DNA of 64,000 nucleotides, taken from Chelativorans sp. J32 (GTDB lineage Bacteria > Pseudomonadota > Alphaproteobacteria > Rhizobiales > Rhizobiaceae). Positions 1 to 64,000 of the stretch are shown here, piece by piece. The translations under genes were made by a program, and so were the position numbers. The stretch spans positions 1 through 64,000 of the forward strand of contig NZ_JAEQ01000016.1 in the NCBI RefSeq assembly GCF_000518985.1, in the 5' to 3' direction. The stretch's first letter is position 1. Each line of letters begins with the position of its first letter. A model generated the notes under the pieces. That model was not told the DNA's origin. It made no database searches and worked only from the letters and a program-made list of their open reading frames with translations.

Positions 1-33
1 CCCCGCCGGGTCATTTTGGTTCTCACAAGCTTC

Positions 34-261
34 TTAGAACTTACGGTCAAACCGCAGGAAGCCGTGCCACTGGTCGAGGTCACCCGCCGGAGTGTCGAAC
101 GTGCTGTAATTCACGGCCAGCTTGGCGTTGAAGTTCTGCACGATCTCGTAGTCAACCGTCACGCCAGAGCGAAGCGCATCAACGTCACCAAGAACGTCAT
201 GCCCGACCTGGCTGAAGTATTGGGTTCCGATCGACGCCTTCAGGCGCGGATTGAACTGGTA
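34..261 (-). pseudogene. C-terminal remnant of a rhizobial-type outer-membrane porin
   Basis: Reading the minus strand, about 75 residues match the last strands of the general porins of Hyphomicrobiales (Omp2b/RopA type): alternating hydrophobic beta-strand pattern with YQFNPRLKASIGTQYF near the start and a C-terminal phenylalanine (FDRKF then stop), the usual signal for outer-membrane assembly. The homology begins abruptly at about 261; sequence further upstream belongs to the neighbouring DUF4145-like gene in another frame. There is no start codon or signal peptide for the porin here, so the fragment is not expected to be expressed. It marks a recombination or deletion seam. The family assignment rests on recalled porin sequence character, not on a search. 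Confidence 0.7.
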
Positions 262-983
262 GCCTTCCCCTTTCGCGGGGTGCGGGGAGGCACCTTTCCT
301 TTGATCTCCAACACTCGTTCGGCCGCAATCTGCCGCTTCACGGGTGCAACGAACCACTCATGTATCGCGCCTTCCAAGATATCCATTAATGCACCGAGAT
401 CTTGGAATGTGGACTTCCAGCCGCGATGCGCAGACGCGCTGCCAGCATCAATCAGCAGCGCAAGGTGACCGCGCTCAGCGTCTCGGATATGGCCATTTTC
501 CACTAGCGTGGTGAGCTTTTCTTCAAAAGTCTTCTCACTGGAGACGCCGATCAATTCGGCTGCAATGTCAAACGACGTCCGCACACCTATAGCGGCCAGT
601 GTATTTAGGCCCGCATCGAGCGCCCCATAGACTTCCTTAATAGCCTCTTCCAGACGGTGACCTTCCTCGGTCGGGAGGGAAAGGCCACCAAGTGGATACA
701 ACCACTCTGGGCGGTTCCGCTTCGATATTGGCGGCCAGGTCTCGATCGTTTCGAAGTATTCGGCATTGCCTTCGTAATCTTGCGTGTACTCCTCAGAATT
801 CGTGCTGACCGTCTGAACGAATACGTGTTCACACCCCCTGCATACCAAGAGGTACCAGTCAGTCCGCCATTGATAGTACTCTGAGTCGCCTCGGGCAACG
901 TAATGGCCGGTGACATCGCAGTTTCGATCGCCCCCGCAGTTGGCACAATGGGCTTTTCTGATAGAACCGACATCAGAGCTCAT
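240..983 (-). CDS. DUF4145-like protein with N-terminal zinc ribbon
   Basis: A 247-residue soluble protein. An N-terminal zinc ribbon is visible as C13-x2-C16 and C48-x2-C51, followed by a helical domain with the pattern of DUF4145 proteins (acidic helix, then LIDAGSASAHRGW, then a long helix reaching IHEWFVAPVKRQI). DUF4145 proteins are often found beside restriction or other defence genes, but no such gene is present here, so no role is claimed. The start overlaps the stop of the upstream gene as ATGA, implying translational coupling. The last five or so residues are read from DNA of the porin remnant, so the present 3' end was probably created by the junction near 260. Confidence 0.65.
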   Translation of the reverse strand: MSSDVGSIRKAHCANCGGDRNCDVTGHYVARGDSEYYQWRTDWYLLVCRGCEHVFVQTVSTNSEEYTQDYEGNAEYFETIETWPPISKRNRPEWLYPLGGLSLPTEEGHRLEEAIKEVYGALDAGLNTLAAIGVRTSFDIAAELIGVSSEKTFEEKLTTLVENGHIRDAERGHLALLIDAGSASAHRGWKSTFQDLGALMDILEGAIHEWFVAPVKRQIAAERVLEIKGKVPPRTPRKGKATSSIRA

Positions 984-1243
984 TGCTTCTCGATCTCGGC
1001 TAAGATTGCACGGAGTTGGTCTACGGTGACGATCATGCTGCAGAGTTTCCGGTCAGCGCCGGTTGAATTGCTGTAGGCGGCCATTACGTCGAATTCTATC
1101 GGCGTTCCGAGATCAGCAGCCTCTCGCGCCGGCTTTCCGACTCTTATCCAGCGATCGGAAACAATGCAGCTTAAGCTCAATTTTCCTCGCCGGTTAAGCT
1201 CTCGTTGGGCATGCGAGAGTGGAAATTTCTTGACGTTTGGCAT
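980..1243 (-). CDS. small hypothetical protein, 87 aa
   Basis: Encodes a basic N-terminus (MPNVKKFPLSHAQRELNRRG) and a mixed alpha/beta body ending in VDQLRAILAEIEKQ. I do not recognise a family. It is first in a two-gene unit with the DUF4145-like gene: its TGA overlaps the next ATG by one base pair step (ATGA at 980-983), and codon usage looks coding rather than random. It sits in the accessory patch at the left of the window. No signal peptide, membrane segment or metal motif is visible. Confidence 0.5.
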   Translation of the reverse strand: MPNVKKFPLSHAQRELNRRGKLSLSCIVSDRWIRVGKPAREAADLGTPIEFDVMAAYSNSTGADRKLCSMIVTVDQLRAILAEIEKQ

Positions 1244-1313
1244 GTTGCATCCTTGTCGCGTGGATTTGCCGAGTGTTGACTATATTCACGGGCCACACCG
1301 AAACGGAAGTGCC

Positions 1314-1505
1314 ATGGAACAGCACACGGAAGAAGAGCCGCCTCTTGATCTAATCTGGGGCGTAGAGAGGATCGCAGCCTTCATCAACCGCACCCCGCAG
1401 CAAACTTACCACATGCTGAGCAAGGGCTATATGCCGGGTCGGAGGGTTGGGGAGCGATGGGTGGTGAATCGGCGCGATCTGATCCGGTTCTTCAGGCAGG
1501 ATTGA
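1314..1505 (+). CDS. short helix-turn-helix protein, excisionase/AlpA-like
   Basis: A 63-residue protein with the layout of excisionase-family winged helix-turn-helix proteins: GVERIAAFINRTPQQTYHML (helix-turn-helix), then GRRVGERWVVNRRDLIRFF (the wing and the basic helix that usually closes these domains). Such proteins assist site-specific recombinases or act as small repressors in mobile elements. No integrase is present in the window. The open frame extends upstream to 1164, but the ATG at 1314 is preferred because the domain begins right after it. Divergent from the 87-aa gene. Confidence 0.6.
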   Translation: MEQHTEEEPPLDLIWGVERIAAFINRTPQQTYHMLSKGYMPGRRVGERWVVNRRDLIRFFRQD

Positions 1506-1674
1506 TGTAGCGCGAAACGGCGGGGAATTTCGACCACTGCTGTGACGGCTATGTGCCGTCTATTCAATTTCGCAGAGTGTAAGTCGTTGAAATTGCTTGT
1601 CACATATTTTCGCCATTTGGCACATGAAGATGGCGGAAAAATTAAGCAATTATCGTCTAAGTTATTGATTTTTA

Positions 1675-1700
1675 GGTGGTAGCGGAGGAGCGCTACCGCC
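1675..1700 (+). terminator. stem-loop, possible terminator
   Basis: A 10-bp arm GGTGGTAGCG pairs with CGCTACCGCC (one G-T pair) around a GAGGAG loop, followed by TTTCCCC. It lies in the stretch between the excisionase-like gene and the proX gene, which converge on it. The T-run is short, so efficiency is uncertain. The rest of 1506-1784 shows no gene. Confidence 0.45.
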
Positions 1701-1784
1701 TTTCCCCACACGCGATGAAACTGAGCTATCTTCTGCTCTGTTCAGCGTAACGATCCAATGGTGGGCCCGGAGGAACTCGCGGCT

Positions 1785-2831
1785 TCAGTTCACGCTTGCT
1801 CGCGCTTTTCCAAGCCACTCATCAACCTTTACCCGATTGGCTTCTATCCATTCGGCGGCCTGACGTTCCAAATCCGACGCGCTGTTGGCACCGTTCTTCA
1901 TCGCAGCATTCTGCGAGAAAATGAATTCCAGCGGAATGGAGGCTTCCTTGAGGAGGGTCTCCACGGCAGGGTTGGCCTTCAGAAACTCGGTGTTGGCCAC
2001 CGGGCGAATGTCATTCACTGGCCAGCCAAGGCGGCACGGGTCCTCCACACAGCCTTCGACGCCGCTGACAATTGCGGTCTCCGCAAGTTCCTGCTGTTCT
2101 TCAGGCAGGTCGATGCCGGGCGTCTGGATCCATACGACGTCTTCCCCCGGTTTGAGTTCATATACGGTCCAGTTCGGCGTCCAGGTATAGAACAGGATCG
2201 GGTTGCCCTGCTCGTGAGCGGCAATAGCGTCTGCCATCGACGCGGAGTAGGTCGCCTTGATCGGATTGATGAACTCGCGGAGGTCGAAGGCATCCAGGTG
2301 GTGCTGGATCGTCAATTCGCAGCCCCAGCCCGGAGGGCAGGCAACCAGATCTGCCTTGCCGTCTCCATCCCGGTCGAAGGCTTCGCGCACTTCAGCGCGT
2401 TTGAAATCATCAAGCGTCTTGATGCCGTACTTCTCGGCAGCCGCCCTGTCGACCAGATAGCCCTGCAATGCGCCCTGCTTCACCACATAGCCAACGCGTT
2501 CCGCGCCGAAATCCGGAGTATCTACATAGGTGTTGTGAAGCGGAAACCAGCCGTCTGGATAAAGATCGGCGCTGCCCTGGGAGACTGCCTGATAGGCAAC
2601 CGGCACGTCCAGCGTGATCGGCATCCCCACTTCGTATCCGAGCTCCTTCAAAAGCTGGGCATAGACCTCACTCATTATCCAGCCGGTATCGTCATTGGGC
2701 TGAGCGATCGTCACGCTTTTACCCTCACCGGGGTTCTTGTCCTGGGCGTAAGATGTACCAAGCGGAACGACGGTTGCAAGAGCGAGAAAGTGAACGAAAC
2801 TAAGGCTCTTCAGATGATTTCCGAGTATCAA
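1785..2831 (-). CDS. proX: glycine betaine/proline ABC transporter substrate-binding protein
   Basis: A 348-residue periplasmic binding protein of the OpuAC/ProX class, which delivers quaternary amines to a ProVW permease. It has a hydrophobic signal segment ending at SYAQD, then IAQPNDDTGWIMSEV, the YPDGWFP and ACPPGWGCE segments and FYTWTPNW, typical of the aromatic betaine box region. The frame is open to ATG 2891, but TTG 2831 is chosen: GGAG lies 7 bases ahead of it, the signal peptide starts there, and the promoter-like TTGACT/TATAAT pair at 2891-2866 would lie inside the longer reading. No permease or ATPase gene is adjacent, so it is an orphan subunit here. Confidence 0.8.
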   Translation of the reverse strand: MILGNHLKSLSFVHFLALATVVPLGTSYAQDKNPGEGKSVTIAQPNDDTGWIMSEVYAQLLKELGYEVGMPITLDVPVAYQAVSQGSADLYPDGWFPLHNTYVDTPDFGAERVGYVVKQGALQGYLVDRAAAEKYGIKTLDDFKRAEVREAFDRDGDGKADLVACPPGWGCELTIQHHLDAFDLREFINPIKATYSASMADAIAAHEQGNPILFYTWTPNWTVYELKPGEDVVWIQTPGIDLPEEQQELAETAIVSGVEGCVEDPCRLGWPVNDIRPVANTEFLKANPAVETLLKEASIPLEFIFSQNAAMKNGANSASDLERQAAEWIEANRVKVDEWLGKARASVN

Positions 2832-2865
2832 AAATTGTCTCCGTTTCAATGGTTGCGCATTGGTT

Positions 2866-2891
2866 ATTATAAACGGGTGCCCTTGAGTCAA
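2866..2891 (-). promoter_or_regulatory. possible proX promoter
   Basis: On the minus strand TTGACT (2891-2886) is followed after 14 bases by TATAAT (2871-2866), about 35 bases before the chosen TTG start. The spacer is shorter than the usual 16-18, so this is tentative. Confidence 0.35.
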
Positions 2892-3139
2892 GGGAAACGC
2901 AGAATTATTCAGTTAATCTATTGGTCGTCTGACATTGTTGCGTGTTGATCGGAGAAATCATTGAAGAGAAATGGGTGTGTTCGATCATTTTACGTGGTTG
3001 ACTCTATCGATGATGCCCGCGGGGCGAGGTGGTCCCGCAACTTTGAGGGCGGGCGGGATAGGCACGGATGCGTTGAACGGCGGTGGCACCAGCGGACCGC
3101 CGACTTCGGCTCACGGGTCTTTGCGGGTATGATGTGCCC

Positions 3140-3991
3140 ATGACCCGCGCCGCTCGGTGGATACAACGCGCCTTCATCTTGCTGATCGCCTCGGCGACGT
3201 TGTGGTTTATCGTCACCCAGATCTTCGACCGGATCGAGCAGCGTGTCCCGGTCTTCGCCGCATTGCTGCTTACCTACGTCATCGCGGCCTATGTGATCTT
3301 GCCGCCGATCGTTCGTGCGAGCGTGGCGGTTCTCCGCCGCAAACGTATTCCAAGGGTGACGCGGGCGGCGGACGGTCTACCGGCGGATCCGGTCAATGTC
3401 GTCCTGATCGGATCGCAAGAGCAGCTGCGCTCGGCATTCGCCGTGGCAGGCTGGCACGCTGCTGATCCGCTGACGCTTAATTCCGCCGCGAAGATGGCGG
3501 TCAGCTTCGTTCTCAATCGGTCCTATCCCACGGCCCCCTTCAGTGCGCTGTATCTGTTCGGCCGCAGGCAGGACATCGGCTTTCAGGAAGATGTTGGCGA
3601 CAGTCCGAGAAAGCGCCACCACATCCGTTTCTGGGCGGCAAACATCGACCCGGAATCGGATATTGGCAATCTTTCATACTGGACGCGGAGATGGCGCATC
3701 GATCCATCGCGATCCGATATCTGGGTCGGCGCTGGCACCACCGATACCGGCTTTGGCCTGCAATCCGTCACGTGGCAGATTTCGCACCGAGTGGATCGCC
3801 ACGCCGATTCCGAGCGAGATTATATCGTTACCGCGCTTCGCAACGCCGGGTGCATTGCGGAAGAACGTTATATCGAAGCGGGCGAGCCGGTGGGAACGCG
3901 TTTCATAACGGACGGCCGGATCTTCCACGCCTGGCTTGTCGCTAGCCAATTCGCCGATCGGCCAGATAGTCCCGCCGGCACCGGCCGATGA
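3140..3991 (+). CDS. LssY C-terminal domain membrane protein
   Basis: A 283-residue protein with two transmembrane segments near the N-terminus (about residues 8-26 and 33-54) and a soluble LssY_C domain after them: VNVVLIGSQEQLRSAFAVAGWHAAD, SALYLFGRRQDIGFQ, RKRHHIRFWAA and GAGTTDTGFG are typical. LssY_C domains occur fused to or near PAP2-type phosphatases and secretion-associated membrane proteins; their biochemical role is not established. The ATG at 3140 (MTRAARW) is preferred to the upstream start at 3083 because it directly precedes the first membrane helix. A degraded piece of a similar gene is seen near 35.3 kb. Confidence 0.75.
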   Translation: MTRAARWIQRAFILLIASATLWFIVTQIFDRIEQRVPVFAALLLTYVIAAYVILPPIVRASVAVLRRKRIPRVTRAADGLPADPVNVVLIGSQEQLRSAFAVAGWHAADPLTLNSAAKMAVSFVLNRSYPTAPFSALYLFGRRQDIGFQEDVGDSPRKRHHIRFWAANIDPESDIGNLSYWTRRWRIDPSRSDIWVGAGTTDTGFGLQSVTWQISHRVDRHADSERDYIVTALRNAGCIAEERYIEAGEPVGTRFITDGRIFHAWLVASQFADRPDSPAGTGR

Positions 3992-4027
3992 GTCTCAAAG
4001 CTTATGATTTGATCGTCGTTAGCATGT

Positions 4028-4048
4028 GAGCGGCCTTCGCGCCCGCTC
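4028..4048. terminator. stem-loop between convergent genes
   Basis: GAGCGG and CCGCTC form a 6-bp stem around a 9-base loop in the 61-bp gap between the LssY gene and the asparaginase-like gene, which converge. No T-run follows on either strand, so it is only a weak terminator candidate. Confidence 0.3.
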
Positions 4049-4052
4049 GGAT

Positions 4053-5051
4053 TTAAAAACTGTCGAACATGCCTTGTATGGCGGCAATGTCGGCGGTTTG
4101 CGTCATCGCCAGCTGTAACAATATCCTCGCCTTCCAAGGGGTAAGTTCGTTCGCCGCTATCATGCCGCGTTCGGTCAAGCCTGGATAAGCGATCACCCGG
4201 CCATGTCCTCGTGCCGCAAGCGCGACCGGAATGCCATTGCGAGCCGCCTTGTCGAAGGCTTCATTGTAGCCGGGACCCGGCCTGCCCGCGCCAAAGGAGG
4301 CGCTGACAAGACCGCGCGCGCCGAGCTGGACCGCGGCGTCCACCAAGCTCCCGTCGCCGCCGTAATAGGAGAGGATGATATCAACGCGAGGCCAATCGCC
4401 GGCGCTCATTTCACCCAGCCGGAACGGAGTTTTGTGGGAATGCCGCTTCAAACCACGGCGATAATAGATGACCTTGCCATTGGGCAGCACCTCTCCGAGC
4501 GGTCCCGTATGGGGACTTTCGAATGCTTCGAGGGCATGCGTATGGCCTTTTACGACCTCGCGTGCGGCATGGATCTGGGTGTTGATGACGACGGTCACGC
4601 CGTGCTCCTGGCTGGCCGGATTGCTTGCGACACGAACCGCATCCACAAGATTCATGAAGCCGTCGCTGCCCATGCCGGACGCGGGGCGCATTGCAGCCGT
4701 AAGTACGACAGGCACATCCTGCTTGAGCGCCAAGGAGAGGAAATAGGCATTCTCCTCGACGTAATTCGTCCCTTGGGTGACGACGACACCGTCAGCACCT
4801 TCTCGCGCCGCTTCGGTTATCGCGTCGTGCAGCGCGAGCCAGTCGCTGACGGAAAAGGAGGCGACGCCAAAGCGCGGCATCTCCACAACGGTGGTATCAG
4901 CAATTTCCGCCAGCTCGGGTATCGAAGCCACCAATCCCTCTGGCGTCAACCAGCGCTGGTGGCGCGCATATTCGAACAGATCAAGCCGGCCTTCCCCCAG
5001 CGTATCGATGGTCCCGCCGGTGACAATGATGGCGATCTTCGGCTTTCCCAT
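4053..5051 (-). CDS. asparaginase/glutaminase-family hydrolase with altered second motif
   Basis: A 332-residue member of the L-asparaginase superfamily. Motif 1 is intact (VTGGTID, nucleophile Thr14 with Thr11 before it). The lysine-containing segment KGHTHALEAFESP is present. The second motif, normally HGTDT, reads TQGTNYVEE: Thr95 is kept but the substrate-binding aspartate is Asn96 and the histidine is Gln93. No signal peptide, so it is cytoplasmic. It is the last gene of a minus-strand set with the UroD-like gene (15-bp gap) and two flavin reductases. The altered motif suggests a substrate other than asparagine, perhaps another amide or lactam; that is inference. Calling it plain asparaginase would be unsafe. 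Confidence 0.8.
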   Translation of the reverse strand: MGKPKIAIIVTGGTIDTLGEGRLDLFEYARHQRWLTPEGLVASIPELAEIADTTVVEMPRFGVASFSVSDWLALHDAITEAAREGADGVVVTQGTNYVEENAYFLSLALKQDVPVVLTAAMRPASGMGSDGFMNLVDAVRVASNPASQEHGVTVVINTQIHAAREVVKGHTHALEAFESPHTGPLGEVLPNGKVIYYRRGLKRHSHKTPFRLGEMSAGDWPRVDIILSYYGGDGSLVDAAVQLGARGLVSASFGAGRPGPGYNEAFDKAARNGIPVALAARGHGRVIAYPGLTERGMIAANELTPWKARILLQLAMTQTADIAAIQGMFDSF

Positions 5052-5066
5052 CTGGCCGTCTTTCTC

Positions 5067-6017
5067 CTACAGCGAACGCACCGAATTGATGGCCATTCGC
5101 ACGCGGTCGATCGAGATGTCGGTGGGCAATGTGCAATCGGCTCCGAGGATAAAGCCGGTTCTCCCTGCCTCGGTCACGATCCTATTCACTGCTTGGGCGA
5201 TATCCTCAACGTCACCCTCCACCAGCGCTCCGCTGCGATCGTCCAAGCCGCCGAGCACCGGCTTTCCGAACAGGGCTCGCCCGGCGGCGAGGCCGTGGTC
5301 GCTCTCGTGCACGGCCCAGTTCACGGCGTCGCAGGGATAATCGACGTAGCTCGAAAGGCGCGTGTCGGATTTGCAGATGTGCAATATGACCGGAACCCGT
5401 GCCTGATTGATCGCCTTGAGAATGCGGAGCTCGAACGGTTTGACGTGTGTCTCGAAGGTTTCGGCGTCGAAGCGAAATTTTTCCCCGCCTATAGAGCTGT
5501 AGTAGATGCCCGTTGCACCGGCTTCGATGGAGGCAAGCGACAGCTCGATCAACGTGTCAGTCACGGCATCGAGCGCTGGTGCGACGGCCTTGGGGTTGAC
5601 GCGAATATGCTCAGTCAGCAGGTGCGGATCGTCGAAGGTGCACTCCGGACGCCTGCTGCCATGGAATGCGCAGATATAGACCCCATGAATGGTCGCGAAC
5701 AACGGAACGGTCGTGCCGAGACGGTCGCTCAGCGCCTTGATGAGGTCGAGCTGGCCCTGGTAATAGCCGTTCCGCACGCCGAGCGGTTTCCACTTGGCCC
5801 AATCACTGAACGAGGTAACCGGCTCGGGCATCCGATAACGGTACTCGTTCATGATCTTCAGGATATCGACGTCGGTCTGATCGTAAAACTCGACGTGAGC
5901 GTCGATCGCCGACTTCCCGAACCATCGATCTTCTTCGAAGTGCAGCCAGAAGCCGGAGGGAATGTGGTCCACTTCCTCTCCGGCCAAGGCCGCTGACAGT
6001 CGCTCGAACTTGTTCAT
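5067..6017 (-). CDS. UroD-fold methyltransferase-like protein (MtaA/CmuA type)
   Basis: A 316-residue TIM-barrel protein of the uroporphyrinogen decarboxylase superfamily (start MNKFERLSAALAGEEVDHIP). It carries the zinc motif of the corrinoid-dependent methyltransferases of this fold: H213-x-C215 (ILHICKSD) and a late cysteine C295 (LGADCTLPTD). True HemE enzymes lack this set. The protein may thus handle a methyl group, or the fold may be used for another reaction. No corrinoid protein is next to it. It is 15 bp upstream of the asparaginase-like gene and downstream of two flavin reductases, so it probably belongs to one pathway with them. Superfamily call is secure, function is not. Confidence 0.75.
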   Translation of the reverse strand: MNKFERLSAALAGEEVDHIPSGFWLHFEEDRWFGKSAIDAHVEFYDQTDVDILKIMNEYRYRMPEPVTSFSDWAKWKPLGVRNGYYQGQLDLIKALSDRLGTTVPLFATIHGVYICAFHGSRRPECTFDDPHLLTEHIRVNPKAVAPALDAVTDTLIELSLASIEAGATGIYYSSIGGEKFRFDAETFETHVKPFELRILKAINQARVPVILHICKSDTRLSSYVDYPCDAVNWAVHESDHGLAAGRALFGKPVLGGLDDRSGALVEGDVEDIAQAVNRIVTEAGRTGFILGADCTLPTDISIDRVRMAINSVRSL

Positions 6018-6048
6018 TCGCGTCCTTGAATCCCATCGGTGCTTACGA

Positions 6049-7008
6049 TCAGCGGGCGGTATCCGCCTGAGTGATGAACCGTTCCAAGACCCGCTTTGCC
6101 GTTGCCAGCTCTTCGGGCGCTATGTGCCGCAGCATCTCGGTTTCGCGGGACAGGCTTCGCTCTCGAATGGTAGCGCGCAACTCTCTCCCCTTGTCGGTGA
6201 GGCAGAAGGTCCCGTCAGCATTGCGTTTCACGCCACCTGTCGCAGTGAGGTCGGTAAGGCCATCCTCAATGGTTTGTGAGGGAAAGTTCGACAGGCTTAC
6301 CAGTTCTTCGAACGGAAGCGATGGATGTTCGGAGAGGACATACAGGATCCTGGCCTGGCCAATCGAGAAACCCAGCGCAGCCCGGTCCGCATCGAAACTG
6401 CGCGACGACTTCAGATGTGCCTTGAAAACCAGAGATCCAAGACTGGCCTCGCCCGCGGTCAGGGGCGCACCGGCGCTGCTCGTTTCCGAGCGCAGGACCG
6501 GATGGTCGAGGCCAATGCTGTAACGTCCCTGAGAAAAGATGAGCCCTTTGCGCTCCTCACGCTCGAAATGCGTCACCCGACCGATGATAAGAAGATGATC
6601 CCCGCCGTCGAGAACGGAATGCCTCGTGCATTCCAGGCGTCCTGCGGAGCCCTTGATGACCGGCGCTCCGTTCTGGCCTGGACACCAGTCTATCGAGGCG
6701 AACTTGTCCTCTTCCTTGCTTGCAAAGCGCTGGGACACAGGAATCTGGTCTTCTGCGAGAATGCTGACAGCGAAATGCGTTGCCTCGGAGAAGATGGGGA
6801 AAGCGCGGGAGGTGCGGCTTATGGACCAGAGTATCAGCGGGGGATCGAGCGAGAGCGAAGAAAACGAATTTGCCGTCACCCCCGCTCTTCGCCCGTCATG
6901 TTCCGTCGCTATGATCGTAACACCGGTGCTGAACTGGCCGAGGCACTGGCGGAAGCCGCGCGAATCCACGGCCGGATCGCCCCTATAAACAGTAACAGAG
7001 ATACTCAT
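6049..7008 (-). CDS. flavin reductase with C-terminal winged-helix domain
   Basis: Residues about 15-165 are a flavin-reductase-like FMN-binding split barrel (FRQCLGQFSTGVTIIAT, VTANSFSSLSLDPPLILWSI, FAVSILAEDQ, GDHLLIIGRV), as in HpaC or NtaB. Residues about 185-318 resemble a MarR-type winged helix (GFSIGQARILYVLSEHP, FPSQTIEDGLTDLTATGGV, CLTDKGREL). The two-domain build, 319 residues against about 170 for a plain reductase, is known for some reductase partners of two-component monooxygenases, where the extra domain may sense an effector. It probably supplies reduced flavin to the LLM monooxygenase at 8466. Gap to the UroD-like gene is 31 bp. Confidence 0.8.
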   Translation of the reverse strand: MSISVTVYRGDPAVDSRGFRQCLGQFSTGVTIIATEHDGRRAGVTANSFSSLSLDPPLILWSISRTSRAFPIFSEATHFAVSILAEDQIPVSQRFASKEEDKFASIDWCPGQNGAPVIKGSAGRLECTRHSVLDGGDHLLIIGRVTHFEREERKGLIFSQGRYSIGLDHPVLRSETSSAGAPLTAGEASLGSLVFKAHLKSSRSFDADRAALGFSIGQARILYVLSEHPSLPFEELVSLSNFPSQTIEDGLTDLTATGGVKRNADGTFCLTDKGRELRATIRERSLSRETEMLRHIAPEELATAKRVLERFITQADTAR

Positions 7009-7030
7009 GAAGGCTTTGTCCTGACTGAGT

Positions 7031-7534
7031 TCAGATGCCCATCCGACCGGCGAAGCTCACCAGGGGACGGGCGGCGATGCCATCGAGTGAAAACCCGACG
7101 AGGCGGCCCAACGCGATCACCGAGCCGTGACGCTCGATGGTCTCTTCCAAGTGGCAGTCCAAAGAGCCGATCGCCCCTTTGAGGATCGGCGCACCCGAGG
7201 ACAGGGTGGTCCATCGCTCTTCATCGAAACGGTCGGCGCCTTTGCGCGGGCTCTTGCCGCCGAAGATATCGGCCAGTTCCGCATCGTGGTCCGCGAGGTA
7301 ATTGATGGAGAAGTGGCGGCTGTTGAGGATGGTGGCCAGTGCCGAGGTCTGGAGCCCGATGGATACCATCAGGATCGGCGGCGAGGCGCTCAAATGCGTA
7401 GCCGACAGGGCCAGGAAACCAGCCGGCCCGGCTTCATCCCGAGCAGCAACGACGGCGGCTCCGACCGCCCGTGCGCCCATGGCTTTCCAGAAGCGGCCGA
7501 TGTCGATTTGCGGATGGCTGGCTTGATCGGTCAC
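7031..7534 (-). CDS. flavin reductase family protein
   Basis: A 167-residue single-domain flavin reductase-like protein (LALSATHLSASPPILMVSIGLQTSALATI, FSINYLAD, ERHGSVIALGRLVGF). It could provide FMNH2 to the divergently encoded LLM monooxygenase or act as a second reductase beside the two-domain protein at 6049, 22 bp downstream. Having two different reductases in a row is unusual. The conserved histidine/glycine of the ending GDHxLxxGxV motif is replaced by ERHGSVIALGRLV, so substrate or cofactor handling may differ. Cytoplasmic, no signal. Confidence 0.75.
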   Translation of the reverse strand: MTDQASHPQIDIGRFWKAMGARAVGAAVVAARDEAGPAGFLALSATHLSASPPILMVSIGLQTSALATILNSRHFSINYLADHDAELADIFGGKSPRKGADRFDEERWTTLSSGAPILKGAIGSLDCHLEETIERHGSVIALGRLVGFSLDGIAARPLVSFAGRMGI

Positions 7535-7567
7535 GCGTCATTCCTTCCGGCTGGGAGAATGGACAGC

Positions 7568-8308
7568 TCAGGCACTGGCCTGTGTGGCTGCTGACTTGAG
7601 GAGGGCGTTGTAGCGGCGACCGCCGAGATGCTTTTTCAGAAGCTGGCGCGCCTTTGCCGGCAGGCCGCCACGGATCGCATCTGCTATGCCGAGATGCTCC
7701 TTCTGCACCACCGTGCGATAGAAATCGACGTAGGAATCCCTATCGCTGTCATAGCGCAGGAGTGCCCGGGCGGTCGTAGCCGTGCGGATCGTGGCCATCA
7801 GGCGGAGGAAATACTCGTTCTGTGTCGCCTGCGCGATCGCCACGTGGAAATCGATATCGGCTGCGATGGCGGAATCGAAAGTGTCCAGGTGGTTGCCGCG
7901 CTCCAAAGCCTCATAGATGCGCTGGATGTCTTCGTCCGTACGCTTTTGCGCGGCAAGCCCCGCGGCCTCGGTCTCGATCAGGGAACGAAAATGATAGAGC
8001 TGCAATAACCGGTCAGCCGAGTCCAACTCTTCGGATGTGATCTTGAAGCCGGGCGAGGCAGTATAGGCGATCACGATCGAGCCTCGCCCCCGCTGGGTCG
8101 AGATGAGCCCGGCCTCCCGCAACGACGAGACGGCTTCCCTCACCACCGTCCGGCTTACGCCGAACGCCTTCGCCAATTCTGCATCCGTAGGAAAGGACGT
8201 GCCGAGGGGAAACCGTCGCTGTTCGATTTCTTCGCGCAGTCTCTTGGCAACCATCGATGCGAGACTGGGTGGCGGGTCGAGCAGCTCTCCGATGAACGGC
8301 CGATTCAT
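7568..8308 (-). CDS. GntR-family regulator, FadR/FCD subfamily
   Basis: A 246-residue regulator: winged helix at residues about 15-80 (LREEIEQRRFPLGTSFPTDAELAKAFGVSRTVVREAVSSLREAGLISTQRGRGSIV) and an all-helical FCD ligand domain with metal-type histidines (DIDFHVAIA, KEHLGIADAI, KKHLGG). FCD regulators usually sense organic acids. It is the first gene of the minus-strand cluster and is divergent from the LLM monooxygenase gene; the sequence TTATCATACAA at 8424-8434 in the shared promoter region is a likely operator. It probably controls both directions. Confidence 0.85.
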   Translation of the reverse strand: MNRPFIGELLDPPPSLASMVAKRLREEIEQRRFPLGTSFPTDAELAKAFGVSRTVVREAVSSLREAGLISTQRGRGSIVIAYTASPGFKITSEELDSADRLLQLYHFRSLIETEAAGLAAQKRTDEDIQRIYEALERGNHLDTFDSAIAADIDFHVAIAQATQNEYFLRLMATIRTATTARALLRYDSDRDSYVDFYRTVVQKEHLGIADAIRGGLPAKARQLLKKHLGGRRYNALLKSAATQASA

Positions 8309-8423
8309 TCTTGTTCTTCCCTCTTCCCCCGCACTCCGGGTGCCGCGTTGAAAACCGCGCCGCTCTGCTGCGGGACCTTTTGCAATATATTACTATTGAC
8401 ATGAATGAATATCGTATGTCTAG

Positions 8424-8434
8424 TTATCATACAA
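8424..8434. promoter_or_regulatory. GntR-type operator candidate TTATCATACAA
   Basis: The 11-mer is the exact reverse complement of TTGTATGATAA found at 38550 and 40431, each time upstream of a catabolic gene or an FCD regulator. It fits the asymmetric FadR-subfamily pattern T-N-G-T-N3-A-(C/T)-N-A. It lies between the divergent GntR gene and LLM monooxygenase gene, 32 bp before the latter. Confidence 0.5.
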
Positions 8435-8465
8435 ATATCTTTTCAGATGGGAAGGGCAGGCTGCC

Positions 8466-9797
8466 ATGGCAGAGCGCAAGCGCAAAATGATCCTGGGCCT
8501 GATGCTGAACGGGGTCGGGATGCACCAAGCCTCCTGGCGCAAGCCCGATAGCCGTGTGGAGGAGGCTTACTCCCTCAGTCTTTACCGGGACGCGGTACGA
8601 CTGGCGGAGAAAGCGAAGATCCACCTCATCTTCCTCGCCGACAGTCCCTTGCATAGCCAGAAGCTTTTCCCGGTCCGTCCTCTGCGCTTTCTTGAATCGG
8701 TGACGCTTGGCTCGGCGCTGGCCGCGATCAGCGAGAACATCGGTGTTGTCTGCACTCTTTCAACCACCTTCACCGAGCCTTTCAACGTCGCACGTCAGCT
8801 CAGTTCGCTGGACCACCTTTCAAAGGGGCGGGCCGGCTGGAACATCGTCACCTCCTACGACGGGGCGCATCATTACTCCGACAAGCCCATGCTTGATCAT
8901 AGCGCGCGTCACAAACGGGCCGCGGAATATGTCGAAGTCATCAGCAGGCTGTTCAACAGCGTCGACAAGGCGGCTCTCGTCATGGATCGCGAGCGTGGCA
9001 TTTTCGGCGATCCATCGCATGTCCACATCGAGAAGTACGAAGGAGAGATATTCCGCATTACCGGTCCGTTGAACTTGCCGCGCAGCCCGCAGGGGCGGCC
9101 GGTCTACGTCCAGGCCGGTACCTCGGAAAGCGGAAAAAATCTCGCGGCCGCCTATGCCGATATGGTCTACGCGCTTTCGCCAACGCTGAAAGAGGCGCAG
9201 GAATACTACGCGGATCTGAAGGCACGGACGGCGAAGGCCGGTCGGGACCCGGATCATATCAAGGTCCTGCCCGGGTGCTCTCCTGTAATCGGTGAGACCG
9301 AGGCCGAGGCGCTGTCGATGCACCGGCAGCTCAACGATCTCATCAATTTCGAGGTTGGTGTGGCGCAGCTCCAGGATCTGTTGCCGGGCGTCGATCTGTC
9401 GGCCTACGATCTCGATGAAGCAATCCCGGCCGAAGCTTTCCCGGAAACATCCTCCATTCAGGTGATGCAATCGCGCTACGAGCTCTATCGCTATATGAGC
9501 GTCGAGCGTCGTTTCACCATCCGCCAGCTCGTGGAGCACAATTGCACTGCGGGCGGACATTGGTCGCCCGTGGGCGCTGCGGAGCAGATCGCGGCGGAGA
9601 TGGAGGAGCGCTTCGATCTGGGCGGCGCAGACGGCTTCAACATGTCCGCGCTCTATCAGCCAGGTGGCGTTGCACGCATTACCAACCTGCTGGTTCCTGC
9701 CTTGCAGGCGCGAGGCTGCTTCCGCACGGAATACGAACCCGGAACCCTGCGCGACAACCTCGGACTACCCTATCCGGAGGAAATCGGCCGCGGGTGA
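8466..9797 (+). CDS. LLM-class flavin-dependent monooxygenase, NtaA/SnaA/DszA type
   Basis: A 443-residue bacterial-luciferase-like enzyme of the NTA/EDTA monooxygenase branch. Typical parts are LNGVGMHQASWR at the start, IHLIFLADS, FTEPFNVARQLSSLDHLSKGRAGWNIVTS, PVYVQAGTSESGKNLAA and a C-terminal GGADGFNMS. These enzymes use FMNH2 from a separate reductase to oxidise C-N or C-S bonds. Reductase candidates are encoded divergently at 6049 and 7031. A binding protein of the oligopeptide class follows, an arrangement like that of the EDTA-use genes of Chelativorans. A paralogue lies at 60384 with the same neighbour order. Substrate unknown. ATG 8466 follows a purine-rich GGAAGGGCAGG. Confidence 0.85.
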   Translation: MAERKRKMILGLMLNGVGMHQASWRKPDSRVEEAYSLSLYRDAVRLAEKAKIHLIFLADSPLHSQKLFPVRPLRFLESVTLGSALAAISENIGVVCTLSTTFTEPFNVARQLSSLDHLSKGRAGWNIVTSYDGAHHYSDKPMLDHSARHKRAAEYVEVISRLFNSVDKAALVMDRERGIFGDPSHVHIEKYEGEIFRITGPLNLPRSPQGRPVYVQAGTSESGKNLAAAYADMVYALSPTLKEAQEYYADLKARTAKAGRDPDHIKVLPGCSPVIGETEAEALSMHRQLNDLINFEVGVAQLQDLLPGVDLSAYDLDEAIPAEAFPETSSIQVMQSRYELYRYMSVERRFTIRQLVEHNCTAGGHWSPVGAAEQIAAEMEERFDLGGADGFNMSALYQPGGVARITNLLVPALQARGCFRTEYEPGTLRDNLGLPYPEEIGRG

Positions 9798-9843
9798 TCT
9801 GCAGGGAACTCTTCCACCAAAAAACAAGAATGAGGGGAATATC

Positions 9844-10857
9844 ATGCGAAACAAGCTTCTGGTCGCCGCGGTTGCGGGCCTGATAGCAGTGGCTATTCCA
9901 GGCGGTGGGGCTCCGGCCCTTGCTGCCGAGGATACCGTAACGGTTGCATCGCTGCCGCTGCTGACCTTCGATCCAGCATTCGCGCGCACAGTCCAGGACC
10001 TGTCCATCATGAGCCAGGTCTATTCGTCGCTGACAACGGCATCCTTCGTGGACGGCAATCTGACGGGCAATCTCGCCCGGGAATGGAGTGATGTTGACGG
10101 CAAGGAGTTCACGTTCAAGCTGGTACCGGGTGCAAAATTCGCCAACGGGGAGCCGCTCGACGCCCATGCCGTGGTGTGGAATTTCAAGCGGCTCATGGAT
10201 CCCGCGACCCAGGCGACCGTGATAACGGACTTCAACCTGATAACCAGCGTTGAGGCGCCGGATGCCGAGACGGTCATCATCAAGACATCCACGCCCTGGC
10301 TCGAACTGCCGCGCCGCCTGAGCGCGATATCCTTCATCGCTCCGGAATGGGCCAAAACGCACAATCCTAAGGTCGAGGTCAATCCGTCAGGCCCCTACAC
10401 CGTCGTCGATTATGACTTTGCGTCACATGTCACGCTCAAGCGCAACGAGAACTATTTCGGCGAGAAGCCTGCGTTCGAAAACGCGATCTACCGCGTGATC
10501 GGAAACAACCAGACGCGAGTGACCTCCTTGCGCAGCGGCGAACTGAACTTCGCCAACGGTATTTCTCCGCTGGATGTCGAGCAGCTGTCCTCGCTCGAGG
10601 ACCTTAAAGTAGGCGCCATTCCGGGGCGCCGCGTCCATGTCCTGCGTTTCAATATGCTGCGGGATAATGTGAAGGACGTGCGTGTGAGGCAGGCGCTGAA
10701 CTACGCCATCAACAAGGAGCTGATCACGAAGACGATCTATCGCGGTCAGACCTCGCCCGCTTCCACGCAGGCGCTCATTCCGGGCCAGGTCGGGTTTGAC
10801 GAGACCATGACACCATGGCCTTACGATCCGGATAAAGCGCGCCAGCTTCTTGCCGAG
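9844..10857 (+). pseudogene. truncated oligopeptide-type ABC substrate-binding protein
   Basis: A Sec signal peptide (MRNKLLVAAVAGLIAVAI to ALAAED) is followed by the first two thirds of a family-5 solute-binding protein: LLTFDPAFARTVQDL, SDVDGKEFTFKLVPGAKFANG, NPSGPYTVVDYD, VRQALNYAINKELI and DPDKARQLLAE. At about residue 338 the homology stops in mid-domain; these proteins are normally 500-540 residues. The frame then runs 20 codons into DNA of an HWE kinase gene and stops at 10917. The permease and ATPase genes that would follow are absent. Compare the intact copy at 61822. The truncated product is unlikely to bind ligand. Confidence 0.8.
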
Positions 10858-11297
10858 GAGCGGATTTCCGTGCTTTGGCGGAGAGCCAGCTTGCGGCTCA
10901 CCTCACCGACAACGTGAATCGCGTGCGCCTTGAGGGACCGCCTGTCACTCTGAAAGCCGATCTGGCGACGCCGTTTGGACTGGTGCTTCATGAACTGGCC
11001 ACGAACGCAGCCAAGTACGGTTCTCTTTCCGTATCAGGCGGGCGTGTGAGCGTGAGCTGGAAGGTGGATCATGACAGCAAGCCCACTTTCAGAATGTTGT
11101 GGGAGGAACAGAACGGTCCGCAGGTGATACCCCCCGCGAAGACAAGCTTCGGAACCTCTCTTGTCGAACGCGGCATTCCCGACGCGACGATCAAGCGCGA
11201 GTTTCGTACGACCGGCTTTGTTTGTTCCATAGAAGTGCCGCTGGACCAGCTATCCGGTGACGGAGGAGGCAGCAATAGGGGACAACCGAACCTTTGA
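10857..11297 (+). pseudogene. C-terminal part of an HWE-type histidine kinase
   Basis: From about 10857 the reading GADFRALAESQLAAH, then RVRLEGPPVTLKADLATPFGLVLHELATNAAKYGSLS and GTSLVERGIPDATIKREF, matches the ATP-binding half of HWE/HisKA_2 kinases, which are abundant in rhizobia. The N-terminal sensor, the phospho-accepting histidine and most of the dimerisation domain are missing. A TTG at 10875 could start translation of about 140 residues, but that product would lack the phosphorylation site. It is joined directly to the truncated binding protein, so both are products of one deletion or recombination event. Confidence 0.75.
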
Positions 11298-11655
11298 GCT
11301 GAAGGGTGCTCGCATCCTTGTCGTCGAGGACGAGCCGTTGCTTTTGATGGAGCTCGAGACGATCCTTCTCGAAGCGGGCGCGGATGTCGTTGGCCTTTGT
11401 CGCTCGGTAGGGGAGGCACTGCCGCTGGTGGATCGCGGCGGCTTTGACGTGGCGGTGCTGGACTTCGGTCTTGGCAGCGAGACGGCGGCGCCGATAGCGG
11501 AGCGATTGAGGGCCAATGCCACGCCGTTCTGCTTCTATACCGGACAGGTCTCCACGGACCCGCGGCTTGCAACCTGGCGGGACTGCGTCATCCTGCAAAA
11601 GCCAGCCCACCCGCATGCAATCGTTGCCGCGTTGGCGGCGTTGATCGCGGGTTGA
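11257..11655 (+). CDS. single-domain response regulator
   Basis: A 132-residue receiver domain: acidic pair in ILVVEDEPLLLMELE, phospho-acceptor aspartate in VAVLDFGLG, switch threonine in CFYTGQ and the lysine in ILQKPAHP. No output domain, so it would act through protein contact or as a phosphate sink; receivers of this kind usually follow HWE kinases in Hyphomicrobiales. Its cognate kinase is the truncated gene just upstream, whose 3' end it overlaps by 41 bases. The GTG at 11257 is the only supported in-frame start before the fold. With the kinase broken the pair is probably non-functional as a unit. Confidence 0.75.
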   Translation: MTEEAAIGDNRTFELKGARILVVEDEPLLLMELETILLEAGADVVGLCRSVGEALPLVDRGGFDVAVLDFGLGSETAAPIAERLRANATPFCFYTGQVSTDPRLATWRDCVILQKPAHPHAIVAALAALIAG

Positions 11656-11849
11656 CCTGAGGTCCTCCCGGACCGCACGCGGCATGTTGGAGTCGTTCAA
11701 ACGCGGGATCCGCTGAGCCCGAAAAGGGATGGCCGAGCATCAATCACTGAAGGTTTCCATTCCCTCCCGGATTGGCTAGAAGGGCGCAACTTCTGATCAG
11801 CCGTTCCGCGTGCCACGCGCACCGGGACGATTTCTCGCGAGTCCTGTCC

Positions 11850-13109
11850 ATGTCCCGTATTCACTGTGGCGTCGATTTCGGCACCACCAATTCCACCGTC
11901 GGCCTATGTGAGCCGGGCAGCGATCCCTTCCTGATTCCGGTCGAGGGCGGCGAGGTGACGATTCCATCGGCTCTCTTCTTCAGCCTGGAGGATGGCAATG
12001 TCCATTTCGGCCGTTCTGCCGTTCACCAGTATATGGAGGGCGTCGAGGGCCGGTTCATGCGCGCTCTCAAATCCATCCTCGGCACCAGCCTGATGAAGGA
12101 GACGACGCAGGTCGGTCGCGATCGCATGACCTTTCAGGGGCTGATCGGCCGGTTCCTGCGCCATCTGCGCAGCAGGCTGGAAGCGCAGTATGGCGACGTG
12201 CCGGAGCATGTCGTCCTGGGCCGCCCGGTGTTCTTCATCGATGGCGACGAGCAGGCGGACAGGACGGCGCAGGACCAACTTGAGGAAGCGGCGCGCGCGG
12301 AAGGCTTCAAGCATGTCGAGTTCCAGTTCGAGCCAGTCGCGGCAGCCCTCCATTTCGAGCGGACGCTAAACGCGGAAGCGCTGGCTCTGGTGGTTGACAT
12401 CGGTGGCGGCACGTCGGACTTCTCGGTGTTGCGCCTGTCTCCAGCAAGAAGCCGCGCCAGCGATCGGCGAAACGACATTCTCAGTACGTCGGGCGTGCAT
12501 GTGGGCGGCACGGATTTCGATCGGCAGCTGAACATCGCCAAGGTGATGCCGCAGATGGGACTGGGCAGCAGCACGAAGGATGGCAAGCGCCGGCTTCCCG
12601 TCTGGTACTTCAACGACATGGCGACATGGCACAAGATCAACCAACTCTACACGCCCAAGACGATGCGCGACATACAGGCCTTGCAGCGCGAGGCGGCGGA
12701 ACCGGAGAAGCTGGAGCGCTACAAGCATCTTCTTGAGCATAGGTCCGGCCACAGGCTGGCTGCACAGGTCGAGAAGGCCAAGATCGAATTGACCGACGCC
12801 GGCGCCGCTCACATACGGCTGAAGGAACCTGGCCTGTCGCTGGAAATTCCCGTGACGCGCGACGAGTTCGAGACGGCAAGCGCGGACCTGGTAAGGAAAA
12901 TCGGTGTAGCGATCGACGATGCGCTTCTTGGTGCGGGTGTCGGTGCGGAAGCCATAGAAACCGTCATTCTGACCGGGGGCGGAGCACAGGTCCCGCAACT
13001 GCGAAAGGCCGCGACTTCTCGCTTTCCCGATGCACGCATCGCCCAGTCCGACCAGTTCGGTTCAGTCGGCCTCGGCCTTGCCGTGGATGCCGCGCGGCGC
13101 TTCGCATAA
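11850..13109 (+). CDS. YegD-type Hsp70 family protein
   Basis: A 419-residue actin-fold ATPase of the Hsp70 superfamily lacking the long substrate-binding domain of DnaK (about 640 residues). Phosphate-1 loop GVDFGTTNSTVG at residues 7-18, phosphate-2 loop VVDIGGGTSDFSVL, HVGGTDFDRQLN, and adenosine motif VILTGGGAQVPQL are all intact. Length and order match E. coli YegD, a putative chaperone of unknown client. The ATG at 11850 is chosen because it begins the actin fold; the longer frame adds 26 residues without a match. It stands alone, convergent with the RidA gene. Confidence 0.8.
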   Translation: MSRIHCGVDFGTTNSTVGLCEPGSDPFLIPVEGGEVTIPSALFFSLEDGNVHFGRSAVHQYMEGVEGRFMRALKSILGTSLMKETTQVGRDRMTFQGLIGRFLRHLRSRLEAQYGDVPEHVVLGRPVFFIDGDEQADRTAQDQLEEAARAEGFKHVEFQFEPVAAALHFERTLNAEALALVVDIGGGTSDFSVLRLSPARSRASDRRNDILSTSGVHVGGTDFDRQLNIAKVMPQMGLGSSTKDGKRRLPVWYFNDMATWHKINQLYTPKTMRDIQALQREAAEPEKLERYKHLLEHRSGHRLAAQVEKAKIELTDAGAAHIRLKEPGLSLEIPVTRDEFETASADLVRKIGVAIDDALLGAGVGAEAIETVILTGGGAQVPQLRKAATSRFPDARIAQSDQFGSVGLGLAVDAARRFA

Positions 13110-13188
13110 ACTCTCAAGGGTGCCGCAGATCGCATCACGCCGCAATGCGCGCCGAAATTGCCTTGCGGGCGCGGCGCTGACACTCAAA

Positions 13189-13623
13189 TCAGGCGATGGC
13201 CGCGACCAGCTGAATTTCCACGGGGGCGCTGCCCGGCAGGGTTGCGACACCCACCGCGACGCGTGCGCCGATCCCCGCCGGGCCGAGCTCCGCGTACAGA
13301 AATTGCGAGGCAAAATCCGCAAGGGCCGAATGAGCCGCGAAGCCGCTCTCAGCGGCGAAATAGACGGTCAGGCTGAGGATGGCCGTGATGTTCTCGCCTT
13401 TCGCCATGACATCGCGCACCGCGTTCAGTGCATTGCCGCAGGCAAGCACGACCGCATCGCGATAGGCTTCGAGCGGTGTTTCCAGCCGCACGGGACCGGT
13501 CATCGTCAGCACCCCGTCTCTTCGCGGGGTCATGCCGGCTGTGAAGACCAGGTCGCCATGCCTTCGCGCGGCGACGTATTGTCCTTGCGGGACCGGCCCC
13601 CGATGCCTCGCTTCGTCCGTCAT
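13189..13623 (-). CDS. RidA/YjgF family protein
   Basis: A 144-residue member of the RidA family (HGDLVFTAGMTPRRDG, ALNAVRDVMAKGENITAILSLTVYFA, GIGARVAVGVATLPGSAPVEIQLVAAIA). RidA proteins hydrolyse reactive enamines and imines released by PLP enzymes. The conserved arginine is present in GARVAVGVATL. Its ATG overlaps the TGA of the upstream aminotransferase (ATGA at 13620-13623), so the two are translationally coupled, which fits removal of an enamine or imine made by that enzyme. Confidence 0.85.
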   Translation of the reverse strand: MTDEARHRGPVPQGQYVAARRHGDLVFTAGMTPRRDGVLTMTGPVRLETPLEAYRDAVVLACGNALNAVRDVMAKGENITAILSLTVYFAAESGFAAHSALADFASQFLYAELGPAGIGARVAVGVATLPGSAPVEIQLVAAIA

Positions 13624-14834
13624 GAGCGATAGCGCTCGACGAGCGTCACGAGGCGCCTTACGGCGTCCACGGCTCCTTCGTGGTCTTGGGAGAAGTTCAG
13701 CCGGACGCTGTTGCCGGTATGCGGGCTGAACTCGGTGCCCGGCGTGACCGTAACGCCTGCCTGTAGCCGCAAGATGCGGACGAAATCGGCATGGGAGACG
13801 GCGAGTTCGGGAAGGCGAGGGAAGAGATAGCTACCGGCGTCCGGCGTGCGCGCTGCAATGCCGGGCGTGGCGCGCAAAAACGCAAGCAGGTCGTCGCGGA
13901 TGGCCTGATGCTGCCTGATGCGCTCTTCCATCCAGCCGGCCGGCTCGTCGAACCAGGTGCGCAGCACGGCCTGGCTGTAGCCGCCGGCGCGGAGCGATAC
14001 GATCGCCTGCAGCTTCTCCATGCGGTTGATGACGGTTTTCGATCCGAACGCAACGCCGACGCGGTAACCGCTGAGCGACTCGGTCTTGGAGGGCCCCAGA
14101 ATGGTGACCACGTTTTCGGCGTCAATATCCCGTGCGCGCAAATGCGTATAGGTGACACCCGAATAGAGCAGCCGCGAATAAAGCTGGTCGACGATCACCG
14201 TGACGCCGTAGCGGCTGGCAAGCTTCGCGATCGCATCAATTTCCTGCTGTGAATAGACCACACCGGCCGGATTGTTCGGGTTGGAGAACAGGAAGACTTT
14301 TGCGCCCGCCTTGAACGCAGATTCCAGCTCTTCGAGATCGATGCCCGCACGCCCCTCGACATCGGCATAGCCCAGCCGCACCGGAACCATCTCACCTTCG
14401 AAGAACTCGACCAGCTTGCGGTTGGCGAAGTAATCCGGCTGTATGATCGCGACCTTGTCTCCCCGCATCATCGTGCCTGCGACCGCGAGGAAGAGCGCCC
14501 CCTGTGTGCCCGGCGTGATGATCATGCCGTCACGCGCGTCGACGGGTGCGCCGGTGAAAGCCGCGAGCCGGGGCGCGAGGAGTTCGCGAATGCCTATGTC
14601 GCCGCGATATTCAGTATAAGCCTGCCGGCCGCCGGCTGCGACGCCTGCTGAGAAGATCTCAAACGAACCCGGCGTTGGTTGATGAGCATCAACGTCGCCA
14701 TGCGAGAAGTCGACAGGCACCCCAGGCAGGACATCACCGCGCATCAGCCCTTCGATTTGCGATGTCTGCTGGCGAACTTCCTGACCCGGAGCGTTGTCGG
14801 TCCCAAGTCTATCGAACTTTTCCTGAATCGACAT
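13620..14834 (-). CDS. PLP-dependent aminotransferase, class I/II
   Basis: A 404-residue fold-type I aminotransferase. Visible parts are YTEYRGDIGIRELLAPRL (substrate/PLP entry), TPGTQGALFLAVAG, FSNPNNPAGVVYS, the PLP lysine in GPSKTESLSGYRVG and the C-terminal arginine segment GNSVRLNFSQ. Start ATG 14834 is selected over the long frame because GGAG lies 6 bases upstream and the family match starts there. It is followed without gap by RidA. Amino-donor specificity cannot be read. It is 245 bp downstream of the ThDP enzyme gene and may have its own promoter there. Confidence 0.8.
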   Translation of the reverse strand: MSIQEKFDRLGTDNAPGQEVRQQTSQIEGLMRGDVLPGVPVDFSHGDVDAHQPTPGSFEIFSAGVAAGGRQAYTEYRGDIGIRELLAPRLAAFTGAPVDARDGMIITPGTQGALFLAVAGTMMRGDKVAIIQPDYFANRKLVEFFEGEMVPVRLGYADVEGRAGIDLEELESAFKAGAKVFLFSNPNNPAGVVYSQQEIDAIAKLASRYGVTVIVDQLYSRLLYSGVTYTHLRARDIDAENVVTILGPSKTESLSGYRVGVAFGSKTVINRMEKLQAIVSLRAGGYSQAVLRTWFDEPAGWMEERIRQHQAIRDDLLAFLRATPGIAARTPDAGSYLFPRLPELAVSHADFVRILRLQAGVTVTPGTEFSPHTGNSVRLNFSQDHEGAVDAVRRLVTLVERYRS

Positions 14835-15079
14835 TTGATCTCCATTCGTCTTGAGCCGCCAGCGTCTGCCCGGCTCTGTACGCGTTTTTGGCAAGATGCG
14901 GAATGTTATACGATTCCCGGAAAGGTTTCCCGCCGCGGAATAAGGCTGGATTGAAGAGCCGCGACGTTGCGCCCAGCCAGGACCTATTGACCGCGCACCT
15001 TCTGTAGGATGCGGAAAACGTAATGCCCGCAACCCAGCAGCTCTCGCACTGCCGCACGGGGACGCGCGCCGGTACAGTC

Positions 15080-16633
15080 TCAGGCCAGGCAGGCCTCAAT
15101 GAGATATGGACCTCGCCGGGAAAGACCGGCGTCGAGAAGCTTTGTGAATTCCTCGGCGGTCTCTGCACGGGCGGCTTCCACACCCATGCCCTTGGCGAGA
15201 GAGCACCAATCGAGCGTGGGATCCTCGATCTCGAGCATGCGCCGGGCGTTGTGGCCGAAATCGTTGACGCCCACATTGCGCATCTCGCCCTTGAGAATCG
15301 AATAGCCGCGGTTGGAAAACACGATCGTGAGGACGTCGAGGTTTTCGCGGGCCTGCGTCCAGAGACCCTGGACGGTGTACATGCCGCTTCCATCGGCCTG
15401 CAGCGCCACGACCTTGCGATCGGGACAGGCCACCGCTGCACCGGCAGCCAAGGGTATGCCGATGCCGATCGAGCCGCCGGTGAGCGGGAGATGGTCGTGT
15501 GGTGCCATATGGGGCGCAAGTTCCAGGAACCTGCCGGCGGAAGTGATGGATTCATCGGCGATAATAGCGCCTTCAGGAAGGGCGCGGGCCACAGCGACGG
15601 AAATCGCCGCCGGCGTCAGCTCGCCTGTCGGCGCTGCGAGCTCGCGTGCCGTGAAGGCGCCCGTCTGCGCGGCCCCGAGGTGCCGAGTTCCCAACTCGTC
15701 CGCCAGCATGTCCAAGACGTGTTGAAGATCGTGCTCTATGCCGGCAAGCTCGATCACTTCGCAGCCCTCGGGCAGCAATCGGCCCGGCTTGCCCGGATAG
15801 GCGAAGAAGCTTACGGGCGCCCGGCCACCGATCAGGATGGCGGTCTCGAATTCCTTTAGTGCCGCAACCGCAAGTTCGATATTGTAGGGCACCGGCTTCG
15901 GGAAAACGCGTCCGGCGCCTCGCTGCCATCTGGGGGCACGCTCGGTGAAAAGGGCAGCTCCCGTCCCGGCGGCAATCTTGCCGGCGATTTCCAGCGTATC
16001 GGCGCGGGTGGCACGCCCGCCAAGGAAGATTGCGGTTTTGCGGCCGCTACGCAAGGCGGCCACCGCAGCACGCAATGCCTCAGGCGCGACCTCTGGGCGG
16101 CTCGGCAATGTAACCCGCTGCAAGGGCTCTTCCTCGACCTCCCCCCATGCGGCGTCAGCAGGCAAGATCAGGGTTGATATGCCAGGTTTCGTGGCAGCGG
16201 CGATATAGGCTTCTTCCGCCTTCGCGCGGATATTGGCAGCGCTCGTCGCGCGACCGACCCAATGCGACATCGGCCGCGCGAGGCTTTCGATATCGCTCGT
16301 CAGCGGAGCATCATAACCAAGATGATAGGTCGCATGATCGCCCACCACGTTCACCATGGGCGTGCGGGCACGCCGGGCGTTGTGGAGATTGGCGAGCCCA
16401 TTGGCCAGTCCCGGCCCGAGGTGAAGCAGGGTGGCAGCGGGCTTGTCCGCCATGCGCGCATAGCCGTCTGCAGCCGCCGTCACGACGCCTTCGAAAAGGC
16501 CGAGCACGCAGCGCATTTCGGGTTTTCGATCCAGCGCCGCCACGAAATGCATCTCTGACGTGCCGGGATTGGCGAAGCAAACATTGACATCGTTTGCGAG
16601 CAGCACGTCGCACAGGCGGTCAGCCCCGTTCAT
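15080..16633 (-). CDS. thiamine-diphosphate-dependent enzyme, acetolactate synthase-like
   Basis: A 517-residue ThDP enzyme of the acetolactate synthase/benzoylformate decarboxylase group. The catalytic glutamate is in GLFEGVVTAAADGYAR, and the ThDP/Mg motif reads QADGSGMYT ending in VFSNRGY. Domain order is PYR (1-170), central (190-320), PP (345-510). No small subunit (ilvH) accompanies it, so it is more likely a 2-oxo acid decarboxylase or carboligase than a biosynthetic synthase. It is the third gene of a minus-strand run after gabT and gabD (36 bp gap to gabD): a decarboxylase making an aldehyde for the dehydrogenase would be a natural role, but this is inference. Confidence 0.8.
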   Translation of the reverse strand: MNGADRLCDVLLANDVNVCFANPGTSEMHFVAALDRKPEMRCVLGLFEGVVTAAADGYARMADKPAATLLHLGPGLANGLANLHNARRARTPMVNVVGDHATYHLGYDAPLTSDIESLARPMSHWVGRATSAANIRAKAEEAYIAAATKPGISTLILPADAAWGEVEEEPLQRVTLPSRPEVAPEALRAAVAALRSGRKTAIFLGGRATRADTLEIAGKIAAGTGAALFTERAPRWQRGAGRVFPKPVPYNIELAVAALKEFETAILIGGRAPVSFFAYPGKPGRLLPEGCEVIELAGIEHDLQHVLDMLADELGTRHLGAAQTGAFTARELAAPTGELTPAAISVAVARALPEGAIIADESITSAGRFLELAPHMAPHDHLPLTGGSIGIGIPLAAGAAVACPDRKVVALQADGSGMYTVQGLWTQARENLDVLTIVFSNRGYSILKGEMRNVGVNDFGHNARRMLEIEDPTLDWCSLAKGMGVEAARAETAEEFTKLLDAGLSRRGPYLIEACLA

Positions 16634-16669
16634 CTATTTCCCCTGATTTGATGGCTTCGGTCAGGCGCC

Positions 16670-18115
16670 TCAGGCGGCGGACTGCGAAACGAACTTGGTG
16701 ACGAGATAGGCTTCGATCGCCTCAGACCCGCCCTCGGTGCCATGGCCCGAATCCTTGATGCCGCCGAAGGGCACTTCGGGAAGGGCGAGCCCATTGTGAT
16801 TGATCGTCGTCATGCCCGCCTCGATTCTGAGGCCCAGCTGCTGCGCCGTCTCCGCGGAACCGGTAAAAGCGTAGGATGCGAGACCGAAGGGCAGACGGTT
16901 CGACTCCTCCACAACTTCATCGAGCGTTGAGAAGGGGTTGAAGACGGCGACCGGGCCGAACGGCTCCTCATTCATGATCCGTGCGTCCTTCGGCACGTTC
17001 GAGAGCACCGTCGGCTCGAAGAAGTTGCCCTTGTTGCCGATGCGCCGCCCGCCGGTCTTGAGTTCGGCGCCATGGTCCAGGGCATCCTGAATGAGCGATT
17101 CCAGGGCCGGAATGCGCCGCTCATTGGCGAGCGGGCCCATTTGCGTGCCTTCCTCCAGGCCGTTGCCGACCTTGATGGCCTTGGCAGCAGCGGTAAAGTC
17201 GCTCACCACCCGTTCATAGACGCCCTCCTGCACTAAAAAGCGGGTGGGGGAAACACAGACCTGGCCGGCATTACGGAACTTCGACGCGGCGAGCACCTTG
17301 ACGGCCTTGTCGAGATTGGCGTCCTCGAAGATGATCGCCGGCGCATGGCCGCCGAGTTCCATGGTCGCCCGCTTCATATGCGCGCCGGCAAGTGCGGCCA
17401 GATGCTTGCCGACCGGCGTCGAGCCCGTAAACGAGATTTTGCGGATGACGGGGTGCGGGATGAGGTATTCGGAAATCTCTGCGGGGACGCCGTAGACGAG
17501 ATTGACCACGCCGGCAGGCACGCCCGCGTCGGCGAAGACGCGGATGAGTTCAGCCGGCGAGGCGGGCGTTTCCTCGGGCGCCTTGACGATGATCGAGCAG
17601 CCGGCGGCAAGAGCCGCCGAGAGCTTGCGCACGATCTGGTTGATCGGAAAATTCCACGGCGTGAAGGCTGCGACCGGCCCGACCGGCAGCTTCACGGTCA
17701 TCTGCATGACGCCGGGCGCCCGGGCAGGAATGATCTGGCCGTAGGTGCGCCGGGCTTCCTCGGCGAACCAGTCGATCACGTCGGCGGCGGCCATAACCTC
17801 CACCTTGGCTTCGGCAAGCGGCTTGCCCTGCTCGCGTGTCATAATCCCGGCAATACCGTCCACTCGCTCGCGCAGGAGGGAGGCGGCCTTTCGCATAAGC
17901 TTAGACCGTTCGAAGGCCGAGACTTCGCTCCAAATCCGGAAGCCGCGATCCACTGCGGCAAGCGCGGCGTCGAGATCGGGTTTGGTAGCATGCGCTACGT
18001 GGCCGATAACTTCACCGGTGGCCGGATCCGTCACCGGGATGGACTTGCCTTCCGCGCCGCTGCGCCATTCGCCATCGATGAAGAGCTTCGTATCGGGATA
18101 GTTGCTCTGCGCCAT
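16670..18115 (-). CDS. gabD: NAD(P)-dependent succinate-semialdehyde dehydrogenase
   Basis: A 481-residue aldehyde dehydrogenase close to GabD: start [46 protein letters not shown], general base in [12 protein letters not shown], catalytic cysteine in [13 protein letters not shown]-terminal [15 protein letters not shown]. It oxidises succinate semialdehyde to succinate, the step after GabT, whose gene is 87 bp upstream. GGAAGAGG precedes the ATG by 7 bases. An enzyme of related semialdehyde specificity cannot be excluded. Confidence 0.85.
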
Positions 18116-18202
18116 GATCTACCTCTTCCTTCGGATGCTCAGGCTGGTCGGCGGTGCCGGCAAGGAACCGCGCGACGCGCTGCTGTTTCATGCCTGCCGG
18201 GC

Positions 18203-19495
18203 TCAGACCTCGACGGCGGAGAAAGCCGCCTCGATCGAAGCTTCCAGGATATCGAGTGCCTCACCCAATGTCTGCTCTTCGATGGTGAGCGGCGGCAACA
18301 GCCGTACTACATTCGCCCGCGTGCCGCAGGCAAGCAAGATCAGCCCGCGCTCCTCCGCTTCCGCCACGATCCGGTTCGTGAGCTGCGGAGCCGCGTTCTT
18401 GGATGCACGATCCGTGACGAGTTCAAAGGCGATCATCGCGCCAAGCCCGCGCACATCGCCCAGACGCTCCATTCCCTGGCGTTGGGCAATCGCACGAAGG
18501 CGCGATGTGACGCGCTCGCCGATCATGGCCGCCCGGGCGCAGAGATTCTCCTCCTCGATGACATCCAGAACGGCGTTGGCGGCCGCCGTTGCGAGCGGAT
18601 TGCCGGCGTAAGTGCCGCCGAGGCCGCCCGTGTGCGCCGCATTCATCACCTCGGCGCGGCCGGTCACGGCCGAAAGCGGGAACCCGCCCGCGATGCCCTT
18701 GGCCATCGTGACGAGATCCGGGCGAACGCCGGAGTGCTCGATGCCGAACATCTTTCCCGTACGCGCCATGCCAGACTGGATCTCGTCGCAGATCAGAAGG
18801 ATGCCGTGCTGGTCCGCAATCTCCCTGAGGCGTATGAGGAACTCGGCCGGCGCGACGTTGAAGCCACCTTCGCCCTGTACCGGCTCGACGATGAAGGCGG
18901 CGATCCTCTGCGGGTCGATATCGGATGCAAACAGGCTCTCAAGCCCGGCTATGGCGTCATCGACAGAGATGCCGAGGAAGGGGTTCGGGAAGGGGGCATG
19001 GAAGATTTCAGACGGGAACGGTCCGAAATTCTTTTTGTATGGGTTTACTTTGCCTGTCAGGGCCATGCCGAGCATCGTGCGTCCATGGAAGGCGCCGGAA
19101 AAGGCAATGATGCCCGGCCTCTGCGTGTAGGCGCGCGCGATCTTCACCGAATTCTCCACCGCCTCCGCGCCGGTCGTCACCAGCATCGTGCGGTTTTCCG
19201 CGCCTGTCGGAACGATCGCGTTGAGCCGCTCGGCCAAGCGAACATAGCTTTCATAGGGCGCGACGTGGAAACAGGTATGGGTGAACTGCTCGGCCTGCTG
19301 TCGTACGGCTTCCATCACCTTCGGGTGACGATGGCCTGTATTGTTGACGGCGATGCCGGCCGCGAAGTCGATATAGCGCTTGCCGTTCACATCCCAAAGC
19401 TCGGCATTCTCGGCACGCTCGGCATAGATTCCCCGCGTGCCTATCCCCGCCGCCACGGCCGCCTTCTGGCGTGCCTGCAATTCTGTTGAAAGCAT
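18203..19495 (-). CDS. gabT: 4-aminobutyrate aminotransferase
   Basis: A 430-residue class III aminotransferase. Visible are VNGKRYIDFAAGIAVNNTGHRHPKV, TTGAEAVENSVKIARAYT (PLP phosphate), ICDEIQSGMARTGKMF (cofactor aspartate) and the PLP lysine in TMAKGIAGGFPL. It transfers the amino group of GABA to 2-oxoglutarate, giving succinate semialdehyde for GabD downstream. Start ATG 19495 is preferred to 19534 because AGGGGTG lies just ahead and GabT proteins begin at this point. A palindrome at 19535-19552 directly upstream is the likely operator for the XRE-cupin regulator encoded next door. Confidence 0.85.
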   Translation of the reverse strand: MLSTELQARQKAAVAAGIGTRGIYAERAENAELWDVNGKRYIDFAAGIAVNNTGHRHPKVMEAVRQQAEQFTHTCFHVAPYESYVRLAERLNAIVPTGAENRTMLVTTGAEAVENSVKIARAYTQRPGIIAFSGAFHGRTMLGMALTGKVNPYKKNFGPFPSEIFHAPFPNPFLGISVDDAIAGLESLFASDIDPQRIAAFIVEPVQGEGGFNVAPAEFLIRLREIADQHGILLICDEIQSGMARTGKMFGIEHSGVRPDLVTMAKGIAGGFPLSAVTGRAEVMNAAHTGGLGGTYAGNPLATAAANAVLDVIEEENLCARAAMIGERVTSRLRAIAQRQGMERLGDVRGLGAMIAFELVTDRASKNAAPQLTNRIVAEAEERGLILLACGTRANVVRLLPPLTIEEQTLGEALDILEASIEAAFSAVEV

Positions 19496-19534
19496 TTGCT
19501 CACCCCTGATCTGAACAGGTCTCGGCTTTATCAC

Positions 19535-19552
19535 TGCTCATTATTTTGAGCA
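19535..19552. promoter_or_regulatory. palindromic operator candidate before gabT
   Basis: TGCTCA and TGAGCA form a perfect 6-bp inverted repeat with a 6-bp AT spacer, in the 80-bp gap between gabT and the XRE-cupin regulator gene that reads toward it. XRE-cupin repressors such as PuuR bind short palindromes near their targets. Confidence 0.5.
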
Positions 19553-19575
19553 ATAGATGGTCGAGATATTGGCCA

Positions 19576-20196
19576 CTACAGATAGGGCGGTGTGCAGGCC
19601 GAGATGACGACGGTCCGGGCGGACGAGATGTTGCGGAACCGATGCGGGATCCGGCTGTCGAAAAGATATGCCTCTCCCGCTTTCAGGATCCGCACTTCCT
19701 CTCCCACCGTCAGCTCCAGCTCGCCTTCGACCACATAGCCTCCTTCGCTGGAGGAATGCTGCAGGAAGGAGGCGCCGGTGTCGGCACCCGGTTCATACAC
19801 TTCATGCAGAATCTGCAGGTTATATTCCCGCGCATTGCCGATCTGGCGAAACACCATGCGCCCGCCGCCCTCGCCGATGGCGCTCATGGCGGCCTTCGAC
19901 GTCAGGTCGACCAGCTCTTCCACGCCGAAGAACGGCCCGGTCGGGAACTGGCGCTCGGGCTCGAAGAAATCCGCCATACTGACGCCAAGCCCGCTCAGGA
20001 TCTTGCGCAACGTGGCGATGGATGGGCTGATCTTGTTCTTTTCCACATTTGAGATCTGTGCGTGCGGAACGCCGGCACGCATCGCAAGCTGCCGCTGGGA
20101 CAGCCCGGCTGCCGCGCGCATCGCTCTCATGCGGGCGCCGATGTCGAAATGTGCCTCCAGCTCATCCGGCTCCGCTTGTTGCTCTGCTTTGGACAT
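19576..20196 (-). CDS. XRE-family regulator with cupin domain (PuuR-like)
   Basis: A 206-residue regulator: an XRE helix-turn-helix at residues 19-75 (MRAMRAAAGLSQRQLAMRAGVPHAQISNVEKNKISPSIATLRKILSGL) and a cupin fold at about 135-205 (SSEGGYVVEGELELTVGEEVRILKAGEAYLFDSRIPHRFRNIS). This build is that of PuuR, the putrescine-use repressor, and related regulators of GABA and amine catabolism. It lies 80 bp upstream of gabT in the same direction, with a palindrome between. Control of the gab-type genes is a strong inference from position. Confidence 0.85.
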   Translation of the reverse strand: MSKAEQQAEPDELEAHFDIGARMRAMRAAAGLSQRQLAMRAGVPHAQISNVEKNKISPSIATLRKILSGLGVSMADFFEPERQFPTGPFFGVEELVDLTSKAAMSAIGEGGGRMVFRQIGNAREYNLQILHEVYEPGADTGASFLQHSSSEGGYVVEGELELTVGEEVRILKAGEAYLFDSRIPHRFRNISSARTVVISACTPPYL

Positions 20197-20419
20197 GCTC
20201 GATCACTGGATATTTTTTTGGCCACAGGACTGAGAGATAGCATGTTCCCGCGCATGGTACAGCCTCCCGGCAGCCTCCGAACTCCTTTCGAAGACGGCTA
20301 TCCACCGTCTTCGCCGGCCAATCTTCCCCCGATATTCCGCCGGATGTGGGACCTCTTGCCAGGGCTGTAGAAGATTTTGAGCACCCGCCATTGACTCGCG
20401 CAGAAAATCAGGAATTATA

Positions 20420-20449
20420 TATCTGAAATGGATACGGTATATTCAGATA
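20420..20449. promoter_or_regulatory. inverted repeat across the IclR start codon
   Basis: TATCTGAA (20420-20427) and TTCAGATA (20442-20449) are perfect 8-bp inverted arms with a 14-bp spacer that contains the ATG at 20428. A bound IclR dimer here would cover its own start region, which suggests autorepression, or that transcription starts at or near the ATG (leaderless message). Confidence 0.5.
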
Positions 20450-21183
20450 GAATACAGCCCGAAGGTGGCGTCCGGCCGCTCTCGACGGCGTTGAAGACGT
20501 TGGCCGTGCTGGACGTGTTTGCCGGCAGCGCTCGCGGCATGCGGCTTCCGGAGATCGCGCGGGCGATGGGCCTCTCGCGACCCACGGCCTATCAGCGTCT
20601 CCTGACGCTCGTGGAAGCGGGCTGGATCGAGCAGGACGAGGAGGGGCGCTATCGCCTCTCCATGCATGTTTGCCGGTTGGCTGCCGCGGCTCTCGAGCAG
20701 GCGGATCTCGGCTCGCGCGTACAGCCGATCCTCGAAGCGCTCGTGCATGAAGTAAAGGAAACGGCATCGCTTGCGGTGCTTGACCGGGGCGTTCCCTGCA
20801 TCGTCTCCCGCGTGGAATCGGACAGCCTGCTGCGCGCCGAGCAGAAGGTCGGCACGACCATGTCTCTCGAAGGGTCGGCATCGGGCCGCATCCTCACCGC
20901 CTTTGCCGACGAGGGCACCTTGCGGCGGCTGCAGGAAAGCGGAAGGCCGCTCGCCTCCGAAGAGGTGCTGGCTGCGGCACGCGCCGACGGCTACGCGCTT
21001 TCGAGCGGGTACACTCATACAGGCGTGCGCGGCATCGCCGCCCCCGTCTTCGACATACAGGGCAGATGCACCGCGACGCTGTCGCTGGTGATGCCGGAAA
21101 CCCGCTTCAAACTTGAAGCAATCCGCGAGCCGCTTTTGCGGGCAGCGGAGAAGATCACGAAAATGCAGCAAGGAGCGCGATAA
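20428..21183 (+). CDS. IclR-family transcriptional regulator
   Basis: A 251-residue IclR protein: winged helix at residues 15-75 (ALKTLAVLDVFAGSARGMRLPEIARAMGLSRPTAYQRLLTLVEAGWIEQDEEGRYRLS) and the C-terminal effector domain (VEADSLLRAEQKVG-like segment, GSASGRILTAFADE, GYALSSGYTHTGVRGIAAPVFD, TLSLVMPETRF). It leads the operon 20.4-29.0 kb and is 5 bp ahead of the next gene, so it is probably co-transcribed. No ribosome site is well placed before ATG 20428, and an inverted repeat spans it. The effector is presumably the substrate of the pathway encoded downstream. Confidence 0.85.
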   Translation: MDTVYSDRIQPEGGVRPLSTALKTLAVLDVFAGSARGMRLPEIARAMGLSRPTAYQRLLTLVEAGWIEQDEEGRYRLSMHVCRLAAAALEQADLGSRVQPILEALVHEVKETASLAVLDRGVPCIVSRVESDSLLRAEQKVGTTMSLEGSASGRILTAFADEGTLRRLQESGRPLASEEVLAAARADGYALSSGYTHTGVRGIAAPVFDIQGRCTATLSLVMPETRFKLEAIREPLLRAAEKITKMQQGAR

Positions 21184-21188
21184 CCCGC

Positions 21189-22901
21189 ATGTCCGTAGTG
21201 CGCGAGACATTGATGGAAGAAGCCCCGCGTCCGAGATCCGGCCAGGAGCTGATGCGGCCGGAAAAGCTCGCCGCCTTCCAGCCCAGCCGGGTGAGCATCA
21301 CCCGGGCGCTCATGAACAAGCTCATTCGCGAGCGCTGGGAAATCTCCGTCGAGCGCTTCGACGTGGATGAGACCTCCACCGGCACGGCCGTCTATTCCAT
21401 CAAGGCGCCACGGCAGGAATTCAGTTTCATCGCCTTCTCCCGGCCTCCGAGCCGCAAGGCCCGCACCGGCCGGATCATCGGCCAGGCCTGGGACATGATG
21501 GGCACGCTGAACGAGGGTCCTGCAACCGAGGCCGACATCCGATCGGCTCGCGAAGAATTGCCGAAGCTCTATCGCGGCCGTGCAACGCCAAACGCCCTGG
21601 TGTGGTGCCGCTCCAACCGTTCCATGCGGGTCTTCGACCAAACGCTCGCCGCGCTTGCCGAAGGCAGGCAGCCCTCGATCGATGACCTGTCGCAGGTCTG
21701 CTATCTGATGCGTAATACCGGGCTCGACGGCAACGGCACGTTCGGCACGCGCCCCTTTCCGTCGCTCGGTCGCGATCACGCGCTTGGGCGCCCGCTCGAA
21801 GCGCAGCTCCTCACCGCCTATCTGATGCGGGAATATTCCTGCGACCTGGTGGAGCATCTCGCCCGGCTTGCATCGCCAAAGGCCGTTGGGCTCGATCCGG
21901 CGATCCGGCGCTACCTCGGTGTTGGCAACGGCTCTGCCCTCGGCCTCATCTTCTTCATACACAAGCACCCGCAACTGATCAGCAGCTTCATCGCAGCGCG
22001 CGAGCAGGCGATCGCGATCGCGCGTGGGCTCAGGCTGGCAAAGGGCGACAAGCGGATCGATGAGCTCCTGGGGCTGGTCCGCCGCGCGATCACATTCCGC
22101 CGCGAGGACCGGATGATGTACGAAGCCTTCGCCTCCAGTGCCGAAGTGGCCGAGGATCTGGAGAAGGTGACAGTAGCCCTCAAGGAGCTGCGTGAAACCG
22201 GCATGGTCGGCGGTGCGCACCGGACCTATCCGCTGGACGTGCTCGCGCAGCGCTTCGAGGCGGAACTCAAGCCCGAATCCTTCGAGACATATCTGTCTCT
22301 GCTTATCGAGCTCGTGCCGGAGGAAGCAGATGCGCTGCTGCCTTCGATCGGCGGTCCGGACGAGGTGAATGTGTCTCCTGCCGAGACGGTAGAAAGCCTC
22401 AGCGATCTGATCCGGCAGCAGTATCAGTGGGCGCTGGACATCGATATGTCGACGCCCGATGCCTACAAATATGTCTGGTACAAGTCCGAAACGGCCGAAG
22501 AGCCGCGCCGTGGCGCTCGCGAGGAGGTGCCGGAGGCTCTCGATCTCGGCCTCGATATCTGCGGCGGCGTGCAGTCGCTCATGGCCGATCTGAGCCGGGA
22601 GGCTCCGGACCTTTCGGTGGCGCGCTTCCTCATGAAGCACCCCGGCCACCGTCATCTCGTGGCGCGCATACAGACGCTGCGGGATCTGCCCTACCACACA
22701 CCGATGGCGAACATTAACGCGGAGGATTTCATCCCGATCGATCTCGTGCGGCTGATGAATGTCGGCATCCATGGCATCGATAAGACGCGCGACTTCCTGC
22801 GCCGCAATTTGCGCGGCGTGCTTTATCACGGCGCACCGACACCGGCCGAAATTCGTGCCGGCCGTGCGGAGTTCTGGGCCTATCCGGCGGAGCCTCACTG
22901 A
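21189..22901 (+). CDS. conserved-looking protein of unknown function, 570 aa
   Basis: I do not recognise this family. The 570-residue protein has no signal peptide and no clear membrane span, and is mostly helical. It has an N-terminal domain with a short beta hairpin (GTAVYSIKAPRQEFSFIAFS), a central helical region (LEAQLLTAYLMREYSCDLVEHLARL; LIFFIHKHPQLISSFIAAREQAIAIARGL) and a tail rich in conserved-looking polar residues (HRTYPLD, WYKSETAEEPRRG, MKHPGHRHLVARIQTLRDLPYHTPMANINAEDF). No Walker, Rossmann or metal motif stands out. It overlaps the next gene as TGATG and is the second gene of an IclR-led importer operon, so an enzymatic role in breaking down the imported compound is likely. Function not assigned. 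Confidence 0.7.
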   Translation: MSVVRETLMEEAPRPRSGQELMRPEKLAAFQPSRVSITRALMNKLIRERWEISVERFDVDETSTGTAVYSIKAPRQEFSFIAFSRPPSRKARTGRIIGQAWDMMGTLNEGPATEADIRSAREELPKLYRGRATPNALVWCRSNRSMRVFDQTLAALAEGRQPSIDDLSQVCYLMRNTGLDGNGTFGTRPFPSLGRDHALGRPLEAQLLTAYLMREYSCDLVEHLARLASPKAVGLDPAIRRYLGVGNGSALGLIFFIHKHPQLISSFIAAREQAIAIARGLRLAKGDKRIDELLGLVRRAITFRREDRMMYEAFASSAEVAEDLEKVTVALKELRETGMVGGAHRTYPLDVLAQRFEAELKPESFETYLSLLIELVPEEADALLPSIGGPDEVNVSPAETVESLSDLIRQQYQWALDIDMSTPDAYKYVWYKSETAEEPRRGAREEVPEALDLGLDICGGVQSLMADLSREAPDLSVARFLMKHPGHRHLVARIQTLRDLPYHTPMANINAEDFIPIDLVRLMNVGIHGIDKTRDFLRRNLRGVLYHGAPTPAEIRAGRAEFWAYPAEPH

Positions 22902-23635
22902 TGCAGAATTCGCAGACCACAGAGATGCTGCGCATAATGCCGCGCGAGATGCGGATGATGACCGAGCGCATCTTTTCCCTCACCGGTCTTCCCAAAGGCT
23001 TCTTTCTCGCTGCGCAAGACGTGGTGATGTACTCGCAAAAGCTTGGCTTGGGGGGCTTTGCACTCCTGGAGGAGCGTTTCGAGCAGCTGAAAAACGCAGA
23101 TCCGGCGCGGATTTCGATCCTGTCGCAGGATGGCGCGGCGTTGCGGCTTGATGCCGGCGGCCAGCATGCCTGGTTCGTCATCCCCGGCGTCATCGATCTT
23201 CTGGGTGAGCTCGTGCATCATTTCGGCGCAGCGCGCCTGTCGGTCGTGAATGCGATCGACCCCGCCGAGCTTCAGCTTGCTGCGCCCCTGGCTGCCCGCA
23301 GCGGTATCGCCGTCATATTCACCGGCGGCGACGAACCTCTCCTGTCCGCTTCAGCAGCACCGCTTGGCGGCGATTTTGGCCATGACGAGCCGCTGCTGTG
23401 GGAATTGCTCCAGCAAGGTACGCAGATCGAGGCAGGGCTTTGGTGGCGCATCTACCACCTGGCGCAGAAGGCACTCACGCCTGACAGCGTCGTCTCGCGC
23501 CGCCATGCGGGACCCCTGATCGTCAACGACGACGGCACCGTCATTGGCCGCAAGGACAATGACGACGAGACAGACATCAGTTTCCTCACCTCGCCCAAGA
23601 TCGGCGGCTACGAGACGGAAGGGGCTCAATCATGA
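22901..23635 (+). CDS. protein of unknown function, 244 aa (possibly DUF3726-like)
   Basis: A 244-residue protein without signal or membrane segments: helical N-terminus (RIMPREMRMMTERIFSLTGLPKGFFLAAQDVVMYSQKLGLGGFALLEE), a central alpha/beta part (RISILSQDGAALRLDAGGQHAWFVIPGVIDLLGELVHHFG) and a flexible acidic C-terminus (GRKDNDDETDISFLTSPK). It might belong to DUF3726, but I recall that family only weakly. Start ATG overlaps the stop of the 570-aa gene (TGATG) and its end overlaps the M19-like gene by 4 bases, so all three are translationally linked and probably form a complex or consecutive steps. Confidence 0.65.
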   Translation: MQNSQTTEMLRIMPREMRMMTERIFSLTGLPKGFFLAAQDVVMYSQKLGLGGFALLEERFEQLKNADPARISILSQDGAALRLDAGGQHAWFVIPGVIDLLGELVHHFGAARLSVVNAIDPAELQLAAPLAARSGIAVIFTGGDEPLLSASAAPLGGDFGHDEPLLWELLQQGTQIEAGLWWRIYHLAQKALTPDSVVSRRHAGPLIVNDDGTVIGRKDNDDETDISFLTSPKIGGYETEGAQS

Positions 23636-24615
23636 TCATCGACGGGCTGCAATGCGGCCACTTCGACCGGCAGGCCTTCACCTCGCTCAAGACAGCGGGC
23701 GTGGGTGGCGTGGTGGTCACCTGCGGCTTCTGGGAAGGCGCGGTGGAATCGCTGGATTCCCTCGGTAAATGGCGTGATCTCGTTCGGGAGAATGCAGATG
23801 TGGCGGAGATTGCCACCACCGCCGCCGCCGTGCAGCGTATAGGTGCCGCAGGCAAGGTAGCCGTCATCCTCGGTTTCCAGAACGCCAATCTTTTCGAAGG
23901 CCGCATCCGCTTTGTGGAGCTTTTCGCGGAGCTGGGCGTTCGCGTCGTCCAGCTGACCTACAACAACCAGAACGAGCTCGGGGGAAGCTGCTACGAGGCC
24001 GAGGACTCCGGCCTTGCCCGATTCGGCAAGGAAGTGGTGCGCGAGATGAACAGGGCGGGCATCCTGGTGGATTGCAGCCATGTCGGCGATCGCACAACCC
24101 TCGATGCGATCGAGGTCTCCGAAAAGCCCATCGCCGTCACACACGCCAATGCGCGCTCCCTGTTTGACCACAAGCGCAACAAGTCCGACGACGTGCTGAG
24201 AGCCCTTAAGGAAACCGGCGGTGTCATCGGTTGCGCCGCCTACCGGAACATCACCGGCGATGAATACTGCAAGTCGATCGAGGCCTGGTGCGGCATGGTC
24301 GCGCGCACTGTGGAGATCGCCGGCATCGATTCCGTCGCCATCGGCACCGACCGCAGCCACAACTTCACCGCCCCCGATTACGCCTGGATGCGCCAGGGCC
24401 GCTGGACGCGCGGCGTGGACTATGGCGCGGGTTCTGCGGCCCGACCCGGCAAGGCGCCCCCGCCGGATTGGTTCCAGACCGTCGAAGATGTGCAGGTGAT
24501 CCCAAACGGCCTCCGCACCGTGGGCTTCTCGGAAGAAGAGGTCGCAAAAATAACCCACGGGAATTGGCTGCGCCTCTACGAGGCGACCTTCAGGAACACG
24601 AGAGAGGAGAATTGA
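23632..24615 (+). CDS. M19 membrane-dipeptidase-like hydrolase, variant active site
   Basis: A 327-residue TIM-barrel hydrolase of the renal-dipeptidase family. Zinc-ligand positions found: His10-x-Asp12 (GHFD), His150 (VDCSH), His171 (THANARSLFDHKRN) and Asp240 (IGTD). The bridging glutamate, normally in GIEG, is replaced: the segment reads GFQNANLFEG (Gln83-Asn84). The family variant with GFQN is one I recall from other alphaproteobacteria, so the change is probably lineage-wide, not a mutation. It may bind a single metal or cleave something other than dipeptides. No signal peptide, so cytoplasmic. Overlaps the previous gene by 4 bp and is 1 bp from the binding-protein gene. Confidence 0.75.
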   Translation: MIIDGLQCGHFDRQAFTSLKTAGVGGVVVTCGFWEGAVESLDSLGKWRDLVRENADVAEIATTAAAVQRIGAAGKVAVILGFQNANLFEGRIRFVELFAELGVRVVQLTYNNQNELGGSCYEAEDSGLARFGKEVVREMNRAGILVDCSHVGDRTTLDAIEVSEKPIAVTHANARSLFDHKRNKSDDVLRALKETGGVIGCAAYRNITGDEYCKSIEAWCGMVARTVEIAGIDSVAIGTDRSHNFTAPDYAWMRQGRWTRGVDYGAGSAARPGKAPPPDWFQTVEDVQVIPNGLRTVGFSEEEVAKITHGNWLRLYEATFRNTREEN

Positions 24616-24616
24616 T

Positions 24617-25675
24617 ATGACCGCAACCGGCAAAGGGTTCTCGACCCTGCTCGCGCCGAACCGTCGGACGTTTCTCAAGGCTTCCGGCGCCGCGCTGACG
24701 ACGACGCTCGCAATGCCCTATATCACGCGTGCGCAGGAAAACGTGCTTTACATCAATACCTGGGGCGGCCCCTGGGAGGAAGCGGCGAAGGCTCATCTGT
24801 TCGATCCCTTCACCGCAGAGACGGGCATTCAGATCCGCACGGTTTCGCCCGTTTCCTTCGCCAAGCTTGCTCAACAGGTGCAGACCGGCACCTATGAATT
24901 CGACATCACCACGCTCGGCGGCGGCGAGCTGATCCGGGCCGACCAGGCCGGTATCATCGAAGACATCGCCGAGGCGCCGTATGAGGGCGGCCTGTTCCAC
25001 AACGGCGTGGCCTCGCATGCCTTTGCGACCGTCATTGCCTACCGCACCGACAAGTTCCCGAATGGCGGTCCGCAGAACTGGGCCGAGTTTTGGGACGTGG
25101 AGCGCTTCCCTGGCTCGCGCTGCCTCCAGCGCTATCCCGCCCGCGTCCTGCCGCTCGCGCTCCTGGCCGACGGCGTTGCCGTGGAAGACCTTTACCCGCT
25201 CGATATCGACCGGGCTTTCGCTTCGCTCGACAAGATCAAGGATCACATCCTCGTCTGGTGGACCGCCGGAGCCCAGTCGACGCAGATCCTGCGCGACGGC
25301 GAGGTCGACCTGATCGGCATCTGGCACGGCCGCTACTTCGAAGCGCTGGATGCTGGCGCGCCGGTCGGCATGACCTGGAACCAGGGCCAGATCGACCGCG
25401 CCTATTGGGTGGTGGCCAAGGACACGCCGAACGCGGAAAACGCGAAGAAGTTCATCGAATTCGCTACCAGCGCCAAGCCGCTGGCAGGCTTCGTGACGCA
25501 GGCGGACTATGGCCCGCTGAACCCGGCGGCGAACGAGTTCATCTCCGCCGAAGACGCCAAGCGTATGCCCACCTCGCCGGAGAATTATCCGCTCACCTTC
25601 GAGCAGGATATCGAGAATTTCGGCGCGGATATCGAGGAAGTGGCGCAGCGCTTCGAGGAATGGATCGCAAGCTGA
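24617..25675 (+). CDS. ABC transporter substrate-binding protein, PotD/spermidine-putrescine class
   Basis: A 352-residue periplasmic binding protein exported by Tat: PNRRTFLKASGAA (Arg16-Arg17), ending near ITRAQE. The mature part matches PotD-like family-1 binding proteins (VLYINTWGGPWEEAAKAHLFDPFTAETGIQI, GEVDLIGIWHGRYFEAL, NAKKFIEFATS). It opens the importer genes of the IclR operon and is followed by two stem-loops, then permeases and ATPase. The PotD class binds polyamines but also opines, aminophosphonates and other amines, so the ligand stays open. Confidence 0.85.
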   Translation: MTATGKGFSTLLAPNRRTFLKASGAALTTTLAMPYITRAQENVLYINTWGGPWEEAAKAHLFDPFTAETGIQIRTVSPVSFAKLAQQVQTGTYEFDITTLGGGELIRADQAGIIEDIAEAPYEGGLFHNGVASHAFATVIAYRTDKFPNGGPQNWAEFWDVERFPGSRCLQRYPARVLPLALLADGVAVEDLYPLDIDRAFASLDKIKDHILVWWTAGAQSTQILRDGEVDLIGIWHGRYFEALDAGAPVGMTWNQGQIDRAYWVVAKDTPNAENAKKFIEFATSAKPLAGFVTQADYGPLNPAANEFISAEDAKRMPTSPENYPLTFEQDIENFGADIEEVAQRFEEWIAS

Positions 25676-25698
25676 TGCGATGATTGCGGGACCTCGGG

Positions 25699-25761
25699 AA
25701 GGGTGATGCCGCTCCTGGCCGACCCTTCTTGAGCCCGCTCCGTCACGCCCGAGCGAGCGGG
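25699..25761 (+). other. two tandem stem-loops between binding protein and permease genes
   Basis: AAGGGT (25699-25704) pairs with ACCCTT (25722-25727), and CCCGCTC (25734-25740) pairs with GAGCGGG (25755-25761), the latter followed by TGTCTTTT. Such structures after a binding-protein gene usually protect the upstream message or partly terminate transcription, raising binding protein over permease. Confidence 0.5.
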
Positions 25762-25796
25762 TGTCTTTTCACCCGAGCAACAAAAAGGGGAGCGGC

Positions 25797-26645
25797 ATGG
25801 GAGCCACGATTTCCAGACTTTCTGAAAAGCCAAATCTCTGGCCGTGGCTGCTGCTTGCACCGCTTGCCATCTATCTGGCGATCTTCTTCCTGGTGCCGCT
25901 CATCGACGTCGCGATCATGAGCTTTACGGAGCCGCGCCTCTCCATCGCGAATTACCAGAAGGTCCTCACCGGCGCGCTGTATCAGAAGGTCTTTCTCAAC
26001 ACCTTCATGACAGCCGCCCTGGTGACGCTCGCCTGTCTCTGCGTCGGCTACCCGCTCGCCTATCTGATGAACGCCTCCAAGCCGCGCACGGCGATGCTCA
26101 TCCTGCTGCTCGTCACCATGAGCTTCTGGACCAGTTTCCTTGTGCGGACCTACGCGTGGATGGTGCTCCTGGGCAATAACGGGCCGATCGTCGCCTTCCT
26201 GAGAGCAGTCGGCTTTGAAACCCCGCCGCAGCTTCTCTTTACGCGTTTCTCCTCCACGCTCGCGATGGTGCACATCCTGGCACCCTACATGATCATGAAC
26301 ATCTATTCCGTGATGCGGAAGATCGACCCGGTGCTTATCCGCTCGGCCGAAAGTCTCGGCGCGCGCGGCTTCTCCCTCTTCCGTCATGTCTATCTTCCGC
26401 TGACCGCCCCCGGCATCGCCAATGGCTGCGTGCTAGTCTTCGTCATCTGCCTCGGCTTCTATGTGACGCCGGTGCTGCTCGGCAGCCCGCGCGAGCAGAT
26501 GATCGCCGGTCTCATCGGGCATCAGATCGAGGAATTTCTGGCCTTCGGCATGGGTTCCGCCATGGCGATGGTTCTGCTCGCAATCACGCTTGCGATCCTC
26601 GCGATCTATCACCGCCGTTTCGGCCTCGACAAATTGTGGGGCTGA
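25797..26645 (+). CDS. ABC transporter permease, PotB-like
   Basis: A 282-residue inner-membrane permease with six predicted helices (first at about 20-42, LLLAPLAIYLAIFFLVPLIDV) and the cytoplasmic EAA loop that contacts the ATPase (RSAESLGARGFSLFRHVYLPLTAPG). Start ATG 25797 is chosen over 25761 because AAAAGGGGAG lies immediately ahead. It pairs with the PotC-like permease whose gene begins 1 bp after its stop. Confidence 0.85.
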   Translation: MGATISRLSEKPNLWPWLLLAPLAIYLAIFFLVPLIDVAIMSFTEPRLSIANYQKVLTGALYQKVFLNTFMTAALVTLACLCVGYPLAYLMNASKPRTAMLILLLVTMSFWTSFLVRTYAWMVLLGNNGPIVAFLRAVGFETPPQLLFTRFSSTLAMVHILAPYMIMNIYSVMRKIDPVLIRSAESLGARGFSLFRHVYLPLTAPGIANGCVLVFVICLGFYVTPVLLGSPREQMIAGLIGHQIEEFLAFGMGSAMAMVLLAITLAILAIYHRRFGLDKLWG

Positions 26646-26646
26646 C

Positions 26647-27459
26647 ATGGACCGCTTCATGCGCCTCATCGGCATTCTCGTCATCGTCTTCATCGCCGCG
26701 CCGCTTGTCATCGTCGTGCCGATGTCCTTCTCCGATGCCCGTTCACTCCAGTTCCCGCCGCCAGGCTACTGGCTCGGCTATTACCGGGCTTATTTCTCCG
26801 ACATGAACTGGCTGCTGCCGACCTGGAACAGCATCCTGATCGCCACCGCCACGACTGTGCTCACGATGGCGCTCGTGGTGCCCGCCACCTTTGCCCTGGT
26901 GCGCCATCGTTTCGCCGGAAAGAGCTTTGCCGATCTTATGATGCTGATGCCGCTGGCGGTACCGCATATCGTCATGGCCGTGGGGTACTATTCCTTCCTG
27001 GGCGACCTGCGGCTGGTGCACACTCATTTCGGCGTCGTGCTCGCGCATACCTGTCTTTCGGTGCCGATCGCCTTCCTGGTGCTCTCGGCCAACCTGAAGG
27101 GCTTCGACCGCAATCTGGAGCGTGCGGCCCAGAGCCTCGGCGCCAGCCCGGTGCAGACCTTCATCCATGTGACGCTGCCCATTCTCCGGCCGGGCCTCCT
27201 GATCAGCGCACTGTTCGCCTTCATCCAGTCCTTCGACGAGACGGTGGTGGCAATCTTCATCTCCGGCCGCAATGCCGAGACGCTGCCGCGCAAGATGTTC
27301 GACAGCATCCGGCAGGAGGCTGATCCGGTGATCGCCGTGATCTCCACCCTTCTCTTCCTTGCCGTGCTCGTGGCCCTGGTCGCGCCCTTCGCCTGGCGCG
27401 GCCTTCGCAGCCGCCTTGCGGAGAGTGCCCCGCGCTCCGCGTCACCCGCCGGCCAGTAA
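26647..27459 (+). CDS. ABC transporter permease, PotC-like
   Basis: A 270-residue permease with six helices, beginning MDRFMRLIGILVIVFIAAPLVIVVPMSF. The EAA loop is LERAAQSLGASPVQTFIHVTLPILRPG. It forms the heterodimeric channel with the PotB-like protein. The C-terminal tail is basic and short. Start at 26647 gives the usual N-terminus directly on the first helix; the longer frame from 26590 overlaps the upstream gene. Confidence 0.85.
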   Translation: MDRFMRLIGILVIVFIAAPLVIVVPMSFSDARSLQFPPPGYWLGYYRAYFSDMNWLLPTWNSILIATATTVLTMALVVPATFALVRHRFAGKSFADLMMLMPLAVPHIVMAVGYYSFLGDLRLVHTHFGVVLAHTCLSVPIAFLVLSANLKGFDRNLERAAQSLGASPVQTFIHVTLPILRPGLLISALFAFIQSFDETVVAIFISGRNAETLPRKMFDSIRQEADPVIAVISTLLFLAVLVALVAPFAWRGLRSRLAESAPRSASPAGQ

Positions 27460-27473
27460 CGCCAGGATCCAAG

Positions 27474-28541
27474 ATGCATCAATATCTTCAGCTCAACGGA
27501 ATTACGAAGACCTACGGGGATTTCACCGCCCTCAAGAAAGTGGATCTCACGATCGAGAAGGGCGAGTTCGTCACCTTTCTTGGTCCGAGCGGATCCGGCA
27601 AGACCACGACGCTGATGATCATTGCCGGGTTCGAGAAGGCGACGGCCGGCGACGTTCTGGTGGAAGGCAAGTCCCTTTCAGGACTGGCGCCGCACGAGCG
27701 CAATATCGGCATCGTCTTCCAGAACTACGCGCTGTTTCCCCATAAGACGGCGGTGGAGAATGTCTATTTCCCGCTGCAGATGCGTGGCGTTCGCCGAGGC
27801 GAGGGCCTGAAGAAGGCCGACGAGATGTTGGCGCTGGTCGGCCTTGGAGGTTTCGGCAAGCGATATCCCAAGGAGCTTTCGGGAGGACAGCAGCAACGTG
27901 TGGCGTTGGCCCGCGCACTCGTTTTCGAACCCTCGCTGCTCCTCCTCGACGAGCCGCTCGGCGCCCTCGACAAGAACCTGCGCGAGCAGATGCAGATCGA
28001 GATCAAGCGTATCCAGCGCGCGCTCGGCGTGACCACAATCTTCGTCACCCATGATCAATCGGAAGCCATGTCCATGTCCGACCGGATCGTGGTTTTCGAG
28101 AAGGGCGAGATCCAGCAGGCGGCGACCCCGCTCGAGATTTATCACAAGCCGCAGACCCGCTTCGTGGCGGGCTTCATCGGCGAAAGCAATCTCGTCCCCG
28201 CAAGGATTGGCGACGCCGCGGCCAACCAGGCGGAGAGCACGGCGCTCGGCATCTGCGATTACGCGCCGACTGAATCCGCCGTAACCGACGGACAGGACGT
28301 GACCCTGCTGATCCGCCCGGAGCATATCCGTCTTTCGCGCAACCCGATCGAGGGGCGCAAGAATGTACGCATGCAGGTCGAGACCATCGTCAATTATGGA
28401 GACAACGCGCTCGTCATCGGCAAGGTCGGCGATCTTCAAATGCGTGTCCGAGTGCTCGGCGCCGACGTGGTCATCATCAAGGAAGGCGAGGAATGCTGCA
28501 TAAGCTGGCAGCCTGAAGCCGTCTTCGTCGTGCCTCGCTAG
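27474..28541 (+). CDS. ABC transporter ATP-binding protein, PotA-like
   Basis: A 355-residue ATPase: Walker A GPSGSGKTT at residues 37-45, Q-loop IVFQNYALFPHKT, signature LSGGQQQRVALARAL, Walker B LLLLDEPLGALD, switch histidine in VTHDQSEA, and a C-terminal TOBE-type regulatory domain (about 240-355, TLLIRPEHIRLS). It energises the importer formed with the two permeases. Spacing of 14 bp from the PotC-like gene places it in the same operon. Confidence 0.9.
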   Translation: MHQYLQLNGITKTYGDFTALKKVDLTIEKGEFVTFLGPSGSGKTTTLMIIAGFEKATAGDVLVEGKSLSGLAPHERNIGIVFQNYALFPHKTAVENVYFPLQMRGVRRGEGLKKADEMLALVGLGGFGKRYPKELSGGQQQRVALARALVFEPSLLLLDEPLGALDKNLREQMQIEIKRIQRALGVTTIFVTHDQSEAMSMSDRIVVFEKGEIQQAATPLEIYHKPQTRFVAGFIGESNLVPARIGDAAANQAESTALGICDYAPTESAVTDGQDVTLLIRPEHIRLSRNPIEGRKNVRMQVETIVNYGDNALVIGKVGDLQMRVRVLGADVVIIKEGEECCISWQPEAVFVVPR

Positions 28542-28621
28542 GCATCTGAAGTCGTGGATCACCCGACAAGCGGCAGGCAGGCGAGAGCTTGCCCGGCCAA
28601 CATCTGATCAGGAGGAAACCC

Positions 28622-29005
28622 ATGAACGAAAACGCTACCGGGCCTGCGGAACTCATCACACGCTTCGGCGTCGGCCAGCGCATGAGCCTAGCAACGGTTT
28701 TGAACGGCACCGGCTATTTTGCCGTCACACCCGAGGCGCCTTATGACGGAAAGTTGAGCACGGCTGAGCAGACTCGACAATTGCTCGCCAAGGCAGAGGC
28801 GCGCCTTGCTCAAATCGGCAGCGGCAAGGATCGGCTTGCATTCGTTGCGATCGTCCTCGCCGATATGGCCGATTATCAGGCCATGAACGCGGTATGGGAC
28901 GAGTGGGTGGCGGATATCGAGCCGCCTTCCCGCGCCTGTTTCGAGGGTCGCCTCGCCAGTCCCGACCTCAAGGTCGAGATGATCATGGTTTCTGCGGTGT
29001 CGTAG
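28622..29005 (+). CDS. RidA family protein (second copy in window)
   Basis: A 127-residue RidA-like protein (GQRMSLATVLNGTGYFAVTPEAP, TRQLLAKAEARLAQIGSGKDRLAFVAIVLADM, PPSRACFEGRLASPDLKVEMIMVSAVS). The substrate-binding arginine in the PSRACFEGRL stretch is present. ATG 28622 follows AGGAGGAAA. It closes the IclR operon, suggesting the pathway releases an enamine or imine, for example from an oxidised amine or a dehydroamino acid. It differs clearly from the copy at 13189. Confidence 0.8.
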   Translation: MNENATGPAELITRFGVGQRMSLATVLNGTGYFAVTPEAPYDGKLSTAEQTRQLLAKAEARLAQIGSGKDRLAFVAIVLADMADYQAMNAVWDEWVADIEPPSRACFEGRLASPDLKVEMIMVSAVS

Positions 29006-29098
29006 CGGAAAGAGCGCTCTGGCGGACGCTGCCCGCGTCCGCTCCTGATCGTAAGCCGGTTTTCCGATCCGTCTGGAGGGAGCGTGACTGCCGCTTCC

Positions 29099-30319
29099 TT
29101 ATGCTCCGAACTTGACCGAGGGATGCGTCAGCGCAGTCATGATGCCGCGCAGTTCGGCAAGGCCCTTGAGACGGCCGATCGTGGGATAGCCAGGCTGGCC
29201 CTTGCGCCCCAGATCGTCGATGATGTCCTGGCCATGATCCGGTCGCATGGGGATCTGGTGGTCGGCGCGTCCTTCGGCTTTGCGGCGGTCCTCCTCTTTC
29301 ACGATCTCGCCGATCAATGCGACCATGTCTGTATCGCCGCCCAGATGTTCTGCCTCATGAAAGGAGGCAGGGGTGCCGGGGGTCTCTATCGTTACGTTGC
29401 GCAGGTGCAGGAAATGCACGCGCGGCGCGAATTCGCGCATGATCGCGGGTAGGTCGTTGTCAGGGCGGGCACCGAGGGAGCCGGAGCAAAGCGTCATGCC
29501 ACTTGCTGGGCTTTCGACGGCGTCCAGTATGCGGCGATAGTCATCCGCCGTCGACATGATCCGCGGCAGGCCGAGAAGCGGGAAGGGCGGATCGTCCGGA
29601 TGGCAGCAAAGCCGCATGCCCAGCTTTTCAGCGAGGGGTGTCACTTCCTCCAGAAAGGCGATGAAATTGGCGCGCAGCCGCTCGGCATCGATCGCGTCAT
29701 ATTCGGCCAGGTGACGGCGGACATCGTCTATGGACATGCTCTCGGTCGAGCCGGGCAGGCCTGCCGTCACATTGGCCGCGAGTTGTCTCTTTCGCTCTTC
29801 GTCCATGTTGGCGTGGCGCCTCGCGGCAGCCTCCACGACCTCCTCCGTGAAATCGGCAGTAGCCTGCTTGCGCTGCAGGATATGAATGTCGAACGCGGCG
29901 AAATCGATCAGATCGAAGCGCATGCAGGTGCCGCCATGGGCTACGCGCCAGGCGAGGTCGGTGCGCGTCCAGTCGAGCACCGGCATGAAATTGTAACAGA
30001 TCGTTTCGATCCCTCGCGCGGAAAGGTTCCCCAGGCTTTGCTTGTAGTTGGCGATGTGCTCACGCCAGGCGCCCTTCTGCTTCTTGATGTCCTCCGAAAC
30101 GGGCAGGCTTTCGACCACCTCCCATTTAAGCCCGGACGAGGAGCCGTCCTTCATACGGCCGATTTCCTCCTGGCGCTTCGCGATCTCGGCATCGTTCCAG
30201 ACGGCGCCGGTGGGGACGTGATGCAGGGCGCTCACCACCCTCTCCACTCCAGCCTGCTTCATATCGTCGACCGATGTGAGATCGTGAGGACCAAACCAGC
30301 GCCAAGTCTGCCGCATCAT
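29099..30319 (-). CDS. uxuA: mannonate dehydratase
   Basis: A 406-residue TIM-barrel dehydratase matching UxuA (E. coli 394 residues). It begins MRQTWRWFGPHDLTSVDDMKQAGVERVVSALHHVPTG and contains ICYNFMPVLDWTRTDL, LCCHPDDPPFPLLGLPRIM and TLCSGSLGARPDNDL. It removes water from D-mannonate to give 2-keto-3-deoxygluconate. Divergent from the GntR gene 30441. UxuB and UxaC are not in the window, so mannonate or a gulonate-type acid may come from outside through the adjacent TRAP transporter. Confidence 0.9.
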   Translation of the reverse strand: MMRQTWRWFGPHDLTSVDDMKQAGVERVVSALHHVPTGAVWNDAEIAKRQEEIGRMKDGSSSGLKWEVVESLPVSEDIKKQKGAWREHIANYKQSLGNLSARGIETICYNFMPVLDWTRTDLAWRVAHGGTCMRFDLIDFAAFDIHILQRKQATADFTEEVVEAAARRHANMDEERKRQLAANVTAGLPGSTESMSIDDVRRHLAEYDAIDAERLRANFIAFLEEVTPLAEKLGMRLCCHPDDPPFPLLGLPRIMSTADDYRRILDAVESPASGMTLCSGSLGARPDNDLPAIMREFAPRVHFLHLRNVTIETPGTPASFHEAEHLGGDTDMVALIGEIVKEEDRRKAEGRADHQIPMRPDHGQDIIDDLGRKGQPGYPTIGRLKGLAELRGIMTALTHPSVKFGA

Positions 30320-30392
30320 TCCTGCCTTTTCTCAATGGGATCGCGTGTCAGGCGATGATGTCGCCCCGCGTTCCGGAGAATCATACACGGGT

Positions 30393-30414
30393 GTTGACTA
30401 GTATGGAAGTATGG
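30393..30414 (+). promoter_or_regulatory. promoter/operator region of the uxuA-divergent GntR gene
   Basis: TTGACT at 30393 is followed by a tandem repeat AGTATGG-A-AGTATGG (30400-30414). A degenerate copy of the TTATCATACAA word (8 of 11 matching) lies at 30379-30389. The arrangement suits autoregulation by the GntR protein and control of divergent uxuA. Confidence 0.4.
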
Positions 30415-30440
30415 TGGATATCTCAAGAAGGAGGAACGCC

Positions 30441-31136
30441 GTGGCCGATACTGCAATCAGCTCCAACCGCATCGACGCTCGGGCCGCTATCGCGCCGCAG
30501 CTCTATCAGCTGTTGCGCAACCGCATCGTGCGAACGGAGCTATTGCCGGGCGAGACCATCTCGGAGACCGAGATTGCCCGCGCCTATGATGTGTCGCGCC
30601 AGCCAGTGCGCGAAGCCTTCATCAAACTTGCCGAGGCGGGGCTTGTGGAGATCCGCCCGCAGCGCGGCACTATGGTCACGCGGATTTCAGCCGATGCGGT
30701 GATGGATGCCCGTTTTGTGCGCGAGGCGATCGAAGCCGATGTCGTAAAAATAGTGGCGGAGCGCTCCGACAGGGCCATAGCCGCCGAACTGACAGACCAG
30801 ATCGCAGGACAGAAGCGCGTTGCGGAGGACGACAGCGAGGGCTTCGTCAAGCTCGATGAGCTCTTCCATCGAACATTGGCGGAGATGGCCGGCAAAGCTT
30901 ATGCCTGGCGCGTGGTCGAGGAAGTAAAGGCGCAGATGGACCGCGTGCGCTATCTCAGCGTCGAAAAGCTGCATGTGCGCCTCCTCATCAGCCAGCACGA
31001 AGCAATCGTGAAGGCCATCGTCGAAGGCGATGTGGCGGCTGCCGAGGCCGCCATGCGCGCCCATTTGCGCGAAATCCTCAAATCGCTCCCGGAAGTCGCC
31101 AAGACGCATCCGGAGCTGTTCAATGCCGCTCGATAG
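30441..31136 (+). CDS. GntR-family regulator, FCD subfamily (UxuR/ExuR-like)
   Basis: A 231-residue regulator: winged helix at about 18-85 (PQLYQLLRNRIVRTELLPGETISETEIARAYDVSRQPVREAFIKLAEAGLVEIRPQRGTMV) and an FCD domain (FVKLDELFHRTLAEMAG, SQHEAIVKAIVEGD, MRAHLREIL). GTG 30441 is preferred to ATG 30411: AAGGAGG lies 6 bases ahead of it, and the region of the ATG carries promoter and repeat elements. Position between uxuA and the TRAP genes implies control of hexuronate/aldonate use. Confidence 0.8.
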   Translation: MADTAISSNRIDARAAIAPQLYQLLRNRIVRTELLPGETISETEIARAYDVSRQPVREAFIKLAEAGLVEIRPQRGTMVTRISADAVMDARFVREAIEADVVKIVAERSDRAIAAELTDQIAGQKRVAEDDSEGFVKLDELFHRTLAEMAGKAYAWRVVEEVKAQMDRVRYLSVEKLHVRLLISQHEAIVKAIVEGDVAAAEAAMRAHLREILKSLPEVAKTHPELFNAAR

Positions 31137-31176
31137 CGGCGCAGGCTCAAACAATCATCAAGCCAGGGAGGCATTT

Positions 31177-32148
31177 ATGACTTCGAGATTTAAATCGCTG
31201 ATGACCGGGATCGTGCTCGCGGCAAGTCTTTCGACGGGCGCGATCGCGCAGGAACTGACGCTGAAGCTCGGTCATCTCGCGAATGAGCAGAACTCCTGGC
31301 ACAAGGCTTCGCTGAAATTCGGCGAGGAACTGTCGGCGCTCACAAACGGTCGCATTGCCGTCGAGGTCTATCCGAACGATTCCCTCGGCCGCGAGATTGA
31401 CCTCATCAACGGCATGCAGCTCGGCACGGTCGAAATGACCATCACCGGCGAAAGCCTGCAGAACTGGGCGCCCATGGCCGCCCTTCTGGCGCTGCCATAT
31501 GCCTATACCTCACTGGAGGATATGGACGCGGTGGCCAGCGGAGAGCTCGGCAAGCAGATCGAGGAGCAGATCATCGAACGCGCGCAGGTGCGCCCAATCG
31601 CCTATTTCGCGCGCGGGCCTCGCAACCTGACGGCCAACCGCCCCATCACCACACCCGCCGAGCTCAACCGCATGCGCATGCGCGTGCCCAATGTTCCGCT
31701 CTTTGTCGACGTCTGGACCGCGCTCGGCGCGCAGCCGACTCCGATGGCCTTCTCAGAGGTCTTCACCTCGTTGCAGAACGGCACGATCGAGGGGCAGGAA
31801 AACCCGCTGGCGCTGATCCAGTCGGCCTCGTTCAACGAAGTCCAGAGCCATGTGAACATGACCGAGCATGTGCGCTCGTGGATTTACCTGACCATTGCCG
31901 AGCAGGTCTGGGACCGGCTCTCGGAAGAGGATCAGGGACATGTAATGGAGGCTGCCCGCCGCGCGCAGGAATTCGAGCGCGAGCAGTTCCTGAAGGATGA
32001 AGATGCCATCCGCGCCGATCTCGAAGCCAAGGGCATGACCTTCGTTGAGGTCGATCAGGAAGCTTTCGCCGAGGCTGCCCGCGAGCCCGTCATCAATAGC
32101 GTGGACGAGGAACTGCGTCCGATCGTCGAGGATCTTTTCAATCGCTGA
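31177..32148 (+). CDS. dctP: TRAP transporter substrate-binding protein (DctP)
   Basis: A 323-residue periplasmic protein with a Sec signal (FKSLMTGIVLAASLSTGAIAQE). The DctP fold shows KLGHLANEQNSWHKASLKFGEEL, the conserved arginine in NRMRMRVPNVPLFVDVW and the ALGAQPTPMAFSEVFTSLQNGTIEGQENP motif that fixes the ligand carboxylate. Sugar-acid TRAP proteins next to uxuA usually bind glucuronate, galacturonate, mannonate or gulonate. ATG 31177 has AGGGAGG 7 bases upstream. Followed by a stem-loop, then DctQ and DctM. Confidence 0.9.
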   Translation: MTSRFKSLMTGIVLAASLSTGAIAQELTLKLGHLANEQNSWHKASLKFGEELSALTNGRIAVEVYPNDSLGREIDLINGMQLGTVEMTITGESLQNWAPMAALLALPYAYTSLEDMDAVASGELGKQIEEQIIERAQVRPIAYFARGPRNLTANRPITTPAELNRMRMRVPNVPLFVDVWTALGAQPTPMAFSEVFTSLQNGTIEGQENPLALIQSASFNEVQSHVNMTEHVRSWIYLTIAEQVWDRLSEEDQGHVMEAARRAQEFEREQFLKDEDAIRADLEAKGMTFVEVDQEAFAEAAREPVINSVDEELRPIVEDLFNR

Positions 32149-32171
32149 TTCGATAGGGCTGGGTGTTACGG

Positions 32172-32187
32172 CGCGGCTTAGGCCGCG
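32172..32187 (+). other. stem-loop between dctP and dctQ
   Basis: CGCGGC-TTAG-GCCGCG, a 6-bp GC stem with a tetraloop, 24 bp after dctP and before the dctQ start. It is probably an mRNA-stabilising or partial termination element, like the pair after the PotD-like gene. Confidence 0.5.
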
Positions 32188-32217
32188 TCGTCTTCGTAGC
32201 GGGAAAGGTTGGAAGAT

Positions 32218-32724
32218 ATGCCTTCATTGGCTTTGTTAACCCGGCTGCTGACTGTCATAAGCCGGACGGCGGTGGGCATCGCGTTCTTCGTTCTCATCGT
32301 GGTCGTGACCATCCAGATCGTCACACGGAGCTTCGGCCTTTACTCTCCCGTCTGGACCGAGGAGGCGTCCCGCTACCTGCTGCTTTATATGACGGCCTTC
32401 GGTGTGGGTTTGTCGCTGCTCACCGGAGAGCTCGTTAACGTCGATCTCCTCCAAGAGGCAGTATCGGAACGTGTCTCTTGGTGGATGCGGCTCTTCGCGG
32501 CAGCCTTTACCGCCGTCATCGGCGCGGTGATGATCTTCCCTGCCTGGAGGTTCACCCAGATCGGTGCCTTCCAGCGTGCCCCCAGCCTGCGATGGTCGAT
32601 GGATTACATCCATGCCAGCGTGCTCGTCCTTTCGGTCCTTCTCTTCCTGTTCGCTCTTTTCCGGGTGATCGGAATGCTTGCCGGCACGGATGACGGACGT
32701 CCTCGCCCCTCCGAGGAAAGCTAA
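32218..32724 (+). CDS. dctQ: TRAP transporter small permease (DctQ)
   Basis: A 168-residue membrane protein with four predicted helices (AVGIAFFVLIVVVTIQIVTRSF; YLLLYMTAFGVGLSLLTGELVNVD; LFAAAFTAVIGAVMIFPAW; ASVLVLSVLLFLFALFRVI). The conserved WTEEASRYLL stretch is typical of DctQ. ATG 32218 is taken; an in-frame TTG lies 3 codons upstream. The stop is 5 bp from the dctM start. Confidence 0.85.
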   Translation: MPSLALLTRLLTVISRTAVGIAFFVLIVVVTIQIVTRSFGLYSPVWTEEASRYLLLYMTAFGVGLSLLTGELVNVDLLQEAVSERVSWWMRLFAAAFTAVIGAVMIFPAWRFTQIGAFQRAPSLRWSMDYIHASVLVLSVLLFLFALFRVIGMLAGTDDGRPRPSEES

Positions 32725-32728
32725 CCCG

Positions 32729-34009
32729 ATGGAACTTTTCCTGCTTCTCGCCACGTTCTTCGGAACGCTCGCCATCGGCGTGCCGGTCGCGGTCTGTCTT
32801 GGCCTCGCTTCGCTGGCCTATATCCTTGCGGCAGGCCTTCCGGTCGTCATTATTCCGCAGCGCATGTATGCCGGCATGGACGTCTTCGTCCTTCTGTGCA
32901 TTCCCGGTTTCATTCTCGCCGGCAACCTGATGAATTACGGTGGCGTCACCGAACGCATCATCCGCCTTGCCAATGCCCTTGTGGGCTGGATGCGCGGGGG
33001 CCTCGCAATGGCGAACGTGGCCGATTCAATGATGTTCGGCGGTATTTCGGGAACCGCTGTCGCCGACGTTGCAGCCACCGGCGGCGTGATGATCCCCGGC
33101 ATGAAGAAGTCGGGCTATCCGGCCGATTTCTCGGCTGCGATTACCGCGGCCTCCTCGACGGTCGGACCGATGATTCCGCCCAGCGTTCCCATGATCATCG
33201 TTGGTGCGCTTTCCGGCATATCGGTAGGCAAGTTGTTTCTTGCCGGTGCGGTCCCGGGCATCCTGATGGGCGTTGCCATGGGGATCACCTGCTACGTCCT
33301 CGCAGTTCGCCGCAATTACCCGCGCCAGCCATGGAAAGGCTTTCGCGAGCTCTTTGCCGCATTCTTTTCGGCTTTCTGGGCGCTCGCCATGATCGCCCTC
33401 GTCATCGGCGGGCTCATGTCCGGTATCGCGACGCCGACCGAGACGGCAATCGTGGCCAGCATCTACGCGTTTGTCGTCGGCGCATTCATTTATCGCGAAC
33501 TGCCGATGAGCCGGGTGCCGAAAATCCTCGTCGACAGCGCGATCTCATCGGCAGGCATCTTGGCGCTTGTGGGCTTTGCGAATGTGTTCGGCTCGATCCT
33601 CGCCTCCGAACGCATTCCGCAGATGATCGTGAGCAGCGTGCTCTCGATCACCGACAACAAGCTCCTGGTCATCCTGCTCATCAACTGCCTGCTCCTCATC
33701 ATCGGCATGTTCATGGAGACGATTGCGGCCCTGATCATTCTGTTCGTTCCGCTGCTCGCGCTCGCCACGAGCGTTGGCATCGACCCGTTGCACTTTGCGA
33801 CGTTCGCGGTTCTGAACCTAATGATCGGCCTGACGACCCCGCCTATCGGCGTCTGCCTTTTCGTCGCCTGCAACATCGCACGCATACCGTTATTGCCGGT
33901 GATCAAGGCGATCGTCCCGTTCCTGATCTCCAACATCATCGTTCTGCTGCTGGTGTCTTATTACCCGCCTTTCGCCACATGGCTGCCGAATACGCTGATG
34001 GGCAATTAG
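32729..34009 (+). CDS. dctM: TRAP transporter large permease (DctM)
   Basis: A 426-residue integral membrane protein with about 12 helices. Family segments present: GVPVAVCLGLASLAYIL, FVLLCIPGFILAGNLMNYGGVTERII, MMFGGISGTAVADVAATGGVMIPGMKKSGYP, STVGPMIPPSVPMIIVGAL, GIATPTETAIVASIYAFVVG, LTTPPIGVCLFVACNIA. It forms the Na+-driven transport path with DctQ and receives ligand from DctP. Confidence 0.9.
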   Translation: MELFLLLATFFGTLAIGVPVAVCLGLASLAYILAAGLPVVIIPQRMYAGMDVFVLLCIPGFILAGNLMNYGGVTERIIRLANALVGWMRGGLAMANVADSMMFGGISGTAVADVAATGGVMIPGMKKSGYPADFSAAITAASSTVGPMIPPSVPMIIVGALSGISVGKLFLAGAVPGILMGVAMGITCYVLAVRRNYPRQPWKGFRELFAAFFSAFWALAMIALVIGGLMSGIATPTETAIVASIYAFVVGAFIYRELPMSRVPKILVDSAISSAGILALVGFANVFGSILASERIPQMIVSSVLSITDNKLLVILLINCLLLIIGMFMETIAALIILFVPLLALATSVGIDPLHFATFAVLNLMIGLTTPPIGVCLFVACNIARIPLLPVIKAIVPFLISNIIVLLLVSYYPPFATWLPNTLMGN

Positions 34010-34018
34010 GAAACCACC

Positions 34019-35086
34019 ATGAAAACGCGCGTCTGCAGGCTCTACGGCAAGGGGGACATCCGCATCGAGGAGATGGAGGTGGCCGAGCCCGGACCGGGCG
34101 AGGTGCTGGTGGCGATGGGCGCGGGCGGCATTTGCGGCTCGGATCTCCATTACTACCAGGACGGAGGCTTTGGTCCCATCCGGGTGAGGGAGCCGATCAT
34201 CCTCGGACACGAGGTGGCGGGTACGGTGAAGGCGGTAGGTGAAGGCGTGGATACCCTTTCGCCCGGCGACCGCGTGGCCGTCAATCCGAGCCGGCCCTGC
34301 CATCGCTGCCGCTACTGCTTGGAAGGCTTGCAGCAGCATTGCCTGACGATGCGCTTCTTCGGCTCCGCATTGCGCTTTCCGCACGAGCAAGGAGGCTTTC
34401 GCGACCTCATGGTGGTCGACGCCTATCAGTGCGTGCCGGTTACCAATGAGGAGGTGAGCCTGGCCGAGGCAGCCTGCGCGGAGCCGCTGGCCGTCTGCCT
34501 TCATGCACTGAACCGCGCCGGCGCAATGGCCGGCAATCTCGCGGGCAAATCGGTGCTGGTCACGGGCGCCGGGCCGATCGGCGCGCTCATTGTAGCTGCG
34601 CTCCGGCACGCTGGAGCGGGGCACATCGTTGTCACCGACCTTCAGGACAGACCGCTCGACATTGCCCGGCAGATGGGAGCGGACGAGACTGTCAACGTGC
34701 TGTCGGAAGGGGAGAGGCTTGAGGCTTATGCGGCGGACAAGGGCACATTCGACATTGCCTTCGAGTGCTCGGCGGCCGCGCCGGCAATCAAGTCTGCCGT
34801 GGCGGCGACGCGCCCGCAGGGCGCGCTGGTTGCCGTGGGCGTGGCTGGCGACGTGCCGGTTCCGCTCAACATGATCGTCGGCAAGGAGATTGCCTTCGTG
34901 GGTACCCACCGCTTCACGAGCGAATATACGCAGGCAGTCGGGCTGATCGATGCCCGACGCATCGATGTGCGGCCTATCATCTCGGCCACATCGGATCTGG
35001 ATGACGTGACCACCGCTTTTGCGCTCGCGGGCGACCGTTCCAAGGCGGTCAAGGTGCAACTTTCCTTCGCTGCCTCAGCGAGGTGA
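34019..35086 (+). CDS. zinc-dependent dehydrogenase, L-idonate/L-gulonate 5-dehydrogenase type
   Basis: A 355-residue medium-chain zinc dehydrogenase. Catalytic zinc region GICGSDLHYYQDGGFG and ILGHEVAGTV, structural zinc cysteines in CHRCRYCLEGLQQHC, and the nucleotide-binding fold VLVTGAGPIGALIVAAL. The HYYQDGGFGPIRVREP stretch is typical of IdnD. In other bacteria, relatives next to uxuA and a TRAP system oxidise L-gulonate to D-fructuronate, so either activity is possible. It follows dctM by 9 bp and closes the operon. Confidence 0.8.
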   Translation: MKTRVCRLYGKGDIRIEEMEVAEPGPGEVLVAMGAGGICGSDLHYYQDGGFGPIRVREPIILGHEVAGTVKAVGEGVDTLSPGDRVAVNPSRPCHRCRYCLEGLQQHCLTMRFFGSALRFPHEQGGFRDLMVVDAYQCVPVTNEEVSLAEAACAEPLAVCLHALNRAGAMAGNLAGKSVLVTGAGPIGALIVAALRHAGAGHIVVTDLQDRPLDIARQMGADETVNVLSEGERLEAYAADKGTFDIAFECSAAAPAIKSAVAATRPQGALVAVGVAGDVPVPLNMIVGKEIAFVGTHRFTSEYTQAVGLIDARRIDVRPIISATSDLDDVTTAFALAGDRSKAVKVQLSFAASAR

Positions 35087-35261
35087 TGGCTGCAAGCCTG
35101 GAAGACATCCGAGTAGGCCCGCGGTTGCAGCCGCCAGCACGAGATAGCGGCCGAGCGAACTGTCCAGCCGGCGGCGCGAAACGCTATTCAGCGCGATGAT
35201 GCCCCGTTTTGTAGCCGCTTGAGACTGTACCGTCCGGAAAGCACGCTGCATGAATGGTGGA

Positions 35262-35345
35262 GATCTTGTTCTCGATCGTTCCGCACCGTTCAGTGCGTTC
35301 TATCTTTTCGGTCTGACGTAGGACATCGGCGGTCAGGCGGACGTC
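35262..35345 (+). pseudogene. degraded fragment of an LssY_C-type gene
   Basis: Read from about 35262 the frame gives DRSAPFSAFYLFGLT, a TAG stop at 35319, then DIGGQADV. This aligns with the LssY protein at 3140 (NRSYPTAPFSALYLFGRRQDIGFQEDV): the stop replaces the glutamine codon. No alignment continues after about 35345 and none is seen before 35250. It is a relic of a second LssY-like gene. Confidence 0.55.
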
Positions 35346-35660
35346 TCGTATAGGCTGGGCTTTTATGCCCGGCTCGTGCAGGGCCGGGCGGCGTAGATCT
35401 GGATTCATTCCCCAGAGGCGACCTTCGGATCGGGGATGAAGCCGACTCAATGCCAATGCTGTTGCCTCTCCAGATGAAGAAGATCTTTGAGCTAGCTCCT
35501 TTGAAGCCGCGTCGAGGTGGGGAGGGACAGCGAATGCCGTCTGGTGTTGAGCCAAACCGGGTTTCTCTGATGCGGCGCCAGGGGACATAATGGCTTTTTT
35601 CCAGCTTGTTTTGCTTTGCCCTCGTACACCGGAATTCTACGTCCACTGTTGTTTTTATAA

Positions 35661-35675
35661 GCTTATATGATAAGC
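35661..35675. promoter_or_regulatory. operator candidate GCTTATATGATAAGC
   Basis: This 15-bp sequence is close to palindromic and contains TTATATGATAA, one base from the TTGTATGATAA word found elsewhere in the window. It is 66 bp before the 2-hydroxyacid dehydrogenase ATG, in an AT-rich stretch. Confidence 0.45.
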
Positions 35676-35740
35676 ATATGCCTTCTTCGGTGGCGCTCGG
35701 CCGCCGTTGTTTTTTCGGCATGTATCCTGAAGGAGTTCTC

Positions 35741-36700
35741 ATGAAGCCTCGCATTGTCCTCACCCGCCCAATGACCGATGCCGTGATGGAGCGTGCGCGC
35801 AATGAGTTCGACGCCGTCCTCCCGCCGCCGGGAGGTCTTGACCTTGAATCGACGCTGAATGCCCTAGAAGAACACAAGGCAGAGGGGCTCTTCTTTACCT
35901 CCGGCACGAAGCTCGATGCGGCGACGATCGCCCGCATCCCGGCTCACGTGAAAATCGCGGGAACCTGCAGCGTCGGCTACGATCACATCGATGTCGAGGC
36001 TGCCAAGGCGCGCGGGCTGATCATCACCAACACGCCGGATGTGCTCAACAATGCAACGGCGGACATGGCATTCCTGCTGATTCTCGGCGCGTGCCGCCGC
36101 GCCGCCGAGTATGATCAGATCATGCGCAAAGGCTGGGGCCGCTTCTTCGGCATGCACGAGATGCTGGGTCTCGATGTGAGCGGTAAAACCCTGGGCATCG
36201 TCGGCATGGGCCGTATTGGCCGTGCGGTGGCACGGCGGGCCCGCGGATTCGATATGAAGGTTGTCTACCACAACCGCACGCGCCTTGATGCGGATCTGGA
36301 GGAGGGCGCGGAATATTATGCCGATCTGAAAGAGATGCTGCCGCGCTGCGATGTCCTTACGCTCCATGCGCCGGGCGGTGTGGGCACCGCAGGCTTGATG
36401 AATCGCGAGACCTTTTCCCTGCTCCCGAAGGCGGCCGTCTTCGTGAACACCGCGCGCGGGAGCCTTGTCGATGAGGAGGCACTGCTCGAGGCGCTCGATT
36501 CCGGGCAGCTTTTCGCTGCTGGCCTCGACGTTTTCGCCAAGGAGCCGACGGTGGATCCGCGCATCGCCGCTCATCCAAAGGTTTTTCTTGCGCCACATAT
36601 GGGCAGCGCCACCGTGGAGACGCGGACCGCGATGGGATTCCGTGTGCTCGACAACATCGCCGCGGTGGCTGCGGGTAAACCTCCGATCGATCCGGTCTGA
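35741..36700 (+). CDS. D-2-hydroxyacid dehydrogenase (glycerate/gluconate dehydrogenase type)
   Basis: A 319-residue D-isomer-specific dehydrogenase. NAD site LGIVGMGRIGRAVARRARGF, catalytic arginine in VNTARGSLVDEEAL and histidine in FLAPHMGSATVETR; CSVGYDHIDVEAAKARGL is typical of GyaR and glyoxylate/hydroxypyruvate reductases. ATG 35741 follows AAGGAG by 6 bases. It converges with a sugar-acid dehydratase over a shared terminator and may work with it in sugar-acid breakdown. Exact substrate not fixed. Confidence 0.85.
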   Translation: MKPRIVLTRPMTDAVMERARNEFDAVLPPPGGLDLESTLNALEEHKAEGLFFTSGTKLDAATIARIPAHVKIAGTCSVGYDHIDVEAAKARGLIITNTPDVLNNATADMAFLLILGACRRAAEYDQIMRKGWGRFFGMHEMLGLDVSGKTLGIVGMGRIGRAVARRARGFDMKVVYHNRTRLDADLEEGAEYYADLKEMLPRCDVLTLHAPGGVGTAGLMNRETFSLLPKAAVFVNTARGSLVDEEALLEALDSGQLFAAGLDVFAKEPTVDPRIAAHPKVFLAPHMGSATVETRTAMGFRVLDNIAAVAAGKPPIDPV

Positions 36701-36726
36701 AGCTGAAAGCAGAGTTGAAAAAGGAT

Positions 36727-36746
36727 ACGGGGCCGAAAGGCCCCGT
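36727..36746. terminator. bidirectional intrinsic terminator
   Basis: ACGGGGCC-GAAA-GGCCCCGT, an 8-bp stem with a GAAA tetraloop, followed on the plus strand by TCTCATTTTT. It lies between two convergent genes ending at 36700 and 36749 and can serve both. Confidence 0.8.
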
Positions 36747-36748
36747 TC

Positions 36749-38473
36749 TCATTTTTGCGGTGTGACGCCGCTCGTTTCGGGCGCGACCAGGAAATCAAAG
36801 TCGCACCCTCGATCCGCCTGCTCCACGCGTTCGAGATAGAGCTTCAGGTAGCCTCGTTCGGCTCCTTCATGCGCCGGCGGCGACCAAGCCGCGCGGCGCC
36901 GCTCAAGCTCGGCGTCCTCGACATCCAGCGTCAGGGTGCCGTTTTCTACATCGAGCGAGATGATGTCACCATCGCGCACAAGCCCGATCGGGCCGCCGAT
37001 GGCTGCCTCCGGACTGGCGTGCAGCACGATCGTGCCGTAGGCGGTGCCGCTCATGCGGGCGTCGGAAATGCGCACCATGTCGCTCACGCCCTGGCGGGCA
37101 AGCTTCGCCGGGATCGGGATGTATCCAGCTTCTGGCATGCCTGGGCCGCCCTTGGGCCCGGCATTCTGCAGGACCAGTATGTCGTCCGCCTTTACGTCGA
37201 GTTCCTCGGAATCGATGCGGCGGTCCATGTCGGCGAGCGAGGTGAAAACCACAGCCCGGCCTGTGTGCTTCATGAGGGCCGGAGAGGCGGCGGACTGTTT
37301 GATGATAGCGCCGTCGGGCGCCAGATTGCCGCGCAGCACACGCATGCCGCCGCGAGGATAAATCGGGTTCGAGAAGGGCCGGACGACGTCCTGCTCCCAT
37401 ATATCGGCGGCGTCGATGATCTCTCCGAGCCGCTTTCCGGTGATGGTGATGCAGTCCTCGTCGAGGAGGTGGCGGATCTCGCGCAGGATCGGCATGAGCC
37501 CGCCCGCCTTGTGCAGGTCTTCCATATAGTGCTGGCCGGATGGTTTGAGGTCCACCAGCACTGGCGTTTCCTGCCCGATGCGATCGAACGCGTCATAATC
37601 GATGCGGATGCCCAGCCGGCCTGCTACGGCAGCGAGGTGGACAAGCCCGTTGGTGGATCCGCCGATCGCGTGCAGCACCCTCAGCGCGTTGCCGAACGCG
37701 GCCGGCGTAAGAATATCCGCCAAAACGCGCCCTGATTTGGCAAGAGCCACCGCTTCCACGCCCGTCGCCTCGGCATGGCGGAGGCGGTCGGCATGAACGG
37801 CGGGGATTGCGGCGCCGCCGGGAAGCATGACACCCAGCGCCTCAGAAACGAGCGCCATGGTGCTTGCCGTGCCCATCACCATACAGGTGCCCGCAGTAGG
37901 AGCGAGCTTGCCGTTGATCTCCTCGATCTCGGCGGCGTCGATCTCGCCGGCCCGGTGCTTGCCCCAGAGGCGCCGGCAATCGGTGCAGGCGCCGAGCCGC
38001 TCCCCGCGATGCGAGCCCGTGGACATGGGGCCGGTCACCGTCAGGATAGCTGGAATATTAACGCTTGCTGCCCCCATCAGCAGTGCCGGCACCGTCTTGT
38101 CGCAGCCGCCAATCAACACGACCGACTGCATGGGCTGCGCACGAATCATTTCCTCCGTGTCCATGGACATGAGATTGCGCAGGAACATGCTGGTGGGAGC
38201 TGAAAACGATTCATGCATCGACAGCACGGGGAAGTCGACCGGCAGGCCGCCGGAAAGCATGACTCCGCGCTTTATGGCGTCGATGAGGTCGGGAACGTTG
38301 CGATGGCAGGCATTATAGCCGCTGTAAGTATTGACGATCCCAACGATCGGTCGGTCCAGGGCGCTATCGGAATAGCCCATCGCCTTGATGAATGCCTTGC
38401 GCAGGAAGAGCGAGAATCCGGCGTCGCCATACTGGGTCAGGCCGACGCGCATCCCTGTTCTGTCTTTTTCCAT
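36749..38473 (-). CDS. IlvD/Edd-family sugar-acid dehydratase (arabinonate/xylonate dehydratase-like)
   Basis: A 574-residue iron-sulfur dehydratase. Cysteines C56 (SGYNACHRN), C124 (IGGCDKTVPA) and C197 (PTAGTCMVMGTAS) have the same spacing as the cluster ligands reported for rhizobial L-arabinonate and Caulobacter xylonate dehydratases (59/127/200-like). DARMSGTAYGTIVLHASPEAAIGGP is the C-terminal family motif. The sugar-acid branch is therefore favoured over dihydroxyacid dehydratase. It removes water from an aldonate to a 2-keto-3-deoxy acid. Which sugar is not readable. The divergent upstream region carries TTGTATGATAA. Confidence 0.85.
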   Translation of the reverse strand: MEKDRTGMRVGLTQYGDAGFSLFLRKAFIKAMGYSDSALDRPIVGIVNTYSGYNACHRNVPDLIDAIKRGVMLSGGLPVDFPVLSMHESFSAPTSMFLRNLMSMDTEEMIRAQPMQSVVLIGGCDKTVPALLMGAASVNIPAILTVTGPMSTGSHRGERLGACTDCRRLWGKHRAGEIDAAEIEEINGKLAPTAGTCMVMGTASTMALVSEALGVMLPGGAAIPAVHADRLRHAEATGVEAVALAKSGRVLADILTPAAFGNALRVLHAIGGSTNGLVHLAAVAGRLGIRIDYDAFDRIGQETPVLVDLKPSGQHYMEDLHKAGGLMPILREIRHLLDEDCITITGKRLGEIIDAADIWEQDVVRPFSNPIYPRGGMRVLRGNLAPDGAIIKQSAASPALMKHTGRAVVFTSLADMDRRIDSEELDVKADDILVLQNAGPKGGPGMPEAGYIPIPAKLARQGVSDMVRISDARMSGTAYGTIVLHASPEAAIGGPIGLVRDGDIISLDVENGTLTLDVEDAELERRRAAWSPPAHEGAERGYLKLYLERVEQADRGCDFDFLVAPETSGVTPQK

Positions 38474-38549
38474 TGCCTTCCTCGGCGTTGATTGAAGCCC
38501 CGCCCGGGGGCGGCAAAAATGACGCGTCCGGATGAAAGGCTAGTGACAA

Positions 38550-38560
38550 TTGTATGATAA
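38550..38560. promoter_or_regulatory. GntR-type operator candidate TTGTATGATAA
   Basis: Exact copy of the word at 40431, and reverse complement of that at 8424. It sits between the divergent dehydratase and ferredoxin reductase genes, 77 bp from each start or closer. Confidence 0.5.
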
Positions 38561-38636
38561 CCGCATAATATGCCAATTCAAGATGCCAATCTGCTGAAAA
38601 CAACGCGAAATTGCGACGCGCCAAATGGGAAGAGGG

Positions 38637-39818
38637 ATGTTGCAGTCGGTGGTGATCGTCGGTGCGGGCCAGGCCGGGGCAGAGGCCGCGATGGCGTTGC
38701 GCCAGTTCAAGTTCGCGGGTGAGATCCGACTGATAGGCCGCGAAGCAAGCGTGCCCTACGAACGGCCGCCGCTCTCCAAAGGTTTTCTGACAGGGGATGT
38801 GGCTGCCGAGCGCCTCTGCTTCCGCACGGCGGATGCCTATGCCAGGGCCAATATCGAACTGATCCTGGGCCGGGAAGTGCGTGCGCTCGATCCGGCCGAA
38901 CGTCGTGTGCTTCTCGATAATGGGTACGCGGTCACGTTCGACGCCTGCATTCTTGCGACTGGTTCGGCTGCACGGAGGCTCGATCTTCCTGGCGCTGAAC
39001 TGGCCAATATCTTCGTTTTGCGCACGATCGAGGATGCGCAACAGCTTCGCCGCGGTCTGGTCCCGGGGTGCCGGCTCGCCGTGATCGGCGGCGGCTACCT
39101 CGGTTTGGAGGCTGCTGCGAGCGCGAGGAAGCTTGGTGCGAGCGTTACGGTCATTGAAGCGCTGCCTTCTCTTCTCTCGCGCAGTGCTTCTCCGCTCACC
39201 GCCGATGCCTTGTGTCGGCTGCATCGCCGTTCGGGTATCGAGATTTTGCTTGGCGAGGCGGTGAAAGGTTTTTCGGGGGAGCTTTCAGTCGAGTCGGTGA
39301 TGCTTGCCTCGGGCAGGGCGGTCGCAGCGGATCTGGTGCTTGTCGCCGCCGGCGGCGTAGCCGAGACAGCGCTCGCGCAGGACGCGGGGATCGATTGCGC
39401 CAACGGCATTCTTACCGATTCGGACGGGCGGACGAACATTGATGGCATTTATGCAGTTGGTGATTGCGCGAATGCTGCCCAGTATACAGGCGGACCGCAT
39501 CGGCGCCTTGAGTCGGTGCAGTGTGCTGTGCAGCAGGCGCGCCGGGCTGCGGCAGCGGTTTTGGGATTGCCGCGGCCCGCTCCAAAAGTGCCTTATTTCT
39601 GGTCGGAGCAGTTTGGCCTGAAGCTGCAGATCGCCGGCCTCGTGGAGCCGGGTGTTTCGACGCGGGATGAGGTGGTGGGCGATCTCGATGGCGATTTCGC
39701 CGTCTATCGTTTTTCCGAAGATGTTCTTCTGGCGGTGGAGGCCTTCAATCGCCCCCGCGATTTCATCCAGGCGCAGCAGCGCATCGGTATGCGTGACGCG
39801 GCTTTGCCGGCAGCGTGA
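38637..39818 (+). CDS. FAD-dependent ferredoxin reductase of a ring-hydroxylating system
   Basis: A 393-residue glutathione-reductase-type flavoprotein of the putidaredoxin reductase/BphA4 kind. FAD site VVIVGAGQAGAEAA, second nucleotide site RLAVIGGGYLGLEAAA for NADH, FAD tail TNIDGIYAVGDCA, and the typical PYERPPLSKGFL and PYFWSEQFGLKLQIAG. It passes electrons from NADH to the ferredoxin encoded 14 bp downstream. ATG 38637 is taken for its adjacent GGAAGAGGG; ATG 38625 would add four residues. Confidence 0.85.
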   Translation: MLQSVVIVGAGQAGAEAAMALRQFKFAGEIRLIGREASVPYERPPLSKGFLTGDVAAERLCFRTADAYARANIELILGREVRALDPAERRVLLDNGYAVTFDACILATGSAARRLDLPGAELANIFVLRTIEDAQQLRRGLVPGCRLAVIGGGYLGLEAAASARKLGASVTVIEALPSLLSRSASPLTADALCRLHRRSGIEILLGEAVKGFSGELSVESVMLASGRAVAADLVLVAAGGVAETALAQDAGIDCANGILTDSDGRTNIDGIYAVGDCANAAQYTGGPHRRLESVQCAVQQARRAAAAVLGLPRPAPKVPYFWSEQFGLKLQIAGLVEPGVSTRDEVVGDLDGDFAVYRFSEDVLLAVEAFNRPRDFIQAQQRIGMRDAALPAA

Positions 39819-39832
39819 TTACGGAGCATGAT

Positions 39833-40159
39833 GTGGTAAACGTGCATTTCATTCAGCCTGACAGCACCCGACAGAGCGTTGAGGGAAGTGAGGGCATGAC
39901 GCTGATGGAAACGGCTCGCGAGGCCGGCATTCCGGGCATCCTGGCCGAGTGCGGGGGAGGGGCGATCTGTTCGACCTGTCACGTCCATATCGCGCCGGAA
40001 TGGATCGAGAAGGTGGGCACCGCGCCGGAAATGGAGCAGATGCTGCTCGAGCTTGCGCCGGGCAAGGATGAGAGCAGCCGCTTGAGCTGTCAGATCGTCC
40101 TCACGCCGGAGCTCGATGGCCTGACCGTCACCGTGCCGGAAGAGCAGTCCGATTACTGA
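39833..40159 (+). CDS. [2Fe-2S] ferredoxin, putidaredoxin/adrenodoxin type
   Basis: A 108-residue ferredoxin with cluster cysteines C40-x5-C46-x2-C49 (ECGGGAICSTCH) and C86 (LSCQIV). GTG 33 is not used; the GTG at 39833 is chosen because GGAG stands 6 bases ahead and the product then begins VNVHFIQPD as in other members. An alternative GTG at 39815 overlaps the reductase stop. It carries electrons to the terminal oxygenase, so with the reductase, alpha and beta genes the system fits Batie class IIA. Confidence 0.85.
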   Translation: MVNVHFIQPDSTRQSVEGSEGMTLMETAREAGIPGILAECGGGAICSTCHVHIAPEWIEKVGTAPEMEQMLLELAPGKDESSRLSCQIVLTPELDGLTVTVPEEQSDY

Positions 40160-40188
40160 TCCTTTCGAATGCTCAGGGGAGGTGTTTG

Positions 40189-40395
40189 ATGGATAGCGAA
40201 AACCTCAACCTTCTATCGCTCCAGCCGGGCGACAAGGTCGTGCTCACCGATGGTGCGGTGGTGGAAATAACCGACAATCCGGGCGATGGTGTCTGGGTGT
40301 TTGGCCGCTACCTCGCGCATCCCGATGCCGCCAAGGTCGAAGCCGCCGAGGAGCAGCCGATCTTTGCCCAGGATATTCAAGGTGTTCAGCGGTAA
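40189..40395 (+). CDS. small hypothetical protein, 68 aa
   Basis: An acidic 68-residue protein (LLSLQPGDKVVLTDGAVVEITDNPGDGVWVFGRYLAHPD), all-beta in appearance, like a tiny barrel. A strong GGGGAGG precedes ATG 40189. It lies between ferredoxin and regulator genes, co-directional with them (29 bp after the ferredoxin). I know no function for such proteins; a role in assembling or tuning the oxygenase system is only a guess from position. Confidence 0.6.
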   Translation: MDSENLNLLSLQPGDKVVLTDGAVVEITDNPGDGVWVFGRYLAHPDAAKVEAAEEQPIFAQDIQGVQR

Positions 40396-40430
40396 AACGG
40401 GGACAACCGATGTATCGATGCTTGCCCAAC

Positions 40431-40441
40431 TTGTATGATAA
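40431..40441. promoter_or_regulatory. GntR-type operator candidate TTGTATGATAA
   Basis: Located 48 bp before the GntR/FCD gene at 40489. Same word as at 38550, which fits autoregulation plus control of the reductase-ferredoxin genes and the divergent dehydratase. Confidence 0.5.
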
Positions 40442-40488
40442 GCCTATTATCCTTCTCCTCTGGTCCTAAAGAGGAGTGTGAGCCCGCT

Positions 40489-41298
40489 ATGAAGGTAATT
40501 CAGCCCGCACAAAGCCTGAGCGACAAGGTAGCGCAAGCCTTGCGGGACGAGATCCTAGGTGGACGCTATGTCGTAGGCGAGGCACTGCCTTCCGAATCCG
40601 TCATGGCGGGGCTGTTCGGCGTGAGTCGGACCGTTATGCGCGAGGCGGTCTCGCGCCTCAAGGCGGATGGGCTTGTCTCCACGAGGCAGGGGCTCGGTGT
40701 TTTCGTCACCTCGGTCAGGCAGGCACAGGCCTTCAAGATCGATCACGATCCGAACGCGGCGGTGGAAGCGATCCTGCCCATCGTCGAACTGCGTCAGGGT
40801 TTCGAGGTCGAGGCGGCGGGGCTTGCCGCGAAGCGGCGTACGGACGCGGATCTTGCCGCCATGCGCGCCGCTCTGGACGAGATGGCGGAAGCGATGGCGG
40901 AGGGCAACATCCGTGTAGGCGTCGAGGCGGATGTGCGCTTTCATTCCAGCATCTGCGCCGCCAGCCACAACATCTACTATCCAAAGCTTTTTGATACGTT
41001 CCGGGACTTCCTGCTGGAGAACATCACCGTTTCGCGAGAGCGCTCCTCCAGGGTCACCGGGCGAGGCAGCGCGGCCCAAGCCGAACACGAGGCGCTCTAT
41101 CTGGCGATCGAGCAGGGCGATCCGGAAATGGCTCGAATCTGCGCGCGGCGGCACATCGAAAACACCCGGCTGCGTCTGATGGAGAATTCTCAAAAGGCAA
41201 ATGTCGCGGCGTCTGGCCGTCTGAAGGCGGCAAAGCCTGCTCGTCGCAGCAAGGCGGCACCAAAGGCCGTTGCAACTGCAAAGAAGAAGCAGAAGTAG
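40489..41298 (+). CDS. GntR-family regulator, FadR/FCD subfamily
   Basis: A 269-residue regulator: winged helix at about 10-75 (SDKVAQALRDEILGGRYVVGEALPSESVMAGLFGVSRTVMREAVSRLKADGLVSTRQGLGVFV), FCD domain (ADVRFHSSICAASHN, AEHEALYLAIEQGD, RRHIENTRLRL) and an unusual lysine/alanine-rich tail (AAKPARRSKAAPKAVATAKKKQK) that could add non-specific DNA contact. Located inside the aromatic cluster, 26 bp before the oxygenase alpha gene, it probably regulates it. ATG 40489 is taken as the domain begins there. Confidence 0.85.
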   Translation: MKVIQPAQSLSDKVAQALRDEILGGRYVVGEALPSESVMAGLFGVSRTVMREAVSRLKADGLVSTRQGLGVFVTSVRQAQAFKIDHDPNAAVEAILPIVELRQGFEVEAAGLAAKRRTDADLAAMRAALDEMAEAMAEGNIRVGVEADVRFHSSICAASHNIYYPKLFDTFRDFLLENITVSRERSSRVTGRGSAAQAEHEALYLAIEQGDPEMARICARRHIENTRLRLMENSQKANVAASGRLKAAKPARRSKAAPKAVATAKKKQK

Positions 41299-41323
41299 CG
41301 TTGCGTAACTCCAAGGGGCAAGA

Positions 41324-42685
41324 ATGACCAATCTCAGTTCACTGGTCGACCTGAAGAACGGAACAATCAGCCGGGAAATCTTCGTCAACGACGAGATCTT
41401 CAAGCAGGAGCTGGGGCAGATCTTCTCACGCGCCTGGCTGTTCATCGGGCATGAGGATCTCGTCCCAAATCCGGACGATTATTTCGTCTCCCGCATGGGC
41501 ACGGATTCGGTGATTCTGACGCGCGACCGGCAGAACAAGATCAATGTCCTGCTCAACAGCTGCATGCATCGCGGCATGAAGGTGTGCCGCTACGATCAAG
41601 GCAACACGCGAGCCTTCACCTGTCCGTACCACGGCTGGAGCTATTCTACGGATGGCCGGCTGGTCGAGGTCCCGGGCGAGCTGGTGGGCGTCCCGGGTTT
41701 CGGTCCCTATTATCACGAGAAGCTCGACAAGAAGAATTGGGGCCTCATCTACTGCCCCAAGGTGGTGAATTACAAAGGCACGATCTGGGCCACCTGGGAC
41801 GCCAACGCGCCCGACTTCCTCGATTATCTCGGTGACATGAAGGTTTATCTGGACGCCGCGCTCGACCATCGCGATGGCAGCCCAGGCGGATCGGAGATGA
41901 TCGGCGGCGTTCAGAAGTGGCGCGTGAAGTGCAATTGGAAATTCGCGCCGGAAAATTTCATTGGCGATATGTACCACGACATCAGCCACCGCTCGGTGGA
42001 TCTGGTCGGTATCGGCCCGAGCGGTGGCAAGGGCCGGCGCGACAAGACGATCGGCCGAACCACCGTCTCATTCGACGATCTCGGCCATGGCATCATCGGC
42101 ACGCTGCCATATCGCGAAGAGTTTCCCTACCAGGAGACGTTCAAGAACCATCCGGAAATCGAGGACTATTTGAAAGAGGTCTACGACCGCCGGCTGAAGA
42201 ACCTAGGCGACAGGCTGCGTGTGAATACCAGCGTCGGCACGATCTTCCCCAACATGTCCTTCCACGGCCGCCAGCCGCGCACCATCGCCGTCTTCCACCC
42301 GATCAGCCCCACCGAGATGGAGATGTGGCGCATTTTCCTCGTCGATCGGGACTCGCCCCAGGCGCTCAAGGATGCGGCGCGCCACTATTACATGCGTTAT
42401 TCCGGCCCGGGCGGCATGACCGAATCCGACGATCTGGAGAACTGGCAGTATGCCACCGAGGCAAGCGCCGGCCATGTCGCGCGCCGCTATCATTACAATT
42501 ACCAGATGGGCATGGGCTATGCCGAACCGGTGCCGGAGCTGCGCGGCGCCTGGAACAACGGCGAGTATTCGGAAGGCAACGCCCGCGCCTACTACAAGCG
42601 CTATCTCGAATTCATGGAAGGCCGCGATTGGGATGGCCTGATGGCCGCCAGCCGGGCCCATGGGGAGGCGCGCAGCGATGCTTGA
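41324..42685 (+). CDS. aromatic ring-hydroxylating dioxygenase, alpha subunit
   Basis: A 453-residue terminal oxygenase subunit. Rieske cluster ligands C80-x-H82 and C100-x2-H103 (CMHRGMKVC, TCPYHGW), mononuclear iron histidines H218 and H222 with bridging Asp215 (ENFIGDMYHDISHRS). It inserts O2 into an aromatic ring. Some stretches (DYLGDMKVYLD, GGMTESDDLENW) recall actinobacterial PAH and phthalate-type dioxygenases, but neighbours (UbiD, TTT importer) favour an aromatic carboxylate. Substrate is not assigned. Overlaps the beta gene by 8 bp. Confidence 0.9.
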   Translation: MTNLSSLVDLKNGTISREIFVNDEIFKQELGQIFSRAWLFIGHEDLVPNPDDYFVSRMGTDSVILTRDRQNKINVLLNSCMHRGMKVCRYDQGNTRAFTCPYHGWSYSTDGRLVEVPGELVGVPGFGPYYHEKLDKKNWGLIYCPKVVNYKGTIWATWDANAPDFLDYLGDMKVYLDAALDHRDGSPGGSEMIGGVQKWRVKCNWKFAPENFIGDMYHDISHRSVDLVGIGPSGGKGRRDKTIGRTTVSFDDLGHGIIGTLPYREEFPYQETFKNHPEIEDYLKEVYDRRLKNLGDRLRVNTSVGTIFPNMSFHGRQPRTIAVFHPISPTEMEMWRIFLVDRDSPQALKDAARHYYMRYSGPGGMTESDDLENWQYATEASAGHVARRYHYNYQMGMGYAEPVPELRGAWNNGEYSEGNARAYYKRYLEFMEGRDWDGLMAASRAHGEARSDA

Positions 42686-43226
42686 GAGCCAGGATGCAAA
42701 GCTTCAGGAACTGCTGCTTCAGCGTGAGATCGAGCAGTTCCTGTTCGAGGAAGCTTCTCTCATCGACGAACGCCGCTTCAAGGAGTGGCTTGAACTCCTG
42801 ACCGAGGACATCCGCGTCTATGTCCCGATCGTGCGCAATGTGCGCTATGACCAGGCGGAGCTTGAGCGGACGAAGGAGTTCAAGGACACCTGCTGGGTGG
42901 ACGAAGGCAAGGAGACGCTGACCCAGCGGGTACAGCAGATCGCGACTGGCCTCCACTGGGCTGAGGAGCCGCGCTCGCGCACCACGCACCTTCTGACCAA
43001 TATTCGCCTGGCGGAGATATCGCCGGACCTCTCCGATCCGCGGGAAGTCCAGGTCCGGCTCAATTTCATGCTCTACCGCAATCGCGGACAAGTCGAGACC
43101 GACTTCCTTGTCGGGAAGCGCTTCGATCGCGTGCGCAAGGTGGATGGCGCGTGGAAAGTCGCGCGCCGGGAAGTCCATCTCGATCAATCCGTCCTGCTCG
43201 CAAAAAACCTGACCACCTTCTTCTGA
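42678..43226 (+). CDS. aromatic ring-hydroxylating dioxygenase, beta subunit
   Basis: A 182-residue NTF2-like/cystatin-fold structural subunit (REIEQFLFEEASLIDERRFKEWLELLTEDIRVYVPI, RTTHLLTNIRLAE, KVDGAWKVARREVHLDQSVLLAKNLTTFF). It forms the alpha3beta3 hexamer with the preceding gene. ATG 42678 lies inside the alpha gene with GGGGAGG ahead, so translation is coupled, which keeps subunits equal. Confidence 0.9.
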   Translation: MLESQDAKLQELLLQREIEQFLFEEASLIDERRFKEWLELLTEDIRVYVPIVRNVRYDQAELERTKEFKDTCWVDEGKETLTQRVQQIATGLHWAEEPRSRTTHLLTNIRLAEISPDLSDPREVQVRLNFMLYRNRGQVETDFLVGKRFDRVRKVDGAWKVARREVHLDQSVLLAKNLTTFF

Positions 43227-43269
43227 AGTCCAATAACAAACCCGAGCAGGCCAACTCTGGAGTGGAACG

Positions 43270-44238
43270 ATGAAGCTTTCGAAATTCCTCGCGGGATTGG
43301 CCTTGGCCCTCTCGCTTCCCTTTGCCGCCCAGGCGGCAGACGATTATCCGTCAAGACCCATCCGCATCGTCGTGGCCTTCCCGGCGGGCGGGGTCACGGA
43401 TCTCGCGTCCCGCATTGTCGCCGAAGCGCTGGGTAAGGAGCTGAACCAGTCGGTGATCGTCGAGAACAAGGCAGGCGGCGACGGCACCGTCGGTCTGCTC
43501 GAGGTCGTCAAGGCCGAGCCCGATGGGTACACGCTTCTCGCGGGAGGCTTCGGCGGTCAGCTCATTCCGCCGCTCATCAAGTCCAACTTCCCGGTAGACA
43601 TTCAGGAAAGCCTCACCCTTGTGGCGCGGCCTACCGAGTTTGCCAATGTGCTGGTGGTCAACAAGGACCTGCCGGTCAACTCCGTCAAGGAGTTCATGGA
43701 TTATGTGAAGGAGCGTCCGGGCGAGCTGAATTTCGGTTCCAGCGGCAGCGCGACGTCGGACCGGCTCACGACGGAGATGTTCATGCAGCACACGGGCCTG
43801 AAGCTCACGCATGTGCCCTATAAGGGCGGTGCCGCAGCGCTCAATGATCTGGCGGCGGGCGTGATCCAGGTGATGTTCGGCAACATGCCGCCGGCGCTGG
43901 GCCTGATCCAGGGCGGGAGCCTTAAGCCGCTCGCGGTCACCAGTCCTTACCGCGTACCGCAACTCCCGGACGTGCCCACGATGGAAGAGGCGGGCGTCGA
44001 GGGGTTCACGATGACGAGCTGGAACGCGATCTTCGCCCCGAAGGGCCTGCCCGAGGACATCCAGAACAAGCTGAGCGACGCTATCGCCAAGGCTGTCCAG
44101 CGGCCCGAAACTCAGGAACAGCTGCGCAAGGTCGGATTCGAGCCGGTGGGCGAGGGGTCGAAGGAGTTCCAGGCGTTCTTCGCCAAGGAGCGTGATCGGT
44201 GGAAGCAGGTCATCGATACGGCCGGCCTGCAAAACTGA
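43270..44238 (+). CDS. tripartite tricarboxylate transporter substrate-binding protein (TctC/Bug), copy 1
   Basis: A 322-residue Bug-family periplasmic protein with a Sec signal ending AAQAADD, then YPSRPIRIVVAFPAGGVTDLASRI, VENKAGGDGTVG, YKGGAAALNDLAAGVIQVMF and LPDVPTMEEAGVEGF. Bug proteins bind organic and aromatic acids and often serve TctAB permeases encoded downstream, here at 48.5-50.5 kb. A second copy follows 115 bp later. GGAG lies 9 bases before the ATG. Confidence 0.9.
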   Translation: MKLSKFLAGLALALSLPFAAQAADDYPSRPIRIVVAFPAGGVTDLASRIVAEALGKELNQSVIVENKAGGDGTVGLLEVVKAEPDGYTLLAGGFGGQLIPPLIKSNFPVDIQESLTLVARPTEFANVLVVNKDLPVNSVKEFMDYVKERPGELNFGSSGSATSDRLTTEMFMQHTGLKLTHVPYKGGAAALNDLAAGVIQVMFGNMPPALGLIQGGSLKPLAVTSPYRVPQLPDVPTMEEAGVEGFTMTSWNAIFAPKGLPEDIQNKLSDAIAKAVQRPETQEQLRKVGFEPVGEGSKEFQAFFAKERDRWKQVIDTAGLQN

Positions 44239-44353
44239 TCGGTTGGGGCCGCCTGTAGAAGGCGGGGAGGAGCTGGGCGGAATCCGCCCGAACTGCGGGC
44301 GCGGGGCTGTTCGATGGATATGCCCTGCAGCCGCTACATTCGAGGTTTTTTCC

Positions 44354-45331
44354 ATGGCAAGATTTACAGATCTTCTCGTGGCCGCCGCGGTGGCATTGGG
44401 GCTCTCCGTGGCCGCCACGTCGGTTCGGGCAGAGGACTATCCGTCCCGCCCTGTTCGCATCGTCGTCGCCTATCCGGCCGGCGGAGTGATCGATCTCCTG
44501 TCGCGCATCTACGCGGAAGCGCTCGGCAAGGAGCTTGGCCAGACCATCGTGGTCGAGAACCGCTTCGGCGGCGATGGCACGATCGGTCTTATGGAGGTCG
44601 TCCGGTCGGAGCCGGACGGCTACACCATCCTGTCCGACGGGTTCGGCGGTGAGCTCATTCCGCCGCTCATGAAATCCAATTTCCCCGTAGACGTGCAGAA
44701 GGATTTGACCTTCATCGCAAGGCCTGCGGAATTTGCCAATGTGGTGGTGATCAACAAGGATCTGCCGGTCAATTCGGTAGAGGAACTGATCGCCTATGCG
44801 AAGGAGCGTCCCGGCGAGCTCAACGTCGCTTCCAGCGGTACGGCGACCTCGGATCGCCTGACCGCCGAAATGTTCATGCAGGCGACGGGCACCAAGTTCA
44901 CGCTCGTTCCGTATAAGGGCGCCGCCGCGGCGCTTCAGGACATGACGGCCGGCGTTGTCCAGGTGATGTTCGCCAACATGCCGCCTGCAATGGGATTGAT
45001 CCAGGCCGGCAGCATCAAGGCGCTGGCCGTCACCAGCAATTATCGCATGTCGCAATTGCCTGACGTGCCGACCCTCGACGAGGCCGGCGTCGAGGGTTTT
45101 TCCATGACGAGCTGGAACGGCATCTTCGGTCCGAAGGACCTGCCGCAGGAGATCATCGACCGCCTCAACGCAGCCTACGTGAAGACCTCGCAATCGCCGG
45201 AGGTGCGGGAGAAGCTGAGCAAGATCGGCTACGAGCCCGTGTCGCAGACGGCCACCGAATTCCGAGCCTTCTACGACGAGGAGCGTGAGCGCTGGAAGAA
45301 GGTGATCGACACGGCGGGTCTGCGTCAGTAG
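44354..45331 (+). CDS. tripartite tricarboxylate transporter substrate-binding protein (TctC/Bug), copy 2
   Basis: A 325-residue paralogue of the preceding gene, aligning along its whole length without large gaps (YPSRPVRIVVAYPAGGVIDLLSRI, FPVDVQKDLTFIARPAEFANVVVINKDLPVNSVEEL, YKGAAAALQDMTAGVVQVMFANMPPA). Signal peptide ends at VRAED. ATG 44354 starts the signal; the longer frame is not supported. The pair looks like a tandem duplication kept intact, which suggests different ligands, such as two related aromatic acids. Confidence 0.9.
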   Translation: MARFTDLLVAAAVALGLSVAATSVRAEDYPSRPVRIVVAYPAGGVIDLLSRIYAEALGKELGQTIVVENRFGGDGTIGLMEVVRSEPDGYTILSDGFGGELIPPLMKSNFPVDVQKDLTFIARPAEFANVVVINKDLPVNSVEELIAYAKERPGELNVASSGTATSDRLTAEMFMQATGTKFTLVPYKGAAAALQDMTAGVVQVMFANMPPAMGLIQAGSIKALAVTSNYRMSQLPDVPTLDEAGVEGFSMTSWNGIFGPKDLPQEIIDRLNAAYVKTSQSPEVREKLSKIGYEPVSQTATEFRAFYDEERERWKKVIDTAGLRQ

Positions 45332-45415
45332 CGGCCGCAGCGCCACGCAGCCGGACGCACATGCCCGGCCGCAATCAACACAATCCACACCGGGGTCAAT
45401 GGGAGCGAGCAAATC

Positions 45416-46927
45416 ATGGATGATCGGTTGCCCGCCGCGCAGGAAAGAACTGGGGAGAGCTGGCGCGATCTCCGCGATTGGCTTGCCCTCGTGGAACGGC
45501 AGCGAGAACTGCGCAGGATTTCGGCCGAAGTCGACCCAAAGGAGGAGCTTTCGGCGATCACGCTCCTTTCGACCCGCCAGGTTGGCGCACCCGCACTGCT
45601 GTTCGAAACGCTCGCGAACAACCGTAGCGATGCACGGGTGCTCATCAACATGCTTGCCGCCAGCAAGGAGCGCTACGCGCTCACCGTGGGGCTCGATCCC
45701 AAGCTGCCGGTTCGCGATCTGGTTGCTGCCACCCGCAAGATCATGAAGCGGCGGCTGCCGCCCGCAACGATCGCGCGCGATGAGGCGCCGGTGAACGAAA
45801 TCGTGCTTTCGGGCGACGAGATCGACATGACCCGCTATCCCTCGCCCACCTTCTGGCCGGGGGATGGCGGTCCCTACACCGGTACGGGAAACGTCACGCT
45901 CATCCGCAATCCGGATACGGGCGTCATCAATGTCGGCGTCTATCGCCAGATGCTGCACGGGCCGCGCAAGCTCGGCATCAACATGGTGCCGGGCCGGCAT
46001 GGCGCCCAGAATTGCGAAGCTTGGTGGGCGCGTGGAAAACCCTGCCCAGTGGTCGTGGCATACGGCATCGATCCGGCGCTCTTCATCGCCGCCACGCAGG
46101 TCTTCGGCCATGACGAGTCCGAGCTCGACGTCGCCGGCGGGCTGATGGGCGCGCCTGTGGAGATGACCGCCGCCGATCTCGTGGACATGCCGATCCCCGC
46201 GCGCGCGGAATTCGTGATCGAAGGCCATATCCATCAAGGAGAGCTGGAGCAGGAGGGACCGCTTGGCGAGTTCCACGGCTATTACAGCGGCAAGACCGAG
46301 CGCCGGCCGGTGATCACCGTCGATCGCATCCACCATCGCCGCTCGCCCATCATGACAGCGGCGCTGATGGCCACCTATCCCTCCTGCGAGATTGGCGAAT
46401 ACCACGCCATCATGCGGTCGGCGCGTGTCTGGGACAATCTGGAAAGCATGGGCGTTCCCGGAGTGACCGGCGTCTACGTCTATCCGGCCTCGGCTTCCGC
46501 CGCGGGCCTCATGGTGGTTTCGCTGAAGCAGCTCTATCCGGGGCATGTAGCGCAGGTGCTGGCGCTTGCAGCGCAAAGCCCCGCCGCAGCCTATTGCATC
46601 CGCTGGATCATCGCCGTGGATGACGACGTCGATCCGACCGACATCAACCAGGTCATGTGGGCGATGAGTGTCCGGAGCAATCCGAGCGACGACATCGATA
46701 TACTGCGCAAGACCTGGTCCTATCGCACGGATCCCAGCCTTGCGCCCGATGTTCGCCCCTACGGCTCGAAGGCCTTGATCGATGCCTGCGAGCCGCACCG
46801 CTTCCGCGCCACCATGGCCAAGCGCGCCTATTTGCGCAAGTCGGTCTATGAGCGCGTGGTGAGCCGCTGGAGCGAGCTCGGCCTTCCCGGCACCCCGCCG
46901 GCCGAAACCCATTTTCACAAAGAGTAA
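45416..46927 (+). CDS. UbiD-family decarboxylase
   Basis: A 503-residue prenylated-FMN-dependent decarboxylase: SWRDLRDWLALVERQRELRRIS at the start, YTGTGNVTLIRNPDTGVINVGVYRQMLHGPRKLGI (prFMN/Mn2+ region), and the active-site acid in EGPLGEFHGYYSG. It removes CO2 from an aromatic or alpha,beta-unsaturated acid. Next to a ring-hydroxylating dioxygenase it probably decarboxylates the dihydroxylated ring acid or a related intermediate. The flavin prenyltransferase UbiX is not in this window and must be elsewhere. Gap to the ALDH gene is 14 bp. Confidence 0.85.
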   Translation: MDDRLPAAQERTGESWRDLRDWLALVERQRELRRISAEVDPKEELSAITLLSTRQVGAPALLFETLANNRSDARVLINMLAASKERYALTVGLDPKLPVRDLVAATRKIMKRRLPPATIARDEAPVNEIVLSGDEIDMTRYPSPTFWPGDGGPYTGTGNVTLIRNPDTGVINVGVYRQMLHGPRKLGINMVPGRHGAQNCEAWWARGKPCPVVVAYGIDPALFIAATQVFGHDESELDVAGGLMGAPVEMTAADLVDMPIPARAEFVIEGHIHQGELEQEGPLGEFHGYYSGKTERRPVITVDRIHHRRSPIMTAALMATYPSCEIGEYHAIMRSARVWDNLESMGVPGVTGVYVYPASASAAGLMVVSLKQLYPGHVAQVLALAAQSPAAAYCIRWIIAVDDDVDPTDINQVMWAMSVRSNPSDDIDILRKTWSYRTDPSLAPDVRPYGSKALIDACEPHRFRATMAKRAYLRKSVYERVVSRWSELGLPGTPPAETHFHKE

Positions 46928-46941
46928 CGACGGAGGCCGAA

Positions 46942-48372
46942 ATGCCCTTTGCCAATCTGATTGCCGGCGCATGGGTCGAAGGCGATGGCAGCGAGAACAT
47001 CAATCCATCCGACACAGGCGATGTGATCGGCCTCTATTCCCGTGCCTCGGCCGGCCAGGTGGGCGATGCCATAGATGCGGCGGAGACTGCTCTGCACGCC
47101 TGGGCGCGTACGACGCCGCAGTTCCGGGCCGAGATTCTGGAGAAGGTGGGGCTGGAGATCGCCGCGCGCAAGGAAGAGCTTGCAGACCTTCTTGCCCGCG
47201 AGGAAGGAAAGACGCTGGCCGAAGCTACCGGCGAGGTGATGCGTGCAAGCCAGATCTTCCGTTTCTTCGCGGGCGAAGCGGTGCGCATTCCCGGCGAGAA
47301 GCTGGACTCCGCACGGCCGGGCGTCCAAATCGAGATCACGCGAGAGCCCGTCGGCGTGGTGGGTCTCATCACCCCGTGGAATTTCCCGATCGCGATACCC
47401 GCCTGGAAGATCGCGCCGGCACTTGCTTACGGGAACACAGTCGTTTTCAAGCCTGCCGACCTCGTGCCGGGCTCGGCCTGGGCGCTGGCAGAGATCATCA
47501 AACGTGCAGGCATTCCCGAAGGGGTCTTCAACCTCGTCATGGGCCGGGGCTCCGTGGTGGGCGAGGAGATCATCAAGAGCCCCAAGGTCGATGCTGTGAG
47601 CTTCACCGGCTCTGTCTCGACTGGCCAGCATATCCTGCAGACGGTGGCCGCACGCGGCGGCAAGGTGCAGATGGAAATGGGCGGCAAGAACCCACTCGTC
47701 GTCCTCAACGATGCGGATCTGGACGTGGCCGCGCGCGTCGCCCTCGACGGCGCCTTCTTCAGCACCGGTCAGCGCTGCACCGCATCTTCCCGCCTCATCG
47801 TTGAAGAGGGCATCCACGATCGATTTGTCAGCCGGCTTGCCGAAATGCTGCGCGATCAGGTGGTGGATGATGCACGCAAGCCCGGTACCACGATCGGTCC
47901 CGTGGTGGACCAGCGCCAGCTCGACCAGGATCTGCGATATATCGAGATTGGCCGCAAGGAAGGTGCGAAGCTGCTTCACGGCGGCGAGCGCCTCAATCGG
48001 GAGAAGCAGGGCTTTTATCTTGCGCCAGCGCTTTTCACCGAAGCGGACAACCAGATGCAGATTTGCCGCGAGGAGATTTTCGGGCCCGTGGCCACGGTGA
48101 TCCGCGCGCGTGACTATGAGGAAGCGCTGCATATCGCCAATGACACGCCCTTCGGCCTGAGCAGCGGTATCTGCACCACGTCGCTTTCGAAAGCCGCCGA
48201 TTTCCGGCGCAACAGCGAAGCAGGAATGGTGATGGTCAACCTGCCGACCGCGGGTGTCGACTATTTCGTGCCGTTCGGCGGCCGTAAGGCGTCGAGCTAC
48301 GGCTCGCGCGAGCAGGGACGCTATGCGGTCGAATTCTACACCTCGGTGAAGACGTCCTACGTCGCGCCATGA
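46942..48372 (+). CDS. aldehyde dehydrogenase family protein
   Basis: A 476-residue NAD(P) aldehyde dehydrogenase. PWNFPIAIPAWKIAPALAYGNTVVFKPA, base glutamate in MEMGGKNPLVV, catalytic cysteine in STGQRCTASSRLIVE, C-terminus VDYFVPFGGRKASSYGSREQGRYAVEFYTSVKT. The C-terminal stretch is like that of 2-oxoglutarate-semialdehyde dehydrogenases, but in this operon it more likely oxidises an aldehyde produced from the aromatic substrate. GGAGG stands just ahead of ATG 46942. Confidence 0.85.
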   Translation: MPFANLIAGAWVEGDGSENINPSDTGDVIGLYSRASAGQVGDAIDAAETALHAWARTTPQFRAEILEKVGLEIAARKEELADLLAREEGKTLAEATGEVMRASQIFRFFAGEAVRIPGEKLDSARPGVQIEITREPVGVVGLITPWNFPIAIPAWKIAPALAYGNTVVFKPADLVPGSAWALAEIIKRAGIPEGVFNLVMGRGSVVGEEIIKSPKVDAVSFTGSVSTGQHILQTVAARGGKVQMEMGGKNPLVVLNDADLDVAARVALDGAFFSTGQRCTASSRLIVEEGIHDRFVSRLAEMLRDQVVDDARKPGTTIGPVVDQRQLDQDLRYIEIGRKEGAKLLHGGERLNREKQGFYLAPALFTEADNQMQICREEIFGPVATVIRARDYEEALHIANDTPFGLSSGICTTSLSKAADFRRNSEAGMVMVNLPTAGVDYFVPFGGRKASSYGSREQGRYAVEFYTSVKTSYVAP

Positions 48373-48471
48373 CGCATCGCCGCTTGATACGGCCGCTCCT
48401 ACGCTCCCGCTATAAGCGGATGACGGAAGAGCGGCCCTCCGGCAGCGAGGGAGAGCTTTGAGGAGGAAACC

Positions 48472-48522
48472 ATGGACGGGATCGTGACGGCAGCGTTGAG
48501 GGACGACCATGATATCCGATAA
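48472..48522 (+). CDS. possible 16-aa leader peptide before tctB
   Basis: GAGGAGGAAACC, one of the best ribosome sites in the window, precedes ATG 48472, which encodes only MDGIVTAALRDDHDIR before TAA. The frame overlaps the tctB start (48509) by 14 bases in another phase. It may couple translation into tctB or may be the relic of an older start. No homology claim is made. Confidence 0.35.
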   Translation: MDGIVTAALRDDHDIR

Positions 48523-48964
48523 GAAAAGCCTCTATTCCGGGCTGATATTCTGCCTGTTCGGCGCGTTTCTGTTTATCGATGCCTGGGAGACGCTTGAGAT
48601 CGGCACCGCATTGCGGATGGGCCCCGGCTATTTCCCGATCATGATCGGCGGCGGCCTTGTTCTGCTGGGCGTGGCGGTGATGTTCAGCGGCCGCGAGCGC
48701 ACCACCTTCGATTTCCGCGCCCTGCCATGGCGCGCGATCGTGCTCCTTTCCGTCGCTATCCTGATCTTTACCTACGGCCTTCGCCCGTTGGGCTTCGTTC
48801 CGGCCACGGCGCTCCTCGTCTTTATCGCCGCCAAGGCACGCCGCGAGACATCTCTGCAGGGTGCGCTCCTGATCTCGCTTGCGCTTACTGCGTTCTGCAC
48901 GCTCGTCTTCATCTACGGCCTGAGCTTGCCGATTCCGCTCTTTGGTTCTCTTCTCGGCGTCTGA
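48509..48964 (+). CDS. tctB: tripartite tricarboxylate transporter small permease TctB
   Basis: A 151-residue membrane protein with four helices (LYSGLIFCLFGAFLFIDAW; IMIGGGLVLLGVAVMF; IVLLSVAILIFTYGL; LLISLALTAFCTLVFIYGL) and the conserved RMGPGYFPIMIGG stretch. It partners TctA, whose gene begins 10 bp after its stop. Stands after the UbiD and ALDH genes of the aromatic operon. Start ATG 48509 follows GAGGGACGACC. Confidence 0.85.
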   Translation: MISDKKSLYSGLIFCLFGAFLFIDAWETLEIGTALRMGPGYFPIMIGGGLVLLGVAVMFSGRERTTFDFRALPWRAIVLLSVAILIFTYGLRPLGFVPATALLVFIAAKARRETSLQGALLISLALTAFCTLVFIYGLSLPIPLFGSLLGV

Positions 48965-48974
48965 GGGGCATTTC

Positions 48975-50482
48975 ATGGATATCTTTTCGCATCTCCTGCT
49001 CGGCGTCGAGGTCGCGTTCACGCCCGTCAATATCTTTTACTGCTTCCTGGGCGCCCTGCTTGGCACCCTGGTCGGGGTTCTGCCGGGCTTGGGTCCGACG
49101 GCGACGATCGCGATGCTCTTGCCGCTGACCTTTTCCATCGAGCCGTCTTCCGCGCTCATCATGCTTGCCGGCATTTATTACGGCGCACAGTATGGCGGCT
49201 CGACCACAGCCATTCTCGTCAATTTGCCAGGCGAGGCATCGGCGGCAGTGACGGCCATCGACGGCTACCGCATGGCGCAGCAGGGCAGGGCGGGCCCGGC
49301 CCTCGCCATCGCGGCAATCGGCTCCTTCTTCGCCGGCAGTGTTGCTACGCTGCTCGTTGCGCTCTTCGGGCCGCTCCTCATCCTGATCGCGCAGCAATTC
49401 AGCCCGGCCGAATATTTTTCGCTGATCGTGCTCGGCCTGATTTCCTCTATCGCGCTCGCACACGGACAGTGCTGAAGGCGCTTGCGATGATCTTCATGGG
49501 TCTGGGCCTCGGCCTGGTCGGCACCGATCTTTACACAGGCGAGCCCCGCTTCAACTGGGGCATTATCGAGCTCGCCGACGGCATCAATATCGTGGCAATC
49601 GCCGTCGGAATCTTCGGCATTGCGGAGGTCTTCCGCAATCTCGAGCGAAAAGGCAACGAGGGTGAGGCCAAAGTCGCAAAAGTCGGCAAGCTGCTGCCGA
49701 CGCGGGCGGAGCTGCGGGCCTCGGCTGCCCCGATATTGCGCGGCACCGCGATCGGCTCCCTCCTCGGCGTTCTTCCCGGTGGAGGCGCGCTGCTCTCCTC
49801 TTTCGCATCCTACACGATGGAAAAGAAGCTCTCGAAGGACCCGAGCCGTTTCGGCAACGGCGCGATCGAGGGCGTGGCAGCTCCCGAATCGGCCAACAAT
49901 GCCGGTGCTCAGACCTCCTTCATTCCCATGCTTACCCTCGGCATTCCATCCAACGCCGTGATGGCGCTTATGATCGGCGCGATGGTCATCCAGGGCATCG
50001 TGCCGGGACCGAAGGTGATGACGGACTATCCCGAACTCTTCTGGGGCATCATCGTCTCCATGTGGGTCGGAAACGCGATGCTCGTGATCCTGAACCTTCC
50101 GCTCGTCGGCCTGTGGGTGCGGCTGCTCAGCATTCCCTATGCCATTCTGTTCCCGGCCATCATCGCGTTTTCAGTCATCGGCACCTATACGGTGAACAAC
50201 AGCACATTCGACCTCCTGCTCGTCATCGGCTTCGCCGTACTCGGCTATATCCTCGTGAAGCTTGAATGCGAGCCGGCGCCGCTTCTCCTCGGCTTCGTCC
50301 TCGGGCCGCTGCTCGAAGAGCATCTCAGGCGTTCGATGATCCTCTCGCGGGGCGATCCGATGATCTTTTTTGAGCGCCCGATCAGCGCCGCGCTCCTGGT
50401 GCTCGCCTTCATCGTTCTCCTCGTGCTCGTGCTGCCGACCGTGCGCAGAAAGCGCGAGGAAGTCTTCGTGGCGGACGATTGA
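48975..50482 (+). pseudogene. tctA: tripartite tricarboxylate transporter large permease TctA, frameshifted
   Basis: The first 166 codons (MDIFSHLLLGVEVAFTP to LGLISSIALAHGQC) end at a TGA at 49473-49475. The rest continues in another frame from about 49469 (VLKALAMIFMGLGLGLVGTD to REEVFVADD), giving together a full TctA of about 500 residues with 11-12 helices. Relatives read AHG-S-V-LKA here; the sequence ACACGGACAGTGCTG lacks one base. A single-base loss in the strain or a sequencing error explains it; there is no slippery run for programmed shifting. Both halves look otherwise under selection, so the break is recent or artefactual. Confidence 0.85.
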
Positions 50483-50519
50483 CCCGCCACGCTCCCACCT
50501 TCCACCAAAAGGGTTCATC

Positions 50520-50870
50520 ATGTCCCATCTGCTTTTGCCCTTTTCCCTCGACGGGGTCACGCCGCGCGAGGATGTGCCGGGCGAACGCACTCTCGCCGGC
50601 GATCCGCGCTTCACCATCTGGAACCTGGAGCGCGCCGTGGACGGCAAGCTCGTCTCCGGCGTCTGGGAAGCCACCCCGGGGAAGTGGCGGGTGGACTATG
50701 AAGGCAAGTGGGAGTTCTGCACCATCGTTTCCGGCGCCCTCACAATCACTGAGGAGGGCGGCAAGCCCGTCACATACAGGCCGGGTGATAGTTTCATCGT
50801 CCGCCCGGGCTTCAAGGGTGTCTGGGAAACGAACGAGGTCACACGCAAGCACTATGTTGTCTATCGGTGA
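50520..50870 (+). CDS. cupin-fold protein
   Basis: A 116-residue small cupin of the (S)-ureidoglycine aminohydrolase-like Cupin_3 type: WNLERAVDGKLVSGVWEATPGKWRVDYEGKWEFCTIVSGALTITEEGGKPVTYRPGDSFIVRPGFKGVWET. Metal ligands are reduced: no histidine pair is seen in motif 1, where EFCTI stands. It may be a ligand-binding or accessory protein rather than an enzyme. It follows tctA by 37 bp with ATG 50520 and ends the aromatic/TTT operon. Confidence 0.75.
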   Translation: MSHLLLPFSLDGVTPREDVPGERTLAGDPRFTIWNLERAVDGKLVSGVWEATPGKWRVDYEGKWEFCTIVSGALTITEEGGKPVTYRPGDSFIVRPGFKGVWETNEVTRKHYVVYR

Positions 50871-51080
50871 TGTGCGGCAGAGCCTCAGCGCAAAGCGGGT
50901 TTGGCAGCTGTCGATTATGAAGGAGCGTGAGAGAGCAAATCCCCGCAATTTTTGATGCGCTCCGGATGCCAGCATGAAAGGCTGCTTCAACGCGGAAGCG
51001 CTTGCGTATTCCAAGGTCGTCATTTCGATCGCTTGACGGCCTGTGTTCGACACACCCCGACTTCAAACGAATGCATACAG

Positions 51081-51097
51081 TTATGCATTTTGCATAA
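51081..51097. promoter_or_regulatory. perfect palindrome, TetR operator candidate
   Basis: TTATGCA-TTT-TGCATAA, a perfect 7-bp inverted repeat, centred 62 bp before the TetR gene start. TetR regulators usually bind such palindromes in their own promoters. Confidence 0.6.
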
Positions 51098-51150
51098 TAA
51101 ACTAGCCTCCATTGCAATCAGGTTCTCGCAGCGTTAGGCAAAGCTTCTCA

Positions 51151-51840
51151 ATGTCGAGGAGCCATCGGGTGAACGAAACAGCGATCGCGAGGCACCGTAG
51201 GCCAGGGCGCCCCAAAGAGGATACCTCGCTGAAGGAGACGATCCTCAATCATGCAGAGATTGCCTTTGCGGAGAACGGATACGAAGGCACGACGGTGCGC
51301 GATGTTGCAGCGCGCGCGGGCGTGAACCAAGCGTTGATCCGGTACTATTTTGGCTCGAAGTCGGATCTTTTCGACGAAGTCTTCCGTCGGCGCGGCGGGA
51401 TCCTTTCGGGGCATCGCCATGTGAACCTCGATCGGCTCCTGGATAGGCCCGAGCCGCCCACGGTGGAAGAGATTGTCCACGCATATCTCAAACCCCAGTG
51501 GGACATGAAATATTCCGGTGAAAGCGGGGCTGCCTTCGTGCGAATGCAGGCGCGGCTGCATGCCGAGCCCGAAGAACACGCCTTGCGTCTCCGGCGCGAG
51601 GTATATGATGCCTCCGTTAAGCGATATATCGCTGCGCTTGGCTCCATCCTCCCGGAAATTCCAAAGGAAGTCATAAGCACGCGATGGGCGTTTCTCGTCG
51701 GCGCCTATCTTTTCATGCTGAACGACCTTGCGCGGCTCAGCGATTTGACAGAGGGGCGTCTCGCGGAGATCGGCAAGGAAGAATTGCTCGACCATCTTGT
51801 CCGGTTTTTGTCAGCGGGCCTGCGTACTCCGGTAAGCTAA
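51151..51840 (+). CDS. TetR-family regulator, probably of the nic genes
   Basis: A 229-residue TetR protein: helix-turn-helix at about 25-70 (KETILNHAEIAFAENGYEGTTVRDVAARAGVNQALIRYYFGSKSDLFDEVF) and a C-terminal helical ligand domain. It is directly upstream of nicE in the same direction, with inverted repeats before both genes. In Pseudomonas putida the TetR-type NicS controls nicAB and the MarR-type NicR controls the lower pathway, so this protein would be a different solution for the lower pathway. Start ATG 51151 fits the basic N-terminus. Confidence 0.8.
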   Translation: MSRSHRVNETAIARHRRPGRPKEDTSLKETILNHAEIAFAENGYEGTTVRDVAARAGVNQALIRYYFGSKSDLFDEVFRRRGGILSGHRHVNLDRLLDRPEPPTVEEIVHAYLKPQWDMKYSGESGAAFVRMQARLHAEPEEHALRLRREVYDASVKRYIAALGSILPEIPKEVISTRWAFLVGAYLFMLNDLARLSDLTEGRLAEIGKEELLDHLVRFLSAGLRTPVS

Positions 51841-51880
51841 CGCGTAATCACTGAAGAAGCCGCGCGCAATTTTTTGCGCC

Positions 51881-51918
51881 TTGACATTTTCCGATATAAT
51901 TATACGCATGAATAATTA
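51881..51918 (+). promoter_or_regulatory. promoter and operator region before nicE
   Basis: TTGACA at 51881 is followed by an AT-rich stretch containing TATAATTATA and a perfect 7-bp inverted repeat TAATTAT/ATAATTA (51897-51903 and 51912-51918, 8-bp spacer). No clean -10 at 17 bp spacing can be fixed. A TetR-controlled promoter of the nicEDXF operon is likely. Confidence 0.45.
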
Positions 51919-51947
51919 ATGCGGTGGCCTGGCGTCAGGAGGAGAGT

Positions 51948-52697
51948 ATGAAACAATTCCGGATCGGGCAGATCGTGCCCAGTTCCAACGTGACGATGGA
52001 AACGGAAATCCCCGCTTTGCTGCGATCGCGTGAAGCCGTGGCGCCTGAACGGTTCACCTTCCACTCTTCGCGCATGCGCATGAAGCATGTCACCAAGGAG
52101 GAGCTGTCGGCCATGGATGGCGATAGCGACCGGTGCGCACTCGAGCTCAGCGACGCTAAGGTGGACGTTATGGGCTATGCCTGCCTAGTCGCGATTATGT
52201 CTATGGGACACGGCTATCACCGGGCTTCGCAGGAACGGCTGCACAAAGTAACTGTCGATAACGGCGCCGCCGCCCCGGTGGTGACATCCGCCGGCGCGCT
52301 GGTCGAGGGCATCAAGGCGATCGGCGCGAAGAAAATTGCCGTGGTCGCGCCATACATGAAGCCGCTGACTGAGATGGTGGTGGATTATATCCGCAATGAG
52401 GGCATCGAGGTCAGCGCCTGGCGTGCGCTGGAGATCCAGGACAACCTTGCCGTCGCGGCGCACGACCCGATGAACCTGCCCGGCATCCTCAAGGGAATGC
52501 CCACAGAAGATGTCGATGCGGTGGTCCTTTCGGCCTGCGTGCAGATGCCTTCGCTTGCCGCTGTTCCCATGGCCGAGGCGATGACCGGAAAGCCGGTGTT
52601 AAGCGCGGCGATTGCCACCACTTGGTCGATGCTGAAGGCCCTTGACCTGCCCACGCGCGTGCCAGGGGGCGGCACGCTGCTTTCTGGCGCATACTGA
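51948..52697 (+). CDS. nicE: maleate isomerase
   Basis: A 249-residue Asp/Glu racemase-superfamily isomerase. The two catalytic cysteines are Cys79 (VMGYACLVAIMSMG) and Cys197 (VVLSACVQMPSL), and the start RIGQIVPSSNVTMETEIP is typical of maleate cis-trans isomerases. It converts maleate to fumarate, the last step of the maleamate pathway. ATG 51948 follows AGGAGGAG by 5 bases. First gene of nicE-nicD-nicX-nicF. Confidence 0.9.
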   Translation: MKQFRIGQIVPSSNVTMETEIPALLRSREAVAPERFTFHSSRMRMKHVTKEELSAMDGDSDRCALELSDAKVDVMGYACLVAIMSMGHGYHRASQERLHKVTVDNGAAAPVVTSAGALVEGIKAIGAKKIAVVAPYMKPLTEMVVDYIRNEGIEVSAWRALEIQDNLAVAAHDPMNLPGILKGMPTEDVDAVVLSACVQMPSLAAVPMAEAMTGKPVLSAAIATTWSMLKALDLPTRVPGGGTLLSGAY

Positions 52698-52708
52698 GGG
52701 AGGCAGTC

Positions 52709-53500
52709 TTGGGCAGGGGATATAATGTTCACGCCAATGGCATTCGCCAGCATCTAATCCATCATGCCGGACCGGGGCCGCAGATGCTGCTCGTTCCGGG
52801 GATTACCTCGCCCGCGATCACCTGGGGCTTCGTCGCCGAACGGCTGGCGGAACGCTTCGACGTGCACGTTCTGGACGTGCGGGGCAGAGGGCTCAGCCAA
52901 GCAGGTGATCTGGACTATTCCCTGGATGCCATGGCTGACGACGCGATCGCTGTGGCTGGAGCTGCGGAGCTCGAAAAACCAATACTGCTCGGCCACTCCA
53001 TGGGCGCACGCGCCGCGATCCGCGCGGCGCGAAAAAATCCACAGTCCTTCGCCGGCTTGATTCTTGTCGACCCGCCGGTCAGCGGGCCTGGACGGCGACC
53101 CTATCCCTCGGCTTGGGACTGGTATGAGGACTCGATCCGAATGGCCCTGATGGGCTGCTCTGCCGAGGATATGCGCGGATTCTGCCCTACCTGGACCGAC
53201 GAGCAACTGCAATTGCGCGCGGAGTGGCTGCACACTTGCCAACTCGACGCGATCGAGACCGCTTATAGTGGGTTCCACACCGACGATATTCACGCCGATT
53301 TGCCGCATCTGGCATTGCCAATGCGTCTCGTTGTGGCCGGCGGCGCGCCGGTTATCCAGGCTGAGGACATAGCGGAAATCCGGGCGCTCGCGCCTGGCAT
53401 CGAGGTGAGAACGGTCAGGGGTGCGGGGCATATGATCCCCTGGGACGACTTAGACGGCTTCCTAAAGGCGGTCGTGGATTTCAATCCCGCCATTGCCTGA
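52709..53500 (+). CDS. nicD: N-formylmaleamate deformylase
   Basis: A 263-residue alpha/beta hydrolase. The nucleophile Ser97 (LLGHSMGA), acid Asp121 (LILVDPPVSG) and His241 (GAGHMIPWDD) correspond, at a constant offset of four, to the Ser101-Asp125-His245 triad reported for P. putida NicD. It splits N-formylmaleamate into formate and maleamate. The start is TTG 52709, with GAGGGAGG 5 bases ahead; no ATG or GTG is available at this point. Gap to nicE is 11 bp. Confidence 0.9.
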   Translation: MGRGYNVHANGIRQHLIHHAGPGPQMLLVPGITSPAITWGFVAERLAERFDVHVLDVRGRGLSQAGDLDYSLDAMADDAIAVAGAAELEKPILLGHSMGARAAIRAARKNPQSFAGLILVDPPVSGPGRRPYPSAWDWYEDSIRMALMGCSAEDMRGFCPTWTDEQLQLRAEWLHTCQLDAIETAYSGFHTDDIHADLPHLALPMRLVVAGGAPVIQAEDIAEIRALAPGIEVRTVRGAGHMIPWDDLDGFLKAVVDFNPAIA

Positions 53501-53537
53501 AACGGAGCACAAACCACAAAAGCGAGGGTGAACGGAA

Positions 53538-54569
53538 ATGGATCAAGCGTCATTTACGGAAATCTGTCTTCACCAACTCAAGATGTCGGGTGTACATGAG
53601 GGCGAGCGGCTCGTTGTCCTGACTCAGGGCAATGAGCGGCTCAACTATGCCGACGCCTTTATGGCTGCGGGCCAGCGGCTCGGCGCGAGAATGTATCACA
53701 TGCGCCTCCCAGCTCCACTGCCGACCGGCGGCTGGAATGTCGGCGTGACCGGGCTGGCAGCACTACCGGACGCGGTCGAGGCCCTGAAGAATTGTGACAT
53801 GCTGATCGATTGCGTGTTCCTGCTGTTCTCGCCCGAGCAATTCGCCATTCAGAATGCGGGCACCCGCATTCTGACCGCGGTGGAGCCGCCGGAACTCTTG
53901 GCACGCATGCTCCCTTCGAAGGAGCTGCGCGAGAAAGTTGAGATTGGTGGCAAATACTTAGCCGAAGCCAATGTCATGCGGATCACCTCCCCGCATGGTA
54001 CGGACGTGACCTACAAGCTCAACAAGTATCCTACCGTCACCGAATACGCCTGCACGGATGAGCCTGGTCGCTGGGATCACTGGCCGTCTGGCTTCGTCTT
54101 CACGGGCGGGGACGATGATGGCGTTGACGGGCAGATCGTCGTCGCACCCGGTGACATTCTCCTGCCGCAGAATATGTATGTGCGTGAGCCGATCATCTAT
54201 ACCGTTGAGAAGGGTTGGATCCAGGACATCCGTGGCGGGCTCGATGCCGAACTCGTCAAATCCTACATGGCCGGATTCAATGACGAGCGCGGCAAGGGCA
54301 TGAGCCATGTCGGCTGGGGCATGAACCCGAATGCAAAATGGCACGGCATGGTACCTGGGGAGTTTCCTGGCGGAATGGGCATGGAGCCGCGGAGCTTTTA
54401 CGGGAACGTCATGTTCTCGACCGGCCCCAATAACGAGTTGGGAGGCCCGAACGACACACCCTGCCATCTCGACATCCCCATGCGGAATTGTTCGCTCTTC
54501 CTCGATGACGAACCCATCGTGATCGATGGAGACATCGTCGTGAAGGAAATGCAGATGGCGCGCGCGTAA
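53538..54569 (+). CDS. nicX: 2,5-dihydroxypyridine 5,6-dioxygenase
   Basis: A 343-residue iron(II) ring-cleaving dioxygenase of the NicX group, distantly like M29 aminopeptidases. Iron ligands His257 (MSHVGW), His310 and Asp312 (PCHLDIP) lie at a constant offset of eight from the His265-His318-Asp320 set described for P. putida NicX. It opens 2,5-dihydroxypyridine to N-formylmaleamate, the substrate of NicD. This gene anchors the assignment of the cluster to pyridine catabolism. Confidence 0.9.
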   Translation: MDQASFTEICLHQLKMSGVHEGERLVVLTQGNERLNYADAFMAAGQRLGARMYHMRLPAPLPTGGWNVGVTGLAALPDAVEALKNCDMLIDCVFLLFSPEQFAIQNAGTRILTAVEPPELLARMLPSKELREKVEIGGKYLAEANVMRITSPHGTDVTYKLNKYPTVTEYACTDEPGRWDHWPSGFVFTGGDDDGVDGQIVVAPGDILLPQNMYVREPIIYTVEKGWIQDIRGGLDAELVKSYMAGFNDERGKGMSHVGWGMNPNAKWHGMVPGEFPGGMGMEPRSFYGNVMFSTGPNNELGGPNDTPCHLDIPMRNCSLFLDDEPIVIDGDIVVKEMQMARA

Positions 54570-54638
54570 CGCGTTGACCCAATCTTTCCTGCGCGCCGGA
54601 TCTCCGGCGTGAGGGAACTTCTGGAGTGAGGAAGCTAG

Positions 54639-55259
54639 ATGTCCCAGGAAGCGGTCTACGCTAAGGCGGGATTTGGTCAGTCGGTACCGCGCGGAAGGCG
54701 CCCAGCGGTCGTGGTGGTCGACTTTTCCTACGGGTTTACCGATCCGCAATATCCCACCGCCGCTGATATGTCGGCGCAAATCGCGGCCACCCGCCAGCTG
54801 ACCGATGCGGCGCGAGCCAGGCGTTTTCCCGTGATCTACACGACGATTTCCTATCAGCCGGGCGAGGTTGAGATGCTGTCGTGGCTAAAAAAGGCAGCCG
54901 GCATGCGGGCGCTGCTGAAGGGCAGCCGCCTGGTGGAGATTGACGCCGCCACAGGCATTCAAGCCAGCGATCCGATCATCGTAAAGAAGGGCGCGTCGGC
55001 ATTTTTTGGCACCACGCTTAACGCGTTGCTGACGGGCGCCGGCGTGGATACGTTGGTCGTGACCGGGGCGACGACGTCTGGTTGCGTACGCGCGACGGTC
55101 GTGGATGCGGTGCAGTCAGGCTTCAATGTGCTTGTGCCTGCGGATTGCTGTGCCGACCGGGCAGAGGCGCCCCACCTAGCCAACCTCTATGATATGCAGC
55201 AGAAATATGCGGATGTTGTTGACGCGCGCGATGTTTATCGATGGCTGGTGGAGCTGTAA
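54639..55259 (+). CDS. nicF: maleamate amidohydrolase
   Basis: A 206-residue isochorismatase-fold amidase. Triad Asp28 (VVVVDFSYGF), Lys117 (IVKKGASAFFGT) and Cys149 (GATTSGCVRATVVDA). It hydrolyses maleamate to maleate and ammonia, between NicD and NicE. Position as fourth gene after nicX supports the specific call over other isochorismatase-like amidases. ATG 54639 is preceded by GTGAGGAAG. Confidence 0.88.
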   Translation: MSQEAVYAKAGFGQSVPRGRRPAVVVVDFSYGFTDPQYPTAADMSAQIAATRQLTDAARARRFPVIYTTISYQPGEVEMLSWLKKAAGMRALLKGSRLVEIDAATGIQASDPIIVKKGASAFFGTTLNALLTGAGVDTLVVTGATTSGCVRATVVDAVQSGFNVLVPADCCADRAEAPHLANLYDMQQKYADVVDARDVYRWLVEL

Positions 55260-55376
55260 ACCGTCCTTTTGGTAGTCAGAGTTGCCTGCCGCTGCCAGGG
55301 AGAACATGGTGGTGCGATTCGGGTGGACTGGTTGGGCGCCGCACAAATCGTAAGGCCTGCCGCCGGTGGCTCGATT

Positions 55377-56798
55377 TTACGAGTGACCTAGCTCAGTCTT
55401 CCCGATCCTGCCATGCGGGATGAGCCAAGCCAAGAGCATTCCGCAAAGGGCAAAGCACGCATCGAGTAGAAAAAGCCATGAGAAGCCGGCGTCTATTGCC
55501 GCAGAGGACCCGATCACCAATCCGCTGGCAGCAGCTCCGATGGAAGCTCCGAGCGAGCGGGCCAGAAGGACACTTGCGGAAGCAATGCCGAGCATACCAT
55601 CGCCGGTCTCGATCTGTACGATGAGCTGCACCACGCCCATTACCGTGCCAAGCGCCAGCGCTACGAGAGAAAAAAGGCCCGCAAGAGCCGCGACAGAAAA
55701 TTGGGCGGTAAAAAGGCCGATGACGATCAGGATCATCGATGCGATCGCAAGACCCGCGGCGGGAAACAGATTCATTTGGCCGGTACGGCTGACCAGATAG
55801 CCTGTCAAAAGCGACCCCATTCCGACGCCGAGGGTTACCGGCAGAAGCAGAAGCCCGGATTCAGCCGCGGAGAATTCGCGGGCCGCACCGAAATAGACAG
55901 GAATGAAGGTAAAGAGAGAAACGTAGAGCGCCCCGTGAAACAGAGCGAGCGCGCAGCTCATCCGGATCGACTTGTTCCGGAGGAACACGATTGGAAACAA
56001 CGGGTACTTGGTCCGGCCTTCATGCCGAAAAAACAGAAGAGTTGCGATGCCGGCGCCGACAAGAAGGGTGCCGGCGGTCCAGCGTGTCTGGAGCGCTCCG
56101 ATCCCCGGGGCGGTCAACGCAAGAAGGAGGAGCATCGAAGCGGCAAGAAGCGCCACGCTCAGGCCGTTGATACGTAGCTCGTCGCGGGGACGCTTCCTGG
56201 GTGGAAGCCGCAATACGAGAATCAGCCCCAGTAGCCCGAGCGGCAGATTGAGCGCGAAGATCGCGCGCCAGCCGAATGCTTCCGTAAGAATGCCGCCGAG
56301 CACCGGCCCCATCGTGCTGGCGCTCATGCCGACCGTCGCCAGATATCCTTGGAAGCGCGCGCGCAGTCGCGGCTCAAAAGCCTGACTGACGAGCGCCTGA
56401 GCAAGCGCGATCAACCCGCCGCCGCCGAGTCCCTGGACTGCCCGCGCGATAACAAGCCACGCGAAGCTTGGCGCAAGCACGCAGCCGGCGCTCCCTGCCA
56501 TGGAGATCGCTAACGAGATGCACATCATCCTGCGGCGGCCGATTGCATCGCCTAGCCTGCCATAGAGCGGTGCCGAAATCGCGTTTGCCGCCAGATAGGC
56601 GATCACCACCCAACTGACCAGTTCGAACGAAGCGAACGAGCGCGATATGTCGTATAGCGCGGTCGAGACGATCGTCTGGTCCATCATCCCAAGGAGCAGC
56701 GGAACAGCGACTCCGAGAAACAGGACAACAACGGACGGTTCCTGAGCGGGTTCTTCCGGTTCGCCGTTCTTCAACGATAATATCCGAGTGGCGTGCAA
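55377..56798 (-). CDS. MFS transporter, DHA2 (14-helix) family
   Basis: A 473-residue membrane protein of the EmrB/QacA drug:H+ antiporter family. First helix PSVVVLFLGVAVPLLLGMMDQTIVSTALYDI with the DQTIV motif, motif A GRLGDAIGRRRMMCISL, motif C-like GPVLGGILTEAFGWRAIFALNLPLG, and about 14 hydrophobic segments. Such proteins export or import small organics. In P. putida NicT, a different MFS type, imports hydroxynicotinate. The start is TTG 56798, directly after the stop of the monooxygenase gene, so the two are co-transcribed. Substrate unknown. Confidence 0.8.
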   Translation of the reverse strand: MHATRILSLKNGEPEEPAQEPSVVVLFLGVAVPLLLGMMDQTIVSTALYDISRSFASFELVSWVVIAYLAANAISAPLYGRLGDAIGRRRMMCISLAISMAGSAGCVLAPSFAWLVIARAVQGLGGGGLIALAQALVSQAFEPRLRARFQGYLATVGMSASTMGPVLGGILTEAFGWRAIFALNLPLGLLGLILVLRLPPRKRPRDELRINGLSVALLAASMLLLLALTAPGIGALQTRWTAGTLLVGAGIATLLFFRHEGRTKYPLFPIVFLRNKSIRMSCALALFHGALYVSLFTFIPVYFGAAREFSAAESGLLLLPVTLGVGMGSLLTGYLVSRTGQMNLFPAAGLAIASMILIVIGLFTAQFSVAALAGLFSLVALALGTVMGVVQLIVQIETGDGMLGIASASVLLARSLGASIGAAASGLVIGSSAAIDAGFSWLFLLDACFALCGMLLAWLIPHGRIGKTELGHS

Positions 56799-58013
56799 CT
56801 AGGCTGGCTGGCCAACCGCTTCCGTACGCAGCTGCTTCTCGGCGTCGTATTCGTAGACCCAGTTGGCACCGAGACCGCTCGACTGCGGATTGACCAGGTT
56901 GCGCCACCGATAGCCGAGATCCCGTTTAAGGCGAGCAAAACGGGAGGTCAGGTGATAGGTCCGCCCGCGCTCACGGGACTCAAGCTGTACCCGGGTGGTG
57001 CGCGGCCGGCGCAGCGCTTCGTAGCGACGTAGTGCTTCGGCAGGAGATGCCGTGTCTGCAAGTGATCCGGCAAGCACAAAGCCGTCTTCAATGGCCATGG
57101 CTGCTCCCTGCGAAAGGAACGGCAGCATCGGATGAGCCGCATCGCCCAGAAGCGTCACGTGCCCGACGGTCCAAGCTGGCATTGGGTCGCGGTCGAACAG
57201 ACCCCATTTGAAGACCTCATCCGTGCGCGAGAAAAGTTTCTGGAGATTTTCATGCCAGCCGCGGAACGCCGTGAGAAGCTCTTCGCGAGTGGATGGAACG
57301 TTCCAGGATTCGGCAACCCAGTCCTTGCTCTCCATAACAGCGACAATGTTCACCGCTTTGCCGGCGGAGACATAGTAGGTAACCACATGCCCCTTGGGGC
57401 CAAGCCAGAAGGAGCTGTCCGGACTGACGAAGTCGAAGGGCGGGGTGTCGAACGGAACGACCGCACGCCAGCACATATTGCCGGTGAAACGGGGCGGCTC
57501 ATCGCCGAAAAGCGATTTCCGGATGGTGGAGTGAATGCCGTCCGCCCCGACAATCACATCTGCCTCGAACTCGTTTCCATCGGCGAAGGAAGCGATGGCT
57601 GTGTTGCGCTCCTGCCTGGCGCCGGTACACTGGATGCCAAGCTGCGTTTTCGAAAGATCGACCTTTTCTAGAAGGATCCGGTGCAGATCGGCCCGGTGAA
57701 CATGGAAGAACGGCGCGCCATAAAGGCGCGGACAGTCACGAGCCAGCGGCGTGCGCCACATCTCGCGAGCCGTTCTCCAGTCGCGGCCGATGATGTTCTG
57801 CGGCAGGAAGCTCACCCTTTCGAGAGCATCGAATATCCCGAGTGCCCTCAGAATCTTCACCGCATTCGGCGTCATCTGAATGCCTGCACCCACCTCGCCG
57901 AAGGCGGGCGCACGTTCGAAAACATGCGCCTCTAAGCCATGAGCGCGCAGTGCGGCGGCCAAGGCAACCCCACCGATGCCGCCGCCGATAATTCCTACTT
58001 TCAATTTCCGCAT
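56799..58013 (-). CDS. FAD-dependent aromatic monooxygenase, NicC/salicylate hydroxylase-like
   Basis: A 404-residue group A flavoprotein monooxygenase. FAD motifs VGIIGGGIGGVALAAALRAHGLEAHVFE, DVIVGADGIHSTIR and VTLLGDAAHPMLPFLSQGAAMAIEDG are complete. The C-terminal NWVYEYDAEKQL recalls NicC (6-hydroxynicotinate 3-monooxygenase). With nicX next door, hydroxylation or decarboxylative hydroxylation of a pyridine acid to 2,5-dihydroxypyridine is the most economical role; salicylate, 3-hydroxybenzoate or HspB-like activities are alternatives. ATG 58013 starts the Rossmann strand. TATACAAT lies 57 bp upstream. Confidence 0.75.
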   Translation of the reverse strand: MRKLKVGIIGGGIGGVALAAALRAHGLEAHVFERAPAFGEVGAGIQMTPNAVKILRALGIFDALERVSFLPQNIIGRDWRTAREMWRTPLARDCPRLYGAPFFHVHRADLHRILLEKVDLSKTQLGIQCTGARQERNTAIASFADGNEFEADVIVGADGIHSTIRKSLFGDEPPRFTGNMCWRAVVPFDTPPFDFVSPDSSFWLGPKGHVVTYYVSAGKAVNIVAVMESKDWVAESWNVPSTREELLTAFRGWHENLQKLFSRTDEVFKWGLFDRDPMPAWTVGHVTLLGDAAHPMLPFLSQGAAMAIEDGFVLAGSLADTASPAEALRRYEALRRPRTTRVQLESRERGRTYHLTSRFARLKRDLGYRWRNLVNPQSSGLGANWVYEYDAEKQLRTEAVGQPA

Positions 58014-58069
58014 TCTACACATCCAAAGTTCGCTCGCAGCGGAGCATCTCCGCATAACGAATCTTTAAT

Positions 58070-58077
58070 ATTGTATA
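58070..58077 (-). promoter_or_regulatory. TATACAAT element before the monooxygenase gene
   Basis: Read toward the gene this is TATACAAT, 57 bp before its ATG. The same 8-mer in the same orientation occurs before dppB (60101-60094) and the GntR gene (63550-63557). It is either a -10 element or a regulator half-site. Confidence 0.45.
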
Positions 58078-58114
58078 CTATCTCTCCACGGGGCGGATTA
58101 GCTGCACGCCGGTT

Positions 58115-59002
58115 CTAGCCCCCAGCTCCTCGCAGTCGCGGATTGAGAACATCCGTCAAATGGTCGCCAAAGACATTCAATGCGGCGACGGTGACCAGGA
58201 TGCCGAGGCCTGGAAAAACGGCCATCCACCACGCTGTTGTCAGAAACTGCTGTGCTTCATTCAGCATCAGTCCCCAACTCGGGTTTGAGGCATCCCCCAG
58301 GCCGAGGAAGCTCAGGCCCGCCTCCAGCAGGATTGCTGAGGATACCTGCATCGTCATGGCCACGATCAGGGGTGGCATGGCGTTCGGCAGGATCTCGGAA
58401 AAGATGATCGCCCGTGTCGATTGCCCGCCAGCCCGTGCCGCCAAGACATATTCGCGCTCTCGCAGGCTGAGGAACTCCCCGCGCGTGATGCGTGCCACTT
58501 CTGGCCAGCCGAGGAGGCCGATGGTGAGGATGATGAACACCACATTGGCGCCGAACAACGCGATCACGAGGAGCGCGAGGAAGAAGCGCGGAATGACTTG
58601 GAACAGCTCGGCGATGCGCATAAGCACCACGTCGACCGCTCCTTTCATATAGCCGGCGATCGCTCCCAGCACGATACCAATGATGCAGGCGGTCAGAGCC
58701 GCCAGCACGCCAACCGAAAGCGACATGCGCGCGCCGTGGGCAAAGCGGCTGAAGACATCCCGTCCCAAATCGTCCGTCCCCATCAGATGGCTAAGGCTCG
58801 GCGGGGCGAAGGAATCCGCGCCCATCGAGTTCACGTCCCCAAGAAAGGGAGGTACGACCAGGGCAAAAACGGCGATCGCCACGAGCGTGAGAAGCGCCAT
58901 TAACGAAGGGCCATCGAGCCGTAGGGAAGCCAAGCCTGATGAGAGGGCGGAAAAGGGAGTTTTCCCAAGGCCAGTAACGGTGTCGGTATTCTTGACGCTC
59001 AT
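58115..59002 (-). CDS. oligopeptide-type ABC transporter permease, DppC-like
   Basis: A 295-residue permease with an N-terminal cytoplasmic stretch and six helices. Segments HLMGTDDLGRDVFSRFAHGARMSLSVG (DppC/OppC hallmark), EYVLAARAGGQSTRAIIFSEILPNAMPPLIV (EAA loop) and LEAGLSFLGLGDASNPSWGLML are all present. Start ATG 59002 (MSVKNT) sits 1 bp after the dppB stop, preceded by AAGTAGG. The genes for the two ATPases are not downstream, where unrelated nic-side genes begin. Confidence 0.85.
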   Translation of the reverse strand: MSVKNTDTVTGLGKTPFSALSSGLASLRLDGPSLMALLTLVAIAVFALVVPPFLGDVNSMGADSFAPPSLSHLMGTDDLGRDVFSRFAHGARMSLSVGVLAALTACIIGIVLGAIAGYMKGAVDVVLMRIAELFQVIPRFFLALLVIALFGANVVFIILTIGLLGWPEVARITRGEFLSLREREYVLAARAGGQSTRAIIFSEILPNAMPPLIVAMTMQVSSAILLEAGLSFLGLGDASNPSWGLMLNEAQQFLTTAWWMAVFPGLGILVTVAALNVFGDHLTDVLNPRLRGAGG

Positions 59003-59003
59003 C

Positions 59004-60035
59004 CTACTTAAGCCCCACACGCGGATCGAAGATGCTATAGACGATGTCGATGACTAGATTGGTGATGATGATGCCGATCGATACGAAGACGAACATGCCC
59101 ATCAGCAGCGGGTAATCACGCGAATACATGGCGTCGTACATGAGGCGGCCGAGACCTGGCCATCCGAAGACGATCTCGGTCAGGACGGCGCCGGCCAGGA
59201 TATCCGTGACGTTAAGGCCGAACACGGTGATGATCGGAAGGACGCCGTTGCGGAATGCGTGGAGAAGAATCCGGCCCTCGCTCAACCCTTTCGCACGCGC
59301 GGTCGTGATGTAATCCTGTGAAAGCGCATCGCGCATGGAGGCGCGTGCATAACGAAAGTTGATCGCCAAATAGCGCATTCCGAGAACGCAGGCGGGTAGG
59401 AAAAGGTGAAGCAGCACATCACCTACATAGGCCAATCCTTCATAAGCATGGCGACTGCTGGTCATGCCGCTCGTCGGAAACCAGCGAAGGTTCAGCGCGA
59501 AAACGACGAGCGCGATCTGGGCCAGCCAGAATGCTGGGACCGAATAGCCGATTACGGCGAGGAAAGAGCCAATACTGTCGAAGATCGAGCGAGGCCTGCG
59601 CGCTACCAGAACCGCAAGCCCCACGCCGACCACCGTGAAAATAATCAGCGAGGTCAGCATGAGCATGGCGGTGGCCGGGATGCGGGCTGCGATCAGGTCT
59701 ACCACATCCGCCTGCATGACATAGGAGTAGCCGAGATCACCCCTGAAGACGGAAAACAGATACTCCCAGTATTGAACGTAGAGCGGCTTATCGAGGCCAA
59801 GCTTGGCATAAAGAGCTTGGACCTGCTCTTCTGTTGGTGCCGTTTCGCCCACTAGAATGGTGATAGGATCCCCGGGTGCGATATGCACGAGAATAAAATT
59901 GACGGTGATGACGCCGATAAGCATCGGAATGGCGCTCAGGATTTTTAGCCCGATGAACCGAATTGTACGCAGTCTGTCCGCCAGCTTCCCCTTTTCCTCG
60001 GCTGGTGGAGCCGAGTTCACGATGTCTGTGGACAC
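59004..60035 (-). CDS. oligopeptide-type ABC transporter permease, DppB-like
   Basis: A 343-residue permease with six helices (first IGLKILSAIPMLIGVITVNFILVHIAPGDPI). DppB hallmarks: APGDPITILVGE, LGLDKPLYVQYWEYL, DYITTARAKGLSEGRILLHAFRNGVLPIITVFG (EAA loop), EIVFGWPGLGRLMYDAM. GTG 60035 is chosen: AGGGGAA lies 7 bases ahead and the long frame above it has no coding character. Forms the channel with DppC, fed by the binding protein at 61822. Confidence 0.85.
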   Translation of the reverse strand: MSTDIVNSAPPAEEKGKLADRLRTIRFIGLKILSAIPMLIGVITVNFILVHIAPGDPITILVGETAPTEEQVQALYAKLGLDKPLYVQYWEYLFSVFRGDLGYSYVMQADVVDLIAARIPATAMLMLTSLIIFTVVGVGLAVLVARRPRSIFDSIGSFLAVIGYSVPAFWLAQIALVVFALNLRWFPTSGMTSSRHAYEGLAYVGDVLLHLFLPACVLGMRYLAINFRYARASMRDALSQDYITTARAKGLSEGRILLHAFRNGVLPIITVFGLNVTDILAGAVLTEIVFGWPGLGRLMYDAMYSRDYPLLMGMFVFVSIGIIITNLVIDIVYSIFDPRVGLK

Positions 60036-60383
60036 GGATATTCCCCTCACGTTTCCTTGTTCCCGTCCGGCTTCAGGCCGGCTCGTCTCCAAGATTGTAT
60101 AACGTATTTTATCCGAGCACAACCTGCATCCATTCACAAGTTCCAATTCGGCCGGCAGATATCTGAAGCTTGTGAACGTGCTGATTAATATGCCTTTTGC
60201 CGTTTGAAATTTGGCGTTGTGGAGGCTGCCATCATGAGCCGCTTGACATCCGGCGAAAATCCTTTTTAGTTCACCTCGTGCACAATATACATTATGCACT
60301 GGGCGCTGAGGCGAGATCGGCGTCGCCGCCGAGAGTGCGTCGCGGGACCGGCGCTGGCGATTCCAAGAGAGGGTTTTAAGCAG
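60036..60383. promoter_or_regulatory. divergent regulatory region between dppB and the LLM gene
   Basis: This 348-bp stretch without a gene holds a TATACAAT element toward dppB (60101-60094), a plus-strand promoter TTGACA (60243-60248) with TTAGTT 17 bp later (60266-60271), and a 22-bp near-palindrome at 60278-60299 that would lie at the transcription start. No other feature was recognised. Confidence 0.5.
60278..60299. promoter_or_regulatory. 22-bp near-palindrome, operator candidate
   Basis: Arms GTGCA and TGCAC flank CAATATACATTA; 18 of 22 positions agree with the reverse complement. It overlaps the start point predicted from the TTGACA/TTAGTT promoter, a position typical for repression of the LLM gene. 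Confidence 0.55.
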
Positions 60384-61730
60384 ATGAGCAATCGGCAATT
60401 GAAGTTAGGGCTCAGCCTGGTGTCGAACGGAACACATCCGGCAGGCTGGAGACTGCCGGAGGCCCGCGCCGATGCAGCGCTTGATTTTGCATTGTGGAAG
60501 GAAATGGCTCAGGCAGCCGAGGCGGCAAAGATCCATTTCATCTTTCTTGCCGATGGTATCGCGGTGCGCACTGCGGCGAGCGATGACGACGCGTTGAGCT
60601 ATAGCGGTCGCATCGATCAGTTTGAGCCGCTGACCCTCATTGCCGGCCTTTCAGCCGTGACCGAACGCATCGGCTATATCGCAACTGCCTCCACGACCTA
60701 TAACGAGCCGTATCACGTCGCGCGCAAGTTTGCCTCGCTCGATCATATCAGCGGCGGTCGTGTGGGCTGGAACGTCGTCACATCCTGGAGCGAGGCGGAG
60801 GCGAAGAATTTCAGCCGTGAGAAGCACCTTGAACACTCCATCCGCTACGGACGTGCGGAGGAATTTGTGGATGTGGTGCGCGGGCTCTGGGATAGCTGGG
60901 AGGATGATGCCTTCTGCCGCGATAAGGCGAGCGGTCGCTATTTCGATCCTGCGAAGATGCATGTCCTCAACCACGTGGGGGAGGATTTCTCGGTTCGCGG
61001 ACCTTTGAACATCGCCCGTCCAATCCAGGGATACCCGGTGATCGCGCAGGCCGGATCTTCGGAGCCCGGGCAGGAGCTTGCCGCCCGCACGGCGGACCTG
61101 ATCTACACCGCTAAGCAGAGGCGGGAAGATGCGGCGGCGTTCTACCAAAGCGTCAAGGGCCGCTTCCCGAAATATGGCCGCTCGCCTGACGCTGCCCTGC
61201 TAATGCCCGGCATCATGCCCGTCATTGGGCGCACGATGGAGGAGGCCCGGGAAAAATACGAACGCATCCAGAACCTGATCCATGCGAAAGTCGGCCTTGC
61301 CATGCTGGCCCGCACATTCGGGGACCTTTCCGGATACCCGCTCGACGGTCCCCTCCCAGACAATCTTCCGGTGCTCGATGGCGTTAAAAGCCATCGTGAT
61401 CCGCTTCTGCGCATGGCACGGGAGGAAGATCTTTCCATTCGCCAGCTCTACATGCGGGTCACCGGAGCGGCTGGTCATCTGCAGCTCTGTGGTACTCCGG
61501 AAAGCATCGCTGACACGATGGAGGACTGGTTCAACGCCGGCGCCTGCGACGGCTTCAACATCATGGCTCCTTTTTTCCCGGACGGCCTCTACGAGTTCCT
61601 GGATCAGGTTGTGCCGGTATTGCAACGCCGTGGCCTCTTCCGCTCAGATTACGAAGGCAAGACGCTGCGCGAGAATCTGGGGCTCGCTCGTCCGGAGCAT
61701 CCTGCGAACAGAATCAGAAACTCTGCGTGA
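60384..61730 (+). CDS. LLM-class flavin-dependent monooxygenase, NtaA/SnaA/DszA type (second copy)
   Basis: A 448-residue paralogue of the enzyme at 8466. It shares GLSLVSNGTHPAGWR, IHFIFLADG, NEPYHVARKFASLDHISGGRVGWNVVTSW, PVIAQAGSSEPGQELAARTADLIYTA and a C-terminal ACDGFNIMAP. It needs reduced FMN from a partner reductase; none is adjacent, so those at 6049/7031 or elsewhere may serve. A DppA-type binding protein follows and DppBC are divergent, so the compound it oxidises is probably imported by them. ATG 60384 is taken because family similarity starts there. Confidence 0.85.
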   Translation: MSNRQLKLGLSLVSNGTHPAGWRLPEARADAALDFALWKEMAQAAEAAKIHFIFLADGIAVRTAASDDDALSYSGRIDQFEPLTLIAGLSAVTERIGYIATASTTYNEPYHVARKFASLDHISGGRVGWNVVTSWSEAEAKNFSREKHLEHSIRYGRAEEFVDVVRGLWDSWEDDAFCRDKASGRYFDPAKMHVLNHVGEDFSVRGPLNIARPIQGYPVIAQAGSSEPGQELAARTADLIYTAKQRREDAAAFYQSVKGRFPKYGRSPDAALLMPGIMPVIGRTMEEAREKYERIQNLIHAKVGLAMLARTFGDLSGYPLDGPLPDNLPVLDGVKSHRDPLLRMAREEDLSIRQLYMRVTGAAGHLQLCGTPESIADTMEDWFNAGACDGFNIMAPFFPDGLYEFLDQVVPVLQRRGLFRSDYEGKTLRENLGLARPEHPANRIRNSA

Positions 61731-61821
61731 TAAGACGCTGAAAGGCTCCCGGCGATCTTCGGATCGCCGAAACGCCTCGATCTCGTGAACAATTAAAACT
61801 GGGGAACACTGAGGAGTAATC

Positions 61822-63471
61822 ATGAGAAAGCGCGACGAATTCGATGCCGCTGCAGCCTGCCTATCCCGCCGGGCTGTTCTGCAAGGCCTTGCAGCCCTGT
61901 CCGCTACGCCTTTCTTGTCGATACCGGGCTTGGCCTTGGCCGCTGACGGGCCGCGATACGGCGGGACATTCCTCGTCGGGTCAGGCAGCGAGCCGCGGCA
62001 CCTCAATCTGAATATCACGACCGATGCCGCTACGAAGCTCATCTCGAACCCGGTGCTCAGCAAGCTCATTGGCCTGAAAACCGACTTCACGCCAGCACCC
62101 GACCTGGCGAAATCTTGGGCAGTCTCAGAAGACGGCCTGCTCTATACCTTTACGCTTGAGGAAGGCGTGAAATGGCACGACGGAAAACCCTTCAGTGCCG
62201 AAGACGTCAAGTTCACCTTCGAAAAAGTGCTTTTTGAATTCCACAATATCGGCAAGGCGCTCGGCCAATATGTGGAAACCATCGAGACGCCGGATCCGGC
62301 AACTGTCATCTTCAAGCTGAAGTCACCCAACGACGTTTTTCTGACCTTCATCGCGAGCCAAAGCTACATTCAGCCGAAACATCTTTATGACGGCACCGAC
62401 GTCATGACGAATCCGGCCAACACCGCGCCGGTCGGTACGGGGCCGTTCAGGTTCTCCGAATGGTCACGCGGTCGCGAAGTGGTGCTCGTCCGCAACGAGG
62501 ACTATTTCCGCAAGGATCGCCCCTATGTCGACCGCATCGTGTCGCGCTTCATTCCGGAAGCGTCATCGCGTGTGCGGGCTCTGGAAGCGGGCGAAGTCGA
62601 TTATCTGGCTTACTTCGATCTGCCGCCCTCCATGGTAGCGACGCTGCGGGAAAATCCGAATATCACGGTGGTTGGCGAAGGGCACAACGCCTGGGGCTCG
62701 ATCGTCGAGCTCATGATGAATCTCGACAGGGCGCCATATAACGACGTGCGGGTCCGTCAGGCGATCACTCATGCCATCGACCGCCAGTTCATCATCGACA
62801 AGGCAAATTTCGGCCTCAGCAAGGTGGCGACGGGTCCGATCTCCAGTCAGATCGGGTGGGCCTACAATCCCGAGACCCGCCAATATCCCTATGATCCCGA
62901 GACGGCCAACAAGCTTCTCGACGAGGCGGGCATTGCCAGGGACAGCAATGGCATACGCTTCAAGGCCGGAATCGTTGTCACTCGCACCATCGAGGCAAAT
63001 GTAAAGACGGCGCAGATCATTGCCGAGCAGCTCAAGGCAGTCGGCATCGACGCGCAGGTTCGGGCGATCGATGACGCTTCGTCTAGTGAGGCCGTCTATA
63101 TCAAGCGCGATTTCGATATGTATGTGCAGAGCCTTACCACCGGGCCCGATCCGGCAATGGGCATGCAGCGCCAGTATATCTCGAGCAATATCCGTCCGGT
63201 CCCTTTCACCAACGGAATTGGTTATCGCAACCCCAAGGTCGACGATCTCCTGACGAGGGCAGCTTCCAACCCGGACCGTGCAAAACGCGCGGAGCTTTAC
63301 AAGGAGGTGTCAGAGGTGCTCTGCGATGATGCCGCGCTCGTGTGGCTCTACGAGAATGCTGCCTTCTCGGCCTACAATCCCGCTTTCGGCAATCTGCATA
63401 GCTGGGCGGCGGAATCGAACTACAATTACGGCGATGTCTACTGGAAGGAAGGCGAGGAAAGCCGGGCCTAA
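61822..63471 (+). CDS. oligopeptide-type ABC transporter substrate-binding protein (DppA-like), Tat-exported
   Basis: A 549-residue family-5 binding protein. Tat signal with LSRRAVLQGLAALSA (Arg16-Arg17) ending near LALAADG. The mature part has GSEPRHLNLNITTDAATK, SEDGLLYTFTLEEGVKWHDGKPFSAEDVKFTFE, GTGPFRFSEWSRG, VRVRQAITHAIDRQFI and YPYDPETANKLLDEAG. Full length, in contrast to the truncated copy at 9844, which also differs in using a Sec signal. It should deliver the LLM enzyme's substrate to DppBC. Confidence 0.88.
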   Translation: MRKRDEFDAAAACLSRRAVLQGLAALSATPFLSIPGLALAADGPRYGGTFLVGSGSEPRHLNLNITTDAATKLISNPVLSKLIGLKTDFTPAPDLAKSWAVSEDGLLYTFTLEEGVKWHDGKPFSAEDVKFTFEKVLFEFHNIGKALGQYVETIETPDPATVIFKLKSPNDVFLTFIASQSYIQPKHLYDGTDVMTNPANTAPVGTGPFRFSEWSRGREVVLVRNEDYFRKDRPYVDRIVSRFIPEASSRVRALEAGEVDYLAYFDLPPSMVATLRENPNITVVGEGHNAWGSIVELMMNLDRAPYNDVRVRQAITHAIDRQFIIDKANFGLSKVATGPISSQIGWAYNPETRQYPYDPETANKLLDEAGIARDSNGIRFKAGIVVTRTIEANVKTAQIIAEQLKAVGIDAQVRAIDDASSSEAVYIKRDFDMYVQSLTTGPDPAMGMQRQYISSNIRPVPFTNGIGYRNPKVDDLLTRAASNPDRAKRAELYKEVSEVLCDDAALVWLYENAAFSAYNPAFGNLHSWAAESNYNYGDVYWKEGEESRA

Positions 63472-63549
63472 ACTTGCAGGACCTTTCCCCGTGGCGCCGG
63501 TAGTGCCACGGGGATTAACCCCCGGTCGACCCAGATTGACGCAAATTCC

Positions 63550-63557
63550 TATACAAT
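63550..63557 (+). promoter_or_regulatory. TATACAAT element before the GntR gene
   Basis: Third copy of the 8-mer, 73 bp before TTG 63630. TTGACG stands at 63536-63541 upstream, with TATACG 15 bp further, so the 8-mer would fall between -35 and -10, a position suited to autorepression. Confidence 0.4.
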
Positions 63558-63629
63558 ATACGAAATTTGTCAGCGAAGCCGGCGAAGCAGACCATATTTT
63601 AGAACGGCAATTTCGAGTAGGAGAGCGCA

Positions 63630-64000
63630 TTGGCGGGCAAGGAAAGAGCTGGCAGACAACCGGCGATATCACGCAGGACCGGCAGCAGGACACGCATTGT
63701 TTCCAAGGAACCTATACACGAACAGATACTGCCTCATATCCGGCGAGATATCGTCCTCAATCGCTGGGCTCCCGACGAGCGTCTGCCGGAGATGGAACTG
63801 TGCGAGGAATTCGGCGTATCGCGTACGCCGCTGCGTGACGTGCTGAAGATCCTTGAGGTCGAAGGCCTCGTCACGCTCGTCCCGCATATCGGTGCAGTCG
63901 TGACCCCTCTCAACACGCCTGATCTGGCCGAAAAGCTGGAAGCGATGAGCGGTCTGGAGCAGATTTCTGCGATGAAAGTGGCCGAACTGCAACCGCCGGC
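63630..64000 (+). CDS. GntR-family regulator, partial at window end
   Basis: The frame stays open from TTG 63630 to the window edge (123 codons). GGAG stands 7 bases before the TTG. The product starts with a basic tail (AGKERAGRQPAISRRTGSRTR), then the winged helix KEPIHEQILPHIRRDIVLNRWAPDERLPEMELCEEFGVSRTPLRDVLKILEVEGLVTLVPHIGAVVT, then the beginning of a helical FCD-type domain (AEKLEAMSGLEQISAMKVAEL). It is probably the regulator of the adjacent LLM/Dpp module and perhaps the monooxygenase at 56799. The rest lies beyond the window. Confidence 0.8.
   Translation, partial: MAGKERAGRQPAISRRTGSRTRIVSKEPIHEQILPHIRRDIVLNRWAPDERLPEMELCEEFGVSRTPLRDVLKILEVEGLVTLVPHIGAVVTPLNTPDLAEKLEAMSGLEQISAMKVAELQPP

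What the first reader, a model, noticed from the sequence alone, without database searches (positions are those of the whole stretch)
20428..29005. IclR operon with two unassigned proteins, a variant M19 hydrolase, a PotABCD-type importer and RidA
Genes 2-4 are linked by overlapping starts and stops (TGATG and a 4-bp overlap), so the 570-aa and 244-aa proteins and the hydrolase are made together. The importer class brings in amines or amine-like compounds, the M19-like enzyme lacks the bridging glutamate, and RidA signals an enamine or imine intermediate. I can match this set to no described pathway. It is the best candidate in the window for a new catabolic system.
Basis: partly seen in the sequence, partly recalled or inferred. 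Interest (0 to 1): 0.75.

Follow-up and report, generated by a model that had tools for sequence, protein, structure and literature searches.

The report
Uncharacterised rhizobial carboxylate-catabolism operon
A conserved bacterial gene cluster that probably imports and breaks down a small charged, ring- or betaine-like compound, built around a two-part protein whose larger half gave no convincing match to any solved structure in our searches.

Summary
The genes and couplings are real. The set is larger than described: a divergent block of a PuuR-like regulator, GABA transaminase, semialdehyde dehydrogenase and a ThDP enzyme often goes with it. IclR-570-244-M19 is intact in 32 of 32 related loci.

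The 570-aa protein belongs to a large family without Pfam or NCBIfam entry; a confident model gave no convincing PDB match. The 244-aa protein is a divergent DUF3726 protein (hhalign E 1.5e-10) whose model has the Ldh_2 fold without the nucleotide-binding part. All 28 PF12525 places found in 398 genomes sit directly behind a 570-type gene. So 570+244 is an obligate pair; M19 is on 36 of 40 selected loci.

A sister clade lies in clusters that I identify, partly from memory, with the recently published homarine operon. The window belongs to a separate clade with another importer and other exit enzymes.

Best reading: a sister pathway in which 570+244 attacks a cationic, probably ring-containing carboxylate, an M19 enzyme with altered metal site and RidA hydrolyse the product, and carbon leaves through GABA/succinate semialdehyde. 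Substrate unknown. New variant of a known kind.

The parts
15080..16633 (-). ThDP-dependent enzyme (acetolactate-synthase/benzoylformate-decarboxylase-like; passes NF005760 cut-off, a name without a reaction known to me)
   Evidence: present in 19 of 32 related loci
16670..18115 (-). semialdehyde dehydrogenase (SSADH / alpha-ketoglutarate-semialdehyde-dehydrogenase-like)
   Evidence: 6 of 32 related loci
18203..19534 (-). 4-aminobutyrate transaminase (passes TIGR00700 cut-off; nearest solved: PuuE)
   Evidence: 17 of 32 related loci
19576..20196 (-). HTH-cupin regulator, PuuR-like (NF007408 1.3e-34, below cut-off)
   Evidence: 18 of 32 related loci
20428..21183 (+). IclR-family regulator, first gene of the operon
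   Evidence: 32 of 32 related loci
21189..22901 (+). 570-aa protein (p570), proposed large subunit; no Pfam/NCBIfam family, no convincing PDB fold match
   Evidence: 32 of 32 related loci
22901..23635 (+). 244-aa protein (p244), proposed small subunit; divergent DUF3726 protein, model with Ldh_2 fold minus nucleotide-binding part
   Evidence: 32 of 32 related loci
23632..24615 (+). M19-family amidohydrolase variant: HxD lost, bridging Glu replaced by Gln, two His and Asp kept
   Evidence: 32 of 32 related loci
24617..25675 (+). solute-binding protein of the GABA/mannopine-binding clade, possible Tat signal (below Pfam cut-off); GABA-amine Asp replaced by Ala, extra Trp
   Evidence: SBP in 30 of 32 related loci
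25797..26645 (+). ABC permease (PotB type)
26647..27459 (+). ABC permease (PotC type)
27474..28541 (+). ABC ATPase (PotA type)
28622..29005 (+). RidA-family protein
   Evidence: 21 of 32 related loci

Best explanation
It is a substrate-inducible catabolic island. The SBP/PotABC-type importer takes up a small carboxylate with a hydrophobic or quaternary cation, probably an N-heterocycle or betaine. p570 and p244 form one two-subunit enzyme. p570 carries the active site. p244, an Ldh_2-like protein without a cofactor domain, is a structural or gating partner whose conserved C-terminal tail (SRRHAG...DNDDETD) may reach into p570. The pair attacks and opens the substrate. The M19 variant, a one-metal amidohydrolase at most, hydrolyses the amide- or formyl-like product, RidA hydrolyses the resulting imine or enamine, and the ThDP enzyme, GABA transaminase and SSADH carry the product to succinate. 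IclR and the PuuR-like protein regulate it. Shown: gene content, conservation, pairing, homologies, altered M19 and SBP sites. Inferred: complex formation, ring opening, order of steps, substrate class, inducibility.
Against: No substrate, activity or complex is shown. The exit block is not universal: ThDP 19, gabT 17, SSADH 6 of 32 (some loci are cut by contig ends). RidA is in 21 of 32. The ring-opening idea rests on the homarine link, which I could not read in the original paper. GABA transaminase and the ThDP enzyme have no clear place in a homarine-like scheme. The SBP Arg and Tyr positions hold in only 28 of 31. The Ldh_2 resemblance of p244 is by model; by sequence it is weak: no hit for the window p244, 0.0054 and 0.094 for the two orthologues tried, and 1.7% probability against an Ldh_2 profile (the DUF3726 profile gave 61.3% over 55 columns).
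Confidence: 0.42

Rival explanations
1. A GABA or omega-amino-acid (5-aminovalerate and similar) uptake and catabolism system: the importer brings in GABA, GabT and SSADH degrade it, and 570/244/M19 do something auxiliary such as releasing GABA from a conjugate.
For: SBP hits the GABA sensor precursor 6dgv (3.5e-47) and Atu4243 4eq7/4euo (1.1e-43); GabT passes TIGR00700; PuuR-like regulator.
Against: The Asp that binds the GABA amino group in Pf622 (D228; PMC12999171, passages) is Ala or Ser in 31 of 31 SBPs, and T13 is Trp in 31 of 31. GabT is found on 17 of 32 loci whereas the trio is on 32.
Confidence: 0.2
2. The M19 protein is an ordinary dipeptidase/amidase and the operon degrades an amide or dipeptide-like conjugate; p570/p244 are accessory.
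For: M19 Pfam E 1.6e-74; peptidase family; mannopine/agropine-type relatives of the SBP.
Against: HxD and the bridging Glu are missing in 10 of 10 window- and sister-type M19 proteins compared, whereas the canonical own-genome copy L143 has both. p570/p244 are the invariant core.
Confidence: 0.13
3. The window cluster degrades homarine itself, like the sister clade.
For: Homologous M19-570-DUF3726 core. An ALDH 53% identical to the sister-type ALDH lies at 46954-48366 of the window, though 18 kb from the operon.
Against: The 570 clades are separate with support 100. Relatives of the sister-type Ldh_2, Sox/Mgd-like, BCCT and PurU proteins were found neither in the window nor on the 32 loci; LysR only once, at 25%. 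Aminobacter aminovorans carries both types on two plasmids.
Confidence: 0.07
4. p570/p244 are not catalytic but a regulatory or scaffold complex that senses the substrate.
For: No recognised catalytic family or convincing fold; the p244 model lacks a cofactor domain.
Against: 55 invariant columns, many charged, are typical of an enzyme. The operon already has an IclR regulator, and the pair persists in genomes of 1.2-1.4 Mb.
Confidence: 0.1

Closest known systems
Homarine (N-methylpicolinate) catabolic operon (homABCDER, recalled; Ferrer-Gonzalez et al. 2026, doi 10.1038/s41564-026-02313-7, known to me only as a citation in PMC13390433 plus memory of its abstract)
   Same: Homologous M19-570-DUF3726 core in roseobacters, in some rhizobial plasmids and in genomes of SAR11 size, in some beside Sox/Mgd-like genes. 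The assignment of those clusters to homarine is my inference.
   Different: Window clade is separate, with IclR instead of LysR, PotABCD-type importer instead of BCCT/glycine-betaine importer, RidA/GabT/ThDP instead of linked KGSA-DH-like ALDH, Ldh_2 and Mgd.
DUF3726 (PF12525)
   Same: p244 is homologous over 197 columns, same position behind p570, related C-terminal SR..(G/H)AG..DND motif.
   Different: PF12525 itself does not hit p244 or the genome.
Ldh_2 oxidoreductases (PF02615; e.g. 1z2i, ureidoglycolate dehydrogenase)
   Same: Fold of about half of the enzyme, on a model.
   Different: The other half, which I take to be the nucleotide-binding domain, is missing; about 180 of 340 residues align.
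Variant M19 amidohydrolase 2i5g (9e-52)
   Same: Same loss of HxD and Glu-to-Gln change as printed in the alignment.
   Different: Organism and locus of 2i5g are recalled (P. aeruginosa, possibly the dgcAB-linked gene); activity unknown to me.
GABA importers (Pf622, Atu4243)
   Same: Same SBP clade; W9, F102, W202, R205 and Y264 equivalents kept in the window protein.
   Different: T13 to Trp, F100 to His, D228 to Ala.
S. meliloti pSymB orthologous cluster
   Same: IclR-570-242-M19-SBP-permeases-ATPase, then class III aminotransferase, SSADH, RidA. smb20383, annotated as a transport gene and by its number probably of this cluster, is induced in a dme mutant (PMC4960864, passage).
   Different: 50% identity for p570; another aminotransferase; no ThDP enzyme found on the locus.

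Membership tests
M19 dipeptidase (PF01244) | Profile match over cut-off | tested here: met
   251.4 bits against 26
M19 dipeptidase (PF01244) | HxD metal ligands (motif recalled; present in own-genome copy L143) | tested here: not met
   DGLQC instead of DGHND
M19 dipeptidase (PF01244) | Bridging Glu | tested here: not met
   FQN instead of IEG/AEG
M19 dipeptidase (PF01244) | Two further His and the Asp | tested here: met
   CSH, THAN, IGTD
DUF3726 (PF12525) | Pfam profile hit | tested here: not met
   no hit for p244 or own genome
DUF3726-type partner of p570 (wider family) | Profile-profile homology, position behind p570, C-terminal motif | tested here: met
   hhalign 96.9%, E 1.5e-10, 197 columns. 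With only 4 rows on the DUF3726 side an earlier comparison gave 3.1%
Ldh_2 oxidoreductase | NAD(P)-binding domain | tested here: not met
   181 of 350 residues of 1z2i_A aligned; inferred from aligned length and ranges of a model
Homarine operon | p570 inside the sister clade | tested here: not met
   separate clades, SH-aLRT 100 each (quick method)
Homarine operon | Linked LysR, ALDH, Ldh_2 and Mgd (gene list inferred/recalled) | tested here: not met
   Ldh_2 and Sox/Mgd-like: none in the window or on 32 loci; LysR: none in the window, one weak hit on 32 loci; ALDH of that type only 18 kb away in the window, at most 33% identity among the six best of eight hits printed for the loci
Homarine operon | Growth on or turnover of homarine | not testable with these tools
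   needs culture or enzyme
PotABCD-type importer | SBP_bac_8, two BPD permeases, ATPase with TOBE_2 | tested here: met
GABA-binding SBP | Eight GABA-site residues of Pf622 (PMC12999171) | tested here: not met
   5 of 8 kept in the window; T13, F100 and D228 changed in 31 of 31 SBPs
4-aminobutyrate transaminase | TIGR00700 equivalog cut-off | tested here: met
   561.4 against 506.65 bits

The most novel reading that the evidence does not exclude
p570 with its cofactor-less Ldh_2-like partner is a new class of ring-opening enzyme with an undescribed fold, shared by two sister pathways: the homarine pathway and, in the window clade, an unreported rhizobial pathway for a plant N-methylated or N-heteroaromatic carboxylate such as trigonelline.
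Probability: 0.22. Interest if true: 0.8.

Novelty: new variant of a known kind. Interest (0 to 1): 0.56.

Why it matters
The p570 family occurs in 53 of 385 sampled genomes of the window's class, including genomes of 1.2-1.4 Mb, yet has no named family in the libraries searched and no convincing fold match. If the homarine link holds, the window gives a terrestrial sister pathway with a different substrate, so comparing the two would show which subunit does what. The model rhizobium S. meliloti 1021 carries an orthologous cluster on pSymB, which makes the question directly testable.

Tried and rejected

Literature: ten searches, (DUF3726: 0 papers). No listing or passage that I saw described the trio. 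The library lacks most subscription journals, so this is not proof of absence. Papers seen as passages: PMC12093977, PMC4960864, PMC13390433, PMC12999171, PMC11113362, PMC12817926; others only as search listings. The homarine paper was not held.

M19 there means a hit on the locus of at most 20 kb, on the other strand in L083 and L127; missing in L078, L132, L138, L140. In one search the window row fell out as a duplicate and L003 (99% identical) stands for it; segments under 480 aa were dropped and some genomes occur twice. In one search the L144 row was a wrong ORF (a binding protein) and is ignored; the own-genome copy L145 also has FQN. In one search the L019 row is a second SBP copy. In one search row L122 was dropped because its frame held a stop.

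Full report
Observation. The operon is as described, and the couplings were read base by base. The window lies in a 4.7-Mb, 45-contig genome with one copy of the 570-aa gene, near Aminobacter sp. J41 (99% identity, L003). Pfam and NCBIfam give no family for the 570- and 244-aa proteins.

The set is larger and very stable. Across 32 loci of the window type (28 from genome contigs, 4 from plasmid records; L030 stands for the S. meliloti strains), IclR, 570, 244 and M19 are present in 32 of 32, SBP and first permease in 30, second permease and ATPase in 29, RidA in 21, ThDP enzyme in 19, PuuR-like regulator in 18, GABA transaminase in 17, SSADH in 6. Some loci are cut by contig ends, so the lower numbers are minima. 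The ThDP/transaminase/regulator block lies upstream and divergent in some loci and behind RidA, reversed, in others (for example L012, L015, L020, L023, L024, L028, L029). So it moves as a module but stays linked.

The pair. A search with p570 rows hit 29 of 398 genomes of the phylum (33 places). PF12525 (DUF3726) hit 26 of 398 (28 places); all 26 are among the 29, and each place lies within about 105 bases 3' of a p570 place. The three genomes with p570 but no PF12525 are the window genome and G265, where a p244-type gene fills the slot, and G339, where a 179-aa ORF with the same tail motif does. With 42 DUF3726-position proteins and 32 p244 proteins, hhalign gives 96.9% and E 1.5e-10 over 197 columns; an earlier try with 4 rows was negative. 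DUF3726-position proteins mostly end in SR..GAGAG..DND, with exceptions; p244 carries SRRHAG...DNDDETD.

M19. The window protein and nine relatives from both clades lack HxD and have Gln for the bridging Glu, but keep two His and the Asp; the canonical copy elsewhere in the genome (L143) has all. Its nearest solved relative, 2i5g, shares the changes in the printed alignment. A two-metal dipeptidase site is therefore unlikely. A predicted dipeptidase, pepD, also precedes the DMG-dehydrogenase genes of Vibrio natriegens and P. aeruginosa (PMC12093977, one passage); that it is an M19 protein of this kind is recalled and was not tested.

Importer. The SBP is closest to 4i1d and to GABA-, mannopine- and agropine-binding proteins. 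Of the eight GABA-site residues listed in PMC12999171 (passage), five are kept in the window and three change: T13 to Trp, F100 to His, D228 (the amine contact) to Ala. The changes are uniform in 31 SBPs (31 Trp; 31 His; 29 Ala and 2 Ser). R205 and Y264 equivalents hold in 28 of 31 each. I read this as a ligand with a carboxylate and a hydrophobic or quaternary cation instead of a free ammonium group.

Sister clade. The p570 tree (106 rows, quick method) has a window clade (33 rows) and a large clade (69 rows), both with support 100; four long-branched rows attach on the window side. In the large clade a frequent order is LysR, ALDH, M19, BCCT or glycine-betaine importer, p570, DUF3726, Ldh_2, with many partial versions. 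The ALDH of Phaeobacter is nearest to 2,5-dioxovalerate/alpha-ketoglutarate-semialdehyde dehydrogenase models, below their cut-offs. In loci L123 and L124, from genomes of 1.2 and 1.3 Mb, the core is M19-p570-DUF3726 with a SoxA-like gene roughly 6 kb away. PMC13390433 (passages) says that N-methylglutamate dehydrogenase takes part in homarine catabolism and cites the 2026 paper. I recall from its abstract an operon homABCDER in Rhodobacterales, SAR11 and SAR116 with N-methylglutamate as product. Gene content and distribution fit, but I could not read the paper, so the identification is an inference, about 70% in my view.

Differences from the sister clade were checked directly: relatives of its Ldh_2, Sox/Mgd-like, BCCT and PurU proteins are neither in the window nor on the 32 loci; LysR appears once, weakly. 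An ALDH 53% identical to the sister type does lie in the window at 46954-48366, 18 kb from the operon; on the 32 loci only more distant ALDHs (the six best of eight at 30-33%) are seen.

Mechanism. If the sister clade handles homarine, its chemistry must open a pyridinium ring, remove one carbon and end in an alpha-amino dicarboxylate. An attack by p570/DUF3726, oxidation of a semialdehyde by ALDH, hydrolysis by M19 and reduction of an imine by Ldh_2 would do that; this scheme is mine. The window clade keeps the core and swaps the exits: RidA could hydrolyse the imine, and the ThDP enzyme, GABA transaminase and SSADH point to a C4 product at the GABA/succinate-semialdehyde level. Trigonelline is one candidate among several, without direct evidence. 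Aminobacter aminovorans has both types on two plasmids, which suggests different substrates.

Verdict. It is a new variant of a known kind, with an invariant two-subunit core whose large subunit has no described family in the libraries searched.

Noticed in passing
window 13189-14843 (-): A class I aminotransferase (passes NF004854 cut-off) and a second Rid-family protein follow the ThDP gene on the same strand; no hit on the 32 related loci, L003 being cut there.
   Followed up: yes
window 46954-48366 (+): An aldehyde dehydrogenase 53% identical to the one in the sister-type (Phaeobacter) cluster, 18 kb from the operon.
   Followed up: no
window 5067-9797: NtaA/DmoA-type FMN monooxygenase (8466-9797, passes TIGR03860), a flavin reductase (6049-7008) and a MtaA/CmuA-like methyltransferase relative (5067-6017): perhaps a separate two-component oxygenase cluster.
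   Followed up: partly
window 9664-11655: A peptide-type binding protein that stops early (profile 2-276 of 368) is followed by what looks to me like a sensor-kinase remnant and a response-regulator-like ORF, as if rearranged (the latter two judged by eye).
   Followed up: no
window 29099-32148: UxuA mannonate dehydratase, then a GntR-like and a TRAP-type binding-protein-like ORF (judged by eye) follow the operon; they look like an unrelated uronate system.
   Followed up: no
L002, L004, L005, L013, L027: A second SBP, 62-64% identical, stands near the operon, behind RidA in four of the five; its pocket differs at the His and Tyr positions in some.
   Followed up: partly
L031 and L036: Aminobacter aminovorans KCTC 2477 carries the window-type cluster on pAA02 and the sister type on pAA01.
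   Followed up: yes
L137, L138, L139, L037: Further p570 relatives on long branches, some beside peptide-type or Pot-type importers: possibly a third clade with yet other substrates.
   Followed up: partly
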